Shown piece by piece: positions 1-64,000 of a stretch of 64,000 nucleotides of DNA. How positions within the stretch are numbered: the first letter of the stretch is position 1; each line of letters opens with the position of its first letter. The stretch covers positions 1 through 64,000 of the forward strand of contig JAQTVM010000003.1 in assembly GCA_028706745.1 (NCBI GenBank), in the 5' to 3' direction. Origin of the DNA: Candidatus Nanoarchaeia archaeon. GTDB taxonomy: Archaea > Nanobdellota > Nanobdellia > SCGC-AAA011-G17 > GW2011-AR17. Position numbers and translations under genes: made by a program. Below the pieces are notes generated by a model that had not been told where the DNA came from, did no database searches, and worked only from the letters and a program-made list of their open reading frames with translations.

Positions 1-55
1 AAAACCCTTTTGTTTTTAGCTTAAAAAATTCGCGTCTTACATCTTCTTTTTTCAT
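1..55 (-). CDS. 5' end of a CDS truncated by the window edge (MKKEDVRREFFKLKTKGF...), possible small HTH protein
   Basis: ATG on minus strand at 55, open to the window edge; the N-terminus resembles small archaeal HTH proteins (memory only). Confidence 0.4.
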   Translation of the reverse strand, partial: MKKEDVRREFFKLKTKGF

Positions 56-59
56 AAAT

Positions 60-144
60 ACCACCAAAATTCAGCGGAAACCGCTGAATTTAAAGGGTGG
101 TGACATATGTCACTTGACTATACACTTTCTGCTTTCGCAGAAAG
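60..144. promoter_or_regulatory. Cluster of three palindromes/inverted repeats in a divergent intergenic region
   Basis: AAATTCAGCGG-aaa-CCGCTGAATTT (67-91), GTGACATATGTCAC (100-113), CTTTCTGC-tttc-GCAGAAAG (125-144). Confidence 0.6.
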
Positions 145-185
145 CTTTAAATATACTCATATGCTTCTTTCCTTGAATATTACCG

Positions 186-1601
186 GTGATATGTTTGAAC
201 TTTGACAAAATACTCTCAAATCTGCCTGAAGTCAAGGGACCTCTGCAGAAGCATCTTCCCTTTAAGGAAAAATTAAAGTGGACCGGAATTATATTAGTAT
301 TATTTTTCCTGCTGGGTCTGGTTCCGTTATACGGGCTTGGTGTAAATGCCCTGCAGCAGTTTGAGCAATTATCGATTATTCTCGGGGCGAGCTTTGGCTC
401 ATTGGCAACCTTGGGTATCGGACCATTGGTTACTGCTTCAATCGTTCTTCAGCTGTTGAACGGTTCAGGCATAATGAAGTTTGACCTGACAACGGCTGAG
501 GGAAAAAAGAGATTCCAGGGGCTGCAAAAATTATTGGGAATATTTTTCATATTCTTTGAAGGAGCTATCTATGTATTTTTGGGAGGATTGCTGCCAAACC
601 AGACTCTTGCGCCTGCAGCATACAGGATGATGGAGCTTTTGCTTGTCGGACAGATTGCATTGGGCGGATTAATGATAATGTTCATGGATGACGTGACGTC
701 AAAGTGGGGATTCGGTTCAGGCATCAGCCTTTTTATCGCGGCAGGAGTTTCGCAGGAAATAATAATCAAGGCATTAAGCCCGCTGACAACATCGGGAATA
801 TTTGCTTTTGGCAGCTCGCAGCCGCCGATAGGAAAGCTGTGGGTATTTTTCATTTCATTGATGGGAAGAAATCCGGCAGGCGCTGCTTTGGCTCTTGCTG
901 CAATACTTGCGACAGCAGTTGTTTTCGCTTTGTCTGTTTATGGGCAGTCAATGAAGGTTGAGATTCCGCTCTCTTTCGGAAGAATCAGGGGGCACGGAAT
1001 AAGATGGCCTCTTCATTTTATTTACACTTCAAACATTCCTGTTATATTGGTTGCCGCGCTGATGGCTAATGTCCAGTTGTGGGCAAGACTGCTGCAGAAC
1101 TGGGGGCATCCGATATTAGGGACATTTACAGGGAACAGTCCTGCAACAGGGCTGGTTGCGTGGATTAACCCGCCTAATCTTGTTGAAGGCATAATTACAG
1201 GCAGCTTTGCCGGCATTGACATTGCGCACGCGCTTGTCTATATGCTTTTCATGATTGTCGGCGCAATAATATTTTCAATATTCTGGGTGCAGACAGCGGG
1301 AATGGACGCGCACAGCCAGGCAAAACAGATACTTGCTTCCGGATTGCAGATACCCGGATTCAGGAGAGATGAAAGAATACTTGTGCATATCCTTAACAGG
1401 TACATATGGCCTTTGACAATAATGGGCGCTGCTCTTGTCGGTTTGCTTGCGTCAACAGCAGATTTATTGGGAGCATTGTCAAGGGGCACAGGCATTCTGC
1501 TTGCTGTAATGATTATATACAGGATGTATGAGGACATTGCAAAACAGCACATGATGGACATGCATCCTGCTTTGAGAAAGATGATGGGCGGAAGCGATTA
1601 G
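186..1601 (+). CDS. secY: Preprotein translocase subunit SecY
   Basis: Multi-TM protein with SecY-type sequence (LGIGPLVTASIVLQLL; GSGISLFIAAGVSQ). Confidence 0.95.
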   Translation: MICLNFDKILSNLPEVKGPLQKHLPFKEKLKWTGIILVLFFLLGLVPLYGLGVNALQQFEQLSIILGASFGSLATLGIGPLVTASIVLQLLNGSGIMKFDLTTAEGKKRFQGLQKLLGIFFIFFEGAIYVFLGGLLPNQTLAPAAYRMMELLLVGQIALGGLMIMFMDDVTSKWGFGSGISLFIAAGVSQEIIIKALSPLTTSGIFAFGSSQPPIGKLWVFFISLMGRNPAGAALALAAILATAVVFALSVYGQSMKVEIPLSFGRIRGHGIRWPLHFIYTSNIPVILVAALMANVQLWARLLQNWGHPILGTFTGNSPATGLVAWINPPNLVEGIITGSFAGIDIAHALVYMLFMIVGAIIFSIFWVQTAGMDAHSQAKQILASGLQIPGFRRDERILVHILNRYIWPLTIMGAALVGLLASTADLLGALSRGTGILLAVMIIYRMYEDIAKQHMMDMHPALRKMMGGSD

Positions 1602-1632
1602 CGGGCAGTTAGTAGTTTGCAGTTAGCAGGGA
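1598..1632 (+). repeat. Period-7 degenerate intergenic repeat (locus 1)
   Basis: TTAGCGG GCAGTTA GTAGTTT GCAGTTA GCAGGGA. Confidence 0.75.
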
Positions 1633-1654
1633 TATAAAAAAGAGGGTGAGTATT

Positions 1655-2080
1655 ATGGATAAATTTGACGGTGTTGTTGCAATTGTTTTCAGAAGAGGAA
1701 GGCCAGACAAGTTTGCGCTTGTGCAGAACAAGAAGACAGGAAGTGTTTCTTTTCCTTCAGGCGCAATTACAGAAGGAAATTCTATGGATGACACAGTGGC
1801 ATCACTTGTAAGGGCGCAGACAGGGCTTAAGGCAGATGAGTTTGAGGCAAAGCAGATACCGGTGGGCTATGAATATATTCTTTGCACAAATACAAAGGCT
1901 GAAAGGGCAAAGCAGGCTGTTTATCTTGTGGAAACTTTAACAACCATAAGCGTGCCTGAAGACTCTTCATTCAAGATAAAGGAATGGGTGACTGCTGATG
2001 AGATTATACAAATGCTCAAGGTTCGCGAGCCGAGGCAGTTCTTTGAAAAGGCGATTAAATTCATTGATTCAAAGCCATAA
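1655..2080 (+). CDS. NUDIX-like protein with degenerate Nudix box
   Basis: VVAIVFRRG...KFALVQNKKTGSVSFPSGAITEG...; SD-like GAGGGTGAG before ATG 1655. Confidence 0.65.
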   Translation: MDKFDGVVAIVFRRGRPDKFALVQNKKTGSVSFPSGAITEGNSMDDTVASLVRAQTGLKADEFEAKQIPVGYEYILCTNTKAERAKQAVYLVETLTTISVPEDSSFKIKEWVTADEIIQMLKVREPRQFFEKAIKFIDSKP

Positions 2081-2112
2081 GATATTTAAACCATTGAGCA
2101 ATCTATAATCCT

Positions 2113-2565
2113 ATGTTTGAGGGATTTTACGGGATTTTGGACACAATAACAGGACCACTGTATAATAACCTGCCTGAGCCGTTTCCGCTTCTCATAATCA
2201 GCGTCGTATTGACTTTGGCTACAACCCTTATCTACAAGTATGCGACTGACCAGGAAGTGATGAAGACTCTCAAGGAAGACATGAAGGCGATGCAGGCTGA
2301 GATGAAGACATTGAAAGACAAGCCTGAGAAGCTGATGGCTTTGCAGAAGGATGCAATGCAGAAAAACATGAAGTACATGATGAAGAGCTTCAAGCCGATG
2401 CTTATAACATTCCTGCCAATCGTGTTTATCTTCGGCTGGATGAGGGGGCATTATGATGCGCTTGGAAATCCGGACATATTCTTCGGGCTTTCGTGGCTTT
2501 GGACTTACATTATATTCTCTCTTATATTGAGCATAGGGCTAAGGAAGTTCTTGAAGGTTCATTAG
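2113..2565 (+). CDS. DUF106/EMC3-TMCO1-like (YidC/Oxa1 superfamily) membrane protein
   Basis: TM - coiled-coil (KEDMKAMQAEMKTLKDKPEKLMALQKDAMQKNMKYMMKSFKPMLITFLPI) - TM; located near secY and L34e as in other archaea. Confidence 0.8.
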   Translation: MFEGFYGILDTITGPLYNNLPEPFPLLIISVVLTLATTLIYKYATDQEVMKTLKEDMKAMQAEMKTLKDKPEKLMALQKDAMQKNMKYMMKSFKPMLITFLPIVFIFGWMRGHYDALGNPDIFFGLSWLWTYIIFSLILSIGLRKFLKVH

Positions 2566-2602
2566 TTGGTAGTTTGCAGTAAGTAAGCTGTAGCCGGCTA
2601 AG
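2562..2602 (+). repeat. Period-7 degenerate intergenic repeat (locus 2)
   Basis: TTAGTTG GTAGTTT GCAGTAA GTAAGCT GTAGCCG. Confidence 0.75.
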
Positions 2603-2650
2603 AACCAATCACCAAAAAAGGCGGCTTGCGGGGAAATTTCTAAAGAATTC

Positions 2651-2779
2651 TTATAACATCTGCATAATTCTATTGAAGTGGTAGTCAAAGCGCTTGTTGC
2701 TCTCTGCTAATTTTCTATCCAACTTCCTGATTTCTTTTTCATATTTGCTGATTATCTGCTCTACTTCTTTCTTAGTCAT
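2651..2779 (-). CDS. Small coiled-coil protein, 42 aa (MTKKEVEQIISKYEKEIRKLDRKLAESNKRFDYHFNRIMQML)
   Basis: ATG overlaps the stop of the upstream 135-aa gene (ATGACTAA); counterpart of 7272-7436. Confidence 0.55.
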   Translation of the reverse strand: MTKKEVEQIISKYEKEIRKLDRKLAESNKRFDYHFNRIMQML

Positions 2780-3179
2780 TTTCTTTCACCTTCTTATTTA
2801 GGCTTTTGCCCTTTTTTAACTTTTCTGTTTCCTTTCGCTTAATCTCATAGACAGCATTTTTTACTAAAGGCATATAAGCCGCTGCAGTTTCCAACACCAT
2901 TTTCCTTTCGTTTTTAAGCTTGGACAATTCCTTCTCAAGATATTTGTTTCTTGATTCAAGAGTCACTTTCTCAATGCCGAACGTGAGGAAAGCAAAAATT
3001 ACAAACAGGGAAATGATGAACATTATCTGAAAAGGGTAAATCGCAGCAAATATCACAAGCAATGCCTGCTCAAATGCGTACAGCAAAAGGAAGAGGCAGT
3101 TCATCGTGCCTGTGTGCATTGTGATGAATTCCTGCAGCGATGAGATTTGCCAATCAAAAGCGTGGTTGTTTGCTTGCAT
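2772..3179 (-). CDS. Two-TM plus coiled-coil protein, paralogue of 6850-7266
   Basis: NCLFLLLYAFEQALLVIF...FLTFGIEKVTLESRNKYLEKELSKL aligns with ELLFLFLYTAEQLILVWL...LFTFGLHKLIMESRIKMLEQEIANL. Confidence 0.6.
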   Translation of the reverse strand: MQANNHAFDWQISSLQEFITMHTGTMNCLFLLLYAFEQALLVIFAAIYPFQIMFIISLFVIFAFLTFGIEKVTLESRNKYLEKELSKLKNERKMVLETAAAYMPLVKNAVYEIKRKETEKLKKGKSLNKKVKEND

Positions 3180-3375
3180 GGAATATATGCTAAGAAATCC
3201 GTTTATAAATCAAATCCCAAGATATTATAGATATTCTAGATATGAATGCAAAAGCAACAAAAAACAAAGAATTCACGGCGGCAGCCCTGCCTTTTTTGCG
3301 ACGTCAAAAGCCATAGAAACCTTTATAAATGAAAGCCCTCTTCTTCCATACAAGCAATTCACGAGGTAAAACAAA

Positions 3376-3645
3376 ATGCCGGCACCAAGCAGAAGATCAA
3401 GAACATTCCGAAGGGTATTTGTAAAGACTCCGGGCGGAAGCACTGTAATGCATTACAGGAAGAGAAAGCCCTCAAAGGCGCACTGCGCAGATTGCGGAGC
3501 GCTATTGCACGGAGTGCCGAGGGAAAGGCCTTACAAGATGCAGAACATGTGCAAGACAGAGAAAAGGCCTGAAAGGAAGTTTGGCGGCATGTTGTGCTCC
3601 AAGTGCACAAGAATCAGGCTTAAAGGGCATGCTCGTTCTATGTAA
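3376..3645 (+). CDS. rpl34e: 50S ribosomal protein L34e
   Basis: RTFRRVFVKTPGGSTVMHYRKRKPSKAHCADCGALLHGVPRERPYKM; CxxC pairs. Confidence 0.95.
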   Translation: MPAPSRRSRTFRRVFVKTPGGSTVMHYRKRKPSKAHCADCGALLHGVPRERPYKMQNMCKTEKRPERKFGGMLCSKCTRIRLKGHARSM

Positions 3646-3723
3646 GACAGTATGCTTCTTTATTGAACAGAAAGATGCGTTTCCGGCGACGGGGCGCGGA
3701 CGAACAATAGGGAGGATGGAAAA

Positions 3724-4074
3724 ATGATGGATATAGGCAGAGTCTGCATTAAGATTGCAGGCAGGGACGCGGGCGAAACAGCAGTTGTTATTGAGAAGAT
3801 TGATGACAATTTTGTTCTTGTAAACGGCAACGTGAGAAGGAAGAGGTGCAACATAAAACACCTTGAGCCGACTGAGAAGTTTGTAGCAATACAGGCAGGA
3901 GCTTCAACAGAAGAGCTTCATAAAGCAATGAAGGAAGCAGGGCTTGAAGTCAAGGAAAAGCCGAAGTTTGACAAGGAAGCAAAGGCTCCGAAATCGGCAA
4001 AGCCTGCTAAAGCAGCTGCAATAAAAGAAGTAAAACCTGCAAAAGAAGCAAAGCCCGCTAAAAAGGTGAAATAA
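3724..4074 (+). CDS. rpl14e: 50S ribosomal protein L14e with Lys/Ala/Pro-rich C-terminal extension
   Basis: DIGRVCIKIAGRDAGETAVVIEKIDDNFVLVNGNVRRKRCNIKHLEPTEK core; tail KAPKSAKPAKAAAIKEVKPAKEAKPAKKVK. Confidence 0.88.
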   Translation: MMDIGRVCIKIAGRDAGETAVVIEKIDDNFVLVNGNVRRKRCNIKHLEPTEKFVAIQAGASTEELHKAMKEAGLEVKEKPKFDKEAKAPKSAKPAKAAAIKEVKPAKEAKPAKKVK

Positions 4075-4479
4075 ATGGATACTGAACAGCAGCAGAAGTA
4101 TGCAGAATACCAGATGCTGAACAACCAATTAAGGCAGCTGGCGCAGGAAATACAGAATATTGATCATCAGGCAAAAGAGCTTGAGATGCTTATTGAAGGC
4201 GTTGAAGAAGTAGGAAAGTCTGCAAAAGGCACTGAGGTTCTTGCTTCAATCGGCGGCGGCTTGTATGTGAAGACAAAGCTTGAGAATAATAATGAGTTTC
4301 TGATTAATTCAGGCGCAAGAGTCATTTCAACAAAGACAAAGGAAGAGGCAAAAACACTTTTGGAAGAACAGCTTGCAGAGCTTAAGAAGGTAATTGCCAA
4401 CATGCAGGCAGAGCTTCAAAACGGAATCCAGAGGATTGTTATGCTGGAGTCGGATTTGAGAAAGAAAGCGAAGAAGTAG
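4075..4479 (+). CDS. pfdA: Prefoldin alpha subunit
   Basis: Coiled coil - beta hairpin (EVLASIGGGLYVKTKLENNNEFLINSGARVIS) - coiled coil. Confidence 0.85.
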   Translation: MDTEQQQKYAEYQMLNNQLRQLAQEIQNIDHQAKELEMLIEGVEEVGKSAKGTEVLASIGGGLYVKTKLENNNEFLINSGARVISTKTKEEAKTLLEEQLAELKKVIANMQAELQNGIQRIVMLESDLRKKAKK

Positions 4480-4524
4480 CTGGTAGTAAGTAGTTGGCAG
4501 TATGCAGGTGGCAGGAAGGAGGTA
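4476..4524 (+). repeat. Period-7 degenerate intergenic repeat (locus 3)
   Basis: GTAGCTG GTAGTAA GTAGTTG GCAGTAT GCAGGTG GCAGGAA GGAGGTA. Confidence 0.8.
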
Positions 4525-4527
4525 AAA

Positions 4528-4884
4528 ATGAGCAGTAAGGTTGGAGAAGTAAGGGAAAGATACAAGAGCGTAAAAGAGGCGAAAATAATAGGCAATCCTA
4601 AGTTTGAAGCATCTGAGATACAGGTTGCAGGAACTTGCAGGGGAGTGGTTTGCACCCAATCATTGAAGGACAACGCAATATACTCTTATGGGGGCATACT
4701 GCAGAGACCCAATGGCGAATTGCTTGAATTTTCAGAAATAGGCGAAAGGCTTGAAAGCATTATAGCAAAAGCAAGCTCTGAAACAGGAATCCTTGTCGTA
4801 ATGCAGGGCTTTTTTAACAACTCATATCTTGTTGTGAAAGGCTTGAGATTAGATGATATTAAATCAAAGAGATATGAAGAGTAA
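4528..4884 (+). CDS. Conserved hypothetical protein, 118 aa
   Basis: Good SD (ggaagGAGG); ordered between prefoldin and PPIase. Confidence 0.6.
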
Positions 4885-4897
4885 GGAGGCAGATAAA

Positions 4898-5452
4898 ATG
4901 AAAGTAATATATGCAATCTTGGTTTTGGCGCTTCTTGCACTTACAGGATGCGCTTCTAACGAAAATCAAATTACAGGGGAGGCTACAATGAACACAAAGG
5001 TAATGCTTGAGACAAGCATGGGAAACATCAAGATACAATTGTTTGACGACAAGGTTCCTGTAACTGCAGGCAACTTCCAAAAGCTCGTGAGTGACGGCTT
5101 TTACAACGGCGTAATATTCCACAGGGTAATACCTGACTTCATGATACAGGGCGGAGACCCGACAGGCACTGGAATGGGCGGACCGGGATACAAGATTAAA
5201 GATGAGTTTGACTCAAGCTTAAGGCACTCAAAGGCAGGCATTTTGTCAATGGCAAATGCAGGACCCAACACAGGCGGCTCGCAGTTCTTCATTACACTGG
5301 CAGCAACCCCTTGGCTTGACGGCAGGCACGCAGTCTTTGGAGAAGTTATTGAAGGAATGGATGTTGTTACAGCAATCGGAAAGACTCCTGTTGGAGCGCA
5401 GGACAGGCCAAGGACAGATGTAGTGATTAACAAGGCGTACGTGGTGAATTAG
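4898..5452 (+). CDS. ppiA: Cyclophilin-type peptidyl-prolyl isomerase with lipoprotein signal peptide
   Basis: SD AAGGAGG then ATG 4898; [18 protein letters not shown] lipobox; [55 protein letters not shown]. Confidence 0.9.
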
Positions 5453-5480
5453 TAGGCGCCTTTTTTACTTTTTTATTATT

Positions 5481-6146
5481 TTATTTGCTTTTCATCCCTA
5501 TTATTGCATTATCAATAAGCTTAGGGACGCTTGTATTCCAATTAAAATTATCTATGTCTTTATTGGAAAGTTTTAATTGTTTAGCAATTTCATAAGATTT
5601 GTTAAATATTTCTTTAAATATTTGAAATTCTTTATCAATATTTTGGCTGTAAGCATTATGTCCATAAAAGAAATCCATAGTATATTTTCTATCCATAGGT
5701 ATAACTAAGTGAGGTAACAAAAAATGTAGTGTTTTAGATACACCTACTATTTTTGTTTTAGATTTCATAACATTTAAGTTATAAAATAAAAGTTTTAGCT
5801 TATTTAAAACAGATTCTAATTCTGTTTGAGATAAAGATTCTAAGCGATAAGGATATAATTCATTAATAGTAGATTCATTATCCTGAATAGATTTCTTAAA
5901 TTCATTAAAAGGCGCCAATTTTGCTTTTCTCTGGTTCATATTCCATGCTTTTAGAGTGATATAGATTAATTCAAAAAATTCATTGTCTTGTAGCAGTTCA
6001 TTAATGTTTTTAGAACAGTTATGCATCTCTACAATCTTTTTGTATAAATAAAGGCTAGGGCTTATTTCTCTAAAAGTTCCATTACATTTTTTAATAAGAT
6101 TGAAAAATTCATCTCGGTTTTTTAACAAATGAGGGTTATCTTTCAT
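5481..6146 (-). CDS. Hypothetical protein, 221 aa, AT-rich gene
   Basis: Long ORF; conserved-looking core IVGVSKTLHFLLPHLVIPMDRKYTMDFFYGH. Confidence 0.6.
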   Translation of the reverse strand: MKDNPHLLKNRDEFFNLIKKCNGTFREISPSLYLYKKIVEMHNCSKNINELLQDNEFFELIYITLKAWNMNQRKAKLAPFNEFKKSIQDNESTINELYPYRLESLSQTELESVLNKLKLLFYNLNVMKSKTKIVGVSKTLHFLLPHLVIPMDRKYTMDFFYGHNAYSQNIDKEFQIFKEIFNKSYEIAKQLKLSNKDIDNFNWNTSVPKLIDNAIIGMKSK

Positions 6147-6355
6147 ATTTTATTCATCCTCTTTGACAAATAAGCGCAAAGAGCTGCAGCTCCCAGGAAT
6201 ATCCACGTCTGGAGCATTGAGCCGTGCGTCATCAGGTTTCTGAACCACAGTATAAGGAATAGAAGCCCTAAAAGAGCAAGTCCGATTGAAGCTGCCTTTC
6301 TCACTGGCGTTCGAGGGTCCGCTTCGCTTTGCTCGCAGACCTTTTTCTTGTTCAT
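6143..6355 (-). CDS. Small membrane protein, 70 aa
   Basis: Two hydrophobic segments; overlaps its neighbours by 4 nt on both sides. Confidence 0.5.
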   Translation of the reverse strand: MNKKKVCEQSEADPRTPVRKAASIGLALLGLLFLILWFRNLMTHGSMLQTWIFLGAAALCAYLSKRMNKI

Positions 6356-6684
6356 CTTGCCCTCACTGCTATCTTCTCTGCAACAAGCTGCCTTGTCTTT
6401 GCTTTCGTGGCTGCCCAGTAAAACTCCTTAAACCTAGCCACAACTGGATTCTTGTTGTTAAGCCTATAAAGCTTTGCCTTGCCGACTTCGCGTGTCATTG
6501 CAACTATTTTGCTGCTTTCAAGCGTCGGCCAGAACATTTTCAGCGTTGAATACCCGATTCCAGCCTCTTTTGCAATATCTGTCATGCTGTAGTCAAACTC
6601 CTCGTGTATTACAAGAAAATCCATTACCCTGAGCAAAGGGCTATCCCCAAAAATCCTGAGGAATGTTGTTAGTCTTTCTGCCAT
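6352..6684 (-). CDS. Winged-helix transcriptional regulator-like protein
   Basis: DSPLLRVMDFLVIHEEFDYSMTDIAKEAGIGYSTLKMFWPTLESSKIVAMTREVGKAKLYRLN. Confidence 0.75.
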   Translation of the reverse strand: MAERLTTFLRIFGDSPLLRVMDFLVIHEEFDYSMTDIAKEAGIGYSTLKMFWPTLESSKIVAMTREVGKAKLYRLNNKNPVVARFKEFYWAATKAKTRQLVAEKIAVRAR

Positions 6685-6763
6685 GGATAAAGCTAATGAA
6701 GGCAGATATATAAATCTTTCTATTTATGGCTTATGTAGGCTATTAATAAACATTAAAACAGCC

Positions 6764-6795
6764 TTTTTCCGTCTATGCCGGAAATCCTGCGGAAA
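6764..6795 (+). repeat. 29-nt dispersed upstream motif (copy A)
   Basis: TTTTTCCGTCTATGCCGGAAATCCTGCGG. Confidence 0.6.
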
Positions 6796-6849
6796 ATCGT
6801 GAGAAAGGCTTATTAAGAGAAGATAAGTAAATATTGCAGGTAAAAAAAG

Positions 6850-7266
6850 ATGATGAGCAGGCTACTGAGCGGAATTGAAGCTGGTTGGAACAAGATAAGG
6901 CTTTTTGCATTCAACAACAGGACAATATTTGAGCTGCTGTTCCTGTTTCTTTATACGGCAGAACAGCTTATACTTGTATGGCTTGTGTCAAGGTGGAATT
7001 TGCAGGGGCAGGAGCTGCTTAACTGGGTCAGCTATTTTGCCTTAATAGTACTTTTTACTTTTGGCTTGCACAAGCTGATTATGGAATCAAGAATAAAGAT
7101 GCTTGAGCAGGAAATAGCAAACCTGGGGATGCAATATTGGCTTGCCGAGCATAAATCCAAGGAATTATCAGAAGAATATGTGAATTTAAAAAAGGCTTAT
7201 AACAACATTAATAAAAGGATGGGAAGATATTTAAACTTAAACGGCATACATAAACAGAAGACGTGA
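6850..7266 (+). CDS. Two-TM plus coiled-coil protein, paralogue of 2772-3179
   Basis: See 2772-3179. Confidence 0.6.
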   Translation: MMSRLLSGIEAGWNKIRLFAFNNRTIFELLFLFLYTAEQLILVWLVSRWNLQGQELLNWVSYFALIVLFTFGLHKLIMESRIKMLEQEIANLGMQYWLAEHKSKELSEEYVNLKKAYNNINKRMGRYLNLNGIHKQKT

Positions 7267-7271
7267 TAAAA

Positions 7272-7436
7272 ATGAAAATATCCAATGAACAAATAGAGGA
7301 TTTCCGCAATGAAAAGAAGCGATTCGAAAGTGCCCTGCGGCAGAGCGACCGCAAGGTGCGAAATGCAATGAAGGCAATAGAAGAGTCCAGCAAGGAATTT
7401 GAGAGAACCATGCTCAGAATCAGGAAAGCGCTTTAA
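7272..7436 (+). CDS. Small coiled-coil protein, 54 aa (MKISNEQIEDFRNEKKRFESALRQSDRKVRNAMKAIEESSKEFERTMLRIRKAL)
   Basis: Starts 5 nt after the upstream stop; read directly from sequence (absent from the ORF track). Confidence 0.5.
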   Translation: MKISNEQIEDFRNEKKRFESALRQSDRKVRNAMKAIEESSKEFERTMLRIRKAL

Positions 7437-7523
7437 AACAAGGCATTCCAGCCGCCTTTTTCTTCTCCATATAAATAACACAGACAGCAAACATTATAAG
7501 CATTACTATTCTAACTCTTATCT

Positions 7524-8945
7524 ATGGACTGGAAAGAGGTTGTGGATTATTATTCTAGGATAGAAATACAAAAGGCAATACTCCTGAGCGCAAAAGACAG
7601 GGAGGTCGCAGTAAGGGTTGGAGACTCATTTGCAAAAAGGCCTGACATTCTCCAGTTTCCCGGCGACGTGAAGGACTGGGCAAGAAAGGGTGCGACTTCA
7701 TTTCATATCTCCGAGGAGAGATGGAGAGACCCGCTTTCATTGGAAACAGGGCTTGTGAAAAAGCAAATGGATTCCCTGAGAATTGGATGGGACTTAGTTA
7801 TTGATATTGACTCGCCTTACTGGGATTTTGCAAAGCAGACAGCATCTTTTGTTGTTGAGCTTTTGAGGGACTTGCACAGCATAAGCTGCGTCGGAGTGAA
7901 GTTCTCAGGAAACAAGGGTTTTCACATCTCAGTTCCCTTCGAGGCTTTTCCGCAGGAGATAGACGGGATTGCAATAAAGGATTATTTCCCTGACGGATTG
8001 AAAAGAATTGCTTTTTACCTGCAGGACAGGATTGTGGAGCACTGGAAAACAAACCTGCTCAGTAAAATAAACCCAAAGGTGCTTATGCAGATAGTTGAGC
8101 AGGCGGGAAAGCAGATGTCTGACATAATGACTAACGGGGAAATAGATGTTCTTAAGTTCATAGAAATTGACACTGTCTTGATTTCAAGCAGGCACATGTT
8201 CAGGGCGCCTTATTCCCTGCACGAGAAGAGCGGGCTTGCGTCCATTCCGATAAATCCTGATGAAATAGTTTTCTTTGACAAGAGCAAGGCAAAGCCTGCC
8301 AATGTGAAGGCTGACATGAAGTTTATACTAAGGGACACTGCAAAGCCGAACGAGGCTTCTTCGCTGATAATGCAGGCATTTGACTGGTTCAAGAAATCAA
8401 AGAAGGAAGTCAGGCAGGAGGAAGACACAAAAACAAGGATTGAGAATTCAAAGTATGACAATGAGCTGCCTAAAGAGAAAATTCCTGAAGAATATTTTCC
8501 CCCGTGCATTAAGAAGATTCTTGAGGGAAAGCTGGATGACGGGAAAAAGAGGGCTTTATTCCTGGTATTGAAATTTCTTATACATACAGGCTGGAACTGG
8601 GCTGACATTGAGGCAAGGCTTGTTGAGTGGAACAAGACGCATTCAACTCCATTAAGGGACAATTACATTCAGGAGCAAATCACGTGGCACAAGAAGCAGA
8701 AAACAGTTGTTCTGCCGCCGAACTGCGACAAGCAGGAGTATTACAAGGAACTGCAGTTCTGCAGCCCATTGCCATTATGCTCAAAGATAAGGAATCCTGT
8801 GAATTTTGCGAAGATTAAGGCAAGCAGAAAGGATTACGGGCAGAAGAAGTGGGAAGAGAACAAGCCGAAGGCTGCTAAAACGAAAGCGCCTAAAAAGAAA
8901 TCAAAACTTGTAAAAGAAAAGTCCGCAGGGGACAGTTCCATATAA
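7524..8945 (+). CDS. priS: Archaeal DNA primase: PriS-like catalytic domain plus C-terminal four-Cys PriL-CTD-like region (probable fused primase)
   Basis: RIGWDLVIDIDSPYWDFAKQ...VGVKFSGNKGFHISVPFEAF catalytic region; C-terminal PPCIKKIL...PPNC...QFCSPLPLC with WHKKQ. Confidence 0.8.
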   Translation: MDWKEVVDYYSRIEIQKAILLSAKDREVAVRVGDSFAKRPDILQFPGDVKDWARKGATSFHISEERWRDPLSLETGLVKKQMDSLRIGWDLVIDIDSPYWDFAKQTASFVVELLRDLHSISCVGVKFSGNKGFHISVPFEAFPQEIDGIAIKDYFPDGLKRIAFYLQDRIVEHWKTNLLSKINPKVLMQIVEQAGKQMSDIMTNGEIDVLKFIEIDTVLISSRHMFRAPYSLHEKSGLASIPINPDEIVFFDKSKAKPANVKADMKFILRDTAKPNEASSLIMQAFDWFKKSKKEVRQEEDTKTRIENSKYDNELPKEKIPEEYFPPCIKKILEGKLDDGKKRALFLVLKFLIHTGWNWADIEARLVEWNKTHSTPLRDNYIQEQITWHKKQKTVVLPPNCDKQEYYKELQFCSPLPLCSKIRNPVNFAKIKASRKDYGQKKWEENKPKAAKTKAPKKKSKLVKEKSAGDSSI

Positions 8946-9052
8946 CCCGGCAGAGATTTGACGACGGAAGACGAAAAGTGCCTTCCGGCGACATTGGAAA
9001 TTATGATGTAATCTGTGTTGTTTAATCTCTTTTTTTCGGCGAATAGACTCAG

Positions 9053-9084
9053 TTTTCCAATACCTGCCGGAAATCCTGCGGAAT
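9053..9084 (+). repeat. 29-nt dispersed upstream motif (copy B)
   Basis: TTTTCCAATACCTGCCGGAAATCCTGCGG; last 16 nt identical to copy A. Confidence 0.6.
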
Positions 9085-9127
9085 TTGAGCCGAAGAGTTT
9101 ATGAACAAGTTATGATAAGCCCGTTTT

Positions 9128-10108
9128 ATGAAAAAAGAGGAATATAATGGGCTTGTAAAGGACATAGGGCTGCTGTTGGAGGAAGGAAGAAGAAAGGCTT
9201 TGCAGTCTGTAAATTCCATTATTGTACAAACTTACTGGCTAATAGGAAAGAGAATTGTTGACTTTGAGCAAGGCGGGAAACAAAGGGCGAAATATGGGCA
9301 AGTGCTGCTTAGACGTATTTCTGCTGATTTATGCCCTGCCTATGGAAGAGGCGTTAGCAGAAGCAATCTGCAGTATATGCGTATATTCTATTTAAGATAT
9401 CCAATTTGCCAGACACTGTCTGGCAAATTGAGCTGGAGCCATTATATAGAATTAGTCAGCATACAAAACAATGAGGAAAGGGCATTTTACGAGAAAGAAT
9501 GCATACAGGAATCATGGGGCACCAGGGATTTAAGAAGACAGATTGCATCACGATTATTCTATAGGCTGCCTGCCGCAAAAAAGGAAGGCGGATTCCTGAA
9601 ATTGGCTTCTGAAGGGCATAATGTTAGCAAAGCTGAAGACATTATAAAGAACCCTTATGTGCTTGAGTTCTTAAAACTGCCTTCTTCTTATTCTGAGAAG
9701 CAGCTGGAAAATAAGATAATTAATAATCTCCAGATGTTCCTTTTGGAATTAGGCAAGGGCTTTAGTTTTGTAGCAAGGCAGTTCAGGATGCAGATAGGCA
9801 GGAAGCAATTTTACGCTGATTTGGTATTTTATAACAAGATATTAAGGTGCTATGTCCTTATTGACCTGAAAATTAAAGGGGGCTATTCAGGCGCAGGACA
9901 AATGAACCTTTATCTCAATTACTTTAGGTCACATGTAAATTCAAGCGGTGACAATGAGCCTATTGGCATAATCATGTTCAGGGAGAATGAGAATATTGAA
10001 GTTAGGTATGCGTTTGGCGGCATAAGCAGCCGGATATTCACGTCAAAATACATGCTCAGCCTGCCTTCTGCTGAAGACCTGAGAAAAGCAGTGGAAGGGG
10101 TTGTTTAA
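9128..10108 (+). CDS. DUF1016/YhcG-family PDDEXK nuclease-like protein
   Basis: YWLIGKRIVDFEQGGKQRAKYGQVLLRRIS...GRGVSRSNLQYMRIFY...SWSHYIELVSI; FYADLVFYNKILRCYVLIDLKI. Confidence 0.88.
   Translation: MKKEEYNGLVKDIGLLLEEGRRKALQSVNSIIVQTYWLIGKRIVDFEQGGKQRAKYGQVLLRRISADLCPAYGRGVSRSNLQYMRIFYLRYPICQTLSGKLSWSHYIELVSIQNNEERAFYEKECIQESWGTRDLRRQIASRLFYRLPAAKKEGGFLKLASEGHNVSKAEDIIKNPYVLEFLKLPSSYSEKQLENKIINNLQMFLLELGKGFSFVARQFRMQIGRKQFYADLVFYNKILRCYVLIDLKIKGGYSGAGQMNLYLNYFRSHVNSSGDNEPIGIIMFRENENIEVRYAFGGISSRIFTSKYMLSLPSAEDLRKAVEGVV
9402..9430. repeat. Perfect 14-bp inverted repeat inside the YhcG-like CDS
   Basis: CAATTTGCCAGACA-C-TGTCTGGCAAATTG. Confidence 0.95.
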
Positions 10109-10177
10109 GGCTCTTTATACATCTTATTGTCAAACCACTTGCCACGTTAGAATTTATGCCGCTAGGCTCGCCTTTCG

Positions 10178-13021
10178 CTAAAGTCCTTTATTTATCCTTT
10201 CCAATTCAAGAATTAACTTTAACTGCTCTTCTTCCAAAGGAGACATTGCTTTCTTCTTTTTCTTCTCAACAGGCTTCTCCTTGATTTTCTTTAATTCCAA
10301 GGCTCTCTTTGCCTCAACTTCCTGCCTTACAACTTCTGCTTCCCTTGCAAGCTTCTCCTTGAAGTGTTCTTTTGGCGCAGTCGGCTGCCTTTCCATTCCT
10401 ACAATCATAGACCTTAATTGATTCTGCAATTCCTCAAGCGAGTCAAGGCTCTTCCCGTGCATTGATTTTTTCCATTCTTTCTGCTTCTCAGCCCTGAGCT
10501 TCTCGTCAATTTTCTTTCTCTTCTCAAGCTCAAGCCTTCTCTTTTCTTCCTCTCTCTTAAGGAACTCGGCTTCCCTTTCCTTGATTGCCCTGTCGTGCCT
10601 TATCTGCTCCTGTATCTCTCTTCTCAGCCTTCTTTCGGCAATCTCCTCTTCCCTTCTTTTCTTGAATTCCGCAATCTCCGGCTTTGGCTGTTCCTTGAAT
10701 ATTGTGTCAATCTTTGCAATCTCAGGAGCTACCTGCTGCTGCTGTTTCTTTTTCTCAAGAGTTTCAAGCCTTTTCTTCTGCGCCTCAATCCTTCTTTCCC
10801 TTGCGATTGCCTCAAGCTCAAACTTCTGCCTTTGCTTGAACAATGAATCAATCTGCCTTAATGCAGCGCGCATATGGCTCTTTTCCTTTAATGTGTAAGT
10901 TTTTGCTTCCCTTTCCTTTCTTTCAGCCTCCAGCTTAAGCAATAATTCCTCTTCCCTGTCCAGCTCTTCCTGCTCCTGGAATTTCTCATGCACATCCCTC
11001 AGCACGCCTTTTATTTCCCTCTGCTCTCTTGCAATGCCTGCTTCCCTTTCCCTTGCTTTTCTCTGCTCTTCAAGGCTGTGCAGTAATTCTTCTTCCCTTT
11101 CAAGCTCTTCCTCTTCTGTAAGCTCTTTTTGTATCTCGGCAGCCATGTCCCTTGCTTCTGCCTGCGCTTCTTCCCTTTCCTTTACTTTTATTCCTGACTG
11201 CAGAAGCTCCTCTGCCTTTCTTCCCTGCTCTTCTGTCCTTTCTCTTTCTTCCTCCCTCTGCCTAATTCTTTCTTCTTCTTTTGTTCTTCTTTCGACATCA
11301 TCCTTCGCCTTTTCAGCAGCATCAAACAGGTTGTTCATGCGCTGTTCCATGACTTCCTTTTCCCTGCCGCTCAGGTTCACGTAGTCAAGCTTTATCTGTT
11401 CGTAAAGAGAATCATATGCGTCAAAGTCAGCGGCTGCAATAAGGTTCCACGCCCTGCTTATCTTTTCCTGTATCTTTCTTGAATAGTCAACCTGCTCTAT
11501 TGCAGGTGTTTGTTCAAGCATCTTCCCGATTTTTTCTATTGCATTCACTGTTTCAACAGTGGGTTTTGGCACAACAAGCTCTTCCTTTTCAACCTTCACT
11601 GCTTTTGTCGGTATCCTGCTAAAGAATTTCCTTGCAGAATCTTTCCATGCCTCAAACCTTTCAGCAATCGGCTTAAGGGCAGGCTCTTCCAGTTTTACAA
11701 CAGGCTCTTTTCTTGCTTTTTTGGCAGGCTTTTCCTCTTTTAATTCAGAAGCCCTTGCCTTAAGCATCTTCTTTGCTTTTTTCTCAGAAATCGCTTCAGG
11801 CCTGAACACGTTTTTCAGCTTTTCAAACAAGGGCTTGATTGAAGGCATTTCTTCTTTCTCTGCCTTTGCTGAAGGTTTTGGCGCCTCTAATTCTTTTTTC
11901 TGCTTTTCAGCAGGCGTTGCTTTTTTCCTCGCTGCTTTTTCCTTAATTGCCTCCTTGGCGGATGAGAAAGAAGCGACAAACCTTGCAAGCCACGGCTCGC
12001 GCTTTGGCATTTCCTTTAATCTCTGCAGTTCTTTTATAAAGTATTCAAGCTCTTTCTTGCTTTTCTCTCCGTAAACGCTTGAGAATATTGCCTTGTTTGC
12101 ATTCTTGTAAAACGCAATAAGCTGGGGATATACAGCTGCTTTCTCATTAGGCGCAAGCTGGACATACATCCTTAAAATCTGGTTATAAGTCCTTTTCATT
12201 GAGCTGACATTTCTTGAAAGTATTTCCTGCTCGTCCTCAAGAAGCCCCTCAATCTGCCTCTTCCTGCTCTCGCCTCCAAGGAATCCGACATACTGCTTTA
12301 CATTGTCAAGAATCTTCTTGTCCTGCTCAACAAGCCTTTCAACAACCCCCTTTGCAATCCTCTTCGGCTTCCAGCCTGTCTCAACATACTTGTGGACAAT
12401 TGACTTGAATTCCTTTAACAGCTCCTCTGCCTGCGCCTGCGTGATTTTCTTTCCGCTGAACTTCATTTCCGAGATTCTCTGCGCAAAATCAACAAGGTGC
12501 TTTTTCTTTTTTTCAAGAACGCTTACCATTTCCTCGTCAGTAAACTCGTATTGTATCTTCAGCAACGCCTTGAAGAAGTCCTTTATAATCGGAGAAAGCT
12601 CCTTGAATACGGCGTCAGCATCCTTTGTCTTCTCAAGCTTTTTTTCTATGCTGTTTATCTTCTCAACAAAAGGAGTCAAGTCCCTTGTTGCTTCTGACGG
12701 AGCTTCTTCCTTTTTTTCCTCTTTTTTTGTTTCCCCCTCTGCAGCCGCCTTTTCCTGTATCTGCTCTTTCAGTTTTTTAACGCCAATCTTAACCCCGAAG
12801 CCGGAAATGAACTTCCCTATATTGTAAAAGAAAAGCGCAATATACCTGAAATGCCTGAAAAGCCATTTAAGCATTATGACAATCCAGACAAGCACTATCA
12901 AAGCAAGCGGTATGAATATTATTGCAGGATAAGGCCTGCCTGCTATGTTAATGTCCAGGGCAAATGCAGGCAAAGCTAATATGGAAAGCATTATAGCAAA
13001 TAGCCCAAGCCTCTTTTTCAT
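10178..13021 (-). CDS. Large coiled-coil protein with N-terminal signal/TM segments, 947 aa
   Basis: MKKRLGLFAIMLSILALPAFA..., then TM, then ~850 aa rich in E/K/R heptads. Confidence 0.75.
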   Translation of the reverse strand: MKKRLGLFAIMLSILALPAFALDINIAGRPYPAIIFIPLALIVLVWIVIMLKWLFRHFRYIALFFYNIGKFISGFGVKIGVKKLKEQIQEKAAAEGETKKEEKKEEAPSEATRDLTPFVEKINSIEKKLEKTKDADAVFKELSPIIKDFFKALLKIQYEFTDEEMVSVLEKKKKHLVDFAQRISEMKFSGKKITQAQAEELLKEFKSIVHKYVETGWKPKRIAKGVVERLVEQDKKILDNVKQYVGFLGGESRKRQIEGLLEDEQEILSRNVSSMKRTYNQILRMYVQLAPNEKAAVYPQLIAFYKNANKAIFSSVYGEKSKKELEYFIKELQRLKEMPKREPWLARFVASFSSAKEAIKEKAARKKATPAEKQKKELEAPKPSAKAEKEEMPSIKPLFEKLKNVFRPEAISEKKAKKMLKARASELKEEKPAKKARKEPVVKLEEPALKPIAERFEAWKDSARKFFSRIPTKAVKVEKEELVVPKPTVETVNAIEKIGKMLEQTPAIEQVDYSRKIQEKISRAWNLIAAADFDAYDSLYEQIKLDYVNLSGREKEVMEQRMNNLFDAAEKAKDDVERRTKEEERIRQREEERERTEEQGRKAEELLQSGIKVKEREEAQAEARDMAAEIQKELTEEEELEREEELLHSLEEQRKAREREAGIAREQREIKGVLRDVHEKFQEQEELDREEELLLKLEAERKEREAKTYTLKEKSHMRAALRQIDSLFKQRQKFELEAIARERRIEAQKKRLETLEKKKQQQQVAPEIAKIDTIFKEQPKPEIAEFKKRREEEIAERRLRREIQEQIRHDRAIKEREAEFLKREEEKRRLELEKRKKIDEKLRAEKQKEWKKSMHGKSLDSLEELQNQLRSMIVGMERQPTAPKEHFKEKLAREAEVVRQEVEAKRALELKKIKEKPVEKKKKKAMSPLEEEQLKLILELERINKGL

Positions 13022-13060
13022 AGCTTTAAAAGGGGTTTTTGGATATAAAAATGTATTTAT

Positions 13061-13140
13061 TAGTGGGTAGTTGGTAGTTTGCAGTACGGAAGTAGGTTAG
13101 GGGCAGTTTGCAGGTATTTGGTGGCAGAAAGGAGGTTAGG
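13061..13140 (+). repeat. Period-7 degenerate intergenic repeat (locus 4, with one phase slip)
   Basis: GTAGTTG GTAGTTT GCAGTAC GGAAGTA ... GCAGTTT GCAGGTA. Confidence 0.65.
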
Positions 13141-13175
13141 GATTAATGATTCAATGTTAAGGCTTGGCGTTTGCC

Positions 13176-13529
13176 CTAAAACCCTGTCATTTCTTTCCAT
13201 TCTATTTTTTCCGTGCGCTTTGCTGCTGTAATCTTATCTGAAAAGTCGTCTATTCTATATTGTAATCTCGTATCGAAACGACATTCAATGTACCCATTCT
13301 TATTAATCAGGAACCATATTACCTGCTCATAATACTCAGGCAGGCACTCGACGCTGTACCCTTTGCCAAGATAATTTTCCCTATCTGCTTTTTTTCCAAT
13401 AAGACTTTTTGCAAATCTTATTGCTTTTATCAAGTCTTTCTCAAATTTTTCTTTTGAAACCTCTTTTCCCAAGAGAGTTTCTTCATGTTCGCCTTCACAC
13501 CAGTCATAGTATATTCTGTAGATATTCAT
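13176..13529 (-). CDS. Hypothetical protein, 117 aa
   Basis: Starts 2 nt after the AlbA_2-like gene; acidic, aromatic-rich. Confidence 0.5.
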   Translation of the reverse strand: MNIYRIYYDWCEGEHEETLLGKEVSKEKFEKDLIKAIRFAKSLIGKKADRENYLGKGYSVECLPEYYEQVIWFLINKNGYIECRFDTRLQYRIDDFSDKITAAKRTEKIEWKEMTGF

Positions 13530-13531
13530 TT

Positions 13532-14890
13532 TTACCCCCCTTGTTTATTTACTTCCCAATGCCCGCCCCTGTCAGGGCCGATGCGCTTTAAGACGCCTTT
13601 TTCTTTTAATTTTTTCAATTGTTTTTGCACTGCCGAAGGATTTATATCCAATAAATCAGATAATTCAGCACGGCTTATCTTTTGATTTTGTGTGATTAAA
13701 TCAACTATCTGTTTTTCTCTTTCTGACCACTTTTCTGACCACTTTTCTGACCACTTTTCTTCCGAACTTGTATCAGGAGTAGCCTCAGGCTTGTAAAACA
13801 CAGATGTAAAGAAGCCGTCTGTGTTAAAAACAGGCTCTTTCAAACCGGCTTCCCTCATAGCATCCTTCATGCGCCTGATTCCAGTGCCTGCCCTTTCAAC
13901 CTTGTCCATGCGGGAAAACAAATCTGCTATAAGCTCGTTCCTGCGTAATGACATTGAGCCAAACTTCTCCTTAGGAAAGCCCTTAACAAGCCCGCCCGGG
14001 CTTACAATCTCAACCCTGTCATCATAGAACTCAACGCTGATGTTTGTCCCGCGGAAGCTATAGTCCCTGTGGATTATTGCATTTGTAACAGCCTCGCGAA
14101 GCGCTTCAAGCGGAATTTCGTATATGTCCTTCCTGTCTATTCCTTTTATCTCTGTCCTTATCTTGAGCTGCTTTTTTATGAAGAACATTGCAGAATTAAA
14201 CTGCGTCAAAAGGTCATCCTTTACGTCCATCCTGTCAAATATGTGCAGCCTTTCAAGCCCCTTGAAAGCAATGAGAGTCATTTGGCATTGGGGGATATGC
14301 CTGTAAACATCCTTTGCAAAAAACAATGCAGAGGCATTCTTGAATTCTTTTGAGTCAGCCACTTTCAGGCTTTCCAGCAATTCTATGATGGGAATTTTGC
14401 CTGCCTTAATCCCGGATTCCTTAAGAAAGGCGGCCACTTTTTCTTTGGAAATGTCAGATATTGAGAAATCCTTTAGCCGCTTTTCTTCGTATGGAATTGA
14501 TTCATTTTCCGCAAACATGGCTCTTATTTCCTCATTGCTCATCTTCTGCGTCACTGCATCGAGCCTTATGAAGAATCCTGAGCTGCAGCTGTAAGGCTTT
14601 CTTTTGCCTTCAGGCACTTCAACGGCAATAATATTATCTGCTTGGGAAACAGAAGCCTCTATTGAAGGCTGGCAGTTCCTTGCCAAAGTAAGAATCTGCG
14701 CCTTAAGCCCGTTTGTGAGCTTTTCTCCGATTATTGCCTTGTCATCTCTTACGCCAATAAGGATTGTGCCTCCTCTTGAATTTGAAAAAGCAACAATATC
14801 CTGGTCTATCTTCGGGCTGTATTTCTCCTTGAATTCTATAACCAGCCCTTCGCCTTCAGCTATCAGCAGATTGACTTCTTTCCTGTCCAT
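13532..14890 (-). CDS. Schlafen/AlbA_2-HATPase_c_4-type putative transcriptional regulator (RecG-like annotation) with C-terminal wHTH
   Basis: EGLVIEFKEKYSPKIDQDIVAFSNSRGGTILIGVRDD; ALREAVTNAIIHRDYSFRGTNISVEFYDDRVEIVSPGGL; start ATG 14890. Confidence 0.85.
   Translation of the reverse strand: MDRKEVNLLIAEGEGLVIEFKEKYSPKIDQDIVAFSNSRGGTILIGVRDDKAIIGEKLTNGLKAQILTLARNCQPSIEASVSQADNIIAVEVPEGKRKPYSCSSGFFIRLDAVTQKMSNEEIRAMFAENESIPYEEKRLKDFSISDISKEKVAAFLKESGIKAGKIPIIELLESLKVADSKEFKNASALFFAKDVYRHIPQCQMTLIAFKGLERLHIFDRMDVKDDLLTQFNSAMFFIKKQLKIRTEIKGIDRKDIYEIPLEALREAVTNAIIHRDYSFRGTNISVEFYDDRVEIVSPGGLVKGFPKEKFGSMSLRRNELIADLFSRMDKVERAGTGIRRMKDAMREAGLKEPVFNTDGFFTSVFYKPEATPDTSSEEKWSEKWSEKWSEREKQIVDLITQNQKISRAELSDLLDINPSAVQKQLKKLKEKGVLKRIGPDRGGHWEVNKQGG
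13721..13760 (-). repeat. 12-bp perfect tandem repeat (TTCTGACCACTT, ~3.3 copies) encoding SEKWSEKWSEKW
   Basis: Direct reading. Confidence 0.95.
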
Positions 14891-14933
14891 GCAATTGCTG
14901 TTTCCTTTGCATATTAAAAGCCCTGCGCCTGCG

Positions 14934-15059
14934 GGTGGCAAGTGGTGGCGCATTCTTGCAAAGAATGGAACATTTTTCCGGAAACCCTATCACTTTTTCC
15001 GCTTTTCTCTCGGAGAGATACGCCCTGATTTTAAAGTTTTCAAAAAACCACTTGCCACC
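14934..15059. repeat. Inverted repeat pair GGTGGCAAGTGGT / ACCACTTGCCACC flanking ~100 bp
   Basis: 14934-14946 and 15047-15059 are perfect reverse complements (13 bp). Confidence 0.85.
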
Positions 15060-15111
15060 ACTTGCCAACTCAAGCTAAACATATTTAAGCTTTCTAAACC
15101 TCCTTCTTTAC

Positions 15112-15585
15112 ATGAAAATGTATTACAAGAGCCACTTAAAGGCAATCATTGCAGTCATTGTCCTTGCTGCGCTTGACCAGCTTACGAAATACTTTTTTGC
15201 AGGCAAGACTTACATGGCATCCTGCATCGGAATCCAGTATGCCGAGAACACAGGCGCTGCTTTTGGAATACTTCAGGGCTGGAACCTGCCTTTAATCCTG
15301 ATAAGCATTGCAGTTCTTGCTTTCCTGGCTTATTTCTACTTCAAGGAAAGGCATAAGCTTGACAAGACTTACCGAGCAAAAGCGAAGGGAAGTTTCGAAC
15401 GCAGTGAGAAAACAGCTTTTATTTTGATATTTGCAGGAACATTGGGGAATTTGATAGACAGGGTTATGCTTGGCTACGTGAGAGACTTCATAGCAATAGG
15501 AAGCTGGCCTAACTTCAATGTGGCGGATAGTTTGAATGTCGTTGGTGTGTTGATATTAGTGTATGTGTTGGTGAAGAGGAAGTAG
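15112..15585 (+). CDS. lspA: Lipoprotein signal peptidase (signal peptidase II)-like protein
   Basis: ALDQLTKYFF; YAENTGAAFGIL; AGTLGNLIDRVMLGYVRDFI; FNVADSLNVVGV. Confidence 0.9.
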   Translation: MKMYYKSHLKAIIAVIVLAALDQLTKYFFAGKTYMASCIGIQYAENTGAAFGILQGWNLPLILISIAVLAFLAYFYFKERHKLDKTYRAKAKGSFERSEKTAFILIFAGTLGNLIDRVMLGYVRDFIAIGSWPNFNVADSLNVVGVLILVYVLVKRK

Positions 15586-15592
15586 AAGGAGG

Positions 15593-15607
15593 CAGGGCTG
15601 CGCCCTG
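15593..15607. terminator. Short GC hairpin between convergent genes
   Basis: CAGGGC-TGC-GCCCTG just after the lspA stop. Confidence 0.35.
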
Positions 15608-15628
15608 AACCTGCCGTTAGACTTACTT

Positions 15629-16276
15629 TTAGGATCTCGCAAGAGCCATCTCGCTTGTGCTTCTGAAAGGCGTTATATCGCTCATTTCCGCTATATTTTG
15701 ATATTTTGCGCAAATTTCCTGCATGTCTTTCCTTCCTTTCATGCCTGCGGCTTTTTCCATTTCGCATAAGATGTTGTATGCAACAAGGCTGTGGCTGAAC
15801 CCCTTGTAGCCATTTTTTGCAATGCATCTTTTGCACAGGCTGATAAGCCTTATTGCCGATTTCTTGCCTTCTCCCGAAATTAGCAGGAAGGCGCGCCTGA
15901 TTAAGGCATCAAATTCAGCCATGCTTGGCTCTGATACTGACTTCAGCATGCAGTAGCCTTTCCCGCTTGTTATTATCTCAAATCCGGGCAGGAAATCATT
16001 TATTGCCTGCTGGAGAGAATCCAGGCTGAAGTTTCCTGTCACCTTTATTTCATCATATCCCATCTGGTATGCCTTTACGAGCTTTTCATTCTCTTTTTCA
16101 TATTCCACAGATGCCATCTTTGATTCGGGTTTGAGGCTTGCGCTGACGATGACTTTTCCTATGTCCTCATTGACTTCTATTTCCTGCCCTTTTTCCAGCC
16201 CGTGCCTCTTAACCCAGCCTGCCGGAAGGCTTATGACGTAGGTGTTTCCGCCCATGAGCATTATGCTTCGTTTCAT
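15629..16276 (-). CDS. AbrB/SpoVT-type DNA-binding domain plus PhoU-like protein
   Basis: MKRSIMLMGGNTYVISLPAGWVKRHGLEKGQEIEV then helical domain. Confidence 0.75.
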   Translation of the reverse strand: MKRSIMLMGGNTYVISLPAGWVKRHGLEKGQEIEVNEDIGKVIVSASLKPESKMASVEYEKENEKLVKAYQMGYDEIKVTGNFSLDSLQQAINDFLPGFEIITSGKGYCMLKSVSEPSMAEFDALIRRAFLLISGEGKKSAIRLISLCKRCIAKNGYKGFSHSLVAYNILCEMEKAAGMKGRKDMQEICAKYQNIAEMSDITPFRSTSEMALARS

Positions 16277-16371
16277 TTGTATTTTCTCCCGAGGCGTGAG
16301 CCTCTAGATGTTATAGGGTAAATATAGAATACATATGATAAATGCTGCGTCTATAAAAATAAACTTTTAGT

Positions 16372-17346
16372 TTATTGCAATTCCCTTACTCTTTCTTCAA
16401 AGTCATAAAGGTTATTTACAACATAATCTTCTTTTAATTTTCCGCTTCTATTAATCAAAAAGCTGCGAATTCCAACTGAAGCAGGTATTGCATAATCGTG
16501 CTCATAATCATCTCCTACATGCACCATTTCTGAAGGCTTAATCCCCAAAAGGCGACAAACATTTTTATATACTTCTGCATCCTTTTTCATGCTTCCAAAA
16601 TCTGCAGGGGTTGAGAATGTATTTTCAAAATAAGTTCCTAATTTGTCGATTCCTATTTTTAAATTTAAAAATTTACTATCTGCATGGGAAAGGATTATTA
16701 ACACATAATCTTTTTGCAGAGATTTGATGACAGGTATGGCATCGCCATAATGTTTTACTTCATGCTTCATATCTTTTGAGATTTTATCCCACGACGCTGT
16801 TATACCAAAATGTTCCAGCCAAAAATCAGGATCGCGCCATTCGCTTACTTTTCCCCAAAGCCGCTTATATTCTTTTACAACATACTTATATGCCTCTTCA
16901 AATTCAATCTTTCTGTCTTTTGCAACAAGAAGCGGTATTTCATTATCCCAGAATTTATCATCGAAGTTATTGTCACTTAAGCATCCGTCAAGGTCAAATG
17001 AGACTACTTTTATTCTTCGCTGAGATTTGGCTTTTATCCCTTTTGATAATGTTTCTTTCTCAGCTTGTTCTTCCTGTATTTTTAGCTTATGTATGGCTTC
17101 TGAGAATGACTCCAGCTGGTTAAGCCACGATTTTGAAATTTTGTAATACTTGCCTTCCTGCTTTTCCAGCATATTTGCCTCTAACATTCCAGTAAGGGCT
17201 TTACAAACAGCCTGGTATGTATGGCTTGCGCCTTTCTTTTTTATTGCAAAATGCATCTCTTTTGCAGAAAGGTTTTCTTTTTGGCTTAAAGCAAATAAGA
17301 TTAGCGTCTTTAAATCCTTCTTGTCCGTTAAGCAGGGGATTAGCAT
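16372..17346 (-). CDS. Winged-helix domain fused to HAD-family hydrolase
   Basis: N-terminal wHTH (LILFALSQKENLSAKEMHFAIKKKGASHTYQAVCKALTGMLEANMLEKQEGKYYKIS); HAD motifs SFDLDGCLSD, ILSHAD, KKDAEVYKN, VGDDYEHDY. Confidence 0.85.
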   Translation of the reverse strand: MLIPCLTDKKDLKTLILFALSQKENLSAKEMHFAIKKKGASHTYQAVCKALTGMLEANMLEKQEGKYYKISKSWLNQLESFSEAIHKLKIQEEQAEKETLSKGIKAKSQRRIKVVSFDLDGCLSDNNFDDKFWDNEIPLLVAKDRKIEFEEAYKYVVKEYKRLWGKVSEWRDPDFWLEHFGITASWDKISKDMKHEVKHYGDAIPVIKSLQKDYVLIILSHADSKFLNLKIGIDKLGTYFENTFSTPADFGSMKKDAEVYKNVCRLLGIKPSEMVHVGDDYEHDYAIPASVGIRSFLINRSGKLKEDYVVNNLYDFEERVRELQ

Positions 17347-17347
17347 A

Positions 17348-17875
17348 TCAGAATCTCTTCTTAAGTTCCTTTATTTTTGCAAAAACTTCTTTATCGTGTT
17401 CCGCCATCTCTTCATCAGTGTTGAATAACAGAAAGTCCTCCACTTTTTCGTCAAACTTATATCCTGCAGTTGTTGCACTTATGCTTAGCTGTCCTATGCA
17501 TGTAAATAATTCTGCTGGTATTTGTCCCGCCTTAATTTCTTTTAGCATTTCCTCAGTTAATTGTAAAAATTGCAGTTCTATATTAGAAATTGGCTCTTTC
17601 TTATCTATTCTATCTTGCATTTCATCAAACTTTATCCAAAAAGGGCAAGCTGCTTCAAACATCTTGTATAATCCTTGAAAAAGGGTATTTACTGCCCATT
17701 TCTTTTCTCTTTCGGTTGATGCAAGCCCGCCATTAATGGCACTGCCTATTAATTGCAGTCTGCGCTTTAATTCATTTATATCTTTAGAATAGTATAGATA
17801 TTTTGCTATATTCTTGTCTATCTCTTCTTCAATAATCTTGAAATCTATATCCTTGCCCGATTCTTTTTTAGTCAT
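17348..17875 (-). CDS. Hypothetical helical protein, 175 aa
   Basis: 8-nt overlap with upstream gene, 1-nt gap to downstream gene. Confidence 0.55.
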   Translation of the reverse strand: MTKKESGKDIDFKIIEEEIDKNIAKYLYYSKDINELKRRLQLIGSAINGGLASTEREKKWAVNTLFQGLYKMFEAACPFWIKFDEMQDRIDKKEPISNIELQFLQLTEEMLKEIKAGQIPAELFTCIGQLSISATTAGYKFDEKVEDFLLFNTDEEMAEHDKEVFAKIKELKKRF

Positions 17876-18620
17876 TTTTCTCCCATGGCATTTTTAGCAG
17901 CGTAACCTTATTGCGATGATGCCTACCGAATGGCTCGAATGTTAATCTTGTTTCTTTGTTTTCTATATCTTCATATAGCTTAATTGTGACTTTATGTTCT
18001 TTGTTTACATTTATTATCTCTGTGCCTATTCCTAATCCTTGTCCCCTATAATTGAAATCTTCTATTTTCCATGAATCTCTACCTGCACTTCCCAAATTAC
18101 TCGGCGGGTTATAATGCCCGGTAGATGCAATGCCTGCCAATCCTCTTGTCTCTTTTAAGAAATCAGGCATTTCTAATTTGCAAGCCGAGCCAAGATTGCT
18201 TGGCACTTTGGGTGTTCCTAAATTATCCAGTGCTTTTGTAAGATAACTATTGTCTTCCTTCAGCTTGCCTAAGTCTAATGCCGGCAAATTAGCGGGTGCT
18301 ATATCAATCTCTATAGGCTTTATTGTAATCTCTACTTCCGCTGCTCTTGCCAAAGGTCCGCAAGGGTCTGAGCGCGGGCTTTCTGAATAGTTGCTGTCTC
18401 TGCAGCCCATATCGCAATGCCTGTCGAAGTCACTTCTTCCGCTTGAACCCAAGCTTGAGCCGCTGGGCTTAAATCCGCAGCTCCCAAATCCGCTTCCGCT
18501 TCCTCCACTAAATCCTCCGCCGCCGAAACCTGAGTAGAATTCTGTTGCGCTTTGACTTTTTATTTCAATATTTTCCTGTCTTGCTTCCTCTTTCCTAATT
18601 ATTTCATCAAGCTTTTCCAT
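17868..18620 (-). CDS. Gly/Ser-rich protein, 250 aa, with repeated SNLGSA motif
   Basis: GFGGGGFSGGSGSGFGSCGF; VPSNLGSACKLEMPDF and PPSNLGSAGRDSWKIEDF. Confidence 0.55.
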   Translation of the reverse strand: MEKLDEIIRKEEARQENIEIKSQSATEFYSGFGGGGFSGGSGSGFGSCGFKPSGSSLGSSGRSDFDRHCDMGCRDSNYSESPRSDPCGPLARAAEVEITIKPIEIDIAPANLPALDLGKLKEDNSYLTKALDNLGTPKVPSNLGSACKLEMPDFLKETRGLAGIASTGHYNPPSNLGSAGRDSWKIEDFNYRGQGLGIGTEIINVNKEHKVTIKLYEDIENKETRLTFEPFGRHHRNKVTLLKMPWEKND

Positions 18621-18623
18621 TTT

Positions 18624-19775
18624 TTATATGCCTCCATTGTTTTTTGTGTTTATATCATTATCTGTATAATGCTTTTTAAATCCTGCAAATTCTGCCGGAT
18701 AGAGCCGTATTAAATTTCTTAGTGTCAAAGGTTTTCTTCCCTGCTCAATTTCTCTTGCATTTGCAAGATAAGATTTATTATATCTCATTGCTGTTTTGTA
18801 TTCTTGTGTTTCAGTCCCATATTGCATTGCCAACTCTCTTGCTTTTTCTGCATGCTGCCTGTGGTAATTTGCAAATTCCAATGTAGGTTCAGCAGATAAT
18901 ATTCTGGATTTTGTTTGTTTTAGATAATCCTCGTCTCCGCAGACAAAATCTCCTGTAAATAAAGGGTCTGTAATGGATATATCCTGTTTTGAAACTAAAT
19001 TTTCAAAAGATTCTGGACTTATGCCATATATATCCAGCCAGCCAAAATGAATACAAGGAATAGTATTTGATACAATTAGCATGTCGATATCTGAATAAGG
19101 CTTTCTTGAGCCGTAAACCATGGCAAATGCAATATCCTTAAACTTATTAGCAAATATTTTACTGATTATCTCTGTAAGTATTTGGCTATTATAATGCTTA
19201 GGCATGCCTGTACTAAACATTAATGCATGTTCTCCGTACTCATTGCTATAATCAATAAATCTCTTGCAAAGCACTTTTTGTTCTGCTGAAAGCATGCCAA
19301 ATTTTTGCTTTAATTGCCTGTTTGTATCTGTTAATTCTGAAAGGTAACATTCCATCCACATGGCAAACCCCTCATATTCGGGTGTTATTCTTTGTTTAAG
19401 TGCTTGAATTGCCTTATGTTTTGGGTTTTGCTTCCTGAATTCTTTTGCCTTTTCTGCGCTATTTAATCCTGCTTTTATCTCTTCACCCATCAATTCTATT
19501 TCTAGGCTATGCAAGGCTCTGCCTGGAGAAGAATGTTCAGTATACATGCTGTGCCCAAAATATTCATGGAACAGGTTTTGAATAAAAAAATTGCTGCTTG
19601 CCTTTAAATGCGAAGATAAATCCCTTGTTAGAAATACGCCTTCTTTTTCTTCGATACCCCTGTTTCTGCAGAAATTTTGCCATTCTGCATCGCCATATAT
19701 TTGGATAGTGGACTTAATTGGCATAAAACCAAATGTATCAGAAAAATGCTTGCTGATTTCTTCAGTTATTGTCAT
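18624..19775 (-). CDS. HEXXGH zincin-like domain fused to a nucleotidyltransferase-like domain
   Basis: NLFHEYFGHSMYTEH...MGEEIKAG...PEYEGFAMWMECY; FAMVYGSRKPYSDIDMLIVSN. Confidence 0.6.
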   Translation of the reverse strand: MTITEEISKHFSDTFGFMPIKSTIQIYGDAEWQNFCRNRGIEEKEGVFLTRDLSSHLKASSNFFIQNLFHEYFGHSMYTEHSSPGRALHSLEIELMGEEIKAGLNSAEKAKEFRKQNPKHKAIQALKQRITPEYEGFAMWMECYLSELTDTNRQLKQKFGMLSAEQKVLCKRFIDYSNEYGEHALMFSTGMPKHYNSQILTEIISKIFANKFKDIAFAMVYGSRKPYSDIDMLIVSNTIPCIHFGWLDIYGISPESFENLVSKQDISITDPLFTGDFVCGDEDYLKQTKSRILSAEPTLEFANYHRQHAEKARELAMQYGTETQEYKTAMRYNKSYLANAREIEQGRKPLTLRNLIRLYPAEFAGFKKHYTDNDINTKNNGGI

Positions 19776-19840
19776 TTTTACCCCCTAAACCTTGATTTTT
19801 AAGGGCTGTGCCACTATATAAACCTTTCTATTTTTAACCA

Positions 19841-20008
19841 CTAGAAAGTGTATAAATACCTCTTTCTCCAATAAATCTCTTCTTCAACCCACTCTTCAAA
19901 TTTTTCAATGCTTGTAATTTCAAAGTTAGGGTCTTCAATGGAGTCTTGCAGATAAACTTTGTAATTTCGTTTCATATCCTCTAGTTCGTCTGCATTAAGC
20001 TCTTTCAT
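19841..20008 (-). pseudogene. Possible truncated gene remnant or 55-aa ORF (MKELNADELEDMKRNYKVYLQDSIEDPNFEITSIEKFEEWVEEEIYWRKRYLYTF)
   Basis: Protein-like sequence also continues upstream of the ATG (CLSDENLICLDSAWTFG) to an in-frame stop. Confidence 0.35.
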
Positions 20009-20157
20009 TCCAAAAGTCCAGGCGGAATCCAGGCATATAAGGTTTTCGTCGGATAGGCACGATTGAACTTCCTAAAATAATGAATTATGGCGCTAGTCTT
20101 TAAGTCATGTTGCTACATTCCGCAGGATTTATAAAAAGAGAATAGACTATAAGAATA

Positions 20158-20589
20158 ATGGATGTACTCACAAAATCTCAACGTTCAAAATGCATGAGTT
20201 CGATAAAATCAAAAAATAGCAACATTGAAAGGATATTGACAAAAGCGTTAAAGAAAAAAGGATTGCAGTTCAAAAAGAATTATTCAAAAATAATAGGCAA
20301 ACCGGATATTGCATTTCCTAAAGAAAAAATCGCCGTTTTCTGCGACAGCGAATTTTGGCACGGATATAAATGGGCTAAAAAGAAAAAAGAGATTAAATCA
20401 AATAAAAGATTTTGGCATGCTAAAATTGAAAGGAATATAAAAAGAGATAAACAAGTAAACAGAAAATTAAAAAATCAAGGGTGGCTTGTAATTCGCTTTT
20501 GGGGCCAAAAAATCGGAAAGAATTCCGGCGAATGCGTAAAAATGATTGATACTGCCGTAAAAAAACGCAAAAATCTACACAATATATAA
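20158..20589 (+). CDS. vsr: Very-short-patch-repair (Vsr)-like DNA mismatch endonuclease
   Basis: MDVLTKSQRSKCMSSIKSKNSNIERILTKALKKKGLQFKKN; KPDIAFPKEKIAVFCDSEFWHGY; RDKQVNRKLKNQGWLVIRFWGQ. Confidence 0.88.
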   Translation: MDVLTKSQRSKCMSSIKSKNSNIERILTKALKKKGLQFKKNYSKIIGKPDIAFPKEKIAVFCDSEFWHGYKWAKKKKEIKSNKRFWHAKIERNIKRDKQVNRKLKNQGWLVIRFWGQKIGKNSGECVKMIDTAVKKRKNLHNI

Positions 20590-20640
20590 TTTCTATACCA
20601 AAGATTTAAATAAGGCCAAAGATTAAATCCTTTAGGTGAG

Positions 20641-21678
20641 ATGATGGCAAAAGAGGCGCATAAGAGTAATTCATTTGACAATAAAAAAGACGGCAAATTT
20701 ACATTTATAGATTTATTTGCGGGAATAGGCGGAATGCGCATTGCTTTTCAAAATTTAAAAGGAAATTGTGTATTCAGCTCGGAATGGGATAAGTTCTCGC
20801 AAAAAACTTATCAGGCCAATTTTGGAGAAATACCTGAAGGAGATATAACAAAAATAGATGCGAAGAATATCCCCTCTCATGATGTTCTCGTAGCGGGATT
20901 TCCATGCCAAGCATTTTCAATAGCAGGAAGACGTGCGGGTTTTGAAGATACCAGGGGCACCTTATTTTTTGATGTTGCAAGAATCATAAAAGAAAAGCAA
21001 CCAAAAGCGTTTTTATTGGAAAATGTAAAAGGTCTTAAAAATCATAAGGGGGGCAAAACGCTTAATACTATTCTCAATGTATTAAGAAATGATTTAGGCT
21101 ATTATGTTCCCGAGCCGCAAATTTTAAATGCCCTGAATTTTGGACTTCCACAGAATAGGGAGCGGATAGTAATAGTAGGTTTTAGAAAAGACCTGAAAAT
21201 TAATGAGTTTACATATCCTGCCACGTTAAATGAACATAAGGTATTTGCGGATGTAAAAGAAACTAAGCCAGTTACAGCCAGATATTATCTCTCGACAACT
21301 TATCTTAAATGCTTGAAGCAACATAAAAAGAGACATGCATCTAAAGGTAACGGTTTTGGTTATGAGATTATACCCGATAATAAACATACAAATGCAATTG
21401 TTGTAGGCGGAATGGGAAAAGAAAGAAATCTCATTATAGATCCGAGATTGAAAGATTTTACACCGGAAACAAAGATACAAGGCAAAGTAAACAGGGAAGG
21501 AATACGAAGAATGACTCCGCGCGAATGGGCTCGTTTGCAGGGATTTCCTGAAAAATTCCAAATACCAGTTTCCAATGCACAAGCTTATAAGCAATTCGGG
21601 AATTCTGTACCCATTAATATGGTGGAAGCCGTAGGAAATGAAATATTGAGGCATTTAAATGACAATAAAAGGCAATAA
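20641..21678 (+). CDS. DNA (cytosine-5)-methyltransferase
   Basis: FIDLFAGIGGMRIAFQ; GFPCQAFSIAGRRAGFEDTRGTLFF; ENVKGL; PQNRERIVIVGF; ARLQGFPEKF; YKQFGNSVPINM. Confidence 0.95.
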   Translation: MMAKEAHKSNSFDNKKDGKFTFIDLFAGIGGMRIAFQNLKGNCVFSSEWDKFSQKTYQANFGEIPEGDITKIDAKNIPSHDVLVAGFPCQAFSIAGRRAGFEDTRGTLFFDVARIIKEKQPKAFLLENVKGLKNHKGGKTLNTILNVLRNDLGYYVPEPQILNALNFGLPQNRERIVIVGFRKDLKINEFTYPATLNEHKVFADVKETKPVTARYYLSTTYLKCLKQHKKRHASKGNGFGYEIIPDNKHTNAIVVGGMGKERNLIIDPRLKDFTPETKIQGKVNREGIRRMTPREWARLQGFPEKFQIPVSNAQAYKQFGNSVPINMVEAVGNEILRHLNDNKRQ

Positions 21679-22732
21679 AGGCGAATGGACTGAGATTTAT
21701 GTTCTTCTCAAATTACTTGCTGACGGCAAATTGTACGCTGGAGATGAAAATCTAGGTATAATCTCAGATATTTATTCTAAAGTTTTAAGGATTGACAGAA
21801 AAGAAAAAGAAGGTGAGTATCATTATTTAAGAAATGATAAAATAAGTATCTTGGACTCAAATGGCAAAGTTTTAGTAGAACTCGATGCAACAGTATTTAA
21901 TGAAAATGCAAAAAAGCTGTTAAAAGAAATTAAAGAAGCTAAAGGGCCTTCATTTTCTGTTTCAGATGTGGAAGAGTTTATGCATATCATAAAATGTAAA
22001 AGTCTAAAAGCAAAATCTACGCAGAAATCAGATATTACTATCCAAATCAGCGAACCATCTAATCCTTTAAAAGTTACGCTTAAATTCAGCATAAAATCTC
22101 AATTGGGCCGAGCTTCAACTTTACTTAACCCGGGTAAAACTACTAACTTTGTATACAAGATTGATGCAAAAAGTATTAATAAAGATGAATTAAAATCTAT
22201 AGATCTTCAGACAAATCTAAAAAATAAAATAAAATCCCTTGAAATAAAAGGTTATAATCTGATATATGATCATATTGAAAGTGAGAATTTTCATTCAAAT
22301 CTTCGGTTAATAGAGTCTACTCTACCCGAGATGGTGGCTGCCGCGTTAGTAAAATTTTATGGCGGTAAATTTAAGACGCTTAAAGAATTAACTGATGAAT
22401 TGGAAAGAATAAATCCTTTGGGCTATTCAAAAAGCGGAGGACAGAAGCCCTATGAGCATAAAATGAAACAATTACTCTATGCCGCCGCACTAGGTATGAC
22501 TCCCGGAAAAATCTGGGAAGGAGAGTTCGAAGCCTTAGGGGGATATATTTTAGTAAATAAAAAAGGAGAGGTATTAGGTTATACTACACATAATCAGAAT
22601 AAGTTTATGGACTATCTTTTAAATAATACCAAATTTGAAATTGCAAGCAGAAGCAGATATAAGTTTGGTAAAATTTATAGCGAAAATGGGCAATATTATA
22701 CCAAATTAAACTTACAGATAAGATTTTTGTGA
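21659..22732 (+). CDS. Type II restriction endonuclease, probable HpaII family (CCGG)
   Basis: KGNKGEWTEIYVLLKLLADGKLYAGDENL start; start codon overlaps the end of the C5-MTase gene; specificity is inferred. Confidence 0.7.
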   Translation: MTIKGNKGEWTEIYVLLKLLADGKLYAGDENLGIISDIYSKVLRIDRKEKEGEYHYLRNDKISILDSNGKVLVELDATVFNENAKKLLKEIKEAKGPSFSVSDVEEFMHIIKCKSLKAKSTQKSDITIQISEPSNPLKVTLKFSIKSQLGRASTLLNPGKTTNFVYKIDAKSINKDELKSIDLQTNLKNKIKSLEIKGYNLIYDHIESENFHSNLRLIESTLPEMVAAALVKFYGGKFKTLKELTDELERINPLGYSKSGGQKPYEHKMKQLLYAAALGMTPGKIWEGEFEALGGYILVNKKGEVLGYTTHNQNKFMDYLLNNTKFEIASRSRYKFGKIYSENGQYYTKLNLQIRFL

Positions 22733-22764
22733 ATATTTTTGCTCAACCAAAGAAAGCCACTATT

Positions 22765-23082
22765 CTACGCTGGAGGCTCGCCTTTTCTTTCTTTATTCTC
22801 CCACTCCCCGCACGCCCTGTCCTCATCCAAGGCATCTTCCACGTGCACCAAAAACTCATTATTAGAAAGAAACTCAATAGCTTTTGCCTTAAACTTTGCA
22901 GCTTCTGTGTTATTAACATTCCAAGAAGTATCATCAAACCTTCTGCCATCAACGCTAAGCGAAGAAAGGATAATATTCACATTAGTTACGCAGGAGTACC
23001 TGCCTGACTTCCTGCATATTGCCTTGATAAAAAAGCCTTTATCTGCGCATATTTCAAAATCATACCTTGAACCTTTAATCAT
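22765..23082 (-). CDS. Hypothetical protein, 105 aa
   Basis: ORF with protein-like composition. Confidence 0.45.
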   Translation of the reverse strand: MIKGSRYDFEICADKGFFIKAICRKSGRYSCVTNVNIILSSLSVDGRRFDDTSWNVNNTEAAKFKAKAIEFLSNNEFLVHVEDALDEDRACGEWENKERKGEPPA

Positions 23083-23131
23083 GGCCAGGCCATGGCCGAA
23101 CGGCCTTAAATACCTTTCTCTCTACCTAAAC

Positions 23132-24013
23132 TTAGAAATCTTCCGTATCCTCGATGCCCTGCATTGTGATTATGTCTTCAGTAGTCAGCTTCTTCTTGGA
23201 CCTCAGCTTCTCCTTTACTACATTCGCCCTTTCCTTAAGCTGCTGCCTCTCATCGTCCTTTCTTTCCCTCTGCTTCTGCCTTCTCTCGCCTGCCTCAACT
23301 TGTTCAACGCCTCTAGCCAAATCCATCTTGTCTTTCAAAACCTTGCTTACTTCTGTGTATTCCTGCTTAAATTTAATGAAATTGGCAAAAGCCTCTTCCT
23401 GCGTCTTCTTCAGCTTGCCAATATCTTTAGAAAGCTGTATAAAAGACTCATAGCTTTCCTTATTTGAGCCAGACTGCTCGCGAAGCTTATTATGAAACTC
23501 ATCGCCTTTCTTCTTGGCTTCAGTAATCTGGTGAGAAACATCATTTATTTCCTTCTGGACATCATCAATGCACTTAACAGACTCATACTGCTTTTTCAGA
23601 GTATTAATCTCCTTCATTATCTTTTTTTCCTTGTCAAAAGAAACTGCCTGAGTCTCAAGAGATTCCTCAAGCCGGTTTATCCTGCCTTTCACTTCAGAAG
23701 GATTTCCCTTGAACTTTGACTTTGCAAGCATATCGTCTTTCTTCTTGTTCAATTCCTTAATCTTCCCGATAAGCGCCTTTACCTGCGCATTAAATTCATC
23801 CCTGCTTGACTTGAAGCCTGAAATATCCTTGTTAAGAACGTCGTTTTTGCCCTTTGCATCCTTAATGCGTGCAATAGTCACGGCAATCTCAGCCTTGAGC
23901 TCTTCCTTCTTCTTAAACCACTCTTCCTTTTTTTGGTTGAGTTCGTTAAGCTTCTCCCTGAGCTCTTGAACTTCGTTTTTCAATCCTTTGTTTTCTGGCG
24001 TTTCTTCTGCCAT
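23132..24013 (-). CDS. Conserved archaeal coiled-coil protein
   Basis: Continuous E/K-rich coiled coil, next to the ribosomal stalk operon. Confidence 0.7.
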   Translation of the reverse strand: MAEETPENKGLKNEVQELREKLNELNQKKEEWFKKKEELKAEIAVTIARIKDAKGKNDVLNKDISGFKSSRDEFNAQVKALIGKIKELNKKKDDMLAKSKFKGNPSEVKGRINRLEESLETQAVSFDKEKKIMKEINTLKKQYESVKCIDDVQKEINDVSHQITEAKKKGDEFHNKLREQSGSNKESYESFIQLSKDIGKLKKTQEEAFANFIKFKQEYTEVSKVLKDKMDLARGVEQVEAGERRQKQRERKDDERQQLKERANVVKEKLRSKKKLTTEDIITMQGIEDTEDF

Positions 24014-24095
24014 TACGCAGCGTACCTCATCATTTAACCCTATCAGCCTGCAGTTACTGCAGACAAAAAAAACCTAAATAAAATAAAAAATGGTT

Positions 24096-24413
24096 TTAAC
24101 CAAACAGCGCGCCAAGCCCTGCCGCAGCCTGCTCTTCTGAAGCTTTCTTATCTTCTTTCTTCTCTTCCTTCTTTGCTTCAGGGCCTGCGTGAGCTGGAGC
24201 TGCCACTGGCGCAGCTGAAACTACTGCAGCTTCCTTGATTGCAGCGTCTATGTCAACGCCTTCCAAGGCTGCCACTAGAGCTTTTGCTCTTCCTGCGTCT
24301 ACTGCAACGCCTGCTGCCTCGAGGACCTTTTTCACAGCGTCTTCTGTTATTTTGTGCCCTGCTTTGTGCAGCAACATTCCGGCATATATGTACTCCATTT
24401 TGTTTCCCTCCAT
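24096..24413 (-). CDS. rpl12: 50S ribosomal protein P1/L12
   Basis: [31 protein letters not shown]...[13 protein letters not shown]. Confidence 0.95.
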
Positions 24414-24420
24414 GCTTTAA

Positions 24421-25284
24421 TTATAACCCAGCCTTGCTTTTGACAGCAGAAACCTGCATCTCGGCTTTTGCCAAAAGCTCCTTTAAATTGTCGCTGGTGA
24501 GTATGTCCTTTGAATTTGCAAGGCCCTTTGATTCCCTGTATGCCTTTGCAATCAGGAGCTGTATTGTGTCCTTTGACGGGTATGCTGCGTAGACAGCAAG
24601 GTTCATTGCCTCTCTTGCAAGCCTTGTTATGTCTGCCTTTGTCTTTGCATCGTCTATGAACAATACGCTCTTTGTGAGTATGATTCCGTTTTCAAGCACT
24701 GCAACAAGGTTAAGCCCGATTTCCATCGGCTCAATCCCGAACTTTGCAAGCAATCCTGCTGTCTTGTCGTCAACAACCTGCCCTTCTTTTGCAACAACTT
24801 TTTCAGCCTTGACAGCAACCTTGCCGCCTTCAATGCCTGCCTTTATTCCCATGCCGCCAAGCTCGCTTAAAATAGGACCGGGCGCAAATGGTGTCGGACC
24901 TGCAGGTATAATCAGGTCAAATGGCGCTTTCTGCCCTGCCTTAATCGGGACATTGCTCTTGCTTTTTCCCATTGCCTTGCATACCTTGAAAGGGTTTTCC
25001 CTTGTGAATATCAATGCAGGCATGCCTGTGATTTTCTTTTCAAGCTCTTCAATGCCTTTTAAGTCTGCTTTTGCCTGCTCAAATGCAATCTTAATCAGGT
25101 TTGCCTTGCTCATCCTGATAACCATCATTTCCCTTAACTGCTTCTTCATCTTCTGCATCTGCGCAGAAGGAAGCCCCTCGATATTTACCAATCCTATGAT
25201 TGGATATTCTTTCAGCAGTTTTACAAGCTCCCTGACTTCCTTTTTCTTGGATTCAGAAACATGGGCTTTATGTTTGGCGTTCAT
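24421..25284 (-). CDS. rplP0: 50S ribosomal protein L10 (P0)
   Basis: YPIIGLVNIEGLPSAQMQKMKKQLRE..., P0-like domain; operon position. Confidence 0.93.
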   Translation of the reverse strand: MNAKHKAHVSESKKKEVRELVKLLKEYPIIGLVNIEGLPSAQMQKMKKQLREMMVIRMSKANLIKIAFEQAKADLKGIEELEKKITGMPALIFTRENPFKVCKAMGKSKSNVPIKAGQKAPFDLIIPAGPTPFAPGPILSELGGMGIKAGIEGGKVAVKAEKVVAKEGQVVDDKTAGLLAKFGIEPMEIGLNLVAVLENGIILTKSVLFIDDAKTKADITRLAREAMNLAVYAAYPSKDTIQLLIAKAYRESKGLANSKDILTSDNLKELLAKAEMQVSAVKSKAGL

Positions 25285-25943
25285 TTCTGCTCACCCACCT
25301 TTACAGGCGCGCCCATTGTCAGCTTAAGAATAAGTGTCTTGATGTTGTTTTCTTTCTGAGGCAGTGCATTTACAACTGCGTTGTATACAACCATTATGTT
25401 GTCAGCTATCTGCTCGTCAGCCATTTTTTCGTCGCCTATTGCGCATTTTATGATTGCGTCATTCTTTGTCGCAAGCCTGACTGTTTTTCTCAGCTTGTCA
25501 ACAACTGGCTGCAAAGGCGCCTTTGGAGGAACAACCGCCCCTGATTTCGGGTTTGGCATTTTTCCTTTTGTACCCAATATCTTACCAAGGTTTGCCGCCA
25601 ATTCTTTCATCAGATGAGGCTGTGTTATGAAAAAGTCGATTTTTCTTGCCAGTTTCTTCATCGCCCTCTTCTTTTTTGCCTCTGCTGCAAGATTTTCAAG
25701 CGGAATCACCATGTCGCATGTTTTCTTTGCTTCTGCCAGAATCGAATCATCAACAATCGCGCAAATTTCTGTTTTTCTGCTTCTCAAATTCGGAAGCGGA
25801 ATGAAAATATCTACCTTGTGAGAGGGATTCTTGAGGTCAAGCCCCTTGAGATTGAGAATAAAGTCAAGTGTCTGGTTAAATCCTCTTTTAGGAGAATCCT
25901 TGCGTATTTTTTCTATTGCAGTCAGTATTTGTTTTTTGTCCAT
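25281..25943 (-). CDS. rpl1: 50S ribosomal protein L1
   Basis: KRGFNQTLDFILNLKGLDLKNPSHKVDIFIPLP; LGTKGKMPNPKSGAVVPP; start ATG 25943. Confidence 0.95.
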   Translation of the reverse strand: MDKKQILTAIEKIRKDSPKRGFNQTLDFILNLKGLDLKNPSHKVDIFIPLPNLRSRKTEICAIVDDSILAEAKKTCDMVIPLENLAAEAKKKRAMKKLARKIDFFITQPHLMKELAANLGKILGTKGKMPNPKSGAVVPPKAPLQPVVDKLRKTVRLATKNDAIIKCAIGDEKMADEQIADNIMVVYNAVVNALPQKENNIKTLILKLTMGAPVKVGEQK

Positions 25944-26048
25944 AATATCCCCTTCTGCACCCAATGGCGTAGTAATGCGGGTATTTGATGGATTATGGTA
26001 GAATTGAGTTGTTTATAAACTTTTTGGCTTAATTCAGGATATTACAGC

Positions 26049-28343
26049 TTAAACCGGGCGGGGCGCTGCTGCGCTAATTCTCCCAATTTTTTCCTGCAGT
26101 TGCCTTAATGCAGGCTCGGAGAAAGTGTCGCCTCTTCCTTCTGCAGTGTCGCCATCGTGCTTCCACTGGCTTCTCATTATTGAATTAAGCCTTGGTCTTA
26201 AGAGATTGGAGCATCTTTCATCGCAAATCCCCCCGCATCCTTTCCAGTTTTCTTTTGCTTTGTCAGCAAGCTCATGCCCCCATTCCTCAACTGCTTCTTC
26301 ATAAGAAAGGCAGTTGGGATTTCCCGCTACCCCTTCTTTTCCCGGAGTTAATGTATGATATTCGTCTCTCAAGTCTCCAAAAGAATGCCCGAACTCGTGC
26401 GCAACAACAAGGGACTTGCCGTGTCTTGCAGAATTTAATTCATTATGTGATATAAATGCCAAATTATTATTCAATTCTGCATGCGCGCCAAATGTCTTTT
26501 TAGAGAGGGCTATTATGCTGTTTGCTCCTGCGCATTGCTTTGCAGTGCTTCTTATAATGCGGGCTGATGGCGCATAGCCTAATTCTTTTAAATCAGCAGG
26601 CATATTGCCTCCGTTAATCATGTAAAATTTGAATTTATCCTTATTTGACGCAAAAGGCTCAACTTCCAAAAGCCCCTTGTATTCGCCTTCGCCATTTAAT
26701 GCCAGATTGATATCATCCCTGAATTCCTGCATGTCAGAATACTCGTCTGAAACAAACAAGACATTGTATCCGCTCCCTGATGTTCCCGGCACTTGTGCGC
26801 ACGTTGATGCTGTAACGCACAGCTTGTCAATGCACTTTTTTCCTGCGCTGCATTCTGAATCTGCATTGCACCTGTAACTGCCTGCTCTTGCAGATATGAA
26901 TCCCTGGACTCTCTGCCCGTTAAGGTAGCAGTCTTTTGTTGTTGAAGGATTTTTGCATTCAAAAACATCATAAAATTCAAGAGGCTGCTCTCCCGCCTCC
27001 ACTGCATCTTTTGGCAGAAGATATGCCTTGAAGCTTATTCCCAAATCAAACCAGTTTCCGCTTGGTGTCACAATAATGTCGTCTTTATAAAACTTAATCT
27101 GCGTGCTTACGCCTTCTTTTTTTAGCGCTGCAAAGCTTGGCATGGCTTCATTTGCCGGCGTGTCAAAAGGCTCTATTTCTGCTTTTTCTGCAAATGACGG
27201 AATGTTAATTGAAAGCCACAGGGGCATTGCATTGCTGCCTGTTATTGCCCTTGGCTTTATGCTTATTTTTTTTTCGCTTTCATCCCACAAAATGCACCCC
27301 ATTCCGTCATAAGGCTCATCGTTTCCAATGCATTTTGTGTAAGGCATTATTCCTGAAAATATAAATGCGCCTCCGCTTGCAGCAAATGCAATGTTTGCCG
27401 GCGGCTGCGTTCCTTCCTTAAATGCCGCGACAAAATTATTTTGGGCTTTTGATTTTATGCCGTAACTTAAATCCGGAAATAATGAAACACCTGCATTTGC
27501 CCCTTCCGCAACAAGCGGAAAAAGCTCTCCTGAATTTGACTTTAGTTTAACTTTTGCCCACGAGCTGAATTCTGTATCAAACAATCTGCCTTTTTTTCCA
27601 AATGCGCCCGGCTCTCCTGCAGGAAGGGCTTCTATCTCAAATTTTGAAGTGTCTCCTATTGATACTAAGTGCAAGTCATAAGCGTCATATATGCCTTCGC
27701 ACTGCTCCGGGTCTGCTGTCATGCAGTCATCAACAGCTTCCTGCATCTTGACAAAACCCTCATTAAGATATTTTTGCAGGTTTCTCTGCCCTGATGAAAT
27801 GAATCCCTCTCCTGTAATGTTAAGGTATCCGCCTGCAGGCGTGACAACAGACACCATCTCGCAGTCTATGTATTCTTCTTCGCTGTCCCTGCAGCCAAGG
27901 AACCATCCGCCTCTTCCATTCTGGAATACTCCATTCTTGATTTCAAACAAAGCTCTTGAAGGCTCGCGCACGAGCGCATTGAATTCCCTGCCTTCAATTC
28001 TTACTGCATTGCCTGCTGTGACTGAGTTATAAAATCCGTTTGTCACTGTGAAAAATTTTCTTGCAGGGTCTGCTATTATCAGCCCGCCAAGCAAGCCAAA
28101 GTCCCTTAACTGCCCGCCGCGTATGTATTTTATGCTCAAGAATCCGGATTCGCTCGCTTCAATTACGCTTCCTTCGCCAAAAACCTCGGAAAGTTGTTCA
28201 GGATTGTATGCGGCATAAAGCCTTCCGCTGTCAACTCCGTAATATGCTTCCATGTCGTGCAATGTTTCTTTTCTTAATTCCTCTGCAAAAGCAGGCATTG
28301 AGATTATTATAAGGAATACAGCTGCAATAATTAACCTTTTCAT
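26049..28343 (-). CDS. Secreted M64 (IgA peptidase)-like metalloprotease
   Basis: Signal peptide MKRLIIAAVFLIIISMPAFAEE; YNVLFVSDEYSDMQEFRDDINLAL; VVAHEFGHSFGDLRDEYH. Confidence 0.75.
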   Translation of the reverse strand: MKRLIIAAVFLIIISMPAFAEELRKETLHDMEAYYGVDSGRLYAAYNPEQLSEVFGEGSVIEASESGFLSIKYIRGGQLRDFGLLGGLIIADPARKFFTVTNGFYNSVTAGNAVRIEGREFNALVREPSRALFEIKNGVFQNGRGGWFLGCRDSEEEYIDCEMVSVVTPAGGYLNITGEGFISSGQRNLQKYLNEGFVKMQEAVDDCMTADPEQCEGIYDAYDLHLVSIGDTSKFEIEALPAGEPGAFGKKGRLFDTEFSSWAKVKLKSNSGELFPLVAEGANAGVSLFPDLSYGIKSKAQNNFVAAFKEGTQPPANIAFAASGGAFIFSGIMPYTKCIGNDEPYDGMGCILWDESEKKISIKPRAITGSNAMPLWLSINIPSFAEKAEIEPFDTPANEAMPSFAALKKEGVSTQIKFYKDDIIVTPSGNWFDLGISFKAYLLPKDAVEAGEQPLEFYDVFECKNPSTTKDCYLNGQRVQGFISARAGSYRCNADSECSAGKKCIDKLCVTASTCAQVPGTSGSGYNVLFVSDEYSDMQEFRDDINLALNGEGEYKGLLEVEPFASNKDKFKFYMINGGNMPADLKELGYAPSARIIRSTAKQCAGANSIIALSKKTFGAHAELNNNLAFISHNELNSARHGKSLVVAHEFGHSFGDLRDEYHTLTPGKEGVAGNPNCLSYEEAVEEWGHELADKAKENWKGCGGICDERCSNLLRPRLNSIMRSQWKHDGDTAEGRGDTFSEPALRQLQEKIGRISAAAPRPV

Positions 28344-28382
28344 ATTTATCTATAAATAAAACAGAGTATATAAAAATGCCGA

Positions 28383-29120
28383 TTACCTTCGTTTGTAACC
28401 CTTTCCGGCAGGCTTTCCCATTTCCTTAAGCTCAGAAACAAATCTTCCGTAAGCCGCCTTTGCTTTTTCAGCGAGCCTGATTATTTTCTTTCTCTTCCTG
28501 TGCAGGACAACTGCAAGCACAACTATTATTATGGACAATGCAATTGAAATCAGCGCGGCAGCCTGCTTCTTTTCCTTTTCCTGTTTTTCGCAGTCTGCGT
28601 CAAATACGCAGTCAGGATCGCAAATATTATCATCCTTTGCAATGCATACTCCGTCCAAATCAGATATTGAGCAGTCTGAAGCGCAGGACACTGCATTCTC
28701 TTTTCTGCCGCATATTCCGTTATAATCGCAGACATCAAGGTATTGGCGCAATAAAATCCTGTTATCCTTGTATAATGCGATTTCATACATTCTTGAGTCA
28801 TACGGAAACTTCTCGGTTATTATCTCATATTCAGCTTTTCTTGGCGGGTTTGAAAGCTTGAAAAAGCTTAATTCATAATTCCTGCTCCACAAGGGAGTTC
28901 CTGCTGCGTCATTCACGGAAAGCATATACCTGCCTGTCTCGTTTGAGTAAGGCAATGCCCTGCCTTCATTTACCTTGTATTCCATTGCAGCAGAGCCGCT
29001 TTCAAAAACAAGCATATTGACTTCCAAAACAGATTCTGCTGAAACAACAGGAAGGAGCATGCAGGCTATCAAGATTACCATTGCCATTATCATATTGTTT
29101 TTCATGTTTATCACGTGCAC
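28383..29120 (-). CDS. Membrane-anchored protein with signal peptide, Cys-rich stalk and C-terminal TM
   Basis: MKNNMIMAMVILIACMLLPVVSAES; CDYNGICGRKENAVSCASDCS...NICDPDCVFDADC; ALISIALSIIIVVLAVVLHRKRKK. Confidence 0.65.
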   Translation of the reverse strand: MHVINMKNNMIMAMVILIACMLLPVVSAESVLEVNMLVFESGSAAMEYKVNEGRALPYSNETGRYMLSVNDAAGTPLWSRNYELSFFKLSNPPRKAEYEIITEKFPYDSRMYEIALYKDNRILLRQYLDVCDYNGICGRKENAVSCASDCSISDLDGVCIAKDDNICDPDCVFDADCEKQEKEKKQAAALISIALSIIIVVLAVVLHRKRKKIIRLAEKAKAAYGRFVSELKEMGKPAGKGYKRR

Positions 29121-31468
29121 TGCAGCTGCGGGTTTGCTTTCATCAGCAAATACTCGTCAATGCTGTATGAATTTGAGTCAATAAAATTTGACATTGCTGT
29201 TCTTTTGCCGGTATCCAGCATTCCGTTGCCGTCACTGTCTTTTGAGTTTATGTCGAGATTGCCTGAACACCATCTGCATTCTTCAAGGTAAGGATAAAGC
29301 TGCTCTGACCCAACACAGCACTTGTCGCCGCAGCCAAGTTCTGCCTTTAACGGGTTGGGCTTTGCTGCATATCCGCACAGGTTTTCAGCCTTTGTGCCTG
29401 TGCAGTCGCAGTACTGGTCCTTTAGCCCGAACTTGTGCCCCATTTCGTGAATCATATCACAGGCATTGTTTGCTTCAACAATTACAGCGTCTGAATTGTC
29501 TGATGTCCATCCCCTGTCTGCATAGATGCATTCGGGATATCCGGCAATGTCAGAGTCTTCCACCCCGACAACATAATCATAATCCTCCCCTGTTCTTGCC
29601 TTGTATTCTTCTGCGCAGGTTTTTATTGACGCAAGCGCGTCCTTGAGGCAGTTGTTTTCATTTTCTATAATGCAGCTTCCCGAGCTCCAATGAGGGCCGT
29701 AATCAGTTTTTCCGTCAACAAATATCCTGCTGAACCTGTATGGGCAGTCATTCAAGGGGGTTGCCTTGAGGAATTTTTCAAGCGCTTCGCTTGAATACAT
29801 AAGGTATGAAATCTTTCTTTCCCAGTTTACGGGCAATACCAGAATCTTCAGCCTTACTTCATATTTGGGAGTTTCCTCATTGCCGTAAGCATCGCATCCC
29901 TTGAAAGGCGTTTCGCATTTATTCGGGCAAACAATTGAATTTCTTGTATTTTCATTGAAATAGCACGCAGGATTCAGGTAATGGACCCCGTACCTGAAAA
30001 CAGACATTGCTTCTGCCTTGTTTTCATACTGCCTGCATATTTTTGAATCTTCAAAAAGCTCTGCATTTGCTGATTTGTCTGTAAGGGAATAAACAAGGGA
30101 TTTTTTTCCGTTTGCTATTTTCCCTATTTGCTGTGCTTTTGCAACTTGTTTCTTAACTTGTATTCCCTGAACAGGCTCTGCATTCTCATACTGCGTCCTT
30201 ATGCCGCCTTTGTGCCTTATTCTTATTGTGCTTTCAGACGCATACTCAACAATTCCGTCTTCAGCAGCATACACAGGGCTTCCTGCTGCTGCAGGAATTT
30301 CAATTCCCTTATTGCATCCTTCTTCTCCGGAGCCGAAGCATTCTGATATGTAATGGACGCCATTAAGCTTTTCAGCAGGCCATACAAATTCATATCCTTT
30401 TTTCATTGTGCACGGCTCTATTGAAGCCCTGTTCTGCCTTGCATCTTCCAGCCTTATTATGCCTGTTTCCCTTGAAATAAATCCTGCCTTTGAGCTGTTT
30501 GAGAAGAATACCGCTTTTTCAGCAAGCACTTCGCCTTTTTTGCATGCGCTCTTTAACTCAAGCGCGCTTTTTGAATATGAAACGCAAATCTCGGCTTTCC
30601 TGAATTCAGGCATGTCCGATGATTCAGCCAGAGGCTCTGCATCAACCTCCATCTTAAGCAATTCTTTTGCGTTTTTTCCATTTTCAGAGTATTCAAGAAC
30701 AAAAGAGTTTGATTTTTCCTGTGAAACCTGCCTTATTGAATATCCTTCCGGAAGGCTTATTCTTGAAAAGCTGCACATGCACACCCCTTTTGAAGAAGCA
30801 AATGCGCATTCATTGTATTCTTCTACAAATTTCTTGAATGATGCAAGAGCCAGCTCCTCTTTTTTCCTTTGCTTGAATGTGCACCTTGGAATCAGCGAAA
30901 AATAATCCTCAATGCTCTCCCTTGTTTCGTTTCCTGAAAGAATAAGGGATTCAGGGACAATGCAGGCAATTCCCTGCTTTGGCTTGTAAAGCTCCTCAAT
31001 TGAGCTCATCATGTAATGCCTTTCCAGGCTTTCGCCTTCAAGCACATACCATTCCTTCTTTTCAGCGTGTATTTCAAGCTTTTCGCTGCTCCAGCATCCT
31101 GTATCTTCCTTGTCCTGCATTATGCCTGTTGCCATGCCTGTGATTGTTTCTGAAATCCACGGTTTTCCTTTTTCAATCAGTGTAAGCTTCAGGTCATATC
31201 CCTGATTTTCCGCCTTTATTGAATACGAAGAAGGAAAGCGAACCCTGTAAATGTCGCACATGCAGTTTTCTTCCACGCTGCAGTCCCTGTATGCTTTTGC
31301 AAGGTTGTGGAATGCATTTGCAACCTCCTGCCTGTCCTTGTAATATTCATAATCCTTTTCAATGTGCTGCTGGGGATACATTACTTGTATTGCAAGAAAA
31401 AGCCCGCACGAAAGTATTGCAATTGTAAGAATGATGAAAACAAGGTTTGCTACGGGAAACTCGTCCAT
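29111..31468 (-). CDS. TM-anchored protein with duplicated Cys modules, degenerate M23-like domain and HExxH metalloprotease domain
   Basis: VNLVFIILTIAILSCGLFLA-type N-terminus; GIEIPAAAGSPVYAAEDGIVEYASESTIRIRHKGG; CDMIHEMGHKFGLKDQYCDC. Confidence 0.7.
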   Translation of the reverse strand: MDEFPVANLVFIILTIAILSCGLFLAIQVMYPQQHIEKDYEYYKDRQEVANAFHNLAKAYRDCSVEENCMCDIYRVRFPSSYSIKAENQGYDLKLTLIEKGKPWISETITGMATGIMQDKEDTGCWSSEKLEIHAEKKEWYVLEGESLERHYMMSSIEELYKPKQGIACIVPESLILSGNETRESIEDYFSLIPRCTFKQRKKEELALASFKKFVEEYNECAFASSKGVCMCSFSRISLPEGYSIRQVSQEKSNSFVLEYSENGKNAKELLKMEVDAEPLAESSDMPEFRKAEICVSYSKSALELKSACKKGEVLAEKAVFFSNSSKAGFISRETGIIRLEDARQNRASIEPCTMKKGYEFVWPAEKLNGVHYISECFGSGEEGCNKGIEIPAAAGSPVYAAEDGIVEYASESTIRIRHKGGIRTQYENAEPVQGIQVKKQVAKAQQIGKIANGKKSLVYSLTDKSANAELFEDSKICRQYENKAEAMSVFRYGVHYLNPACYFNENTRNSIVCPNKCETPFKGCDAYGNEETPKYEVRLKILVLPVNWERKISYLMYSSEALEKFLKATPLNDCPYRFSRIFVDGKTDYGPHWSSGSCIIENENNCLKDALASIKTCAEEYKARTGEDYDYVVGVEDSDIAGYPECIYADRGWTSDNSDAVIVEANNACDMIHEMGHKFGLKDQYCDCTGTKAENLCGYAAKPNPLKAELGCGDKCCVGSEQLYPYLEECRWCSGNLDINSKDSDGNGMLDTGKRTAMSNFIDSNSYSIDEYLLMKANPQLQCT

Positions 31469-31474
31469 GGTAAT

Positions 31475-33421
31475 TTACCTTATGCAAGGCGGACTTTCGC
31501 ATATTGCCAGAGTGTTGCCTGCGCGCTGCATCCAGATATTTTTTTCCACTGATTTGTCTCCTGTTTCGACAGAACCCTTTGCAAATACAGGCTGGAATCC
31601 GTAAGGCGGAAGCTTTATGCAGTAACTTTCCCTCAAGTCATATGTCTGCCTTTGCAATTCAGTGTAATACTGCCCTTCAGGATTGTTCTGTATGCATAAG
31701 CAGGTTTCCCCTTCAGGGCACCTGTAAGGCATTTCGCAGGAGGCAGAGCGCGGATTTGTGACCATCTCACAGGTTCTTCCTGTTTCATCAGTATGGCAAA
31801 CTTCTTCCTGCGTTTCTTCATTGCAGGGCGCCCCCCTGTCTTGTGCATCTTTTTGAATCAATGCAATCTTTGAATTTGAAGGCATTGGGAACATCATGTT
31901 GTAAAGACCTGCTGATTCTTCCATTGCTGACAATTCATTTGCAAGCTCTGCCATTGAACTCCAGTCAATTCCCCTGCAATCACTGTAAATGTCATACTCA
32001 CCTGTTGTGCATTCTCCTTTGTAATATTCTGCCGGAAGCTTTGGCATATGGCAAAGGAGCATGCCGGGGGATGTTATTGCTTTTTGAATTTCCTGTTCTG
32101 TTCTCCTTTTGCCGATAAACCTCTCGTGATTCTTTAATATCCAGTCATCGCCCCCTTCAACTTCATTGTTTCTCTTATAGGTTTCCATCAGTGTAATGGC
32201 TGATGTTGAAGTGCCTATTGTGTCTTCTGCTTTCAAGACAGCCCCTCCTGTGAATCCTGTCTTTGTTATTTCTGCCTTTGCCTTGTATGCAGACTCTATT
32301 GTCTTAAGCCCTGCAATTTTTACAACCCTTCCAACAATGCGGTTTGCAGCAGGGAAATGCTCGTAAGCGCTGTGAATCTCATATATTGTCACGCTTTTTC
32401 CCTCTTCGCCGCAGTTTGAGTCACAATAATCAGCAACAACCCCGTATGCAATCGGCGAAAAAACATTATTATTTTCATTCACATTAATTTTTATCCATCT
32501 TGAAAAGCTGTCTTGGCTGCTTCCGCAGGAATTAATGCCTGTAATATCCTCTGCATTAACAGGCCAGATTATTGAGTAATCCTTCCCTGATTCACCTTCG
32601 CATCCTGGAATTCTGAACATCTCTTCAGTTAGCCTGTCTCTTTCAAATGGAGTTGCACTTTCCTGTTTTTCAAATTTTATAATCTTAACCATATCCTCCC
32701 TTCCTGTCAAATCACCGAAATTAACAGGCTCTTCTTTTACTGCCTGCGTCATAAAGCAGATATTGTTTCCAATCTTGTGCATCTGCATTACAATGCCCTC
32801 GTGATAGAAATTGTAAGGTCCGTATCTGCCTGCCTTGAAAACTATTTTTCCGTCCTTCTTTTCAATAAGCATGTTTTCAAAAGTCAAATCAGGCACTATG
32901 CTTTCCTGCCCGTCTTTTGTTTGAATTGCCAGCTGATAAGCCTCCAGCGGTCTGCAAAGAATTCCTTCCATATTTTTTCCGTTTTCCTGCCATTCTGCGC
33001 TTAGCGCAAGGCTTATCTGCAGATTATTCAATCTTGAGGCATCTCCGACAGGCGCGTCATTTGCGTCAAAGGCGGCAATAAGAACATATTTTTCCTCAGG
33101 ACTGTCTGTCTTGTCAATCCTGTTCTGCAGGAACACCCTGTATCCTTCAGGAAGCTTTTCAAGCGCTTCCATGTCAAGCTCGCAGCCGCAGTTGTCAAGT
33201 GAGTGGTCAATGCAGTTGATTATTGAGCCGATTGTGCTTGCAGTGACAATCTGCAAAGCCTCGTTTTTCTTTGCATCCTCGCCCATCTTGAATGTCTCTT
33301 CTGCAATCTTTGCAACGTCTGAGAATGTTTCGGGATAAAATTTGTAAACCATGATGCCTGCTACAAAAAGCACTGCAAGTATAATCAATGCATACATCAC
33401 CCAGCTTGTGCTTTCTTCCAT
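31475..33421 (-). CDS. TM-anchored protein related to 29111-31468 (Cys module and degenerate M23-like domain)
   Basis: IINCIDHSLDNCGCELDMEALEKLPEGYRV; YSIIWPVNAEDITGINSCGSS...NNVFSPIAYGVVADYC. Confidence 0.6.
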   Translation of the reverse strand: MEESTSWVMYALIILAVLFVAGIMVYKFYPETFSDVAKIAEETFKMGEDAKKNEALQIVTASTIGSIINCIDHSLDNCGCELDMEALEKLPEGYRVFLQNRIDKTDSPEEKYVLIAAFDANDAPVGDASRLNNLQISLALSAEWQENGKNMEGILCRPLEAYQLAIQTKDGQESIVPDLTFENMLIEKKDGKIVFKAGRYGPYNFYHEGIVMQMHKIGNNICFMTQAVKEEPVNFGDLTGREDMVKIIKFEKQESATPFERDRLTEEMFRIPGCEGESGKDYSIIWPVNAEDITGINSCGSSQDSFSRWIKINVNENNNVFSPIAYGVVADYCDSNCGEEGKSVTIYEIHSAYEHFPAANRIVGRVVKIAGLKTIESAYKAKAEITKTGFTGGAVLKAEDTIGTSTSAITLMETYKRNNEVEGGDDWILKNHERFIGKRRTEQEIQKAITSPGMLLCHMPKLPAEYYKGECTTGEYDIYSDCRGIDWSSMAELANELSAMEESAGLYNMMFPMPSNSKIALIQKDAQDRGAPCNEETQEEVCHTDETGRTCEMVTNPRSASCEMPYRCPEGETCLCIQNNPEGQYYTELQRQTYDLRESYCIKLPPYGFQPVFAKGSVETGDKSVEKNIWMQRAGNTLAICESPPCIR

Positions 33422-33425
33422 GTTT

Positions 33426-33593
33426 TTACCTTAATCCTATTGTTGACAGAAAACTCTGCCATGCATCTAATGACTTTTCCCTCAGCTTTCCGCTGAATAT
33501 GAGCATTACAACAAGCACCACCAGCGCAAGCAGTAATATTGCAACATAATCAAGGGCAAGCTTTCCTTTTTTTGTTTTGAAATATCCTGTCAT
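33426..33593 (-). CDS. Small pilin-like membrane protein, 55 aa (MTGYFKTKKGKLALDYVAILLLALVVLVVMLIFSGKLREKSLDAWQSFLSTIGLR)
   Basis: Read from sequence; KKG-KLALD resembles class III signal KG|QAALE; start overlaps the upstream stop. Confidence 0.55.
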   Translation of the reverse strand: MTGYFKTKKGKLALDYVAILLLALVVLVVMLIFSGKLREKSLDAWQSFLSTIGLR

Positions 33594-34363
33594 AACCCCA
33601 GCGCTCCTGCAATCCTGTTTATTATGTACCGCCTGTCTCCTCCATATGGTATCTCAACCAGCTGGCTCTGGTCAACAAGCGACCAGCAGTAATAAGCCCC
33701 TTCCTGCTTCAGGTTTGGCTTTCCTGCAATCACTATCTTGTCGCCATATTCCCCGCCCTGCCCTAATATCTCTGTATCGTCCCAGAACATTATGTAATAA
33801 TACGCAGGCCTTCCTTCTGAATCCAGCTTTTTTAATATGGGCTTGCCTTCAGCACCGCCTGTGCCGTGAATCTGCTTTCCTGTGCAGATTGTTCTTCCCT
33901 GCGAGCCTTTTTCAAGGTAAGTGTAATCTGAATCTGCGAGATTGCCAACAGGAGTTCCGTCTCTTGTTGCATAAAGATAGCCCATGAACTGCATAATGTC
34001 AATGTCCTCTGAAACAGAGAAGAAATAAACCATTGTTTCTTTGTCATCTCCTGCCTCAAAGTCCCAGTCTCCCTTGCCGTACATCCACCATGACTTTTTC
34101 ATCATTGAGGCAAGCCCTTTCATGTCAACAGGCTCTTCAACATTGAAGATGTCGCACGCAGACGGAAGAAGCTCTTTTGTTATTATGCTGCCTGACCTGA
34201 ATCCGTTTGAAGCCCAGCAGCCGTACTCTTTCATGTCTTTCATGTTAATGCCGCCAACAACCATCCACACAATGCCCCCGATTACAACAGCTGCCGCAAT
34301 ATACAATATTATCTTTACAAGCATGCTTGTTTCTATCTCTCCTTTCTTGCTGAACATTTTCAT
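33590..34363 (-). CDS. Membrane-anchored protein with pilin-like N-terminus, 257 aa
   Basis: MKMFSKKGEIETSMLVKIILYIAAAVVIGGIVWMVV. Confidence 0.6.
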   Translation of the reverse strand: MKMFSKKGEIETSMLVKIILYIAAAVVIGGIVWMVVGGINMKDMKEYGCWASNGFRSGSIITKELLPSACDIFNVEEPVDMKGLASMMKKSWWMYGKGDWDFEAGDDKETMVYFFSVSEDIDIMQFMGYLYATRDGTPVGNLADSDYTYLEKGSQGRTICTGKQIHGTGGAEGKPILKKLDSEGRPAYYYIMFWDDTEILGQGGEYGDKIVIAGKPNLKQEGAYYCWSLVDQSQLVEIPYGGDRRYIINRIAGALGL

Positions 34364-34458
34364 AGGTTAGCGCCTGACTTTAATTTCATTACTATTGCAA
34401 ATATCAATACTCCAACCAGTATTGCCAAAACCAGCATTATCACGCTTCTTGTTGCCAA
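34360..34458 (-). CDS. Tiny single-TM ORF, 32 aa (TTG start)
   Basis: LATRSVIMLVLAILVGVLIFAIVMKLKSGANL; 4-nt ATGA overlap with the next gene. Confidence 0.35.
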   Translation of the reverse strand: MATRSVIMLVLAILVGVLIFAIVMKLKSGANL

Positions 34459-34471
34459 TTTTTCCTCTTTT

Positions 34472-36685
34472 TTATCCTGCTGCCAATGCCTTCTGCGCAA
34501 TCATTGCAGCCAGGGCATTGAACACAAGCATCGTAAGCCCTGCCACCACTATATAAAAGACAGTGCCCTTATATAAGTTTTTGCCGAGCGAATATTCCTC
34601 GTTTAATTTGTCAACCCCGTTTTCTATTCCGTTTCCAAGTATGGTAAGCACGTATATGACTTCAACAAGGTAAATTCCCACAACAATCTGCAGGAAATAA
34701 GGGGGCATTAACCCTGACAAGTCAAACATGTCAATGGGGATTCCGCCCAAACCGCCTGTTTCTGCTCCGCCCTGCATTTCAAGCGTGCTTGCAAGCCCGC
34801 CCATTATTGCGGTAATCATTGTGCCTATGCCCACAACAATGCCTGATATTACAGGCGACAAAAATGAAACCTGCGCTTTCATTGAACTTGATGTTTCTGC
34901 AAGCAAGTCCTTTAATCTTTCATTAACCTTGTTAATCCTGTCAAGGTATGTTGAGATGTTAATCATTGCCTTTGACACAACAGCGGGGCCCTTGTTTGAT
35001 GTTTCAACCAAAACCCTCATTGAGCTGTCAATCAAGGAGCTTGGATATTCGTTTATTGCTCCCACTTTTTCGTCAAAGATTGCATTCCTGACGCTCATTC
35101 CGCCTCTTCTTATGTTGTTGTCAACTATTGCAAAGAAGTTTCCTGTTGGTGTGCCGTGAAGTGTTTCAGCGACAGAGCTGAATGCCATTTCAGTGGGTAT
35201 TCCGGAGCCAAGCCTGTTGCCAAGCTGGAACAATGCGCCCTGGAATTCATTCTCAAGCTTTTTTGTCTCATTCCTTACAACCATTAGCCTGTTTGAGCGT
35301 ATCTTGTAATACATGCCCATTCCAACTGCAATTCCCAGAGTGATAAGCAGGCTGAGCAATGATGCGCCTATTCCGAAAGGTCCTGCTGTTTTTGTGACTT
35401 CTGTGTCCCCGCAGAGCATGTCAACATCCTTGTATTCAAGAATCCATCCAAACGGCTGTTCAGGGTCTCCTATAGGGAAATCTGTTCCGGGCATTACCAT
35501 GTGCATAACCAAAGGCAGAAGTCCGATAAGAACTATCATTGAGCCGTATATCCACGCAATCTTTTTCGGGCTTACTTCCACTCCGCCTGAGATATACATT
35601 CTCATGCTCCTGTATTTTGGATGACTTTCATAAATATTCGTCTGCGCATATCCCACCGGCCTTTTTGCCATTATCCTGTATCCCATGAAATAAACACCTA
35701 TTGGAAGAGCGATGTTGTAAAGCAGGGCAAGCTGATACCATTTTACGCCCATGAATGCGCCCACAAGAGGGAGGATTATCAAGCCCAATACAGGAAGTAT
35801 GACTCCAAGCATGTGAAGCGTTGTGATGGGCCCTTTTGTTTCCTGCGCATAATGCATCATGTTGTTGTAAGTTCCTTCAAGCATTACTTCAAGGGCTTTT
35901 TCAAGAAGCTCAACCCTTCTCTGCTCATTGCCTTCAAACAATGACGACTCAATAAGGTGGAATGCCTCTATGAATTCAAGGTTGAAGTCCTTCCACTGCT
36001 CAAGGTAAATGTCAATTGCCGTCTTTATGTTTGAATACTTCTGCGTTTCAACATCCCATACTATTTTTCTCAGGTCCAGGGCAAGAGGATTGCCGATATG
36101 CTCTCCTGCAAACTTTATCGCGTGCTCAAGGTTTGAAGTGTGCCTCATGTACATCACTATATATAATATGCAGAGAACCATTTGGTTTGACGCCTGCAGG
36201 CGCCATTTCATTGCAAGATGCAGGGGATAATTGCTTATTATCTTGACACAAGCTATTCCTCCGATAATAAGTATTATGGGAAGCAGGAGCTGTGTTGAGC
36301 AGGTTATGCCTGCCTCTGTAAGAAAAAATGAGATTCCCAGTATTGCAACGCCGAGTATTATCAGCATTATCATCACAAGAGTGCCAAGGGAATAAGCTCC
36401 GGCGGGAGTGATGCCGAGATGGCACCTTTCTATTGCCTCATCCAGCTTTTTTGCATCCTCGGGCTTTGGCTCAACCTTCAGCACTTTTTCCGCAAAATTG
36501 CACGCCTGTTCATAAAATCCCAGGCTTGACTTCAATGCCTCATCCCTGAAAACAGTGTAATCCTTTGAGAAAATCTTTTCAGGGCCCGGCTCGTCCATCA
36601 TGTTGGGACCAAGCCTTGAATCTATCTTCATGCCGTACCTGCCCATTATTTTTTCAACGTTTGCGTCAGAGCCCAGTATGCCCAT
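34472..36685 (-). CDS. Archaeal type IV pilus-type membrane platform protein (TadC/GspF/FlaJ-like)
   Basis: Multi-TM protein with two GspF-like halves (LGNRLGSGIPTEMAFSSVAETLHGTPTGNFFAIVDNNIRRGGMSVRNAIFD); a GspE-like ATPase gene lies at 40476-42770. Confidence 0.75.
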   Translation of the reverse strand: MGILGSDANVEKIMGRYGMKIDSRLGPNMMDEPGPEKIFSKDYTVFRDEALKSSLGFYEQACNFAEKVLKVEPKPEDAKKLDEAIERCHLGITPAGAYSLGTLVMIMLIILGVAILGISFFLTEAGITCSTQLLLPIILIIGGIACVKIISNYPLHLAMKWRLQASNQMVLCILYIVMYMRHTSNLEHAIKFAGEHIGNPLALDLRKIVWDVETQKYSNIKTAIDIYLEQWKDFNLEFIEAFHLIESSLFEGNEQRRVELLEKALEVMLEGTYNNMMHYAQETKGPITTLHMLGVILPVLGLIILPLVGAFMGVKWYQLALLYNIALPIGVYFMGYRIMAKRPVGYAQTNIYESHPKYRSMRMYISGGVEVSPKKIAWIYGSMIVLIGLLPLVMHMVMPGTDFPIGDPEQPFGWILEYKDVDMLCGDTEVTKTAGPFGIGASLLSLLITLGIAVGMGMYYKIRSNRLMVVRNETKKLENEFQGALFQLGNRLGSGIPTEMAFSSVAETLHGTPTGNFFAIVDNNIRRGGMSVRNAIFDEKVGAINEYPSSLIDSSMRVLVETSNKGPAVVSKAMINISTYLDRINKVNERLKDLLAETSSSMKAQVSFLSPVISGIVVGIGTMITAIMGGLASTLEMQGGAETGGLGGIPIDMFDLSGLMPPYFLQIVVGIYLVEVIYVLTILGNGIENGVDKLNEEYSLGKNLYKGTVFYIVVAGLTMLVFNALAAMIAQKALAAG

Positions 36686-36756
36686 TATTAGTTCACTTAT
36701 CCCTCTTTTATATAATTCTAAATATGCTATTTTAGTGGGCTTTTGGATTTATAAAT

Positions 36757-36798
36757 GTAGTTAGTAGTGTTTAGTTGGTAGTTTGTAGTTGTTGGCAA
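36757..36798 (+). repeat. Period-7 degenerate intergenic repeat (locus 5)
   Basis: GTAGTTA GTAGTGT TTAGTTG GTAGTTT GTAGTTG TTGGCAA. Confidence 0.8.
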
Positions 36799-36955
36799 AA
36801 CGAAAACAAAGAATATGGGCAGAGATTACTTCTTCCTTGCCCTTAAATCCTCAACAAACAAACTGCAGACAGTTTGATCATCAAGGCGGGCATCTCACTT
36901 CGTTCGTGCCCACCGAAATGTTTCAAAGAATACTTATTCTTACACAGCAATATAC

Positions 36956-37441
36956 TTATTTTTTTCTAGCCCGGAGGTCCTCAACAATTCTGCCAAGCTC
37001 TTTTATGTTTGAAGTCAAAGGCTCCAGAATCTTCTGCATTACCTGCTCAAGCGCTTTCATCTCGGCTGAAAGGTCTTTCATTGAGCCTTCATATTCTCCG
37101 ACTTTTCCAATCATTGCTGCCTGCATTGTGTCAAACCTTGACTGCAGCCTGAGAATTTCCTGCTTTGCAGATTCCATGTCATCCTCAACCTGCACTTTCC
37201 AGGTTGTGATGTCGCCCATGCTGGTCAGCATGTCTTTCCATTTTTCCTCAATTATTTCCTCAACAACAGACTGCATCTCGTCATAGCTCATTGAAGTTGA
37301 AGAAGGCATTTGCGGAAGCTCTGCAGAAGGCGTCATTGACGGCATTGCAGCAGTTGGTGTCGGAGCCGGCACCGGAATATCTTCCTCAACCTGGTTTATT
37401 GCAGAAATCTGCATGTTCTCATTAGGGTTTTCTTCCGGCAT
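36956..37441 (-). CDS. Coiled-coil protein, Pro-rich N-terminus
   Basis: SYDEMQSVVEEIIEEKWKDMLTSMGDITTWKVQVEDDMESAKQEI... Confidence 0.6.
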   Translation of the reverse strand: MPEENPNENMQISAINQVEEDIPVPAPTPTAAMPSMTPSAELPQMPSSTSMSYDEMQSVVEEIIEEKWKDMLTSMGDITTWKVQVEDDMESAKQEILRLQSRFDTMQAAMIGKVGEYEGSMKDLSAEMKALEQVMQKILEPLTSNIKELGRIVEDLRARKK

Positions 37442-37898
37442 TCAGTTTCACCTCTTTCTTTTGCATTGGCTGTTCAGGCTCTTTTGCCCTTGCGGGCTCA
37501 TTCTGGGCAGGAATATTATCCTGTTTTCCCTCTTCAATCCGCCTTAATTCCCTCTGCACGATGTTTTTCACATCGCTGTCTGTCACAAAATTAAGAGGGT
37601 TCCACAGCTTAATATACTTTTCCAATAGCTTTACCTCGTCCTTTCTTGAAAAATTCGCAGCCTCTTCTGACAAATGCTTAAGTATGTTCTTGACTTTTTC
37701 AAGGTCATTTTTTACATCCCTTATCTCTGCTTCTTCCGCCTTAATGTCCTTTGTAAGTTTCTTGTGGTGCTCTATCATGTTCTGGTTGACAAGAAGAAGC
37801 CTTTCGCTCATAAGAGTGTATTTGCTCTCAAGAATCCTTATCCTGTTGACAAGTTCGACAATTATGTCCTGGCCCTGCTGTTCAGCCTCTCCTTCCAT
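37422..37898 (-). CDS. Coiled-coil protein, 158 aa
   Basis: 20-nt overlap with the downstream gene; coiled coil. Confidence 0.6.
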   Translation of the reverse strand: MEGEAEQQGQDIIVELVNRIRILESKYTLMSERLLLVNQNMIEHHKKLTKDIKAEEAEIRDVKNDLEKVKNILKHLSEEAANFSRKDEVKLLEKYIKLWNPLNFVTDSDVKNIVQRELRRIEEGKQDNIPAQNEPARAKEPEQPMQKKEVKLNAGRKP

Positions 37899-37956
37899 GC
37901 CCTAATTAAAGGGAATTATGTTTATATATCTAATGGTGGGGTTGATTATTGGGAAA

Positions 37957-38005
37957 GTAGTTTGTAGTGTGTAGTGGGCGGTTGGCAGGGAAGTGGCGGG
38001 CAGAG
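37957..38005 (+). repeat. Period-7 degenerate intergenic repeat (locus 6)
   Basis: GTAGTTT GTAGTGT GTAGTGG GCGGTTG GCAGGGA AGTGGCG GGCAGAG. Confidence 0.75.
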
Positions 38006-38063
38006 AAGGCGGGCCTCCGGCATGAATTAATGCTCTTTTAGCACTTTGCCTTTTTTTATTGTT

Positions 38064-38660
38064 TTATAAAACCCCTAACCGGGAAAGCTCTTTTTTTAAT
38101 TGCCTTACATTCCTGAAGCGAATTCCGTGGATTCCAGCAGACTTTGCAATATCTACAAACTTTTGGATATCGTCAATAAAAATGCATTCTTTGGCTTTAA
38201 GATGGTTTCTCTTCAAGGCAAGCTTGAAGATAGCCTTTGTATCCTTTGAAAGGTGCACTTCGTTTGAGTTTATGACATCATCAAAATTATCAAACAGCCC
38301 TCTTTTTTTGTTGATAATTACATGGGGCTTGATTGTATTGGAGATGAGAATGGTTTTGTAGCGCTTTCTTAATCTTTTTAACAACGATACCATTTTTGGA
38401 TCTATCTTGGTTGTTTTTTCATAGTTTTTAGCCCATAAGTTATCAGGTATCTTTCCAGGGTCAATTCCTTCTGATTTTGCTATGATTCTCCAGTATTCTT
38501 TCTCAGACATCTTTCCGGCGCATAGCGGACCGTTATAATGGTTAATCTTTTCCCACAGTTTCTGCTTGTTTTTTGGCCTGAAGATTCTGGCAAACATGCT
38601 GATTTGGTTTCCTGTTTTTACTATTACTCCGCCTGCGTCAAAGAGCATTGCCTTAATCAT
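38064..38660 (-). CDS. HAD-superfamily hydrolase
   Basis: MIKAMLFDAGGVIVKTG; ILISNTIKPHV; CIFIDDIQKFVDIAKSAGIHGIRF. Confidence 0.8.
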   Translation of the reverse strand: MIKAMLFDAGGVIVKTGNQISMFARIFRPKNKQKLWEKINHYNGPLCAGKMSEKEYWRIIAKSEGIDPGKIPDNLWAKNYEKTTKIDPKMVSLLKRLRKRYKTILISNTIKPHVIINKKRGLFDNFDDVINSNEVHLSKDTKAIFKLALKRNHLKAKECIFIDDIQKFVDIAKSAGIHGIRFRNVRQLKKELSRLGVL

Positions 38661-38924
38661 ATCGTACTAAACTAGGGTAAAACAGAATATAAATCTATTT
38701 ATTGGTGGTATGTTAATAGTATGATAGTATGCCACAATCTAGAGCTTTCTTGTCAAGTGGTTTCCAGAAAAACTATAAAAAACACGAATTCTGTTCCGAG
38801 GATAATCCGGAAGAATGAGCCTTCTATTGAAAATAAGTATAGTTTCGCCGAAAATATGCATACCACTTGCCACTTGCCATGCGAACGCGCAGCGTTTATA
38901 TGCTTGCCTGCTTTGTGATTTCTT

Positions 38925-39041
38925 ATGGCAAAAGAAATATCCGTGAAAAGATTCGCAGAGCTTCTGGAAAAAGGAAAGTTCAAAGAGATAGAAGACAGCA
39001 TATTGATAATGGATTTAACCCCCAAACAGAAAAGTTTATAA
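38925..39041 (+). CDS. Small ORF, 38 aa (MAKEISVKRFAELLEKGKFKEIEDSILIMDLTPKQKSL)
   Basis: ATG ORF directly upstream of the AbiE-like pair. Confidence 0.35.
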   Translation: MAKEISVKRFAELLEKGKFKEIEDSILIMDLTPKQKSL

Positions 39042-39048
39042 ACTTACT

Positions 39049-39083
39049 AACACTAATTAGTAAATAACTTACTAATTGGTGTT
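39049..39083. promoter_or_regulatory. Inverted repeat at the AbiE-like start (putative autoregulatory operator)
   Basis: AACACTAATTAGTAA-ataac-TTACTAATTGGTGTT, 14/15 complementary, ends 4 nt before ATG 39088. Confidence 0.65.
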
Positions 39084-39087
39084 AAAA

Positions 39088-39588
39088 ATGCGAGGATTGT
39101 CAAGCAAGGAGATGGAAATTGTGTCGTGGCTGGAGTTTTACAAAAAGTATTTCTTCTCAGCCAAAGATATAGAGCAATTTTCAAAAAGCAGGATGCAAAG
39201 GTATAACATTATCAAGGGGCTTATACAAAAAGGGAGAATAGTAAAGCTGGGCAAAACAAGATACTGCCTTGTTCCTGTAAAGGCAAAGTCAGGCAAATGG
39301 GCAGAGCACCCTTTCATAATAGCTGACGAGGCTTGCGGAGGGAAGGATTACTTCATAGGGGGATGGGCGGCTGCAAACTACTGGGGGCTTACAGAACAGA
39401 TTCCCATGCAGACAGACGTGTATACAACGAGAAGGCAGGGTGTTCTTGAAGCGCTAAGCTCAAGGATTGTTTTTCACAGGACAACAAAGGCAAAAGCAGA
39501 AAGGGCTGTAAAAAAAGAAATCAGCAAACATAGGTTCAGGATACAGCCAAAAAAGGATTCAAGAAAATGGATGGAATCAAGGCAATAA
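39088..39588 (+). CDS. AbiEi-like antitoxin
   Basis: N-terminal wHTH; KSGKWAEHPFIIADEACGGKDYFIGGWAAANYWGLTEQIP. Confidence 0.75.
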   Translation: MRGLSSKEMEIVSWLEFYKKYFFSAKDIEQFSKSRMQRYNIIKGLIQKGRIVKLGKTRYCLVPVKAKSGKWAEHPFIIADEACGGKDYFIGGWAAANYWGLTEQIPMQTDVYTTRRQGVLEALSSRIVFHRTTKAKAERAVKKEISKHRFRIQPKKDSRKWMESRQ

Positions 39589-40373
39589 GCGAGGATGAGC
39601 TGAGGGACATAGCATCAAAAATGCCTTACAGCTGGCTTGTGCTTGTTAAGGACTACTACATTACCATTATGCTTTGCCTGCTGAAAGAAATAGACGGAAT
39701 ATATTTTAAGGGAGGCACTGCCCTGCAAAAAGTATTTCTCAGGCATACAAGGCTAAGCGAAGACATAGATTATACTGTTAAGGGGAATTTGAAGGAAATT
39801 ATTGAGAAGATAACAGGAATTCTTGAAAAGAGCGGGCTGTTCACCGGTATGGCTGTTGAAAAAGAGAGGGAAGGCTTTGCAAGGATTACTGCAAAATACA
39901 GGGCATTCGGAAAATATGAAGGCAGCGTGTTCATAGATCTCAATAGCAGGGGCACTATATTAAGAAATCCGGAAATGCATTCTGTGAACCATTTTTATGC
40001 AGGGTTTATACCTGAATTTGAAATCAGGACACTTGCAAAGGCAGAGGCTGCTGCGGAAAAGGTAAGGGCAGCAATACAAAGAAACAAGCCAAGGGACCAT
40101 TATGACATTTACATGATTCTCAAGGCAGGAATTCCAATAGATAATGAAATTGTAAGGATGAAATGCGCGGATTCCGGAATAGAGTTTGACATTACAAAAA
40201 TGTTCAACAAGGCAAGCAGGCTTAAGCACAGGTGGGATGATGATTTAATGCCATTGATGGCTGAAAAAGTTTCTTTCGATGAAGTTATGAAAACGCTGGC
40301 AGGGCATTTCAAGCTGAAGGAAGAGAAAAAAGCGAAAAAAGAATTTAATGCAAAGAAACAGAAAACAGGATAA
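39567..40373 (+). CDS. AbiEii-like nucleotidyltransferase toxin
   Basis: GIYFKGGTALQKVFLRHTRLSEDIDYTV; overlaps the antitoxin gene. Confidence 0.88.
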   Translation: MDGIKAISEDELRDIASKMPYSWLVLVKDYYITIMLCLLKEIDGIYFKGGTALQKVFLRHTRLSEDIDYTVKGNLKEIIEKITGILEKSGLFTGMAVEKEREGFARITAKYRAFGKYEGSVFIDLNSRGTILRNPEMHSVNHFYAGFIPEFEIRTLAKAEAAAEKVRAAIQRNKPRDHYDIYMILKAGIPIDNEIVRMKCADSGIEFDITKMFNKASRLKHRWDDDLMPLMAEKVSFDEVMKTLAGHFKLKEEKKAKKEFNAKKQKTG

Positions 40374-40475
40374 TAATGCCGGAGGCCGGCTTTCCTTTCT
40401 GCTGCTCATTGATTGTATTTTCACGCTAATCTTTATATACCTTAATCCCTTATCTATACCTATAAAAGAGGAAAT

Positions 40476-42770
40476 ATGGCAGACGAAAACACTAAAGTTC
40501 CCCCCGGCGGGTACCAGATTGTCAAGGAAGGCAACGAAGACATAATGAGAGTTAATTACGAGCAGGCTCCATATTCCCCTTCTGTTGAAGACAATGCAAT
40601 GGTAATGATGGATGCCATTGACAAGCTTGCCGAGAATCCGTCTGTCGCAAGGCTCATATTCCTGCAGAGAAGATTTTATGAATACTCTTACGAGCAGACG
40701 CAGATGCTTGTGGAAGTTGCAAACCTTTACAGCTACCTGATAAAATCCAAAAAAGTTTTAAGCCCTGACTCGCTGGGCGCGTCATTTGAAAACCAGGGAA
40801 CACTTGCAGAAAGGTATGCTGTCATACACTCAATTGTTTTTGAGCTTTTGCGCTCTGACCCGCTTGGAGCATATGTTGAAATCAAGAGGGTTTTAAGGGC
40901 TGAATTGGCAAAGCAGGATGCGACAAAAGAGCCAAGGCAGAGGGATTCAAGGGAAATATTTCTTGGGCTTTTGAAAGCAATTCTCACAATGTTTGAAGAA
41001 ATGAAAATTGTCAAGGCAGCTTCGCAGTATCTTGCAGGGTACAACATAGGGGACAGGAGCATATACAAGATTTTTTTCAGGGCTGTCATTGCGCCTGACT
41101 TCATGTTTACAAGAGTGATGGCAAACCCGCCTATGGGCGGAGAAGAGATGGAAGTATACAGCATTGACAAGGACACAAGTGTTACCATATTCAGGGTTCC
41201 TGATGACATAAAGTTCCTTTACCACATGACTCCGCCGGAGTTTACAATCAGCGAGGACAAGTATGCGCTTGTTGACATGGCAAAAACAGTGCTCTCAGAG
41301 CACAAGCCGAAAGAGGACCAGTTTCTTGACCCGCACAAGCTAAGGAACACATTTTCAAACATAGGAAAGGATTTGTTAAGGGAGCTTGCAGAGGCGCAGA
41401 ATGTTGAGCTTTCAATGAAAGACATCAAGCTCCTTACTGAGATTATTATCAGGCATACAATCGGGTTTGGCTTCATGGAGCTTATCTTAAAGGACCCGAG
41501 GGTGCAGGATGTGCAGATTAATTCGCCAAACGGCGAAGTTCCCATATTTGTCCTGCACGAGACTTTCGGCAACTGCACAACAAACCTCATACCTGCCAGG
41601 ACTGACACAGAAAGCTGGGCTTCAAAATTCAGGCTGCTGAGCGGAAGGCCATTGGATGAGGCAAACCCCATACTTGACACTGAACTGCATCTTCCGAATT
41701 CAACTTCAAGAGTTTCAATGATTACAAAGCCGCTGAATCCTTTCGGGCTTGCTTTCTCTTTCAGAAGGCACAGGGACGAGCCGTGGACGCTGCCTTTGTT
41801 TGTCAAGAACAGGATGCTGAACCCCCTTGCAGCAGGTCTTATCAGCTTTCTTGTTGACGGCACAAGGACGCTGCTTGTTGCAGGAACAAGGTCAAGCGGT
41901 AAAACCTCGTTATTGGGCGCGTGCATGATTGAAATAATGAGGAAAAACAGGATTCTTACTGTTGAAGATACACTTGAACTTCCGACAGAGGCAATGAGAA
42001 AGCTGAACTATGACATTCAGCCGCTGAAAGTCAGGGCTGCGCTTATGGAAGGCGGAACTGAAATGTCTGCTGCAGAGGGAATCAGGACTTCATTAAGAAT
42101 GGGAAACAGCGCGCTGATTATAGGAGAAGTAAGGAGCAAGGAAGCAATTGCATTGTATGAGGCAATGAGAATCGGCGCAATGGCCAACACTGTCGCAGGC
42201 ACTATTCACGGCGACTCGCCTTACGGGGTTTATGACAGGGTTGTCAATGACCTGGGTGTTCCAAAGACTTCATTCAAGGCTACTGACATTATAATTGTCG
42301 CAAACCCATTGAAAAGCCCTGACGGGCTGCACACGTGGAGAAGAATTACGCAGATTACAGAAGTGAGAAAAGAGTGGGAGGAAGACCCGATGACAGAGGG
42401 GGCATTTGTTGACCTGATGAGGTATAATTCACAGACAGACCAGCTTGAGCCGACGCCCGAGCTGATAAACGGCGAATCAGAAATACTCAAGGCATTGGGA
42501 GCAAATGTCAAGGAATGGACAGGAAACTGGGACGCGATATGGGACAACATAATGCTCAGGGCGGATATAAAGAAGCTGATTGTTGATTATGCCGCGCGCA
42601 CAAAAAATCCCCTTATGCTTGAGGCGAAATTTGTAATACAGGCAAATGATGTTTTCCACAGGATTTCAGAGCAGATTCTTGAAGAAGCAGGGCACATAGA
42701 CACAAAGAAAATTCTTTTTGAGTGGGAAGAGTGGCTGAAGAAGGAAGTAAGAAAACATCAGATGGAGTAG
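40476..42770 (+). CDS. Type II/IV secretion-type ATPase (GspE/TadA-like)
   Basis: LLVAGTRSSGKTSLLGA Walker A; ILTVEDTLELP; ALIIGEVRSKEAIALYEAMRIGAMANTVAGTIHGDS. Confidence 0.9.
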   Translation: MADENTKVPPGGYQIVKEGNEDIMRVNYEQAPYSPSVEDNAMVMMDAIDKLAENPSVARLIFLQRRFYEYSYEQTQMLVEVANLYSYLIKSKKVLSPDSLGASFENQGTLAERYAVIHSIVFELLRSDPLGAYVEIKRVLRAELAKQDATKEPRQRDSREIFLGLLKAILTMFEEMKIVKAASQYLAGYNIGDRSIYKIFFRAVIAPDFMFTRVMANPPMGGEEMEVYSIDKDTSVTIFRVPDDIKFLYHMTPPEFTISEDKYALVDMAKTVLSEHKPKEDQFLDPHKLRNTFSNIGKDLLRELAEAQNVELSMKDIKLLTEIIIRHTIGFGFMELILKDPRVQDVQINSPNGEVPIFVLHETFGNCTTNLIPARTDTESWASKFRLLSGRPLDEANPILDTELHLPNSTSRVSMITKPLNPFGLAFSFRRHRDEPWTLPLFVKNRMLNPLAAGLISFLVDGTRTLLVAGTRSSGKTSLLGACMIEIMRKNRILTVEDTLELPTEAMRKLNYDIQPLKVRAALMEGGTEMSAAEGIRTSLRMGNSALIIGEVRSKEAIALYEAMRIGAMANTVAGTIHGDSPYGVYDRVVNDLGVPKTSFKATDIIIVANPLKSPDGLHTWRRITQITEVRKEWEEDPMTEGAFVDLMRYNSQTDQLEPTPELINGESEILKALGANVKEWTGNWDAIWDNIMLRADIKKLIVDYAARTKNPLMLEAKFVIQANDVFHRISEQILEEAGHIDTKKILFEWEEWLKKEVRKHQME

Positions 42771-42808
42771 TTAGTAGTTTTTAGCAAGTGGCTTGTAGTG
42801 TGCAATCC
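42767..42808 (+). repeat. Period-7 degenerate intergenic repeat (locus 7)
   Basis: GTAGTTA GTAGTTT TTAGCAA GTGGCTT GTAGTGT GCAATCC. Confidence 0.75.
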
Positions 42809-43084
42809 CTAGAAAGAAATAAATCCATGTCTTACTAAGCCGGCATATGTTTCAGTAACATTTCTCCTTAATATATCCTGCTCTATAAATGTCTTGTTTG
42901 GCAGCTGAATTCCTCCGAAAATATCATCAATGAACCATTCTTTATCATAATCATAGCGCGCAAAATACTCTTTGCCGCCAAGGCTTGCCTTTACAATATA
43001 CAAAGAAGAGCCGTTGCCTTCCATTTTTGCAGTAATGTTTAATTTTAATTCGCCCAAATCAAATATCAACTGTTCCAGTGCCAT
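42809..43084 (-). CDS. Hypothetical protein, 91 aa
   Basis: ORF with upstream ATG. Confidence 0.5.
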   Translation of the reverse strand: MALEQLIFDLGELKLNITAKMEGNGSSLYIVKASLGGKEYFARYDYDKEWFIDDIFGGIQLPNKTFIEQDILRRNVTETYAGLVRHGFISF

Positions 43085-43092
43085 TTTTAATA

Positions 43093-43626
43093 CTACTCTT
43101 TGCTTGCTATGAACCTGACTGCCTGCGCAGCAATCAAAAGCAGGAGGAACATTCCAAGAACTCTAGGGTGGAACACTATCTTGCCAACTTGTCCTGTGAC
43201 AGAAGAATCTCCTTCTATGTCTTCCCCTCCGTAAATGGTTTGTATCTGCTCGCCATAAACCTGGGTAAGGGCGTAAACAAGAATCACTATGCATATCACA
43301 ACAATAACCCATACAGTGCCTTTCTCGCTTATTGCCGCGCTTATGCTGTCTTCCTTAACTCCTGCAAACATGAACAGGAGCATTACCAATACGAGGAACA
43401 CAAACAATACAGTGAACCACGGAGTTATAATCTTTACAATGCCCAGCAGGTCAGGGGTAAGTATGAACAGGAAACCGATTGCAAATGCAATCAGCGCATT
43501 CAATCCCCTGTTTTTTCCAAAGAAAGCAAACTTTTCAAGCAGTGCAAAGAGTATTGCAAACACAAACAGGAATACAAATACAGGGACAAAATAATCCAAA
43601 ATCCCTATATCCAGTATGCTTGCCAT
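43093..43626 (-). CDS. Multi-TM membrane protein, tandem paralogue 3
   Basis: DYFVPVFVFLFVFAILFALLEKFAFFGKNRGLNALIAFAIGFLFIL. Confidence 0.65.
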   Translation of the reverse strand: MASILDIGILDYFVPVFVFLFVFAILFALLEKFAFFGKNRGLNALIAFAIGFLFILTPDLLGIVKIITPWFTVLFVFLVLVMLLFMFAGVKEDSISAAISEKGTVWVIVVICIVILVYALTQVYGEQIQTIYGGEDIEGDSSVTGQVGKIVFHPRVLGMFLLLLIAAQAVRFIASKE

Positions 43627-44199
43627 TTATTTTCCTCCCTTAAACCCAAACGAGCTAGGTCCGAATTCCTTTGTTACCTTGAATTTGTCATTGTCAGCTT
43701 TCTTGTCACTGAACACCCATATCAATAACACGAATATGCCAACTGCCAATAAGATTGCTTTGTCCTGCGACGACAGAACAAGCCATCTCGGCCATGATGT
43801 GCTAAGCCCGGGCACTGATGTGGCAACAGCCCATATTATTCCGATAACAGCTCCGGCCATTCCTATAAAAAAAGGCCAGCCTGTCCATCCTGTTGATTCG
43901 CCTGAGCCCAATACTCCCAATATCAAAAGGAACATAAGCAATACAATAACAATCATTGAAATCTTTGGCAGGAACTGGTTGACTGTTGCAATTATTGCAG
44001 GCACTCTTACAAAGAAGAATGCTATTACAGCTGCAACAACAATGTTGATGTTTTTCGTGTCTGCTCCAAATAATTTTATCTTTTGCAGCAGCGCAAACAT
44101 TATTGTGAATACAAGCATGAAAGGCAGTATAACCTCATAAAATCCCATCTGCTCAAGCTGTTTAATCATGTCACTGAAATTAACGCCTTCAAACACCAT
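43627..44199 (-). CDS. Multi-TM membrane protein, tandem paralogue 2
   Basis: YEVILPFMLVFTIMFALLQKIKLFGADTKNINIVVAAVIAFFFV. Confidence 0.65.
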   Translation of the reverse strand: MVFEGVNFSDMIKQLEQMGFYEVILPFMLVFTIMFALLQKIKLFGADTKNINIVVAAVIAFFFVRVPAIIATVNQFLPKISMIVIVLLMFLLILGVLGSGESTGWTGWPFFIGMAGAVIGIIWAVATSVPGLSTSWPRWLVLSSQDKAILLAVGIFVLLIWVFSDKKADNDKFKVTKEFGPSSFGFKGGK

Positions 44200-44751
44200 T
44201 TACTTCTCCTCCTTCTTTTCCTTCTTGCCGCCGCCGACAACAAAAGCTATTGCTCCGACAATCACGACTAAAAATATTATAGGCATAAGCGCTGTATTAA
44301 GGTTCCTTGCAAAAAAATCAACTATCGGGTCGAGCCATCCGAATGAATTAAGGAATATGAATACAACTGCCAGAAACATTACTACTGTAAGGAATCCAAC
44401 CCAGTATTTTCTTCCTTCAAGGCTGAACGGCTTGTCCCCCATGAATGAGCCTGCAAGCATCAGGAAGCAGACAACTATTATCAGTATTAATGCAACATTC
44501 GGCAGGGAAACCTGCAGTGAAGTCACAACCTGTTTTGCAGCAACTGTGAAGAATGCAATTGAGAATGCAACCATTGAATTGATGCTTTTTCTAGGGTATT
44601 CCTTGTCGCCTATTTTTTCAACGCCGAAAACTCTTGTCTTTTCAAGAATTCCGAACACTATTGTGAAAACAAGCAGAAAAGGAAGTATTACGTCAAAGAA
44701 GCCCAGCTTCTCAAGGAAGGTTATTACTGCACCGAATGCTGTTTCTGCCAT
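44200..44751 (-). CDS. Multi-TM membrane protein, tandem paralogue 1
   Basis: FDVILPFLLVFTIVFGILEKTRVFGVEKIGDKEYPRKSINSMVAFSIAFFTV. Confidence 0.65.
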   Translation of the reverse strand: MAETAFGAVITFLEKLGFFDVILPFLLVFTIVFGILEKTRVFGVEKIGDKEYPRKSINSMVAFSIAFFTVAAKQVVTSLQVSLPNVALILIIVVCFLMLAGSFMGDKPFSLEGRKYWVGFLTVVMFLAVVFIFLNSFGWLDPIVDFFARNLNTALMPIIFLVVIVGAIAFVVGGGKKEKKEEK

Positions 44752-44867
44752 TTTAAGCCCTTTTACTTACTAAGAATTAGAGCAATACAATATATAAACC
44801 TTTTGCCTCTGAAAAAACTAAAGCAATATAAATGAATTTATAAAAAAATAATAAATAAAAAAGTCAG

Positions 44868-45158
44868 TTACATTTCGGTTGTTGTTTGCCCTGTTTCTTC
44901 ATTCTCGTCATATGCAGGGACTGCGGATTTTGAGACAACCATTACGTCGCCGATTGCCTTCACGAGGTTGTGAGGCACTACAACGCCCTTGGCGCCGCCA
45001 AGAAGCTTTGTAAGGAACGAGTTTCTCGTTGCCCTTATTCGCCAGCCGTACACCTTGTTTCCCTGGAGTATGGCTTCCTCTACATCGCCGAAATATTCTC
45101 CGGTGTCAGTAAAGACCTGCATGTCGTATACATCTGTTACCTGCTTTATCTTTAGCAT
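44868..45158 (-). CDS. PRC-barrel domain protein
   Basis: VTDVYDMQVFTDTGEYFGDVEEAILQGNKVYGWRIRA...GVVVPHNLVKAIGDVMVV. Confidence 0.8.
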   Translation of the reverse strand: MLKIKQVTDVYDMQVFTDTGEYFGDVEEAILQGNKVYGWRIRATRNSFLTKLLGGAKGVVVPHNLVKAIGDVMVVSKSAVPAYDENEETGQTTTEM

Positions 45159-45268
45159 ATATATTCCTCCTTTTATTGAATATCGTATAAATATGCATAT
45201 TTATGCGATAGAGAAAGCCGCGCTTTCTCATATTTATATTGATGGATAGCAAATACATATTTAAATAG

Positions 45269-46432
45269 TTATCTTTTTGCCTTTGCCGCTAAAGCCTCTT
45301 TATAGACACCCATGACCCTGTTTGCAATCAGCGTCCAGTCATACTGCTTTGCCCTTTTAATATTGTTTTTTTTCACTTTTGACGCAAATTTTTTATCATC
45401 AATTGTTTTTGCAATTGCCTTCACAAGCCCGCTTATATCGCCATACTGCACAAATATTCCGTTTTCATTGTCTTTCATTTCATAAGGTATTCCGTTTACA
45501 GGGGATGCGACAATGGGCAAGCCTGAAGCCATTGCCTCAAACAAAGTCAAAGGCAGCCCTTCCCTGTATGACGGCAGGCAATATACATCAGCTGCCTGAT
45601 ACATCTCTGCAACTTTTTTCCTGTCGCGAATAGGGCCTATGAAATGAAAATTTTTATTTTTACCTGCTATATCTTTTGCTGTTTCAAGCATTCCCTCGTC
45701 AGGGCCGACAAAAACAAAATGAATATCATTTCTTTTTTTTAGGATTTCAGTTTCAGCCAATGCGAGTTTGTCAACTCCCTTTGTGGGATTCAGCCTGCCG
45801 AAGAACAATGCAATCTTTGCCCTTGCAGGTATTCCATGCTCTTTCCTGAAATTATTTTTATTGATTCTCTTGAAAAATATCTCGTTCATTCCGTTTGGTA
45901 TGACTCTTATTCTTTCTTTTTTTCCGCCGTGCTTTTGAATTTCGTTTATTTCCCACGGCGTGATTGCGATAATCCTGTCTGTCCATTTGAACATCCAGGG
46001 AAGAAATGTGTGGTATACAAGCCAGACAGCAATTCTTCCGCCGAATGAGCGGTAGCCCGAAGTCCAGCAGCAGTGGGTTGTGTGGATATGCGGGACTTTC
46101 TTGATTCTTGCGGCGATTGCGGAAAAGAGGACATATGAATGCCCTGACACGTGCGAATGTATTATGTCAAAATCTCCGTTCATCAGCTTTGGCAGGACAG
46201 AAGGCCAGAATGTTGCGAAGTTTGCGATTGTAAACCAGTTTTTGCAGCGGTGCACTTTAACACCTTCAATAACTTCCTCTTTTTTTTCAATTGTCCTGTA
46301 CTTGTCGCTGTCTGAGCAGAAAACATGCACGTCGTGCCCTTCTTTTGCGTACCTTGTTGCAATCTCGTGAATAACCTGCCCCGGCCCGTCTATCACGGGA
46401 AGGTAGTATGCCTGCGTGAAAGCTATCTTCAT
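45269..46432 (-). CDS. GT4-family glycosyltransferase
   Basis: MKIAFTQAYYLPVIDGPGQVIHEIATRYAKEGHDVHVF; RVIPNGMNEIFF; PSYREGLPLTLFEAMASGLPIVAS. Confidence 0.93.
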   Translation of the reverse strand: MKIAFTQAYYLPVIDGPGQVIHEIATRYAKEGHDVHVFCSDSDKYRTIEKKEEVIEGVKVHRCKNWFTIANFATFWPSVLPKLMNGDFDIIHSHVSGHSYVLFSAIAARIKKVPHIHTTHCCWTSGYRSFGGRIAVWLVYHTFLPWMFKWTDRIIAITPWEINEIQKHGGKKERIRVIPNGMNEIFFKRINKNNFRKEHGIPARAKIALFFGRLNPTKGVDKLALAETEILKKRNDIHFVFVGPDEGMLETAKDIAGKNKNFHFIGPIRDRKKVAEMYQAADVYCLPSYREGLPLTLFEAMASGLPIVASPVNGIPYEMKDNENGIFVQYGDISGLVKAIAKTIDDKKFASKVKKNNIKRAKQYDWTLIANRVMGVYKEALAAKAKR

Positions 46433-46485
46433 ATGATGTATATTACGCAAGAAGGGGTTTTTAATGATTATGAAAAACAATTATC

Positions 46486-47253
46486 CTATTTTGTAATTGC
46501 GCGCCAAATGTATGCCAAAAAAAGCACAAGGGCAATTGCCGCTGAAATAAGCAATGCAGGCAGGGCTGAGCTTAATGTATAAAGCAGTATTGCAAGCGCC
46601 AGTATGAATATGAAGCTGAATATGTATATGGGCCTTGAGCCGGCAAGCACTTTCATTCCGTCAAGCCCGAATATCGGGAGCATGTCATACACAGGCATTA
46701 TTGAGTTTATCAAAACAAGTTCTGCAAGCGCATCAGCATTTATTATCTTGCATAAAAGCGCAAGAAGTATGTTCGCCATCGGGCCTGCAAGTGCTATCTT
46801 TGCCTCTTCCAAATCAGTGACTTCCACCATCTTGTGCCCGAACCTGTGGGTTTTCTTGATGACAAGCCCGTAAGAGCTTACTGCTGTGAAGAAAAGTTTT
46901 CCGTTTGAAAAAATTGCAACAAGAATGCAGAGCACTATTCCAACAGGGAATGAGTTTATCACAATGTCCTTTCCAAGAAATCTTATTTTTTTAGGGAAAG
47001 CCTGCTTATTGAGCCCGAATCTCTTTATGCCCCAAACCCTGTACTCGCTGATAAACCCGTACTTTCTTGCAGCCATGTCGTGCGCAAAATCATGCACGAA
47101 AACGCTGATTGCGACAAACACGAGCATCTTCAAGAAATTAACAAGCCAGTGCGCCCATGAGAATTCCGGGGCATTGTCATTGAATGCAAATGCAAAAGCC
47201 AAAGTAAGGATTATAACTGCAAAATACTTTAGCTCGCGTTTTGTGTATTCCAT
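46486..47253 (-). CDS. Site-2-protease (M50)-like membrane protein with HDxxH in place of HExxH
   Basis: FVHDFAHDMAARKYGF; LAGPMANILLALL; LPIFGLDGMKVLAG. Confidence 0.75.
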   Translation of the reverse strand: MEYTKRELKYFAVIILTLAFAFAFNDNAPEFSWAHWLVNFLKMLVFVAISVFVHDFAHDMAARKYGFISEYRVWGIKRFGLNKQAFPKKIRFLGKDIVINSFPVGIVLCILVAIFSNGKLFFTAVSSYGLVIKKTHRFGHKMVEVTDLEEAKIALAGPMANILLALLCKIINADALAELVLINSIMPVYDMLPIFGLDGMKVLAGSRPIYIFSFIFILALAILLYTLSSALPALLISAAIALVLFLAYIWRAITK

Positions 47254-47273
47254 CTTGCTCCTTTGAAATATTC

Positions 47274-47945
47274 TTACTTCTGCATTGCCTTAAGCAGGGA
47301 TATGATTCCTTCCTCGTGCCCTGCGCCGACAACTGCGACAACAGAACCTTTATTCTGCATAAGATTATATAAATGTTTTGCCATAATCTCATTTCTCTCC
47401 TGAATCAGGGCTTTATATACTGAAGGGTATCTTTTTTTAACCATTCTGACAATTTTCTCAATAAACGCATTGTCAGGCACTTTTGTCAGGTCAAATGCCA
47501 TTTTCTTTTTCCTGCCTGCAAAAGGAGATGATAGAATGTCCCATATAAACCTGAACTTCTCCCTCCACGTAATCTGCCTGAAAAGGCTTTTGATTGTTTC
47601 GCTTATGTGCCTGTCAATCAATGCAACCTCTGCTTTTATTTCAGCAGCCGCTTTCACTGCTGTTTTCATCTCATCTCCCGGGGAAGTGCCCACCATCTTT
47701 CCAAGCTTTTTTTCAGCCCACGCAGCTATCAGATTGAAGAAAAATCCCTTAACACCTGTAGCCATTATGTCCTTTAATGTTATTTTTCTTTTTTTCTTGT
47801 GCATCAAGCCAAGGAACCTGTCTGCGTCAAGCTCCAGCGCAACAACATCCGGCTTTTGGAGCATTATGACATTGCCAACTTCCCTTATGCTTTGCACTGC
47901 AATGTGGGAAGTGCCTATTATTGTAAGGTTCTTGTAAGTGAGCAT
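47274..47945 (-). CDS. TraB/PrgY-family protein
   Basis: LTIIGTSHIAVQSIREV...VVALELDADRF; VVAVVGAGHEEGI. Confidence 0.85.
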   Translation of the reverse strand: MLTYKNLTIIGTSHIAVQSIREVGNVIMLQKPDVVALELDADRFLGLMHKKKRKITLKDIMATGVKGFFFNLIAAWAEKKLGKMVGTSPGDEMKTAVKAAAEIKAEVALIDRHISETIKSLFRQITWREKFRFIWDILSSPFAGRKKKMAFDLTKVPDNAFIEKIVRMVKKRYPSVYKALIQERNEIMAKHLYNLMQNKGSVVAVVGAGHEEGIISLLKAMQK

Positions 47946-48030
47946 AAGGATAAATTGCCTGATTCAGTATAAAAGCGTTCCGCCTTCAGAATAATAATTC
48001 ACACCGATTATAATAACTGCTTGCTGCAAG

Positions 48031-49707
48031 CTAATTCATGTTTCTTTCTCTCATTGTCTGCGCAATGACAGTCGCAGCCGCAACCACTGCTATGAACCCG
48101 AAAAGCACATACAAGTGGTTTATGCCTGCAAGAGCTGACTCAAACAGTATAAGCCCTTTCAGGATTCCCTCCATCATTACAAACGGGTTGTATTCCACCA
48201 TCGTCCTTAGGAATCCGGACAATATCTCAAGAGGCATTATGGCATTTGAGAACACAAGTGTTATGATTGCCACAGACACCGATGCAACAGTCGCTGTTTC
48301 CCCTGTATTGAATATAGTGCCGATGAACATGCCGATGAATATGAATACAGTCGCAAACACAAGCATAAAGGCGGCTGCAAGCAGGTAAGTTGTAATTGCT
48401 ATTCCCTTTACAAATATGCTGATAACCCCCATAATCAGCATTGTCTGCACAAAGATTATGCTGATGTAAGTGAGATAATGCGCAAGCAGGAAAGTCATTG
48501 TGCCTGTCGGCGTTATGAAATTTCTTAAAGATGCCGATGATTCTTTTTCCCTTATCACTCCTGTGGAGCTTATCAGCAGGCTTACAAGCATTATAAGCAG
48601 GATAAGCAAAGACGGAAGTATGTACAGGAAATAGTTCTTTGTCTTTGTAAGCGGCTGGACGCTTATTTTCAAGGGGCTGACAATTGCATCAACATTTGTT
48701 ATTTTTACCCCTTCTATGCTTGTTTTTATGTTTCCAAACCTGTTGTTTGCATCCTTGATTATTGATGTGTCTGCATTAACCTTGTTTTTTGCTTCCTGCG
48801 CGCTTGTCTGCGCTTCGCCTGCCTTTGTTTTTGCAGTGTCAAGCGTTGATTTCAGGGAGTTATAGCTGGATACCATGCTGTTGATATGGCTTGTAAGTGT
48901 TGAAAATACGCTTGAGCTGAGATTAAGATCATCCTGTATGCTGCTTATTTCTGTTGTTGCGGCGCTTGCATCAAGAGTTCCAGCATTAAAGTCAATTGAG
49001 GCAATCTTGTCAACTGAATCCGAAAGCTTTGCAGCCTCTTCTGCATTGTTTGTCGTCAGCCTTAATGCGGCGCTTTTTCCTGCTTCTGTTTCCCTGTTGA
49101 TATTGTCCAATGCGCCGAGTATCTGGCTTACTGCGCCTGCGCTCAGTTCTGAAGCCTGCAGTTCCACTTTTGCGCTCAGCTTTTCGCTGATTGCATTTGC
49201 AATATTAACCCTTGATTCGTCAATATACAATGTGATTACATTCCTTGCGCTGTTGTCCATTGCCATGTCTTTTGGAAATATGATGCAGACAGGATATCTT
49301 GACAGCTTTACAAAATCCATGCATTCCTGTTCGCTCGGGGTTTTTGTTATCCCATACTCCCCGCTGCTCAGGTTTGCAATCAGTGTTTCTGCAAGCGGAG
49401 AATAACTTTCTGAGAATGCGGCTATGTTAACGCCATAAAGTGTTGAAGTGTTAAATCCTATGCTTACAAGCGCCATTATAATCAGCGGCCCAAGCAGGAA
49501 AATAAGGGCTGATATCCTTGTTCTTATTATCAGCTTGTAGTTCTTTATGATGATGCGCAGAAGTTTTATGAAAAAGAATCCCCTGCCTCTTTTTTGCACA
49601 TCATCCATGATGCCTGAATAGTCCCTTTTTGCAGACATTTTTTTTGCATCAAACATTGTTTTCACGTTGTCTGTCTCTTCTTTTTTTGCAATCATGTTAA
49701 ATGCCAT
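48031..49707 (-). CDS. ABC-2 type transporter permease
   Basis: N-terminal TM, large extracellular loop, C-terminal multi-TM; adjacent ATPase gene. Confidence 0.85.
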   Translation of the reverse strand: MAFNMIAKKEETDNVKTMFDAKKMSAKRDYSGIMDDVQKRGRGFFFIKLLRIIIKNYKLIIRTRISALIFLLGPLIIMALVSIGFNTSTLYGVNIAAFSESYSPLAETLIANLSSGEYGITKTPSEQECMDFVKLSRYPVCIIFPKDMAMDNSARNVITLYIDESRVNIANAISEKLSAKVELQASELSAGAVSQILGALDNINRETEAGKSAALRLTTNNAEEAAKLSDSVDKIASIDFNAGTLDASAATTEISSIQDDLNLSSSVFSTLTSHINSMVSSYNSLKSTLDTAKTKAGEAQTSAQEAKNKVNADTSIIKDANNRFGNIKTSIEGVKITNVDAIVSPLKISVQPLTKTKNYFLYILPSLLILLIMLVSLLISSTGVIREKESSASLRNFITPTGTMTFLLAHYLTYISIIFVQTMLIMGVISIFVKGIAITTYLLAAAFMLVFATVFIFIGMFIGTIFNTGETATVASVSVAIITLVFSNAIMPLEILSGFLRTMVEYNPFVMMEGILKGLILFESALAGINHLYVLFGFIAVVAAATVIAQTMRERNMN

Positions 49708-49709
49708 TT

Positions 49710-50645
49710 TTAATGCCTTTTTGTTATGTATTCAAACACTTCTTCCATTGTCGGCTTGTGCACCTTCAAGCTCACTATCTTTTCCCTGCTGCTGTCTATT
49801 ATGCCTAAAAGGTGCTTGAGCACTTTTTCGGCTTTGGGAGTGTAAAGCACAATCTTGTTTCTCTTCATCACGATATTTGAAATATCAAGCTTGCCGAGCT
49901 TCTTAAGTATTGAATCATAATTGCCCGGTGTTGTTGAAAGATGGATTTCCTCATTTTTTGAATATTTTCCCTTAAGCTCATCAGGGGAGCCGCACTCAAT
50001 AATTTCCCCGTTGTGAATAATTGCTATTTTGCTGCATACAACTTCCACCTCGTCAAGCATGTGGGAAGTCATGATAATTGTCTTGCCCTGGTCGTTTATT
50101 TTCTTGATTAGCGCGAGCATTTCCTTTCTTAACACAGGGTCAAGGTCCTCTGTCGGCTCGTCAAGGAAAAGCACCTTGGGATTGTGGATTAATGAGCAGG
50201 CAATATCAAGCCTTCTTATCATTCCTGTTGAAAGCTCCCTTGCAAGAAGGTTTTCTGCTTCGCTAAGGTCCATTAAATCCAGTATTGCCTTTGTCCTTTT
50301 CTTTATGCTTTCATCCTTCATGGAGTAAAGCCTTCCAAAGTATGCAAGGTTTTCCCTTACAGTCAGGAGGGGATAAACAGATATTCCCTGCGTTGCAAAC
50401 CCTATGTTCTCGTGAAGCCTTTTCTTGCTGAACTTGAGCTGCTTTCCGTCAAAAAAAACCTTTCCGCTTGTCTGCTTCCAGAATCCTATCAGGATATTTA
50501 TCAGTGTTGTTTTTCCCGAGCCGCTCAGCCCTATAATCCCAAAATAGCTTCCCTTTGGTATGTTCAGGTTTATGTTATTAAGAACTCTTTTCTTGCCAAA
50601 AAACTTGCATAAATTGTCAGTTTTGAATATTCCCTCTTCTTCCAT
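49710..50645 (-). CDS. ABC transporter ATP-binding protein
   Basis: GLSGSGKTTLINIL; LSTGMIRRLDIACSLIHNPKVLFLDEPTEDLDP. Confidence 0.95.
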   Translation of the reverse strand: MEEEGIFKTDNLCKFFGKKRVLNNINLNIPKGSYFGIIGLSGSGKTTLINILIGFWKQTSGKVFFDGKQLKFSKKRLHENIGFATQGISVYPLLTVRENLAYFGRLYSMKDESIKKRTKAILDLMDLSEAENLLARELSTGMIRRLDIACSLIHNPKVLFLDEPTEDLDPVLRKEMLALIKKINDQGKTIIMTSHMLDEVEVVCSKIAIIHNGEIIECGSPDELKGKYSKNEEIHLSTTPGNYDSILKKLGKLDISNIVMKRNKIVLYTPKAEKVLKHLLGIIDSSREKIVSLKVHKPTMEEVFEYITKRH

Positions 50646-50691
50646 TGATAAAATTAATGTAGAATATGGTTAATAAAGCTTGTTGTTGGAA

Positions 50692-51741
50692 CTATCCTGC
50701 CGCAATGCCTGACAAGAATCCTGTTTTTATGAAATAAAACATTACTGCGAGGAATATTGCATACAGCAGAAGAAGAGCAAAACCTTCAAACATCCTTACG
50801 ACCCATCCTGTCCTTATGAATGCAAGCAAGAGCACTGTAAACAGGATCATCGCCGGCATATAGTAGGCAATTGCAAGCAGGGAAGGGGATATCGGGTGAA
50901 TAAGGCTGCTTATTCCTATAACCAAAAGAGTGTCGGCGATGTTGCTTCCGATTATTGTGCCCATTATCATGTTGCCCATATTCTTTCTTGCAGCTGATAT
51001 GCAGACAACCATTTCAGGGAGAGTGGTGCCCAAGCCAAGCACCAAAAGCCCCACCACTGTATCGGGTATTTTCATAAGCAGTGCAAGATTCTCAAGTGAA
51101 GGAATAAGGTATTTTGCGGAAAAAAACAAGGCAGCGCAGCTTAAGGCAATTATAATGCCCTGTTTTGCAATAAAACTTAAAGTTATATCAGGCGCCCTGC
51201 TTGAATTTTGCGAAAACTCATTTTTCAGCATTTTCATTCCGTAAAAAAGCCCTTTCTCGCCCGTGTTTGAAAAAAGCCTCCTTAGCCCGCCTTTAAGGAT
51301 GTCTGTTTCAAAAAGCCAAAGCATATACAGCATGAATAAAACCAGCAGGATAATGCCTTCAATCCGCCCTATATTCTTGTCAAATGCAAAAACAGCAAAT
51401 ATGAGCGATATGAAAAGCAGGTAAAATCCCTCTTTTGTGAAAACTCTTTTTTCTATTATAATGGGCGCTATTACCGCACAGATTCCCAGCACAAGCCCTA
51501 TTCTTGCGATATTCGCCCCTATTATAGGCCCTGTGACAAGCTGGCTGTTTTTGTAAAATGAGGCTGCTATTGAGCTTGCCAGTTCCGGCAGGGAAGTGCC
51601 GACTGCGACAAGAGTTACACCTATAACAAATTCTGAAACTCCGAATGCCCTTGCAATTTTTGAAGATGCATCCACAAAATAATCGCTTGACTTTATGAGG
51701 ATTGCAAGCGCAGCTATAACAATAATAATGTCATAGAGCAT
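50692..51741 (-). CDS. Na+/Ca2+ antiporter (CaCA family)
   Basis: Two repeats: VGTSLPELASSIAASF...GPIIGANIARIGLVLG and GLGTTLPEMVVCISAARKNMGNMIMGTIIGSNIADTLLVIG. Confidence 0.92.
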   Translation of the reverse strand: MLYDIIIVIAALAILIKSSDYFVDASSKIARAFGVSEFVIGVTLVAVGTSLPELASSIAASFYKNSQLVTGPIIGANIARIGLVLGICAVIAPIIIEKRVFTKEGFYLLFISLIFAVFAFDKNIGRIEGIILLVLFMLYMLWLFETDILKGGLRRLFSNTGEKGLFYGMKMLKNEFSQNSSRAPDITLSFIAKQGIIIALSCAALFFSAKYLIPSLENLALLMKIPDTVVGLLVLGLGTTLPEMVVCISAARKNMGNMIMGTIIGSNIADTLLVIGISSLIHPISPSLLAIAYYMPAMILFTVLLLAFIRTGWVVRMFEGFALLLLYAIFLAVMFYFIKTGFLSGIAAG

Positions 51742-52307
51742 TACTCTTCCTTCCCGTCATCCTCGCTTGCAAGCTCGAAGAACTGCATTATTCTCATAAG
51801 GAGGATTATTGCAAACGCCATTACCCCTACAGCCAATGCTGTTATGTAATCCATCGGAATCCTGCCGTAAACTATTATTGAAAGGAATATCAGTATTGTA
51901 TTTACAGTCATTCCGGAAGAGAGGGCGTATGCAAATGATTTTGGCATTGCGTGGAGGAAATCAAGCAATGTAAGGGCAAACCCCTCAAGCATGATGACGC
52001 TTACAAGCATTGTATAGCTGTTGAATCCAAGCATACTGCTTTCATGAAGGTGCCTGTAAAGGTTCATGCACGCAAACAGCATGACAACGCTGTTTCCAAA
52101 GGCAGTGTTCCAGCCAAGCTCCTCTTTCTTGTATTTTCCGAAATAATACGAAATAAGAATCATTGAAACCGCAATCGGCACTATTGCCCAAAGCATTTCA
52201 GGGTGGGCGAAAACAGATTTTGTTATGAGCCATATCCTTGAAAGCACTTCAGAATAAAGCACTGCTGCGCCTGATTTCAGTGTTTCAGTAACAAATGCGA
52301 AATCCAT
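51741..52307 (-). CDS. Hypothetical multi-TM membrane protein
   Basis: Overlaps the antiporter start. Confidence 0.6.
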   Translation of the reverse strand: MDFAFVTETLKSGAAVLYSEVLSRIWLITKSVFAHPEMLWAIVPIAVSMILISYYFGKYKKEELGWNTAFGNSVVMLFACMNLYRHLHESSMLGFNSYTMLVSVIMLEGFALTLLDFLHAMPKSFAYALSSGMTVNTILIFLSIIVYGRIPMDYITALAVGVMAFAIILLMRIMQFFELASEDDGKEE

Positions 52308-52427
52308 GCCAAATATAAAGCAGAATCCCTATTTAACTTTTGCCTTGTATCTTTTTTTGGCGCCCCTGAATAATTTATGCCAAAAACCTAAAGATATATA
52401 AACCTTAATCTGTTTCCTTTTCCAGAT

Positions 52428-53372
52428 ATGGACTTTGTCGCTAGCGCTCCAAGCCTCCCTTCGCGTGGCTCGGGAGACTTAAAAGAGTGGTATGCAAATC
52501 ACTACAAATGGCTGATGATTATTCCGGTTGTCATTTTAATAGCCTGCCTTGGCATTATCGGAAATCATTATGTGAAGACAGGCGACTTTGTTGACAGGGA
52601 TGTCTCGCTTAAGGGCGGGCTTACATTGACAATATCAACAGAGCTTAAAGCAGATGACATGGAAGAATATCTTTCTTCAAGATTTGCAGGCTCGGACATT
52701 CTTGTAAGGACACTGACTGAATTCGGGACCAGCGAGCAGACAGGAATCATAATAGAGGCGTCTGATGTTGAGGAAGCAGATATCAAGGCAGTTGTCCAGG
52801 AAAGAATGCAGAAGGAAAGCAGCGGATTCCTGCTGACAAAAGAGAATTATTCTGCAGAACAGGTGGGAAGCAGCCTTGGCGAGTCATTTTACAGGCAGAT
52901 GCTTACTGCAATTCTTCTGGCATTTGCGTTCATGGCAGTGGTTGTCCTTATCACATTCCGCTCAGTAATCCCTTCATTCACAGTTGTTTTCTGCGCATTC
53001 TGCGACATGATATTTCCCATTGCAATAATGAACCTGGCAGGTATAAGGCTTTCAACAGCGGGAATAGCAGCCCTGCTTATGCTTATCGGCTATTCAGTTG
53101 ACACTGACATCCTGATTACGACAAAAGCGCTGAAAAGACAGGAAGAGAGAAGCGTGATTGAAAGGATGTTTGACGGAATGAAAACAGGGCTTACAATGAC
53201 ATTGACTACAATAGTTGCCCTGACAGCGGGCTATTTTGTTTCCAACAGCTTTGTAATAAAAGAAATATTCTTGATAATAATAATAGGGCTTTTGTATGAC
53301 ATGGTTGTCACTTACCTGTTCAATACAGGGGTTCTTGTATGGTGGGTAAAAAGAAAGGCAGGCGGGCAGTAA
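52428..53372 (+). CDS. secF: Protein export membrane protein SecF
   Basis: RDVSLKGGLTLTI; AGIAALLMLIGYSVDTDILITTKALKRQEE. Confidence 0.93.
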   Translation: MDFVASAPSLPSRGSGDLKEWYANHYKWLMIIPVVILIACLGIIGNHYVKTGDFVDRDVSLKGGLTLTISTELKADDMEEYLSSRFAGSDILVRTLTEFGTSEQTGIIIEASDVEEADIKAVVQERMQKESSGFLLTKENYSAEQVGSSLGESFYRQMLTAILLAFAFMAVVVLITFRSVIPSFTVVFCAFCDMIFPIAIMNLAGIRLSTAGIAALLMLIGYSVDTDILITTKALKRQEERSVIERMFDGMKTGLTMTLTTIVALTAGYFVSNSFVIKEIFLIIIIGLLYDMVVTYLFNTGVLVWWVKRKAGGQ

Positions 53373-53373
53373 A

Positions 53374-55131
53374 ATGGGAAAGTTCAAGATGCCAATCAGG
53401 GTATGGATATTGATTGCATTCCTTATATTCTCGCTGCTTGCAATAAAGCCGACGCCTTATGCTTCAGGAGTGCAGATAAAAAACGTGGAGCCGGGAAGCG
53501 ATGCTGCGCTTGCAGGGCTTGCACCCGGGCAGATTGTAAAGTCAGTGAATGAGCAGACGATAACAACTGTTTTTGAATTCAAGACAGCAATGGAAAAGCT
53601 CCAGAATGAGCCTGCCCTGTTTTCAGCCGAAGTCATGCGCAGGGATGATTTTACGCTTGTGGAATATGAAGTTACAGACAGCTTCGGGTTTTCAACTGAT
53701 GAAAACAATACAGTAATATCCTCAGAGCCTTTTTCAAAACTGCAGAAAGATGACATAATACTTTCTGTAAACAAGATGCCTGTTGAAAACAAGACAGAGC
53801 TTGATGAGGCGCTTGACAAGATACTCCCGCTTAAAATAATAAAAATAAAAACAGACAAGGCTGATGCGGCGTTCCTTGCAAGAGGAGCTCCGAAAATAAC
53901 AGTGGGCGAGGCTTCAAAAAATAACCTTAAGAAAGGGCTTGACCTTGAAGGCGGAACAAGAGTGCTTCTTAAGCCGATATCCCCGGACGGCGTTGTGTCA
54001 GACAATGATATCTCTGACCTGATAAGCGTCCTTGGCAACAGGCTTAATGTTTACGGGCTAAGTGACATGAGAATAAGAAGCGCGGCTGACTGGCAGGGCG
54101 AAACTTTCATTCTTATAGAAATAGCAGGCGTTTCAAAGGAAGAAGTAAGCGAGCTTATTGCGAAGCAGGGAAAGTTTGAGGCAAAGATTGGAAATGAAAC
54201 AGTATTTGCAGGCGGCAAGAAAGACATTACTTATGTGTGCAGGAATGACGGCAGCTGCTCAGGGGTAAGGAGCTGCTATACAGTGTCTGACGGAGAATAC
54301 TGCAAGTTTGAATTTGTAATACACTTAAGCCCTGAAGCTGCAAAAAAGCACGCTGAAATAACAGATAAGCTTGAGATTGTGCAGTCAGAAGACGCAAAGG
54401 AGATTCTCAGCGAGCACATTGACTTTTACCTTGATGACAAGATGGTTGACAGCCTGCAGATTGGCGCTGACCTGAAGGGAAGCGAAACAACTGCAATTGC
54501 AATATCAGGACCCGGCGTAGGGGCAAACAGGAATGCGGCTATTGATGCTGCTGTTGCAAACATGAACAAGCTTCAGACAGTGCTTATCACGGGCTCATTG
54601 CCTTTTGACCTGGAGATAGCGAAGCTTGACACAATCTCACCTGTTCTCGGGCAGGACTTTGCAAGCAATTCAATAAAAGTGATATTAATAGCCTTGCTGG
54701 GCGTTGCTGTTGTCTTGTTTGTCAGGTACCGCTCGTGGAAAATTCTCCTTCCAATGATGCTTACAAGCCTAAGCGAAGTTGTGATACTGCTTGGCTTTGC
54801 AGCAGTTATGCAATGGAATCTTGACATGGCTGCAATTGCAGGTATTCTGGCTGCAGTCGGAACAGGCATTGATGACCAGATAATCATTGTTGATGAAATA
54901 ATGAAAGGCAAGAAAGACATGTACTCAAACTGGAAAGTCAGGATGAAGAGGGCTTTCTTTATCATATTTGCCGCTTACGCAACAGTTGTTGCTTCAATGA
55001 TTCCATTATGGAATGCGGGCGCAGGGCTGTTAAGGGGATTTGCAGTAACCACAATTGTCGGAGTTACAATCGGAGTATTCTTAACAAGGCCTGCTTTTGC
55101 AGCCATTGCGGAAAAGATGTTCAAGAAATAA
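53374..55131 (+). CDS. secD: Protein export membrane protein SecD with PDZ-like N-terminal region
   Basis: KKGLDLEGGTRVLL; AAVGTGIDDQIIIVDE; NVEPGSDAALAGLAPGQIVKSVNEQTI. Confidence 0.92.
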   Translation: MGKFKMPIRVWILIAFLIFSLLAIKPTPYASGVQIKNVEPGSDAALAGLAPGQIVKSVNEQTITTVFEFKTAMEKLQNEPALFSAEVMRRDDFTLVEYEVTDSFGFSTDENNTVISSEPFSKLQKDDIILSVNKMPVENKTELDEALDKILPLKIIKIKTDKADAAFLARGAPKITVGEASKNNLKKGLDLEGGTRVLLKPISPDGVVSDNDISDLISVLGNRLNVYGLSDMRIRSAADWQGETFILIEIAGVSKEEVSELIAKQGKFEAKIGNETVFAGGKKDITYVCRNDGSCSGVRSCYTVSDGEYCKFEFVIHLSPEAAKKHAEITDKLEIVQSEDAKEILSEHIDFYLDDKMVDSLQIGADLKGSETTAIAISGPGVGANRNAAIDAAVANMNKLQTVLITGSLPFDLEIAKLDTISPVLGQDFASNSIKVILIALLGVAVVLFVRYRSWKILLPMMLTSLSEVVILLGFAAVMQWNLDMAAIAGILAAVGTGIDDQIIIVDEIMKGKKDMYSNWKVRMKRAFFIIFAAYATVVASMIPLWNAGAGLLRGFAVTTIVGVTIGVFLTRPAFAAIAEKMFKK

Positions 55132-55150
55132 ATAAAAAGAATAAATAAGC

Positions 55151-56401
55151 TTATGTTCCTTCTGCATACGAGCCAAGATATTTTTTCTGCTCTTCTGTCA
55201 GGATGTCAATATTTGCGTCCATTGACTCTAGTTTAAGCTTTGCAATCCTCTGGTCCTGCTCAGCAGGTATTTCATATACCTCGGGCTTCATGTTTTTGTG
55301 GAATTTAACAATCTGAAGCAATGCAAGAACCTGGTTTGAAAAGCTAAGGTCCATTACCTCGCTCGGATGCCCTTCAGCAGCTGACAAATTAACCAGCCTT
55401 CCTTCTGCAAGCAGATAAACATTCCTTCCGTTGGGTAGAGTGTATTTCACGCAATTGTCCCTGATTTCCTGCCTGGATTTTGCATATTTTTCAAGAGCTT
55501 TAACATCAACCTCAACATTGAAGTGCCCTGTGTTTGAAAGAATAGATCCTTCTTTAAGATGCTCAAAATGCTTTTTCACAATAACATCCCTGCATCCTGT
55601 TGCAGTCACGAATATGTCCCCCAGTTTAACTGCATCATCCATCTTCATCACGTCAAATCCTTCCATTTTTGCCCTTAAACCCTGTATAGGGTCAACTTCT
55701 GTGACAATAACGTGCGCGCCCATTCCCTTTGCCCGCATTGCAACGCCCTTTCCGCAGTGCCCGTAGCCTGCTATAACAAAATTCTTTCCTGCAATCAAGA
55801 CAGAAGTGCTTCTTAAAATTCCGTCGATGGTTCCCTGTCCTGTCCCATAGATATTGTCAAAGTCCCATTTTGTTTCTGCATTGTTCACTGCAATTATCGG
55901 ATATTTTAATTTCCCGTCTTTTGCCATTGCCTTTAGCCTGTGAACGCCTGTGGTTGTTTCTTCTGTTCCTCCGATAACATCACTCAGCATATCAGGAAAA
56001 TCCGTGTGAAGCCTGAAAACAACATCTCCGCCGTCATCCATTGTGAGGTTTGGCTTTGTTGCGATAATCTGGTCAATGCACCAGTAGTATTCCTCGTGAT
56101 TGTTTCTCCATGCATAGATTTCAACGCCGTCATCAGCCAATGCAGCGGCAACATCGTCCTGAGTGCTTAAGGGATTGCATCCTGCCCATGCTGCAACTGC
56201 GCCCAATGCCTTTAATGTCCTTATCAAGACAGCTGTTTCTTTTGTAACGTGGATTGCGCCCGCTATCCTTAATCCTTTTAACGGCTGTTCCTTTTCATAC
56301 TGCGCTTTCAAAGCCATAAGCACAGGCATGTGGTTTTCTGCCCATTCAATCTTCTTTTTGCCCGCGTCTTTTAATGAGATATCTTTTACTTTGTATGCCA
56401 T
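55151..56401 (-). CDS. ahcY: Adenosylhomocysteinase
   Basis: GAIHVTKETAVLIRTLKALGAVAAWAGCNPLSTQDDVAAAL; VIAGYGHCGKGVAMRAKGMGAHVIVTEVDP; ILSNTGHFNVEVD. Confidence 0.96.
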   Translation of the reverse strand: MAYKVKDISLKDAGKKKIEWAENHMPVLMALKAQYEKEQPLKGLRIAGAIHVTKETAVLIRTLKALGAVAAWAGCNPLSTQDDVAAALADDGVEIYAWRNNHEEYYWCIDQIIATKPNLTMDDGGDVVFRLHTDFPDMLSDVIGGTEETTTGVHRLKAMAKDGKLKYPIIAVNNAETKWDFDNIYGTGQGTIDGILRSTSVLIAGKNFVIAGYGHCGKGVAMRAKGMGAHVIVTEVDPIQGLRAKMEGFDVMKMDDAVKLGDIFVTATGCRDVIVKKHFEHLKEGSILSNTGHFNVEVDVKALEKYAKSRQEIRDNCVKYTLPNGRNVYLLAEGRLVNLSAAEGHPSEVMDLSFSNQVLALLQIVKFHKNMKPEVYEIPAEQDQRIAKLKLESMDANIDILTEEQKKYLGSYAEGT

Positions 56402-56451
56402 GCCTTTTAGTGTTAAAAACGCAGTTTAAATAGCTTATTAACGAGGGCTTA

Positions 56452-56507
56452 GGCTGTAACCTGTAGTTCGCAGCAACTGCTAAAAATTACCTGCTATCTG
56501 CTATATT
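56452..56507. repeat. Period-7 repeat with orientation switch (locus 8)
   Basis: GGCTGTA ACCTGTA GTTCGCA GCAACTG CTAAAAA TTACCTG CTATCTG CTATATT. Confidence 0.55.
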
Positions 56508-56535
56508 TATATACTTTCCAGCCATTATAAAATCT

Positions 56536-57318
56536 ATGGCGGAGCACAAGCTTAAGGCATTGCATATTGCAAGGGAGTTTCCTATTGCTAAAGTCAAGGA
56601 TGTCCTGAAATACAAGCTTATTTCTGAAAAAAGGGAATCTCTTGTATTTGAAGTGTCTCCCAAAAGCTACTTATTTGTTTATTCTTTCGGGGCGCTTGTG
56701 TTTTATGATGTTGAAGATGTGATGGTAAGCGCCACAATAAAAAATCTCAGGGGGCTTCATGTTGAAATATTGGCTGAAAAGCTGTCTGATGAGTATGCAG
56801 TTGTTGAGCATATGAAGAATTCTGTTGAGTTCAATGAAATAAAGCTGAAAACAGCTGATGTTGAAAAGCTGAAGATAGTGTCGCTTGTGCTTGCGCAGTC
56901 AGTAGCGCTTGAATATTATGAAAACAAGGTTGATTTGATTGTATCGGGGTTTTCTTCGCTTAACAAGCAGCTAAGCGAGAAAGGCAGGCTGAAAGTGGGC
57001 AATACCGAGCTTATGAAGCTTGTTGGCGCTAACAACATGATTATTGAGTCAATTGTGTCAAAGCTTTCGCTTCTTGACGAGCCGGCTGTCGTATGGGACA
57101 ATGAGGAGGCTGAATGGATATTTTACAGGCTGCAATATATGTTTGACATGGAAGACAGGTTCAAGCATCTGCAGTACAAGCTGGACTTCATAAAGAGCAA
57201 TTCAGAATTGATACTTGAGGCTATAAGAAGCAGGACGAGCCATATTCTTGAGTGGGTTGTGATTATACTGATTGCAATAGAAATAGTGATATTTGTCTAT
57301 GAAGTTGCTTTCATGTGA
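56536..57318 (+). CDS. RMD1/DUF155-family protein
   Basis: LKIVSLVLAQSVALEYYENKVD; C-terminal TM. Confidence 0.8.
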   Translation: MAEHKLKALHIAREFPIAKVKDVLKYKLISEKRESLVFEVSPKSYLFVYSFGALVFYDVEDVMVSATIKNLRGLHVEILAEKLSDEYAVVEHMKNSVEFNEIKLKTADVEKLKIVSLVLAQSVALEYYENKVDLIVSGFSSLNKQLSEKGRLKVGNTELMKLVGANNMIIESIVSKLSLLDEPAVVWDNEEAEWIFYRLQYMFDMEDRFKHLQYKLDFIKSNSELILEAIRSRTSHILEWVVIILIAIEIVIFVYEVAFM

Positions 57319-58458
57319 TTATTTCTTCTTCATTAAGTCCATAATCCTGTAATAGAATCCCATTGCCGCTGAAAACAGAAAGCTTCTTTTTAGTTGAATC
57401 GCATCATAAGGGCACATTTCTTGGCAGCAGTAGCAGGTTATGCATTTCTTTTTATCACATTCAGGATATCCCTCCATTTTCATTGCCTGCACAGGGCAGA
57501 CATTGACACAGGTTTTGCAATTCCTGCACTTTTTTTTGTCAATTACAGGATATGCCTTTCCTTTTTTCAAAAAATAGCCTGAAAGCCAGGATGGCATTGC
57601 AGACGCGGCAGTTGACGGCTTTCTGAATTTGAAAGAAGGAAGCTCGCCGTGCTTTATTTCCTCTTTGTTTATGAGCCCTCTTTTTACTGCAAACCTATTT
57701 GTTAATACTTCGCCTTCAAAACCAACTATCTTTTCAGCAACTATATCTAAAGCAATTGCATTGTCTGAAGCAAGAATCAGATTGGGGCTTACCACATTGC
57801 CGTTTGAAGGTCCGTTGCCGTCCATTCCCTCAATGCCGTCCATTATGCTCAACTGCGGCTTTACATTCTGCCAGATGTCAAGCAGGAGGTTTGCAAACTT
57901 CTCCTTTGTGTTTGCCTCTGCGTGATATTCCTGCTTCCTGCCTCCCGGAATGCAGCCGAACAGGTTTTTCACGGCGCCTGTGAAAAGCATCAAGGCATGC
58001 GTTTTCATTTTTGGCAGGTTAATAATCAAATCAACATCAAAGAATATCTTTGGCAGGTACATTGTTTTTGCAAAAACAGCCTTTTCATTCTCGACCTTTA
58101 TTATCTTCTCGTGCCCGAAGCTCACAAGCTTCGCGTTGTGCTTTTTTGCGGCTTCAGCTATCCCGCATTCCTCAAATGCCTCAAGCACCCCGCCTTCTTT
58201 TACAACGCCACTGCTTTCTCCAATAAGTATTTCACACTTATGTTTTTCAAGAATTGTGCAGACAGCATCAATAATTGCAGGGTTAGTGGTTATTGCTTTT
58301 TCAGGTTTTGCGCCCATAAGCACATTCGGCTTAAGAAGCACCTTTGAACCCATTTTTATTTTAAATCCGATATCTTCGATTGCTTTTTCTACTGCTTTTC
58401 GCACTTCTTTTTCATCATAGGTTTTGCATTCAACAGCAGATACTTTATGCATAAACAA
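57319..58458 (-). CDS. DUF362 protein with two 4Fe-4S clusters
   Basis: LLKPNVLMGAKPEKAITTNPAIIDAV; CRNCKTCVNVCP and CITCYCCQEMCP. Confidence 0.93.
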   Translation of the reverse strand: MFMHKVSAVECKTYDEKEVRKAVEKAIEDIGFKIKMGSKVLLKPNVLMGAKPEKAITTNPAIIDAVCTILEKHKCEILIGESSGVVKEGGVLEAFEECGIAEAAKKHNAKLVSFGHEKIIKVENEKAVFAKTMYLPKIFFDVDLIINLPKMKTHALMLFTGAVKNLFGCIPGGRKQEYHAEANTKEKFANLLLDIWQNVKPQLSIMDGIEGMDGNGPSNGNVVSPNLILASDNAIALDIVAEKIVGFEGEVLTNRFAVKRGLINKEEIKHGELPSFKFRKPSTAASAMPSWLSGYFLKKGKAYPVIDKKKCRNCKTCVNVCPVQAMKMEGYPECDKKKCITCYCCQEMCPYDAIQLKRSFLFSAAMGFYYRIMDLMKKK

Positions 58459-58495
58459 GAAGCCGTTATGCCTGCTTAAATATCTTATGCTTTAT

Positions 58496-58587
58496 ATGGA
58501 TAACTGCGTAAGTTATAGCCCTATTTTGAACGCAGTTATCCATCAGAGAACTGCACCGATTTTGTGCTATATCTTGTGCAGTTCTCT
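58496..58587. repeat. Two adjacent, mutually inverted homologous hairpins downstream of the TctA-like gene
   Basis: ATGGATAACTGCGT...ACGCAGTTATCCAT (58496-58509/58530-58543); AGAGAACTGCAC...GTGCAGTTCTCT (58545-58556/58576-58587). Confidence 0.9.
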
Positions 58588-59776
58588 ATATCATAAAATA
58601 AATTAACACAGGCACTAAAAGGCAGCCCATCATATTGCTTTTTCTTATGCCTGAGATGTTCGCGGCAATTCCCAATGATGTTGATGCAAACAGGACAAGC
58701 AGTCCAAAAATGCCGCTTAATGCAAGCACTCCGCAGATGATTATTGCAATAACCCCCATGCAAAGAATGCTGTAATTCACTTTTGCAACAATCCCTGCAA
58801 ATGCCCTTGAAATAGGGGAAGCAATAAGCATGCTTATTCCTCCGACAAGAAGCGATATGCTCATCAGCAGGAAAAGCTCTATTCCGCCAAAGGATTCCAT
58901 TATTTGGGAAACAGCCACAACAGCGCCGTTCCTTGCCTTGCCTATTGCATACAGCGTGACAAGGCTTACGACAAAGTTTGCAGCGCCGATTCCTCCCATC
59001 AAAAAAAGAAAGCTCTTGCTGTCTGTTTTTGTGAACTGGGATGTAAGGATAGCTCCCTGCGATGGACCAAGCCCCGGCATGAATGCGCAAAGCCAGCCTG
59101 TCAATGATGCTGTTATTGTATGCATTATTGAATCCTTTTTCAGCTCTACAGAAGGAGGGCTTTGCTTGGGAATCTTTGTGCTTGTTTCAAGGCTGAGCAG
59201 GAGCATGCTTGTCCCGAACAATCCTGAAAGAAGGGGCATCAGCGGTTCTTTCAGCACGTGCATTTCAAGGGTAAAGTATCCCAGAATGCCTGACGCAAGA
59301 AATATTATTACTGCCCATAATTTTTTTTCTTTTGCAAGAAGATATATTACAACTGCAAGTATCATCCATCCGATATAATCCTTTATCAGGGGATACACGA
59401 AAGTGAAGAGCCATATTGTAGGCATTATGGCTGCAACTGAGAACAGGAGCGCGAAAAAGCAGCCTGAAGCTGACAGCAGGATTGCTTCGCATCCTTTTCC
59501 TTCCAGCAGCAGCTTGTGCCCGGGCAATACTGACAATGCCGTGTCTGCCTCCGGCGCTCCAAGGAATATTGAAGGTATGCAGTCAAGAAATGACTGGCAG
59601 ACGCCCATGGAGATTATTGCCGCCGCAATTGCAATCGGCGAAAAATAAGAAAGCAGCAAAGGAGATATTGCCAGCATCATTGCAGATATTGTGTTTGAGT
59701 GTATGCCGGGCATTAAAGCTGCCATTAATCCAAGCAGTACGCCTGCAAATGTTGCAATGAATATTTCCCCGAGCAT
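58586..59776 (-). CDS. Archaeal TctA/DUF112-family permease
   Basis: LMAALMPGIHSNTISAMML; FLDCIPSIFLGAPEADTALSVLPGHKLLLEGKG; MPGLGPSQGAIL. Confidence 0.85.
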   Translation of the reverse strand: MLGEIFIATFAGVLLGLMAALMPGIHSNTISAMMLAISPLLLSYFSPIAIAAAIISMGVCQSFLDCIPSIFLGAPEADTALSVLPGHKLLLEGKGCEAILLSASGCFFALLFSVAAIMPTIWLFTFVYPLIKDYIGWMILAVVIYLLAKEKKLWAVIIFLASGILGYFTLEMHVLKEPLMPLLSGLFGTSMLLLSLETSTKIPKQSPPSVELKKDSIMHTITASLTGWLCAFMPGLGPSQGAILTSQFTKTDSKSFLFLMGGIGAANFVVSLVTLYAIGKARNGAVVAVSQIMESFGGIELFLLMSISLLVGGISMLIASPISRAFAGIVAKVNYSILCMGVIAIIICGVLALSGIFGLLVLFASTSLGIAANISGIRKSNMMGCLLVPVLIYFMI

Positions 59777-59827
59777 AAAGCGTAAATGTATTATCTGCTT
59801 TTAACAATTGCTTTCAAAAAACACGTG

Positions 59828-59856
59828 TTTTTCCGTCGATGTTGGAAATCATCCGG
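59828..59856 (+). repeat. 29-nt dispersed upstream motif (copy C)
   Basis: TTTTTCCGTCGATGTTGGAAATCATCCGG. Confidence 0.55.
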
Positions 59857-59953
59857 CTTTTTTTATTTTGTTTTTATACTCTTCCAGCTTCATTGAAAAT
59901 TTTGCGGAATTTTTCAGGAAAGCGTTAAAAAGGAGAAGGCAATAGTGTGCTGC

Positions 59954-60871
59954 ATGAGGAAAATTCATCTTGCAATCGCTGTAACTGCAGTAATTATGGC
60001 CTCCCTTATTGCGTATTTTGCATTATCCGGTTTTGCCGGAGAAGAACCATTCCGGGCTGACGCTTATTTCTGCCCTGCAGATGACTGCTTTGCGTTAATT
60101 GCAGGGTTAATATCAAATTCAACAAAGGCGGACTGCGCTTTTTACACTTTAAGCTCATTTCAAATTGAGAATGCGCTGATGAAGGCAGAATCAAGAATGG
60201 TTTCTGACGAGAAATGCCCTGACGGAGTTGAATGCAGGGCAAAGCCTTCATACAGGAGGGGCTTGATGCACGACAAGTTCTGCATTCTTGATGATTCAAT
60301 CGTGATTACAGGAAGCTTTAACCCGAATGAGAAAAGCAAAAGCTACAGGAATAATGTGGCAGTGCTGCGTTCTGAAAACATTGCAAAAGAATATTCAAAA
60401 GAGTTTGAGGAATTGTGGGGAGGGGATTTTGGCGGCGGCAGGAAAGGCAGTTCTGAATCCGTGTTTTTCTGCCCTGAAGATAATTGCCAAAATCATTTGC
60501 TTGAAGAGCTGGAAAAGGCGGAAGAAAGCATTTACTTTCTGGTTTACAGCTTTACAGACAATGAAATAGCTGATGAATTGCTGGGGAAAATGGGGAAAGG
60601 TGTTATCGTAAGGGGCTTTTTTGACAAGTCGCAGAACAGCAAGTGGAGCGTTTATCCCAAGCTTGAAGGCAAAGCAGATGTTAAAGTGTATGATAAGGGT
60701 GTATTGCACCACAAGGTTTTCATAATAGACAATGAGACAGTAATCACAGGAAGCTATAATCCGACGCAGAACGGCAATGAGAACAATGACGAGAACATGC
60801 TGGTAATAAGGGAGGGGCATATTGCCTTGTCTTTTGCTGATGAATTCACAAGATTGTATTCAGAAGCCTAA
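59954..60871 (+). CDS. Membrane-anchored phospholipase D-like protein with two HxKxxxxD motifs
   Basis: MHDKFCILDDSIVITGSFNPNE and LHHKVFIIDNETVITGSYNPTQ. Confidence 0.92.
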   Translation: MRKIHLAIAVTAVIMASLIAYFALSGFAGEEPFRADAYFCPADDCFALIAGLISNSTKADCAFYTLSSFQIENALMKAESRMVSDEKCPDGVECRAKPSYRRGLMHDKFCILDDSIVITGSFNPNEKSKSYRNNVAVLRSENIAKEYSKEFEELWGGDFGGGRKGSSESVFFCPEDNCQNHLLEELEKAEESIYFLVYSFTDNEIADELLGKMGKGVIVRGFFDKSQNSKWSVYPKLEGKADVKVYDKGVLHHKVFIIDNETVITGSYNPTQNGNENNDENMLVIREGHIALSFADEFTRLYSEA

Positions 60872-60913
60872 TCAACCATAAGATATATAAACGCCCCTTT
60901 TGTCCATTTTTCC

Positions 60914-61816
60914 ATGGGCAAGAAATCATTTTTCAGGCAGCCGAATGTCTCAGAGATATTCGATGGGAAGAAAAGAATTGATGCAGAAAGGAAAGGGGAT
61001 TTAGTTGCATTAATAAACTCCTGCATGCCGAGCTTTGCGATTTACATTGACTTTCCAATACTGCCAAAGCATTACAACCGCGCAAAACACTTTTTGAAAT
61101 ACGGCAATGAGGCAATGGCAAGCAATCTGGTTTATATGCCTCCAAGGCAGGCAATTGCAGAGGCGCTGCATTATGCCAATCCTCCGTTTGCAAGCTTTGC
61201 AGTAAGGTCAAAAGTCGACAACACAACTGTGACAAGAACATTGCTGGATACGGCTATGCAGGGAATGAAGCTTTATGCTTATTCTGTCAATAATGCGCCG
61301 ATAGATGTTAAAGGACCATACAGGAAGCCGGCAGACATTGCAGAAAAAGGGGCTGACTTTGTTGTTTCAGTGCCTTCTGAGGAAATGAAGGGGGACAGGC
61401 ATACTGTCAGGTTTTCAAATGTTCCATTGTATGACAATTACCAGAAGAAAAGAATGTGGACAGATATTGGCGCAATATGCGACTGCGACTTTTCAAGATG
61501 GTGGATAACAAGCAGGTATGCAAAAGAGAAGCTATTCTGCCAGCACGCTGTTGCGGCTTATTTTGCAATTGCTTTTAAGGCATTTAAGGAAGGTTATGCT
61601 ACTCCTTCGCAGTCTGTTCCATTCCCAATGTTCTCAGAGGAAGCTGCTGAGTTTTGGAACAAGATGAGAAAGCATGTTGTTGCAAACAAGGGAAAGCATA
61701 AAATGCCGTTAAACTCCGCAGAGCGCTCCTTGCTGCTAGGCGAATACATAAAAATCCACGGCGTAAAGGAAGCCCTGTATCACGGCGGAAAGAAGGCAGC
61801 AGACTTTAGTTGGTAG
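60914..61816 (+). CDS. Hypothetical protein with SWIM-type zinc-finger motif
   Basis: ICDCDFSRWWITSRYAKEKLFCQHAVAAYFA (CxC...CxH). Confidence 0.65.
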   Translation: MGKKSFFRQPNVSEIFDGKKRIDAERKGDLVALINSCMPSFAIYIDFPILPKHYNRAKHFLKYGNEAMASNLVYMPPRQAIAEALHYANPPFASFAVRSKVDNTTVTRTLLDTAMQGMKLYAYSVNNAPIDVKGPYRKPADIAEKGADFVVSVPSEEMKGDRHTVRFSNVPLYDNYQKKRMWTDIGAICDCDFSRWWITSRYAKEKLFCQHAVAAYFAIAFKAFKEGYATPSQSVPFPMFSEEAAEFWNKMRKHVVANKGKHKMPLNSAERSLLLGEYIKIHGVKEALYHGGKKAADFSW

Positions 61817-61857
61817 GCAGTAGCTTGTGGCAGGCAGCAAGTGGCATTGGGGGCAGC
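61806..61857 (+). repeat. Period-7 degenerate intergenic repeat (locus 9)
   Basis: TTAGTTG GTAGGCA GTAGCTT GTGGCAG GCAGCAA GTGGCAT. Confidence 0.75.
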
Positions 61858-61904
61858 ATTTGTTTTTAGCAATTCTTATAAATCATTAAGCTCATTATAT
61901 CTGC

Positions 61905-62231
61905 ATGGAAACGCTGAAGATAATCCTTATTGCGGCTTTTGCAGTATTTCTCTATTTGCTGCTGAAGACAAGATTATGGAGAAGGATTCCTGTTGTCTCA
62001 ACAGTGTTCTCTGTTGCATTGCTTATAGCGGGCATTGCCCTTGCATTGTTTTTCGGCTCAATACTGCTGTTTGCAATACTGGGAGTAGTAGGCATACTGA
62101 TAATACTATTTATTGTTTTTTGGATTTTCGGCAGGGCGAAGTTTTTCCGCATTTCAAAAGGCAGTTTCAGAATAAATGCAAAAGAACCTGTCAAGAAATC
62201 CCAAAAGCCGAAAGTAAAAGTAATAAAATAA
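61905..62231 (+). CDS. Small membrane protein, 108 aa
   Basis: Three hydrophobic segments, basic C-terminus. Confidence 0.55.
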   Translation: METLKIILIAAFAVFLYLLLKTRLWRRIPVVSTVFSVALLIAGIALALFFGSILLFAILGVVGILIILFIVFWIFGRAKFFRISKGSFRINAKEPVKKSQKPKVKVIK

Positions 62232-62240
62232 AAAAGAGGT

Positions 62241-62837
62241 TTAGCCCCTTCTCTTGCCGTACCTTCTAATCATCTTTGCCTTGTTTGCTGATGTTGAAGG
62301 CCTCATCTTCTCAGCGCCCTTTCCTTTATTCCTGAGCCCTCTTGACTTTCTGGAAGCAGAAGTTAATCCCCTGTAAACCCTTCCTCTCTTGCTGCAAATC
62401 CAGCTTATTCTCTTGTCTGCCTTTATTTCAGGCGCGCAAGGGTCAACCATTATAATCTCATACCAGAAATTCTTTCCGTCATCGCCGACATAATAAGAAT
62501 CAAGCACTTCCAGGTTTGTGTAGGCATCCTGGCATCTCTGCTCTGCAACTGCCCTGTAATTCTTTTCAACAATCTTCATCATTCTTGAATTATGGCTCTT
62601 CCTGCCGCTGGAAATCCATTCTCTTTTTCTTCCGCCTCTTGCCAGTCTGACTCTTGCAACAACAAATCCCTTCTTTGCCCTATATCCCAATCTGTGAGCC
62701 TTGTCAGGCCTTAGCGGAGAATCAACTTTCAAAATTGCAGGCTCCTGTCTCCACTTGACAAGTCTTGTTTTCCATGCAACGCCGATATTCTCTTTCGGCT
62801 TCTCCCATATCTGTGCGAGGTATTTTGCTAATCCCAT
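62241..62837 (-). CDS. rpl15e: 50S ribosomal protein L15e
   Basis: RLVKWRQEPAILKVDSPLRPDKAHRLGYRAKKGFVVARVRLARGGRKR; STSANKAKMIRRYGKRR. Confidence 0.96.
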   Translation of the reverse strand: MGLAKYLAQIWEKPKENIGVAWKTRLVKWRQEPAILKVDSPLRPDKAHRLGYRAKKGFVVARVRLARGGRKREWISSGRKSHNSRMMKIVEKNYRAVAEQRCQDAYTNLEVLDSYYVGDDGKNFWYEIIMVDPCAPEIKADKRISWICSKRGRVYRGLTSASRKSRGLRNKGKGAEKMRPSTSANKAKMIRRYGKRRG

Positions 62838-62917
62838 ATCCCATCTGTGAAAATGGGGTGGTTTATAAACGTTTCGGCATATTCACTAGAAAAACCAAAA
62901 TAAAAAAAGAAAGAGGC

Positions 62918-64000
62918 TTATGCAGGCACACAGCAGATATTTGTTTGCATTACAGCTCCGCCAACTATGGCTGTTTTTCCTTCACACTCGGCGCTTTGCT
63001 CTTCAGTTCCTGCTCTTTCTCCAACGCCGCATCTTGCCCTGCATTGCCCGTTTGCTGATGTGCATGCTTCTTCTGTTTCAATAGTCTCAGGATAAAAATC
63101 AGAGGAAGTGCCCTGCAAAACTCCGCTCGGGCAGCACTGGTACCATGAGGCTTTGTTTGATTTGCATTTTCCCGGGACAAAAGAGACGAAATTGTTTAAT
63201 TCTTCATTAAAGCATACTGTGCTTCTCATATCCGCGCATTTGCCGCCTGTTCTAGTGCATGCACTGTCATCGCCTCTTGATGTTGTGCGCCCTGTGCTTG
63301 CTTCTGACTTGCAGCACTTCAGCCCTTCTGCGCAGTGCGTGACTCTTTCAACATCTATTCTCCCGTAGTCAGCATTTGAAACCTCGCTTCCGCACCTTGC
63401 AGAGCATTTCGCTCCGTTCGGCAGGAATGCCCTTCCTGCTTCAGGTAATACGCAGTATTCTCCTGCCTGTGCCTGCCTTACTTCGCAGCAAAATCCGTTT
63501 TCAATGCATTCTTTTACTCCTTCCCCCGGATTATAGAGGTTTATGCACTGGGATTCCATATTAGGCGGAACGCATTTTACAACTGCGCCCGGTTTTTCCA
63601 TGCACTGCTCGCCTTGTATTGCAGGAGCTGACAATGGAACAACACAGCCTTCAGGCGCAAGCCTTATGTTAACAACGCTGTTTCCCGCCCTGTATGACGT
63701 AATTGTATTCGGCGCCAGAAGAACAGTGCCTGCAGGAACCGGTGTTTCCATTATATCCTGCGCATTATATTCAAGCGCATCAGGATTGTTGTTTGCAAGC
63801 CTTATTGCAATCTGCCTTGCAGCATCCCTCTGTCTTCCTGTGAAAGGCGAAGGCGGGTCGCTTCTCCAGCAGTATCTGTATGCATATTCCCCCAATGTTT
63901 GCGCTTCTCCGACAATGACTGAAGGCGTGGTTGTTACTGCCGCTGCATTTTCAACTGTTATGCTTGAAGGCGTTACAGTATAAAGATGCGTGCTTGGGCT
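62918..64000 (-). CDS. Cys-rich protein, 5' end outside the window
   Basis: Frame remains open upstream of the called TTG start (SPSTHLYTVTPSSITVENAAAVTTTPSVIVGEAQTLGEYAYRYCWRS) to position 64000; many CC/CxxxC motifs. Confidence 0.65.
   Translation of the reverse strand, partial: SPSTHLYTVTPSSITVENAAAVTTTPSVIVGEAQTLGEYAYRYCWRSDPPSPFTGRQRDAARQIAIRLANNNPDALEYNAQDIMETPVPAGTVLLAPNTITSYRAGNSVVNIRLAPEGCVVPLSAPAIQGEQCMEKPGAVVKCVPPNMESQCINLYNPGEGVKECIENGFCCEVRQAQAGEYCVLPEAGRAFLPNGAKCSARCGSEVSNADYGRIDVERVTHCAEGLKCCKSEASTGRTTSRGDDSACTRTGGKCADMRSTVCFNEELNNFVSFVPGKCKSNKASWYQCCPSGVLQGTSSDFYPETIETEEACTSANGQCRARCGVGERAGTEEQSAECEGKTAIVGGAVMQTNICCVPA

Follow-up and report, generated by a model that had tools for sequence, protein, structure and literature searches.

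The window, a 64,000-nucleotide stretch of the 1.24 Mb draft genome of a DPANN archaeon, carries four tightly packed minus-strand genes, which raise the question of whether all four work together and in what kind of process. A preliminary description made from the sequence alone had read them as encoding a zincin-nucleotidyltransferase, two unrecognisable proteins and a winged-helix HAD phosphatase, and had proposed a modification/demodification or defence-type system. Re-reading the window bears out the four ORFs, which we call Z, G, H and P, exactly as described: Z and G are separated by 3 nt, G and H overlap by 8 nt, and P lies 1 nt from H. The same is true of the local AT-richness (GC 0.34-0.40 over 16-23 kb, against ~0.43 around it) and of the adjacent restriction-modification (R-M) system, which is of HpaII type with Vsr. 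What recurs in other genomes is Z, G and H, and we consider it probable, if well short of certain, that these three form a DPANN-specific, leader-directed polymorphic toxin-immunity cassette in which Z is a dedicated maturation enzyme, with the HAD gene a passenger.

Z (positions 18624 to 19775, minus strand; 383 aa) has two domains in its AlphaFold2 model (pLDDT 93.7): a HExxGH metallopeptidase-like half (residues 1-190) and a HalB-like nucleotidyltransferase (about residues 195-366). The HEYFGH codons (residues 70-75; 19551 to 19568, minus strand) specify a putative metal site on helix 64-81 of the model, and the EGFAMWME codons (residues 135-142; 19350 to 19373, minus strand) a putative third metal ligand. 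H70, E71, G74, H75, E80 and E135 are invariant among 31 aligned sequences, and A138, W140 and E142 are kept in at least 90% of them. The nucleotidyltransferase signature GSRKPYSDID (residues 222-231; 19083 to 19112, minus strand) is likewise conserved in the 31 sequences; S223, D229 and the third aspartate, D248 (19032-19034, minus strand), are invariant, and D231 is present in at least 90%. The Pfam Polbeta match to Z is weak (E 0.007), and this half most resembles HalB of the Hailong system (profile E 4e-4; Foldseek E 2.4e-5), with which it shares the fold, a C-terminal helical region and the catalytic Asp triad. The motifs in both halves and the HalB match uphold the predicted zincin and nucleotidyltransferase assignments.

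The zincin half is harder to place. Its invariant H70, E71, H75 and E135 make up a gluzincin-type HExxxH and downstream Glu motif, and an HExxxH followed by Glu-Gly is also the order in DPP III (M49) and TMCP/KIAA0895L (PMC10499314). No peptidase family was matched by profile, and the best peptidase-type match in a fold search is a weak one to selecase (E 2.9). With neither a profile nor a fold match, homology to M49 or TMCP was set aside, and the shared order, in which the third ligand of Z is putative, appears to be a motif resemblance only. Z is a candidate for a new family of metallopeptidases, here joined to a HalB-like nucleotidyltransferase.

Homologues of Z are patchily distributed. 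They occur in 19 of 188 relatives searched, and of 377 genomes from the phylum about 28 have strong profile matches; these genomes are all drafts, many with short contigs, and the counts refer to sampled species. When 85,462 species genomes were scanned for the HExxGH-type pattern, 28 Z loci were returned, all DPANN by record titles and genome groups, although a motif pattern could miss divergent relatives outside DPANN. Relatives that bear names belong to Woese-, Pace-, Parv- and other Nanoarchaeota. The possibility that Z comes from, or is carried by, viruses was rejected: two viral-contig scans gave no relative, no plasmid matched, and the best matches of Z to viral folds are nucleotidyltransferases. 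Truncated Z genes occur at L115, L116, L118, L114 and L043 (L numbers denote loci), several of them still beside G or H, and are either decaying copies, partial versions of Z or the products of contig ends.

A G protein adjoins Z in 28 of 35 Z loci (the window and 27 others). G proteins consist of a conserved leader of ~40 residues, a variable linker that is often Gly- or Pro-rich, and a locus-specific C-terminal domain. The leader has the consensus xQxLEQ...Y.P...R..Y...DLExLSAxxLYxG, and its profile derives from the first locus set, with 27 distinct G proteins of which 26 were aligned. At E<1e-9 it is found in 16 of the 377 genomes, and in 16/16 a Z gene or Z remnant lies no more than 1.2 kb away (hypergeometric about 5e-21, with about 28 genomes carrying Z). 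Seven Z genes are without a clear G neighbour, among them a paralogue, 43% identical, that lies elsewhere in the window's own genome. A subset of the Z genes without a clear leader-type G, again including this paralogue, adjoins an Lrp/AsnC-type regulator (L027:8965-10110, L047, L048, L072, L039 and L041), and Z may also serve in regulation.

The C-terminal ends of G are as varied as the leader is conserved. When typed by single-linkage similarity, as was also done for H, the C-terminal 60 residues from 37 G proteins give four recurrent types (14, 7, 6 and 5 members), a pair comprising the window's G and that of L042, and three singletons. Polar residues (His/Lys/Arg/Asp) are conserved in these domains: HxTFKxDRYxN...GH occurs in 5/5 members of one type, while E, H, N and H are conserved in a second, and His and Tyr in a third. 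Such residues look catalytic. In the structural model of an S-type G the leader is disordered and residues 41-97 form a compact domain (pLDDT near 80); with a model of moderate confidence and no confident PDB fold match, we dropped the idea of a catalytic fold for this domain. Searches of Pfam, NCBIfam and PHROGs matched the C-terminal domains to no known toxin, and a PDB profile search with one G type gave no match. More broadly, the G domains and H families match no known toxin, immunity or secretion family, and the leader fits no known export family.

Each G gene is followed by a small H gene of matching type. The H genes comprise two superfamilies (H0 and H1) and two singletons, and at superfamily level the typed G-H pairs agree in 30/30 cases, G types with 14 and 7 pairs going with H0 and those with 4 and 5 going with H1. 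These cassettes are exchanged among Z loci. Along the Z tree, G types are distributed nearly at random (19 changes, against a mean of 21.9 for shuffled labels), and close Z relatives carry different G types (L066/L067 and L055/L057). Some loci have more than one copy: L031 contains three successive G-H pairs with near-identical leaders and different ends, and L037 and L067 have two G genes each. H also occurs as an orphan, in that a homologue of the window's H (8e-17) resides in L133, a stretch without Z or G.

The window's own G and H appear from their sequences to be divergent members of this family, with a weak leader match and better tail and H matches. G (17868 to 18620, minus strand; 250 aa) is a Gly-rich putative toxin precursor. 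Its leader-like part (MEKLDEIIRKEEARQENIEIKSQSATEFY; 18534 to 18620, minus strand) scores 6.8 bits, above 2000/2000 shuffles, with E=4.6 in the ORF-set search, where it is not significant. The putative C-terminal (toxin) domain (17868 to 18050, minus strand), which ends in LLKMPWEKND, resembles the G of L042 (E 5e-3). A PW[EKD][KD] tail is present in 5 of the 37 G proteins (window, L042, L054, L112 and L114) and in 0/748 other ORFs; it spans otherwise different C-terminal types and is possibly a sorting or recognition tag. We therefore assign the window's G to the family because of its position beside Z, its C-terminal match to L042 and its tail. H (17348 to 17875, minus strand; 175 aa), a helical putative immunity protein that overlaps G, is related to L031:2058-2393, within the G-H array (phmmer E 7e-6), and to the H of L070 (E 5e-4). 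That these middle proteins are unrecognisable holds for both in Pfam, NCBIfam and PADLOC and for G in PHROGs, but their families become visible by cross-genome comparison. Two other candidate identities were set aside: the match of the window's H to a HEPN model is no better than E 0.064, and a resemblance, spanning about 52 residues, of G to a GatE-like amidotransferase was judged to be chance (E about 0.002 per genome, with 188 genomes searched).

The cassette and the R-M system together occupy a variable island (15629 to 23082, no strand assigned), delimited by comparison with congeners and by its low GC. The flanking genes, a DUF7121 coiled-coil gene adjoining L1-L10-L12 ribosomal genes and, on the opposite side, lspA, are 7.5 kb apart in the window, versus 0.9-1.9 kb, with other genes between, in three congeneric genomes. 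In the closest congener (G001) the gap holds an ORF resembling a Dam-like adenine methylase (L173:9578-10567, read by eye), so the contents of this spot are variable. Genes for Vsr, a C5 methylase and an HpaII-like restriction enzyme (20158 to 22732, plus strand) are neighbours of the cassette within the island and lie outside the module.

A conserved leader with swappable ends, G-H pairing, tandem pairs and orphan H genes together amount to a polymorphic toxin-immunity architecture on a reduced scale, with a leader in place of a trafficking domain. Polymorphic toxin systems, which are rare in archaea (PMC3482391), share with Z-G-H a conserved N terminus with exchangeable C-terminal domains, a cognate downstream immunity gene, tandem pairs, orphan immunity-like genes and a link to peptidases (Zhang et al. 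2012, PMC3482391). Unlike the large trafficking proteins of those systems, G is about 100-250 aa long with a short leader, and Z-G-H differs further in its separate two-domain peptidase-nucleotidyltransferase, its restriction to DPANN and its lack of a known toxin or immunity domain. The composition had been thought undescribed, and we too found no Z+G+H cassette in the literature and family libraries searched; a survey of polymorphic toxins in archaea published in mBio in 2019, outside that search, may list such genes.

From this architecture we infer that G is toxic and that H, encoded by the next gene, is its cognate immunity protein. G would be a short toxin precursor made up of a disordered leader that Z recognises, a linker that varies and, at the C terminus, a small toxin domain that can be exchanged. 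The zincin-like half of Z would take off the leader near the LYxG border, which is the most economical role for a HExxGH enzyme tied to a leader, and the S-type model, with its disordered leader and folded residues 41-97, fits this view. A working precedent is TldD/E, an HExxxH metalloprotease that takes the N-terminal leader off the short toxin precursor of microcin B17 (PMC5810440), although no homology to Z was found. Z-G-H also differs from microcin B17 in that neither a modification synthetase nor an export pump was recognised, and in an immunity-like partner that is exchanged along with the toxin end. No recurrent transporter or secretion gene turned up among the neighbour families listed for the Z module. 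The nucleotidyltransferase half could place a mark on G or on H, or could produce a free nucleotide; its likeness to HalB favours a free nucleotide, and its likeness to minimal nucleotidyltransferases (MNT) favours a mark on G or H. In one version of the mechanism it would nucleotidylate G, or make an oligonucleotide, so that toxicity is gated until release.

Many DPANN archaea are believed to depend on other cells or to be attached to them, and to our knowledge almost nothing is known of their molecular weapons and kin-recognition tools. Z-G-H may be a weapon of these archaea against neighbours. A more specific version, in which a DPANN-specific weapon family relies on one bifunctional protease-nucleotidyltransferase to trim and nucleotidylate short exchangeable toxins, a nucleotide mark or signal gating their activity until they reach a host or competitor cell, is tentative, and we hold it to be rather doubtful in full. 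The family in any case offers small, expressible proteins for tests, and several candidate new toxin folds.

Two other readings of the same three genes start from the nucleotidyltransferase. Z-G-H might be a Hailong-like intracellular antiviral system, in which the nucleotidyltransferase half constantly makes a nucleotide signal that keeps an effector, G (or H), inactive until the zincin half cleaves G and thereby activates it on infection, the varied ends then reflecting an arms race with viruses and not with neighbours. The closest relative of the nucleotidyltransferase half and helical C terminus of Z is HalB by both profile and fold, and the island houses an R-M system at the spot that in congener G001 is taken by an ORF resembling a Dam-like methylase. 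However, Z differs from HalB in its fusion to a zincin-like domain and its toxin-like small partners, among which no HalA-like membrane effector was recognised (by family searches and the listed neighbour families, with no dedicated HalA model). PADLOC has no confident match for Z, G or H, and few defence genes were seen near other Z loci. Pairing with an immunity-like H and tandem arrays are also un-Hailong-like, as we know of neither as a feature of that system. We regard this reading as unlikely. Somewhat less likely still is a toxin-antitoxin system on the MNT-HEPN model, with a toxic H, G as its antitoxin, and AMPylation by the MNT-like half of Z keeping H silent. Z has an MNT-type signature within an operon of small, overlapping genes, and its fold weakly matches structure 7ae9, an AMPylated HEPN/MNT complex. 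Yet the nucleotidyltransferase of Z is part of a larger enzyme, and the invariant residues of the HEPN motif R-x4-6-H are absent from every H family. Most H alignments have no polar set comparable to that of the G domains, whose residues look catalytic. Two unrelated H superfamilies would both need to be toxins silenced by a single enzyme, and the conserved G leader would go unexplained.

There is also the original proposal, that all four genes constitute one modification/demodification system. P (16372 to 17346, minus strand; 324 aa) is co-directional with the others and only 1 nt from H, and its winged-helix and HAD domains are as first called (E 1e-15). HADs of other subfamilies lie near Z in 4/28 other loci, where about 4 HAD genes per genome would lead one to expect roughly 0.3-0.4; this excess is mild and post hoc, and positions and orientations vary. 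Against the proposal, homologues of P, one winged-helix-HAD fusion included, reside in unrelated neighbourhoods without Z, none was seen in the other Z loci read, and most Z loci have no HAD at all. A core role for the HAD protein was rejected on these grounds, and a single four-gene system is the least credible of the readings considered. Since its homologues are not near Z, P is probably a passenger. Co-occurrence therefore extends to Z, G and H, and what survives of the defence-type interpretation is a conflict-type role for these three, on account of their co-occurrence, pairing, exchange, variable island and patchiness; the toxin-immunity cassette is our preferred form of that role.

Two further genes of the window lie near the cassette. 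At 13532-14953 (minus strand), a protein with SLFN/AlbA_2, HATPase_c_4 and winged-helix domains matches pAgo-associated and CARF-type PADLOC models. At 15112-15585 (plus strand) is a bacterial-type lipoprotein signal peptidase II (Pfam Peptidase_A8, E 1.4e-28), here in an archaeon. Lgt (PF01790) is present in the window's genome and in 18/19 relatives, and absent from four archaeal control genomes; with Peptidase_A8, it points to a predicted lipoprotein pathway of bacterial type in this group of DPANN archaea.

Follow-up and report, generated by a model that had tools for sequence, protein, structure and literature searches.

A probable Tad-like type IV pilus locus of Nanoarchaeota with hydrolase domains on subunits of its pilin-like array

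Ten co-directional genes at positions 26,049–37,898 of an archaeal contig raise the question of what machine they encode and whether the metalloproteases among them belong to it. The window analysed here was the whole stretch of 64,000 nucleotides (positions 1 to 64,000 of contig JAQTVM010000003.1, Candidatus Nanoarchaeia archaeon). An earlier note on this DNA had proposed an undescribed system, in which a type IV pilus-like platform displays or secretes membrane-anchored metalloproteases.

A pilus locus shared across the order

All ten open reading frames were confirmed on the minus strand, mostly abutting or overlapping, as the earlier note had described, and nearly the whole set recurred in the same order in genomes of the same genus, at 27–93% identity. 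Because this order is kept within the genus and 136 of 145 relatives have a TadC-like gene, the ten frames are genes rather than chance ORFs. The set opens with two cytoplasmic coiled-coil proteins, CC1 (37422–37898, 158 aa), which is kept beside the ATPase and TadC genes across the order (25–83% identity), and CC2 (36956–37441, 161 aa), kept beside CC1, likewise across the order. The TadC/FlaJ-like protein (34472–36685, 737 aa) was about 45–60% identical within the order; its match to PF00482 was weak (486–624, E = 0.05, below the cut-off), and with the strong gene context it is predicted to be a platform protein of the GspF/TadC/FlaJ type. A 46-aa transmembrane peptide, P7 (34360–34500), was detected only in two relatives from the genus (43–79% identity) and was not seen elsewhere among the relatives.

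The ATPase gene lies on the plus strand (40476–42770, 764 aa). Its product matched TIGR03819 (3.9e-36) and a FlaI model (5.5e-36), both below the model cut-offs, as well as the PDB structures of afGspE (1e-25), CpaF (6e-25) and FlaI, and is classed by these similarities as a TadA/FlaI-type secretion ATPase of the GspE/VirB11 family. The earlier note had recognised its identity but placed it merely nearby; in relatives it is usually found directly upstream of TadC, and a rearrangement in the window separates it from the rest of the locus to which it belongs. Another ATPase, on contig C4, was unsupported as the pilus ATPase, its N-terminus resembling, by eye, a known PIN-fused ATPase family. Three paralogous multi-TM proteins encoded on the minus strand (43093–43626, 43627–44199, and 44200–44751) probably serve the locus as accessory membrane proteins, as one to three copies occur upstream of CC2 in many relatives. 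The prepilin peptidase (A24), which the earlier note had suggested looking for, was recovered as a PF01478 match on contig C7 of the same genome, and it lies inside the pilus locus in one relative. Overall, the ten genes represent one half of a type IV pilus locus, and this locus is nearly universal across the Nanoarchaeota order concerned. The proposed platform was borne out by an ATPase, TadC and pilin-like genes in conserved order, whereas the idea of an undescribed local system was not, the pilus being a core locus of the order.

At the other end of the set, P1 (26049–28343, 764 aa) is a putative secreted M64-like protease with HEFGHSFGDLRDEY and a candidate Met-turn, SIMR. Its match to the M64 family (PF09471), to which the earlier note had likened it, was weak, at 16.1 bits against a cut-off of 26 bits; a single protein in a set of 77 members, probably the P1 of genome G003, scored 1.9e-5 with the M64 profile. 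Since further P1-family copies lie on other contigs of the same genome, P1 was rejected as a specific part of the machine; it belongs to a dispersed, multi-copy secreted family and probably stands outside the pilus set.

The pilin-like array and its zincin-bearing subunit

Pilin-like genes follow TadC as an ordered array, which is split in the window's genus: the remaining subunit genes of this genome lie on contig C28, and in three relatives from the genus the rest of the array is likewise on other contigs. Class III-like leaders were present in 313 of 679 genes downstream of TadC versus 12 of 503 other genes, and N-terminal transmembrane helices in 574 of 679 versus 122 of 503, respectively. 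In the window, the leader test was positive for P5 (33426–33593, KTKKG/KLALDYV), the 55-aa mini-pilin of slot 2. Its counterparts stand behind TadC in many loci across the order, in agreement with its earlier description as pilin-like; among the small ORFs whose conservation had been questioned, P5 is widespread, whereas P7 was detected only in the genus. P6 in slot 1 (33590–34363, 257 aa, N-terminus SKKG/E) was a near miss in the leader test. Like P5, this pilin-like protein has counterparts behind TadC across the order; its homologues occur in most family-f1 loci and, by profiles that mix slots, in 44 loci. An AF2 model of moderate confidence (pLDDT 62.6) gave an N-terminal helix (12–37) and an alpha/beta head, with no PDB match and no pilin match. 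Because short pilins have the helix in common, their single-slot profiles cross-match, and slot letters of the small proteins are approximate.

Slot 3 is occupied by P4 (31475–33421, 648 aa), a TM-anchored, Cys-rich protein with a C-C-x-C domain and a match to the slot-3 profile. It evolves fast (27–70% identity in the genus), and a local profile match to the LytM region of P3 (E = 4e-4) makes a degenerate LytM-like region probable. Slot-3 proteins, including P3 and P4, which were both negative in the leader test, mostly have no recognisable class III leader and may therefore stay membrane-anchored, outside any filament. The majority of array subunits carry no recognised enzyme domain.

P3 (29111–31468, 785 aa) is an array subunit of the third slot that is extended at its C-terminus. 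Behind an N-terminal TM helix and two C-C-x-C domains, without a clear leader in the window's protein (the P3 of G006 has KKS/Q), come a LytM/M23 domain (residues 386–455) and a C-terminal zincin with HEMGHKFGLKDQY. Six P3 proteins showed the consensus HExGHKFGLxDQY and, in a candidate Met-turn assigned by eye, M-S-N, both invariant, and the C-terminus, with its HExxHxxGxxD motif and Met-turn, is a predicted intact zincin/metzincin; an AF2 model of poor quality (pLDDT 36) did not resolve it. None of the six proteins contains H-x-H, and each has N, G or S in place of the first catalytic His of M23; an active M23 peptidase was thus ruled out. The best structural matches of the LytM region were the LytM domains of EnvC and DipM. 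The N-terminal half of P3 is common to slot-3 subunits that end elsewhere in an SLT transglycosylase: the P3 profile matched slot 3 of G029 (positions 14–281, E = 1e-16) and of G056 (positions 18–263, E = 7e-14), whose proteins end in SLT domains (E = 7.6e-27 and 1.5e-20, respectively). Iterated profiles had suggested that P3 is an orthologue of array slot D, which was ruled out by a separate D subunit on contig C28; in G005 and G006, moreover, P3 sits at slot 3, after the mini-pilin and before P2 and subunit B.

P2 (28383–29120, 245 aa), the partner of P3, has a signal peptide, a Cys-rich ectodomain and a C-terminal TM helix; it follows P3 in six of six genomes and was not found in the other loci searched. 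The pair is conserved in array context in these genomes, being syntenic with pilus genes in G000–G003 and G006 and lying between array genes in G005, contrary to the lack of synteny that the earlier note had named as refuting its proposal. The association of membrane-anchored metalloproteases with the pilus is accordingly seen for P3, with its zincin and conserved synteny, but not for P1. The zincin and the LytM/M23 domain of P3 had been overlooked in the earlier note.

Peptidoglycan hydrolases on the arrays of relatives

In other families, array subunits bear peptidoglycan hydrolase domains, namely SLT transglycosylase, Amidase_2, intact M23, phage lysozyme and probably M15, with matches above Pfam cut-offs in 20 genomes from nine families. 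Array fusions included SLT with Amidase_2 in G018, Amidase_2 in G049, intact M23 preceded by an NKRG leader in G026, and lysozyme in G127, while the single array of G045 combined SLT in slot 3 with intact M23 in slot D. The M15 fusions of G055, G076 and G095 are probable, being below the Pfam cut-off and assigned by motifs, and the SLT match of G100 was also below the cut-off. In G018, G026, G044, G045 (slot D), G070 and G086, a KKG or KRG leader precedes the fusion, so that a predicted class III-leader pilin moiety is joined to an extra functional domain, as in modular pilins. Counting related genomes and assuming a uniform background, 10 SLT genes and 6 M23 genes lay same-strand in the array, against 0.51 and 0.25 expected, respectively; these genomes also have many such genes outside it. 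Transpeptidase and Mur-ligase matches were found together in no genome; a pathway for murein synthesis was seen in none of them, and there is no evident murein of their own for these enzymes to remodel. This pattern of a carrier with an exchangeable hydrolase had also escaped the earlier note.

Function of the array and comparison with known systems

The locus probably encodes a Tad-like archaeal type IV pilus in which the large array subunits are modular, with a carrier plus a lineage-specific hydrolase aimed at other cells. An N-terminal hydrophobic helix together with Cys-rich (C...C-x-C) domains would form the carrier, and the hydrolase would be joined at its C-terminus; the ATPase and TadC would assemble or extrude the subunits in the form of a filament or of a short tip complex, and the enzyme displayed at the surface would cut the envelope of a neighbouring cell upon contact. 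The target in relatives may be bacterial murein. In the window's genus, the zincin, scaffolded by the dead LytM domain and accompanied by P2, may cut a surface protein, e.g., an S-layer or wall-linked protein, for a gain in attachment, entry or nutrients. A narrower proposal, which we regard as conceivable though somewhat doubtful, is that the pilus is a contact weapon or entry device, an archaeal counterpart of the Kil tips of Myxococcus, whose exchangeable tip murein hydrolases or proteases breach the envelopes of bacterial (or archaeal) hosts or prey and are swapped as hosts change.

The enzymes could instead be membrane-anchored ectoenzymes that merely share the operon and scavenge peptides or murein fragments, with the pilus serving only attachment. 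This is rather unlikely: although a clear class III leader is missing from slot-3 proteins, P2 is by sequence a type I membrane protein, and P1 paralogues and many SLT/M23 genes lie outside the locus, fusions sit at fixed slots of a conserved pilin array with array enrichment, and several bear the leaders described above. Bacterial secretion systems cross their own wall with dedicated murein hydrolases, which counts for a self-maintenance role, in which the enzymes work on the envelope of the cell that makes them, by opening the S-layer for the pilus or by processing or turning over pilins. An archaeal survey links surface peptidases to type IV pili and suggests pilin processing or degradation (Makarova et al. 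2016, PMC4858521), and the predicted protease of P3 could have the cell's own S-layer as substrate. Against this role, the same array positions bear SLT, amidase, M23 and lysozyme without evident murein of the producer, and differing domains in one slot fit external targets better; we consider it improbable. A type II secretion-like use, with a short pseudopilus pushing out soluble proteases such as P1, would draw on the TadC/GspE homology and on the P1 gene that neighbours the locus in G000, G001 and G003. It appears very improbable given the P1 copies on other contigs, the general absence of an outer membrane in archaea, the ordinary N-terminal signal-like sequences of P1 and P2, and the fusion of the relatives' enzymes to array subunits. 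Most genomes are MAGs of mixed quality, but it is scarcely credible that faulty assembly or contamination placed bacterial hydrolase genes on archaeal contigs, as the fusions are continuous ORFs in arrays, on contigs with archaeal TadC or other array genes, and recur in nine families, with P3 kept in six genomes.

The preferred reading, modular subunits aimed at other cells, comes closest by analogy to the modular pilins of bacteria and to the Kil tips of Myxococcus, of which it would be a novel form. In PilB and PilC of Streptococcus sanguinis, as is predicted here, a functional module is grafted on a pilin moiety, and a type IV filament presents the modules in bacteria (PMC8179133). The survey of such pilins, found via the N-terminal motif IPR012902, is bacterial; it names predicted S74 and M26 peptidase modules, and the words archaea and hydrolases are absent from its text. 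Unlike PilB and PilC, one archaeal locus here offers many alternative hydrolases at fixed slots, and several carriers lack a class III leader. The Kil system, a bacterial predation pilus with interchangeable tips that works with a needleless T3SS, resembles the predicted archaeal pilus in its Tad-type ATPase/platform family, several minor pilins and variable terminal domains (PMC12075869); use against other cells is only proposed for the archaeal pilus, and the words hydrolase and peptidoglycan are absent from the Kil text. The VirB11/GspE-type ATPase, TadC/FlaJ, multiple pilins and A24 prepilin peptidase agree with the archaeal census of Makarova, Koonin and Albers (2016), which could not assign matching pilins to one clade of nanoarchaeal ATPases, links transglutaminase-family peptidases to archaeal pili and, in the passages covered here, mentions no hydrolase-bearing pilins (PMC4858521). 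Murein hydrolases in Nanoarchaeota/DPANN genomes have been proposed to act on bacteria (PMC12352652, PMC9723730); neither the paper on archaeal peptidoglycan hydrolases nor that on 'vampiristic' Woesearchaeota mentions pilins or pili, respectively, whereas in the present arrays such domains form part of pilus-array subunits. The P3 LytM domain, dead as judged from its residues, is in this respect like EnvC, which activates amidases; EnvC and DipM are bacterial cell-division regulators, whereas P3 has its LytM domain joined to a zincin on a carrier that is TM-anchored.

The main point of interest is the pattern of carrier and exchangeable hydrolase rather than the pilus itself. A core pilus locus with hydrolases at fixed positions suggests that many lineages target bacteria and provides a short enzyme list and a gene order open to expression, proteomics and imaging studies. 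The pattern bears on the means by which DPANN archaea attack other cells or feed on them, and suggests that in Nanoarchaeota the pilus serves to breach the surfaces of such cells.

Probable pilus platform and locus layout

All ten minus-strand genes at 26049-37898 were found as the earlier note described them, and its interpretation, a pilus platform with metalloproteases, held in outline. The idea of an undescribed system local to this stretch did not hold, as the TadC-like protein, whose T2SSF match in Pfam is only marginal, had matches in 136 of the 145 relatives searched, mostly as one well conserved copy each. P1, the 764-aa secreted protease, is probably not a specific part of the machine either, given further copies of its family elsewhere in the genome (C29:58230-61682 and C25:8506-10836); genus member G002 has many matches to this family. 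The genome is archaeal, with a size of 1.24 Mb, and its genus relatives were deposited as Nanoarchaeota archaeon MAGs.

The common TadC neighbourhood in relatives consists of multi-TM proteins, an opposite-strand pair of coiled-coil genes, and then an adjoining ATPase and TadC. The window's ATPase (40476-42770, plus strand) resembles TadA/FlaI/CpaF-type secretion ATPases. In the window, G001, and G003, the coiled-coil and TadC genes are merged into a single strand-unit, separated in the window from the ATPase by a HAD gene and an AbiE-type toxin-antitoxin pair (AbiEii-type toxin with a probable AbiEi partner, 39076-40373, plus strand). Since the ATPase adjoins TadC in relatives, and still lies immediately upstream of it in G002, it is a component of the system.

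Behind TadC, relatives carry approximately ten pilin-like genes in conserved order. Class III-like leaders were present in 313 of 679 ORFs downstream of TadC versus 12 of 503 other ORFs (Fisher P ~3e-75), and N-terminal TM segments in 574 versus 122, respectively. In the window, slots 1, 2, and 3 are occupied by P6 (257 aa), P5 (55 aa), and P4 (648 aa); a pilin fold was sought for P6 and not confirmed. Profiles of subunits F and H located the half of the array that the window lacks on contig C28, which also encodes an RKG-leader D subunit, and likewise on other contigs in G001-G003. An A24 prepilin peptidase is encoded on contig C7. Because platform, ATPase, pilin-like array, and peptidase are all present, the system is likely of the type IV pilus class. 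An archaeal T4P census leaves one nanoarchaeal ATPase clade without assignable pilins (PMC4858521).

A second secretion ATPase with adjoining membrane genes on contig C3 (L080:4447-8597; PF00437, 1.1e-32) apparently represents a second type IV filament-like system. Elsewhere in the window, all on the plus strand, are signal peptidase II (LspA, 15112-15585; PF01252, 1.4e-28), whose presence in an archaeon implies either that lipoproteins are processed or that the gene was acquired, a complete HpaII-type restriction-modification cassette (Vsr endonuclease, C5 methyltransferase, and HpaII endonuclease; 20158-22732), and a phospholipase D-like protein whose N-terminus carries a signal or anchor sequence (59945-60871).

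Hydrolase domains in array subunits

P3 (785 aa) occurs in six genomes, namely G000 (that of the window), its genus relatives G001-G003, and the further relatives G005 and G006, and is always followed by P2 (245 aa; signal peptide and C-terminal anchor), which was not found apart from P3 in the loci searched. In G005 and G006, the slot-2 mini-pilin directly precedes P3, followed by P2 and subunit B. By eye, a domain with spaced C...C-x-C and P-x-x-Y motifs appears twice in the N-terminal half of P3; it is also visible in P4 and, in relatives, in slot-3 and some H proteins. P3 has an M23 match in Pfam (2.4e-11), and the best structural matches of this LytM region are the LytM domains of EnvC and DipM; the M23 catalytic residues are missing in all six sequences. 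The C-terminal HExGHKFGLxDQYCDC is invariant in the same six, and both P1 and P3 have weak zincin-type Pfam matches.

The P3 profile matched the slot-3 proteins of G029 (14-281) and G056 (18-263), which end in an SLT transglycosylase domain with an E-S-x-W-N motif. Among 77 large array proteins, Pfam detected SLT (6), M23 (4), M15 (3), Amidase_2 (2), and phage lysozyme (1); 150 smaller ones yielded one more SLT, and a prepilin peptidase in one relative. SLT and Amidase_2 stand behind KKG in G018, SLT and an amidase-like tail (by eye) behind KRG in G044, and intact M23 in subunit E behind NKRG in G026, while a single array in G045 combines a slot-3 SLT with an intact M23 in slot D. Others carry M23 (G037), Amidase_2 (G049), lysozyme (G127), or SLT (G021, G070, G077, G082, and G086). 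Together with G000-G003, G005, G006, G029, and G056, these make 20 genomes of nine families with array-encoded hydrolase-type domains above Pfam cut-offs, the only ones counted; M15-like domains in G055, G076, and G095 fell below cut-off. Outside its array, G006 encodes a second slot-3-like protein with C-terminal SLT and Amidase_3, immediately followed by a secreted transglutaminase-core protein (L249:5042-6976).

SLT and M23 occurred in 65 and 37 of the 145 genomes, respectively. On the same strand within 9 kb downstream of TadC, we observed 10 SLT genes (one, in G100, below the Pfam cut-off) versus 0.51 expected (Poisson P 2e-10) and 6 M23 genes versus 0.25 expected (P 3e-7), with neither within 9 kb upstream. 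The SLT cases are distributed over families f2, f5, f9, f12, f13, and f16. Of the six M23 cases, five go back to a common origin, and the P values therefore overstate the evidence, although the direction of the enrichment is clear. In many relatives, SLT domains also occur outside the array in giant open frames of ~2000-2700 aa (G047, G066, G082, G141, and others).

Precedents and possible targets

The known systems nearest in kind to these hydrolase-bearing subunits are the modular pilins of bacteria (PMC8179133) and the tips of the Kil pilus (PMC12075869). Earlier reports describe murein hydrolases in Nanoarchaeota and Woesearchaeota but do not connect them to pili (PMC12352652, PMC9723730). 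In the literature searched, which did not extend to subscription papers and preprints, we found neither a description of archaeal pilins that bear hydrolases nor a precedent for the exchangeable-enzyme pattern.

Transpeptidase matches were detected in five of the 145 genomes and a single Mur-ligase-type match in six, and none had both. Four f12 genomes (G055, G070, G081, and G095) encode penicillin-binding-type transpeptidase domains in 834-1037-aa frames, and three of these also have array-borne murein-hydrolase-like domains. As no genome combines the two kinds of match, these archaea have no evident murein substrate of their own, and this gene content favours bacteria as the target of their murein hydrolases. 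In the window genus, which has a zincin as its enzyme alongside a dead LytM domain, the target may instead be protein.
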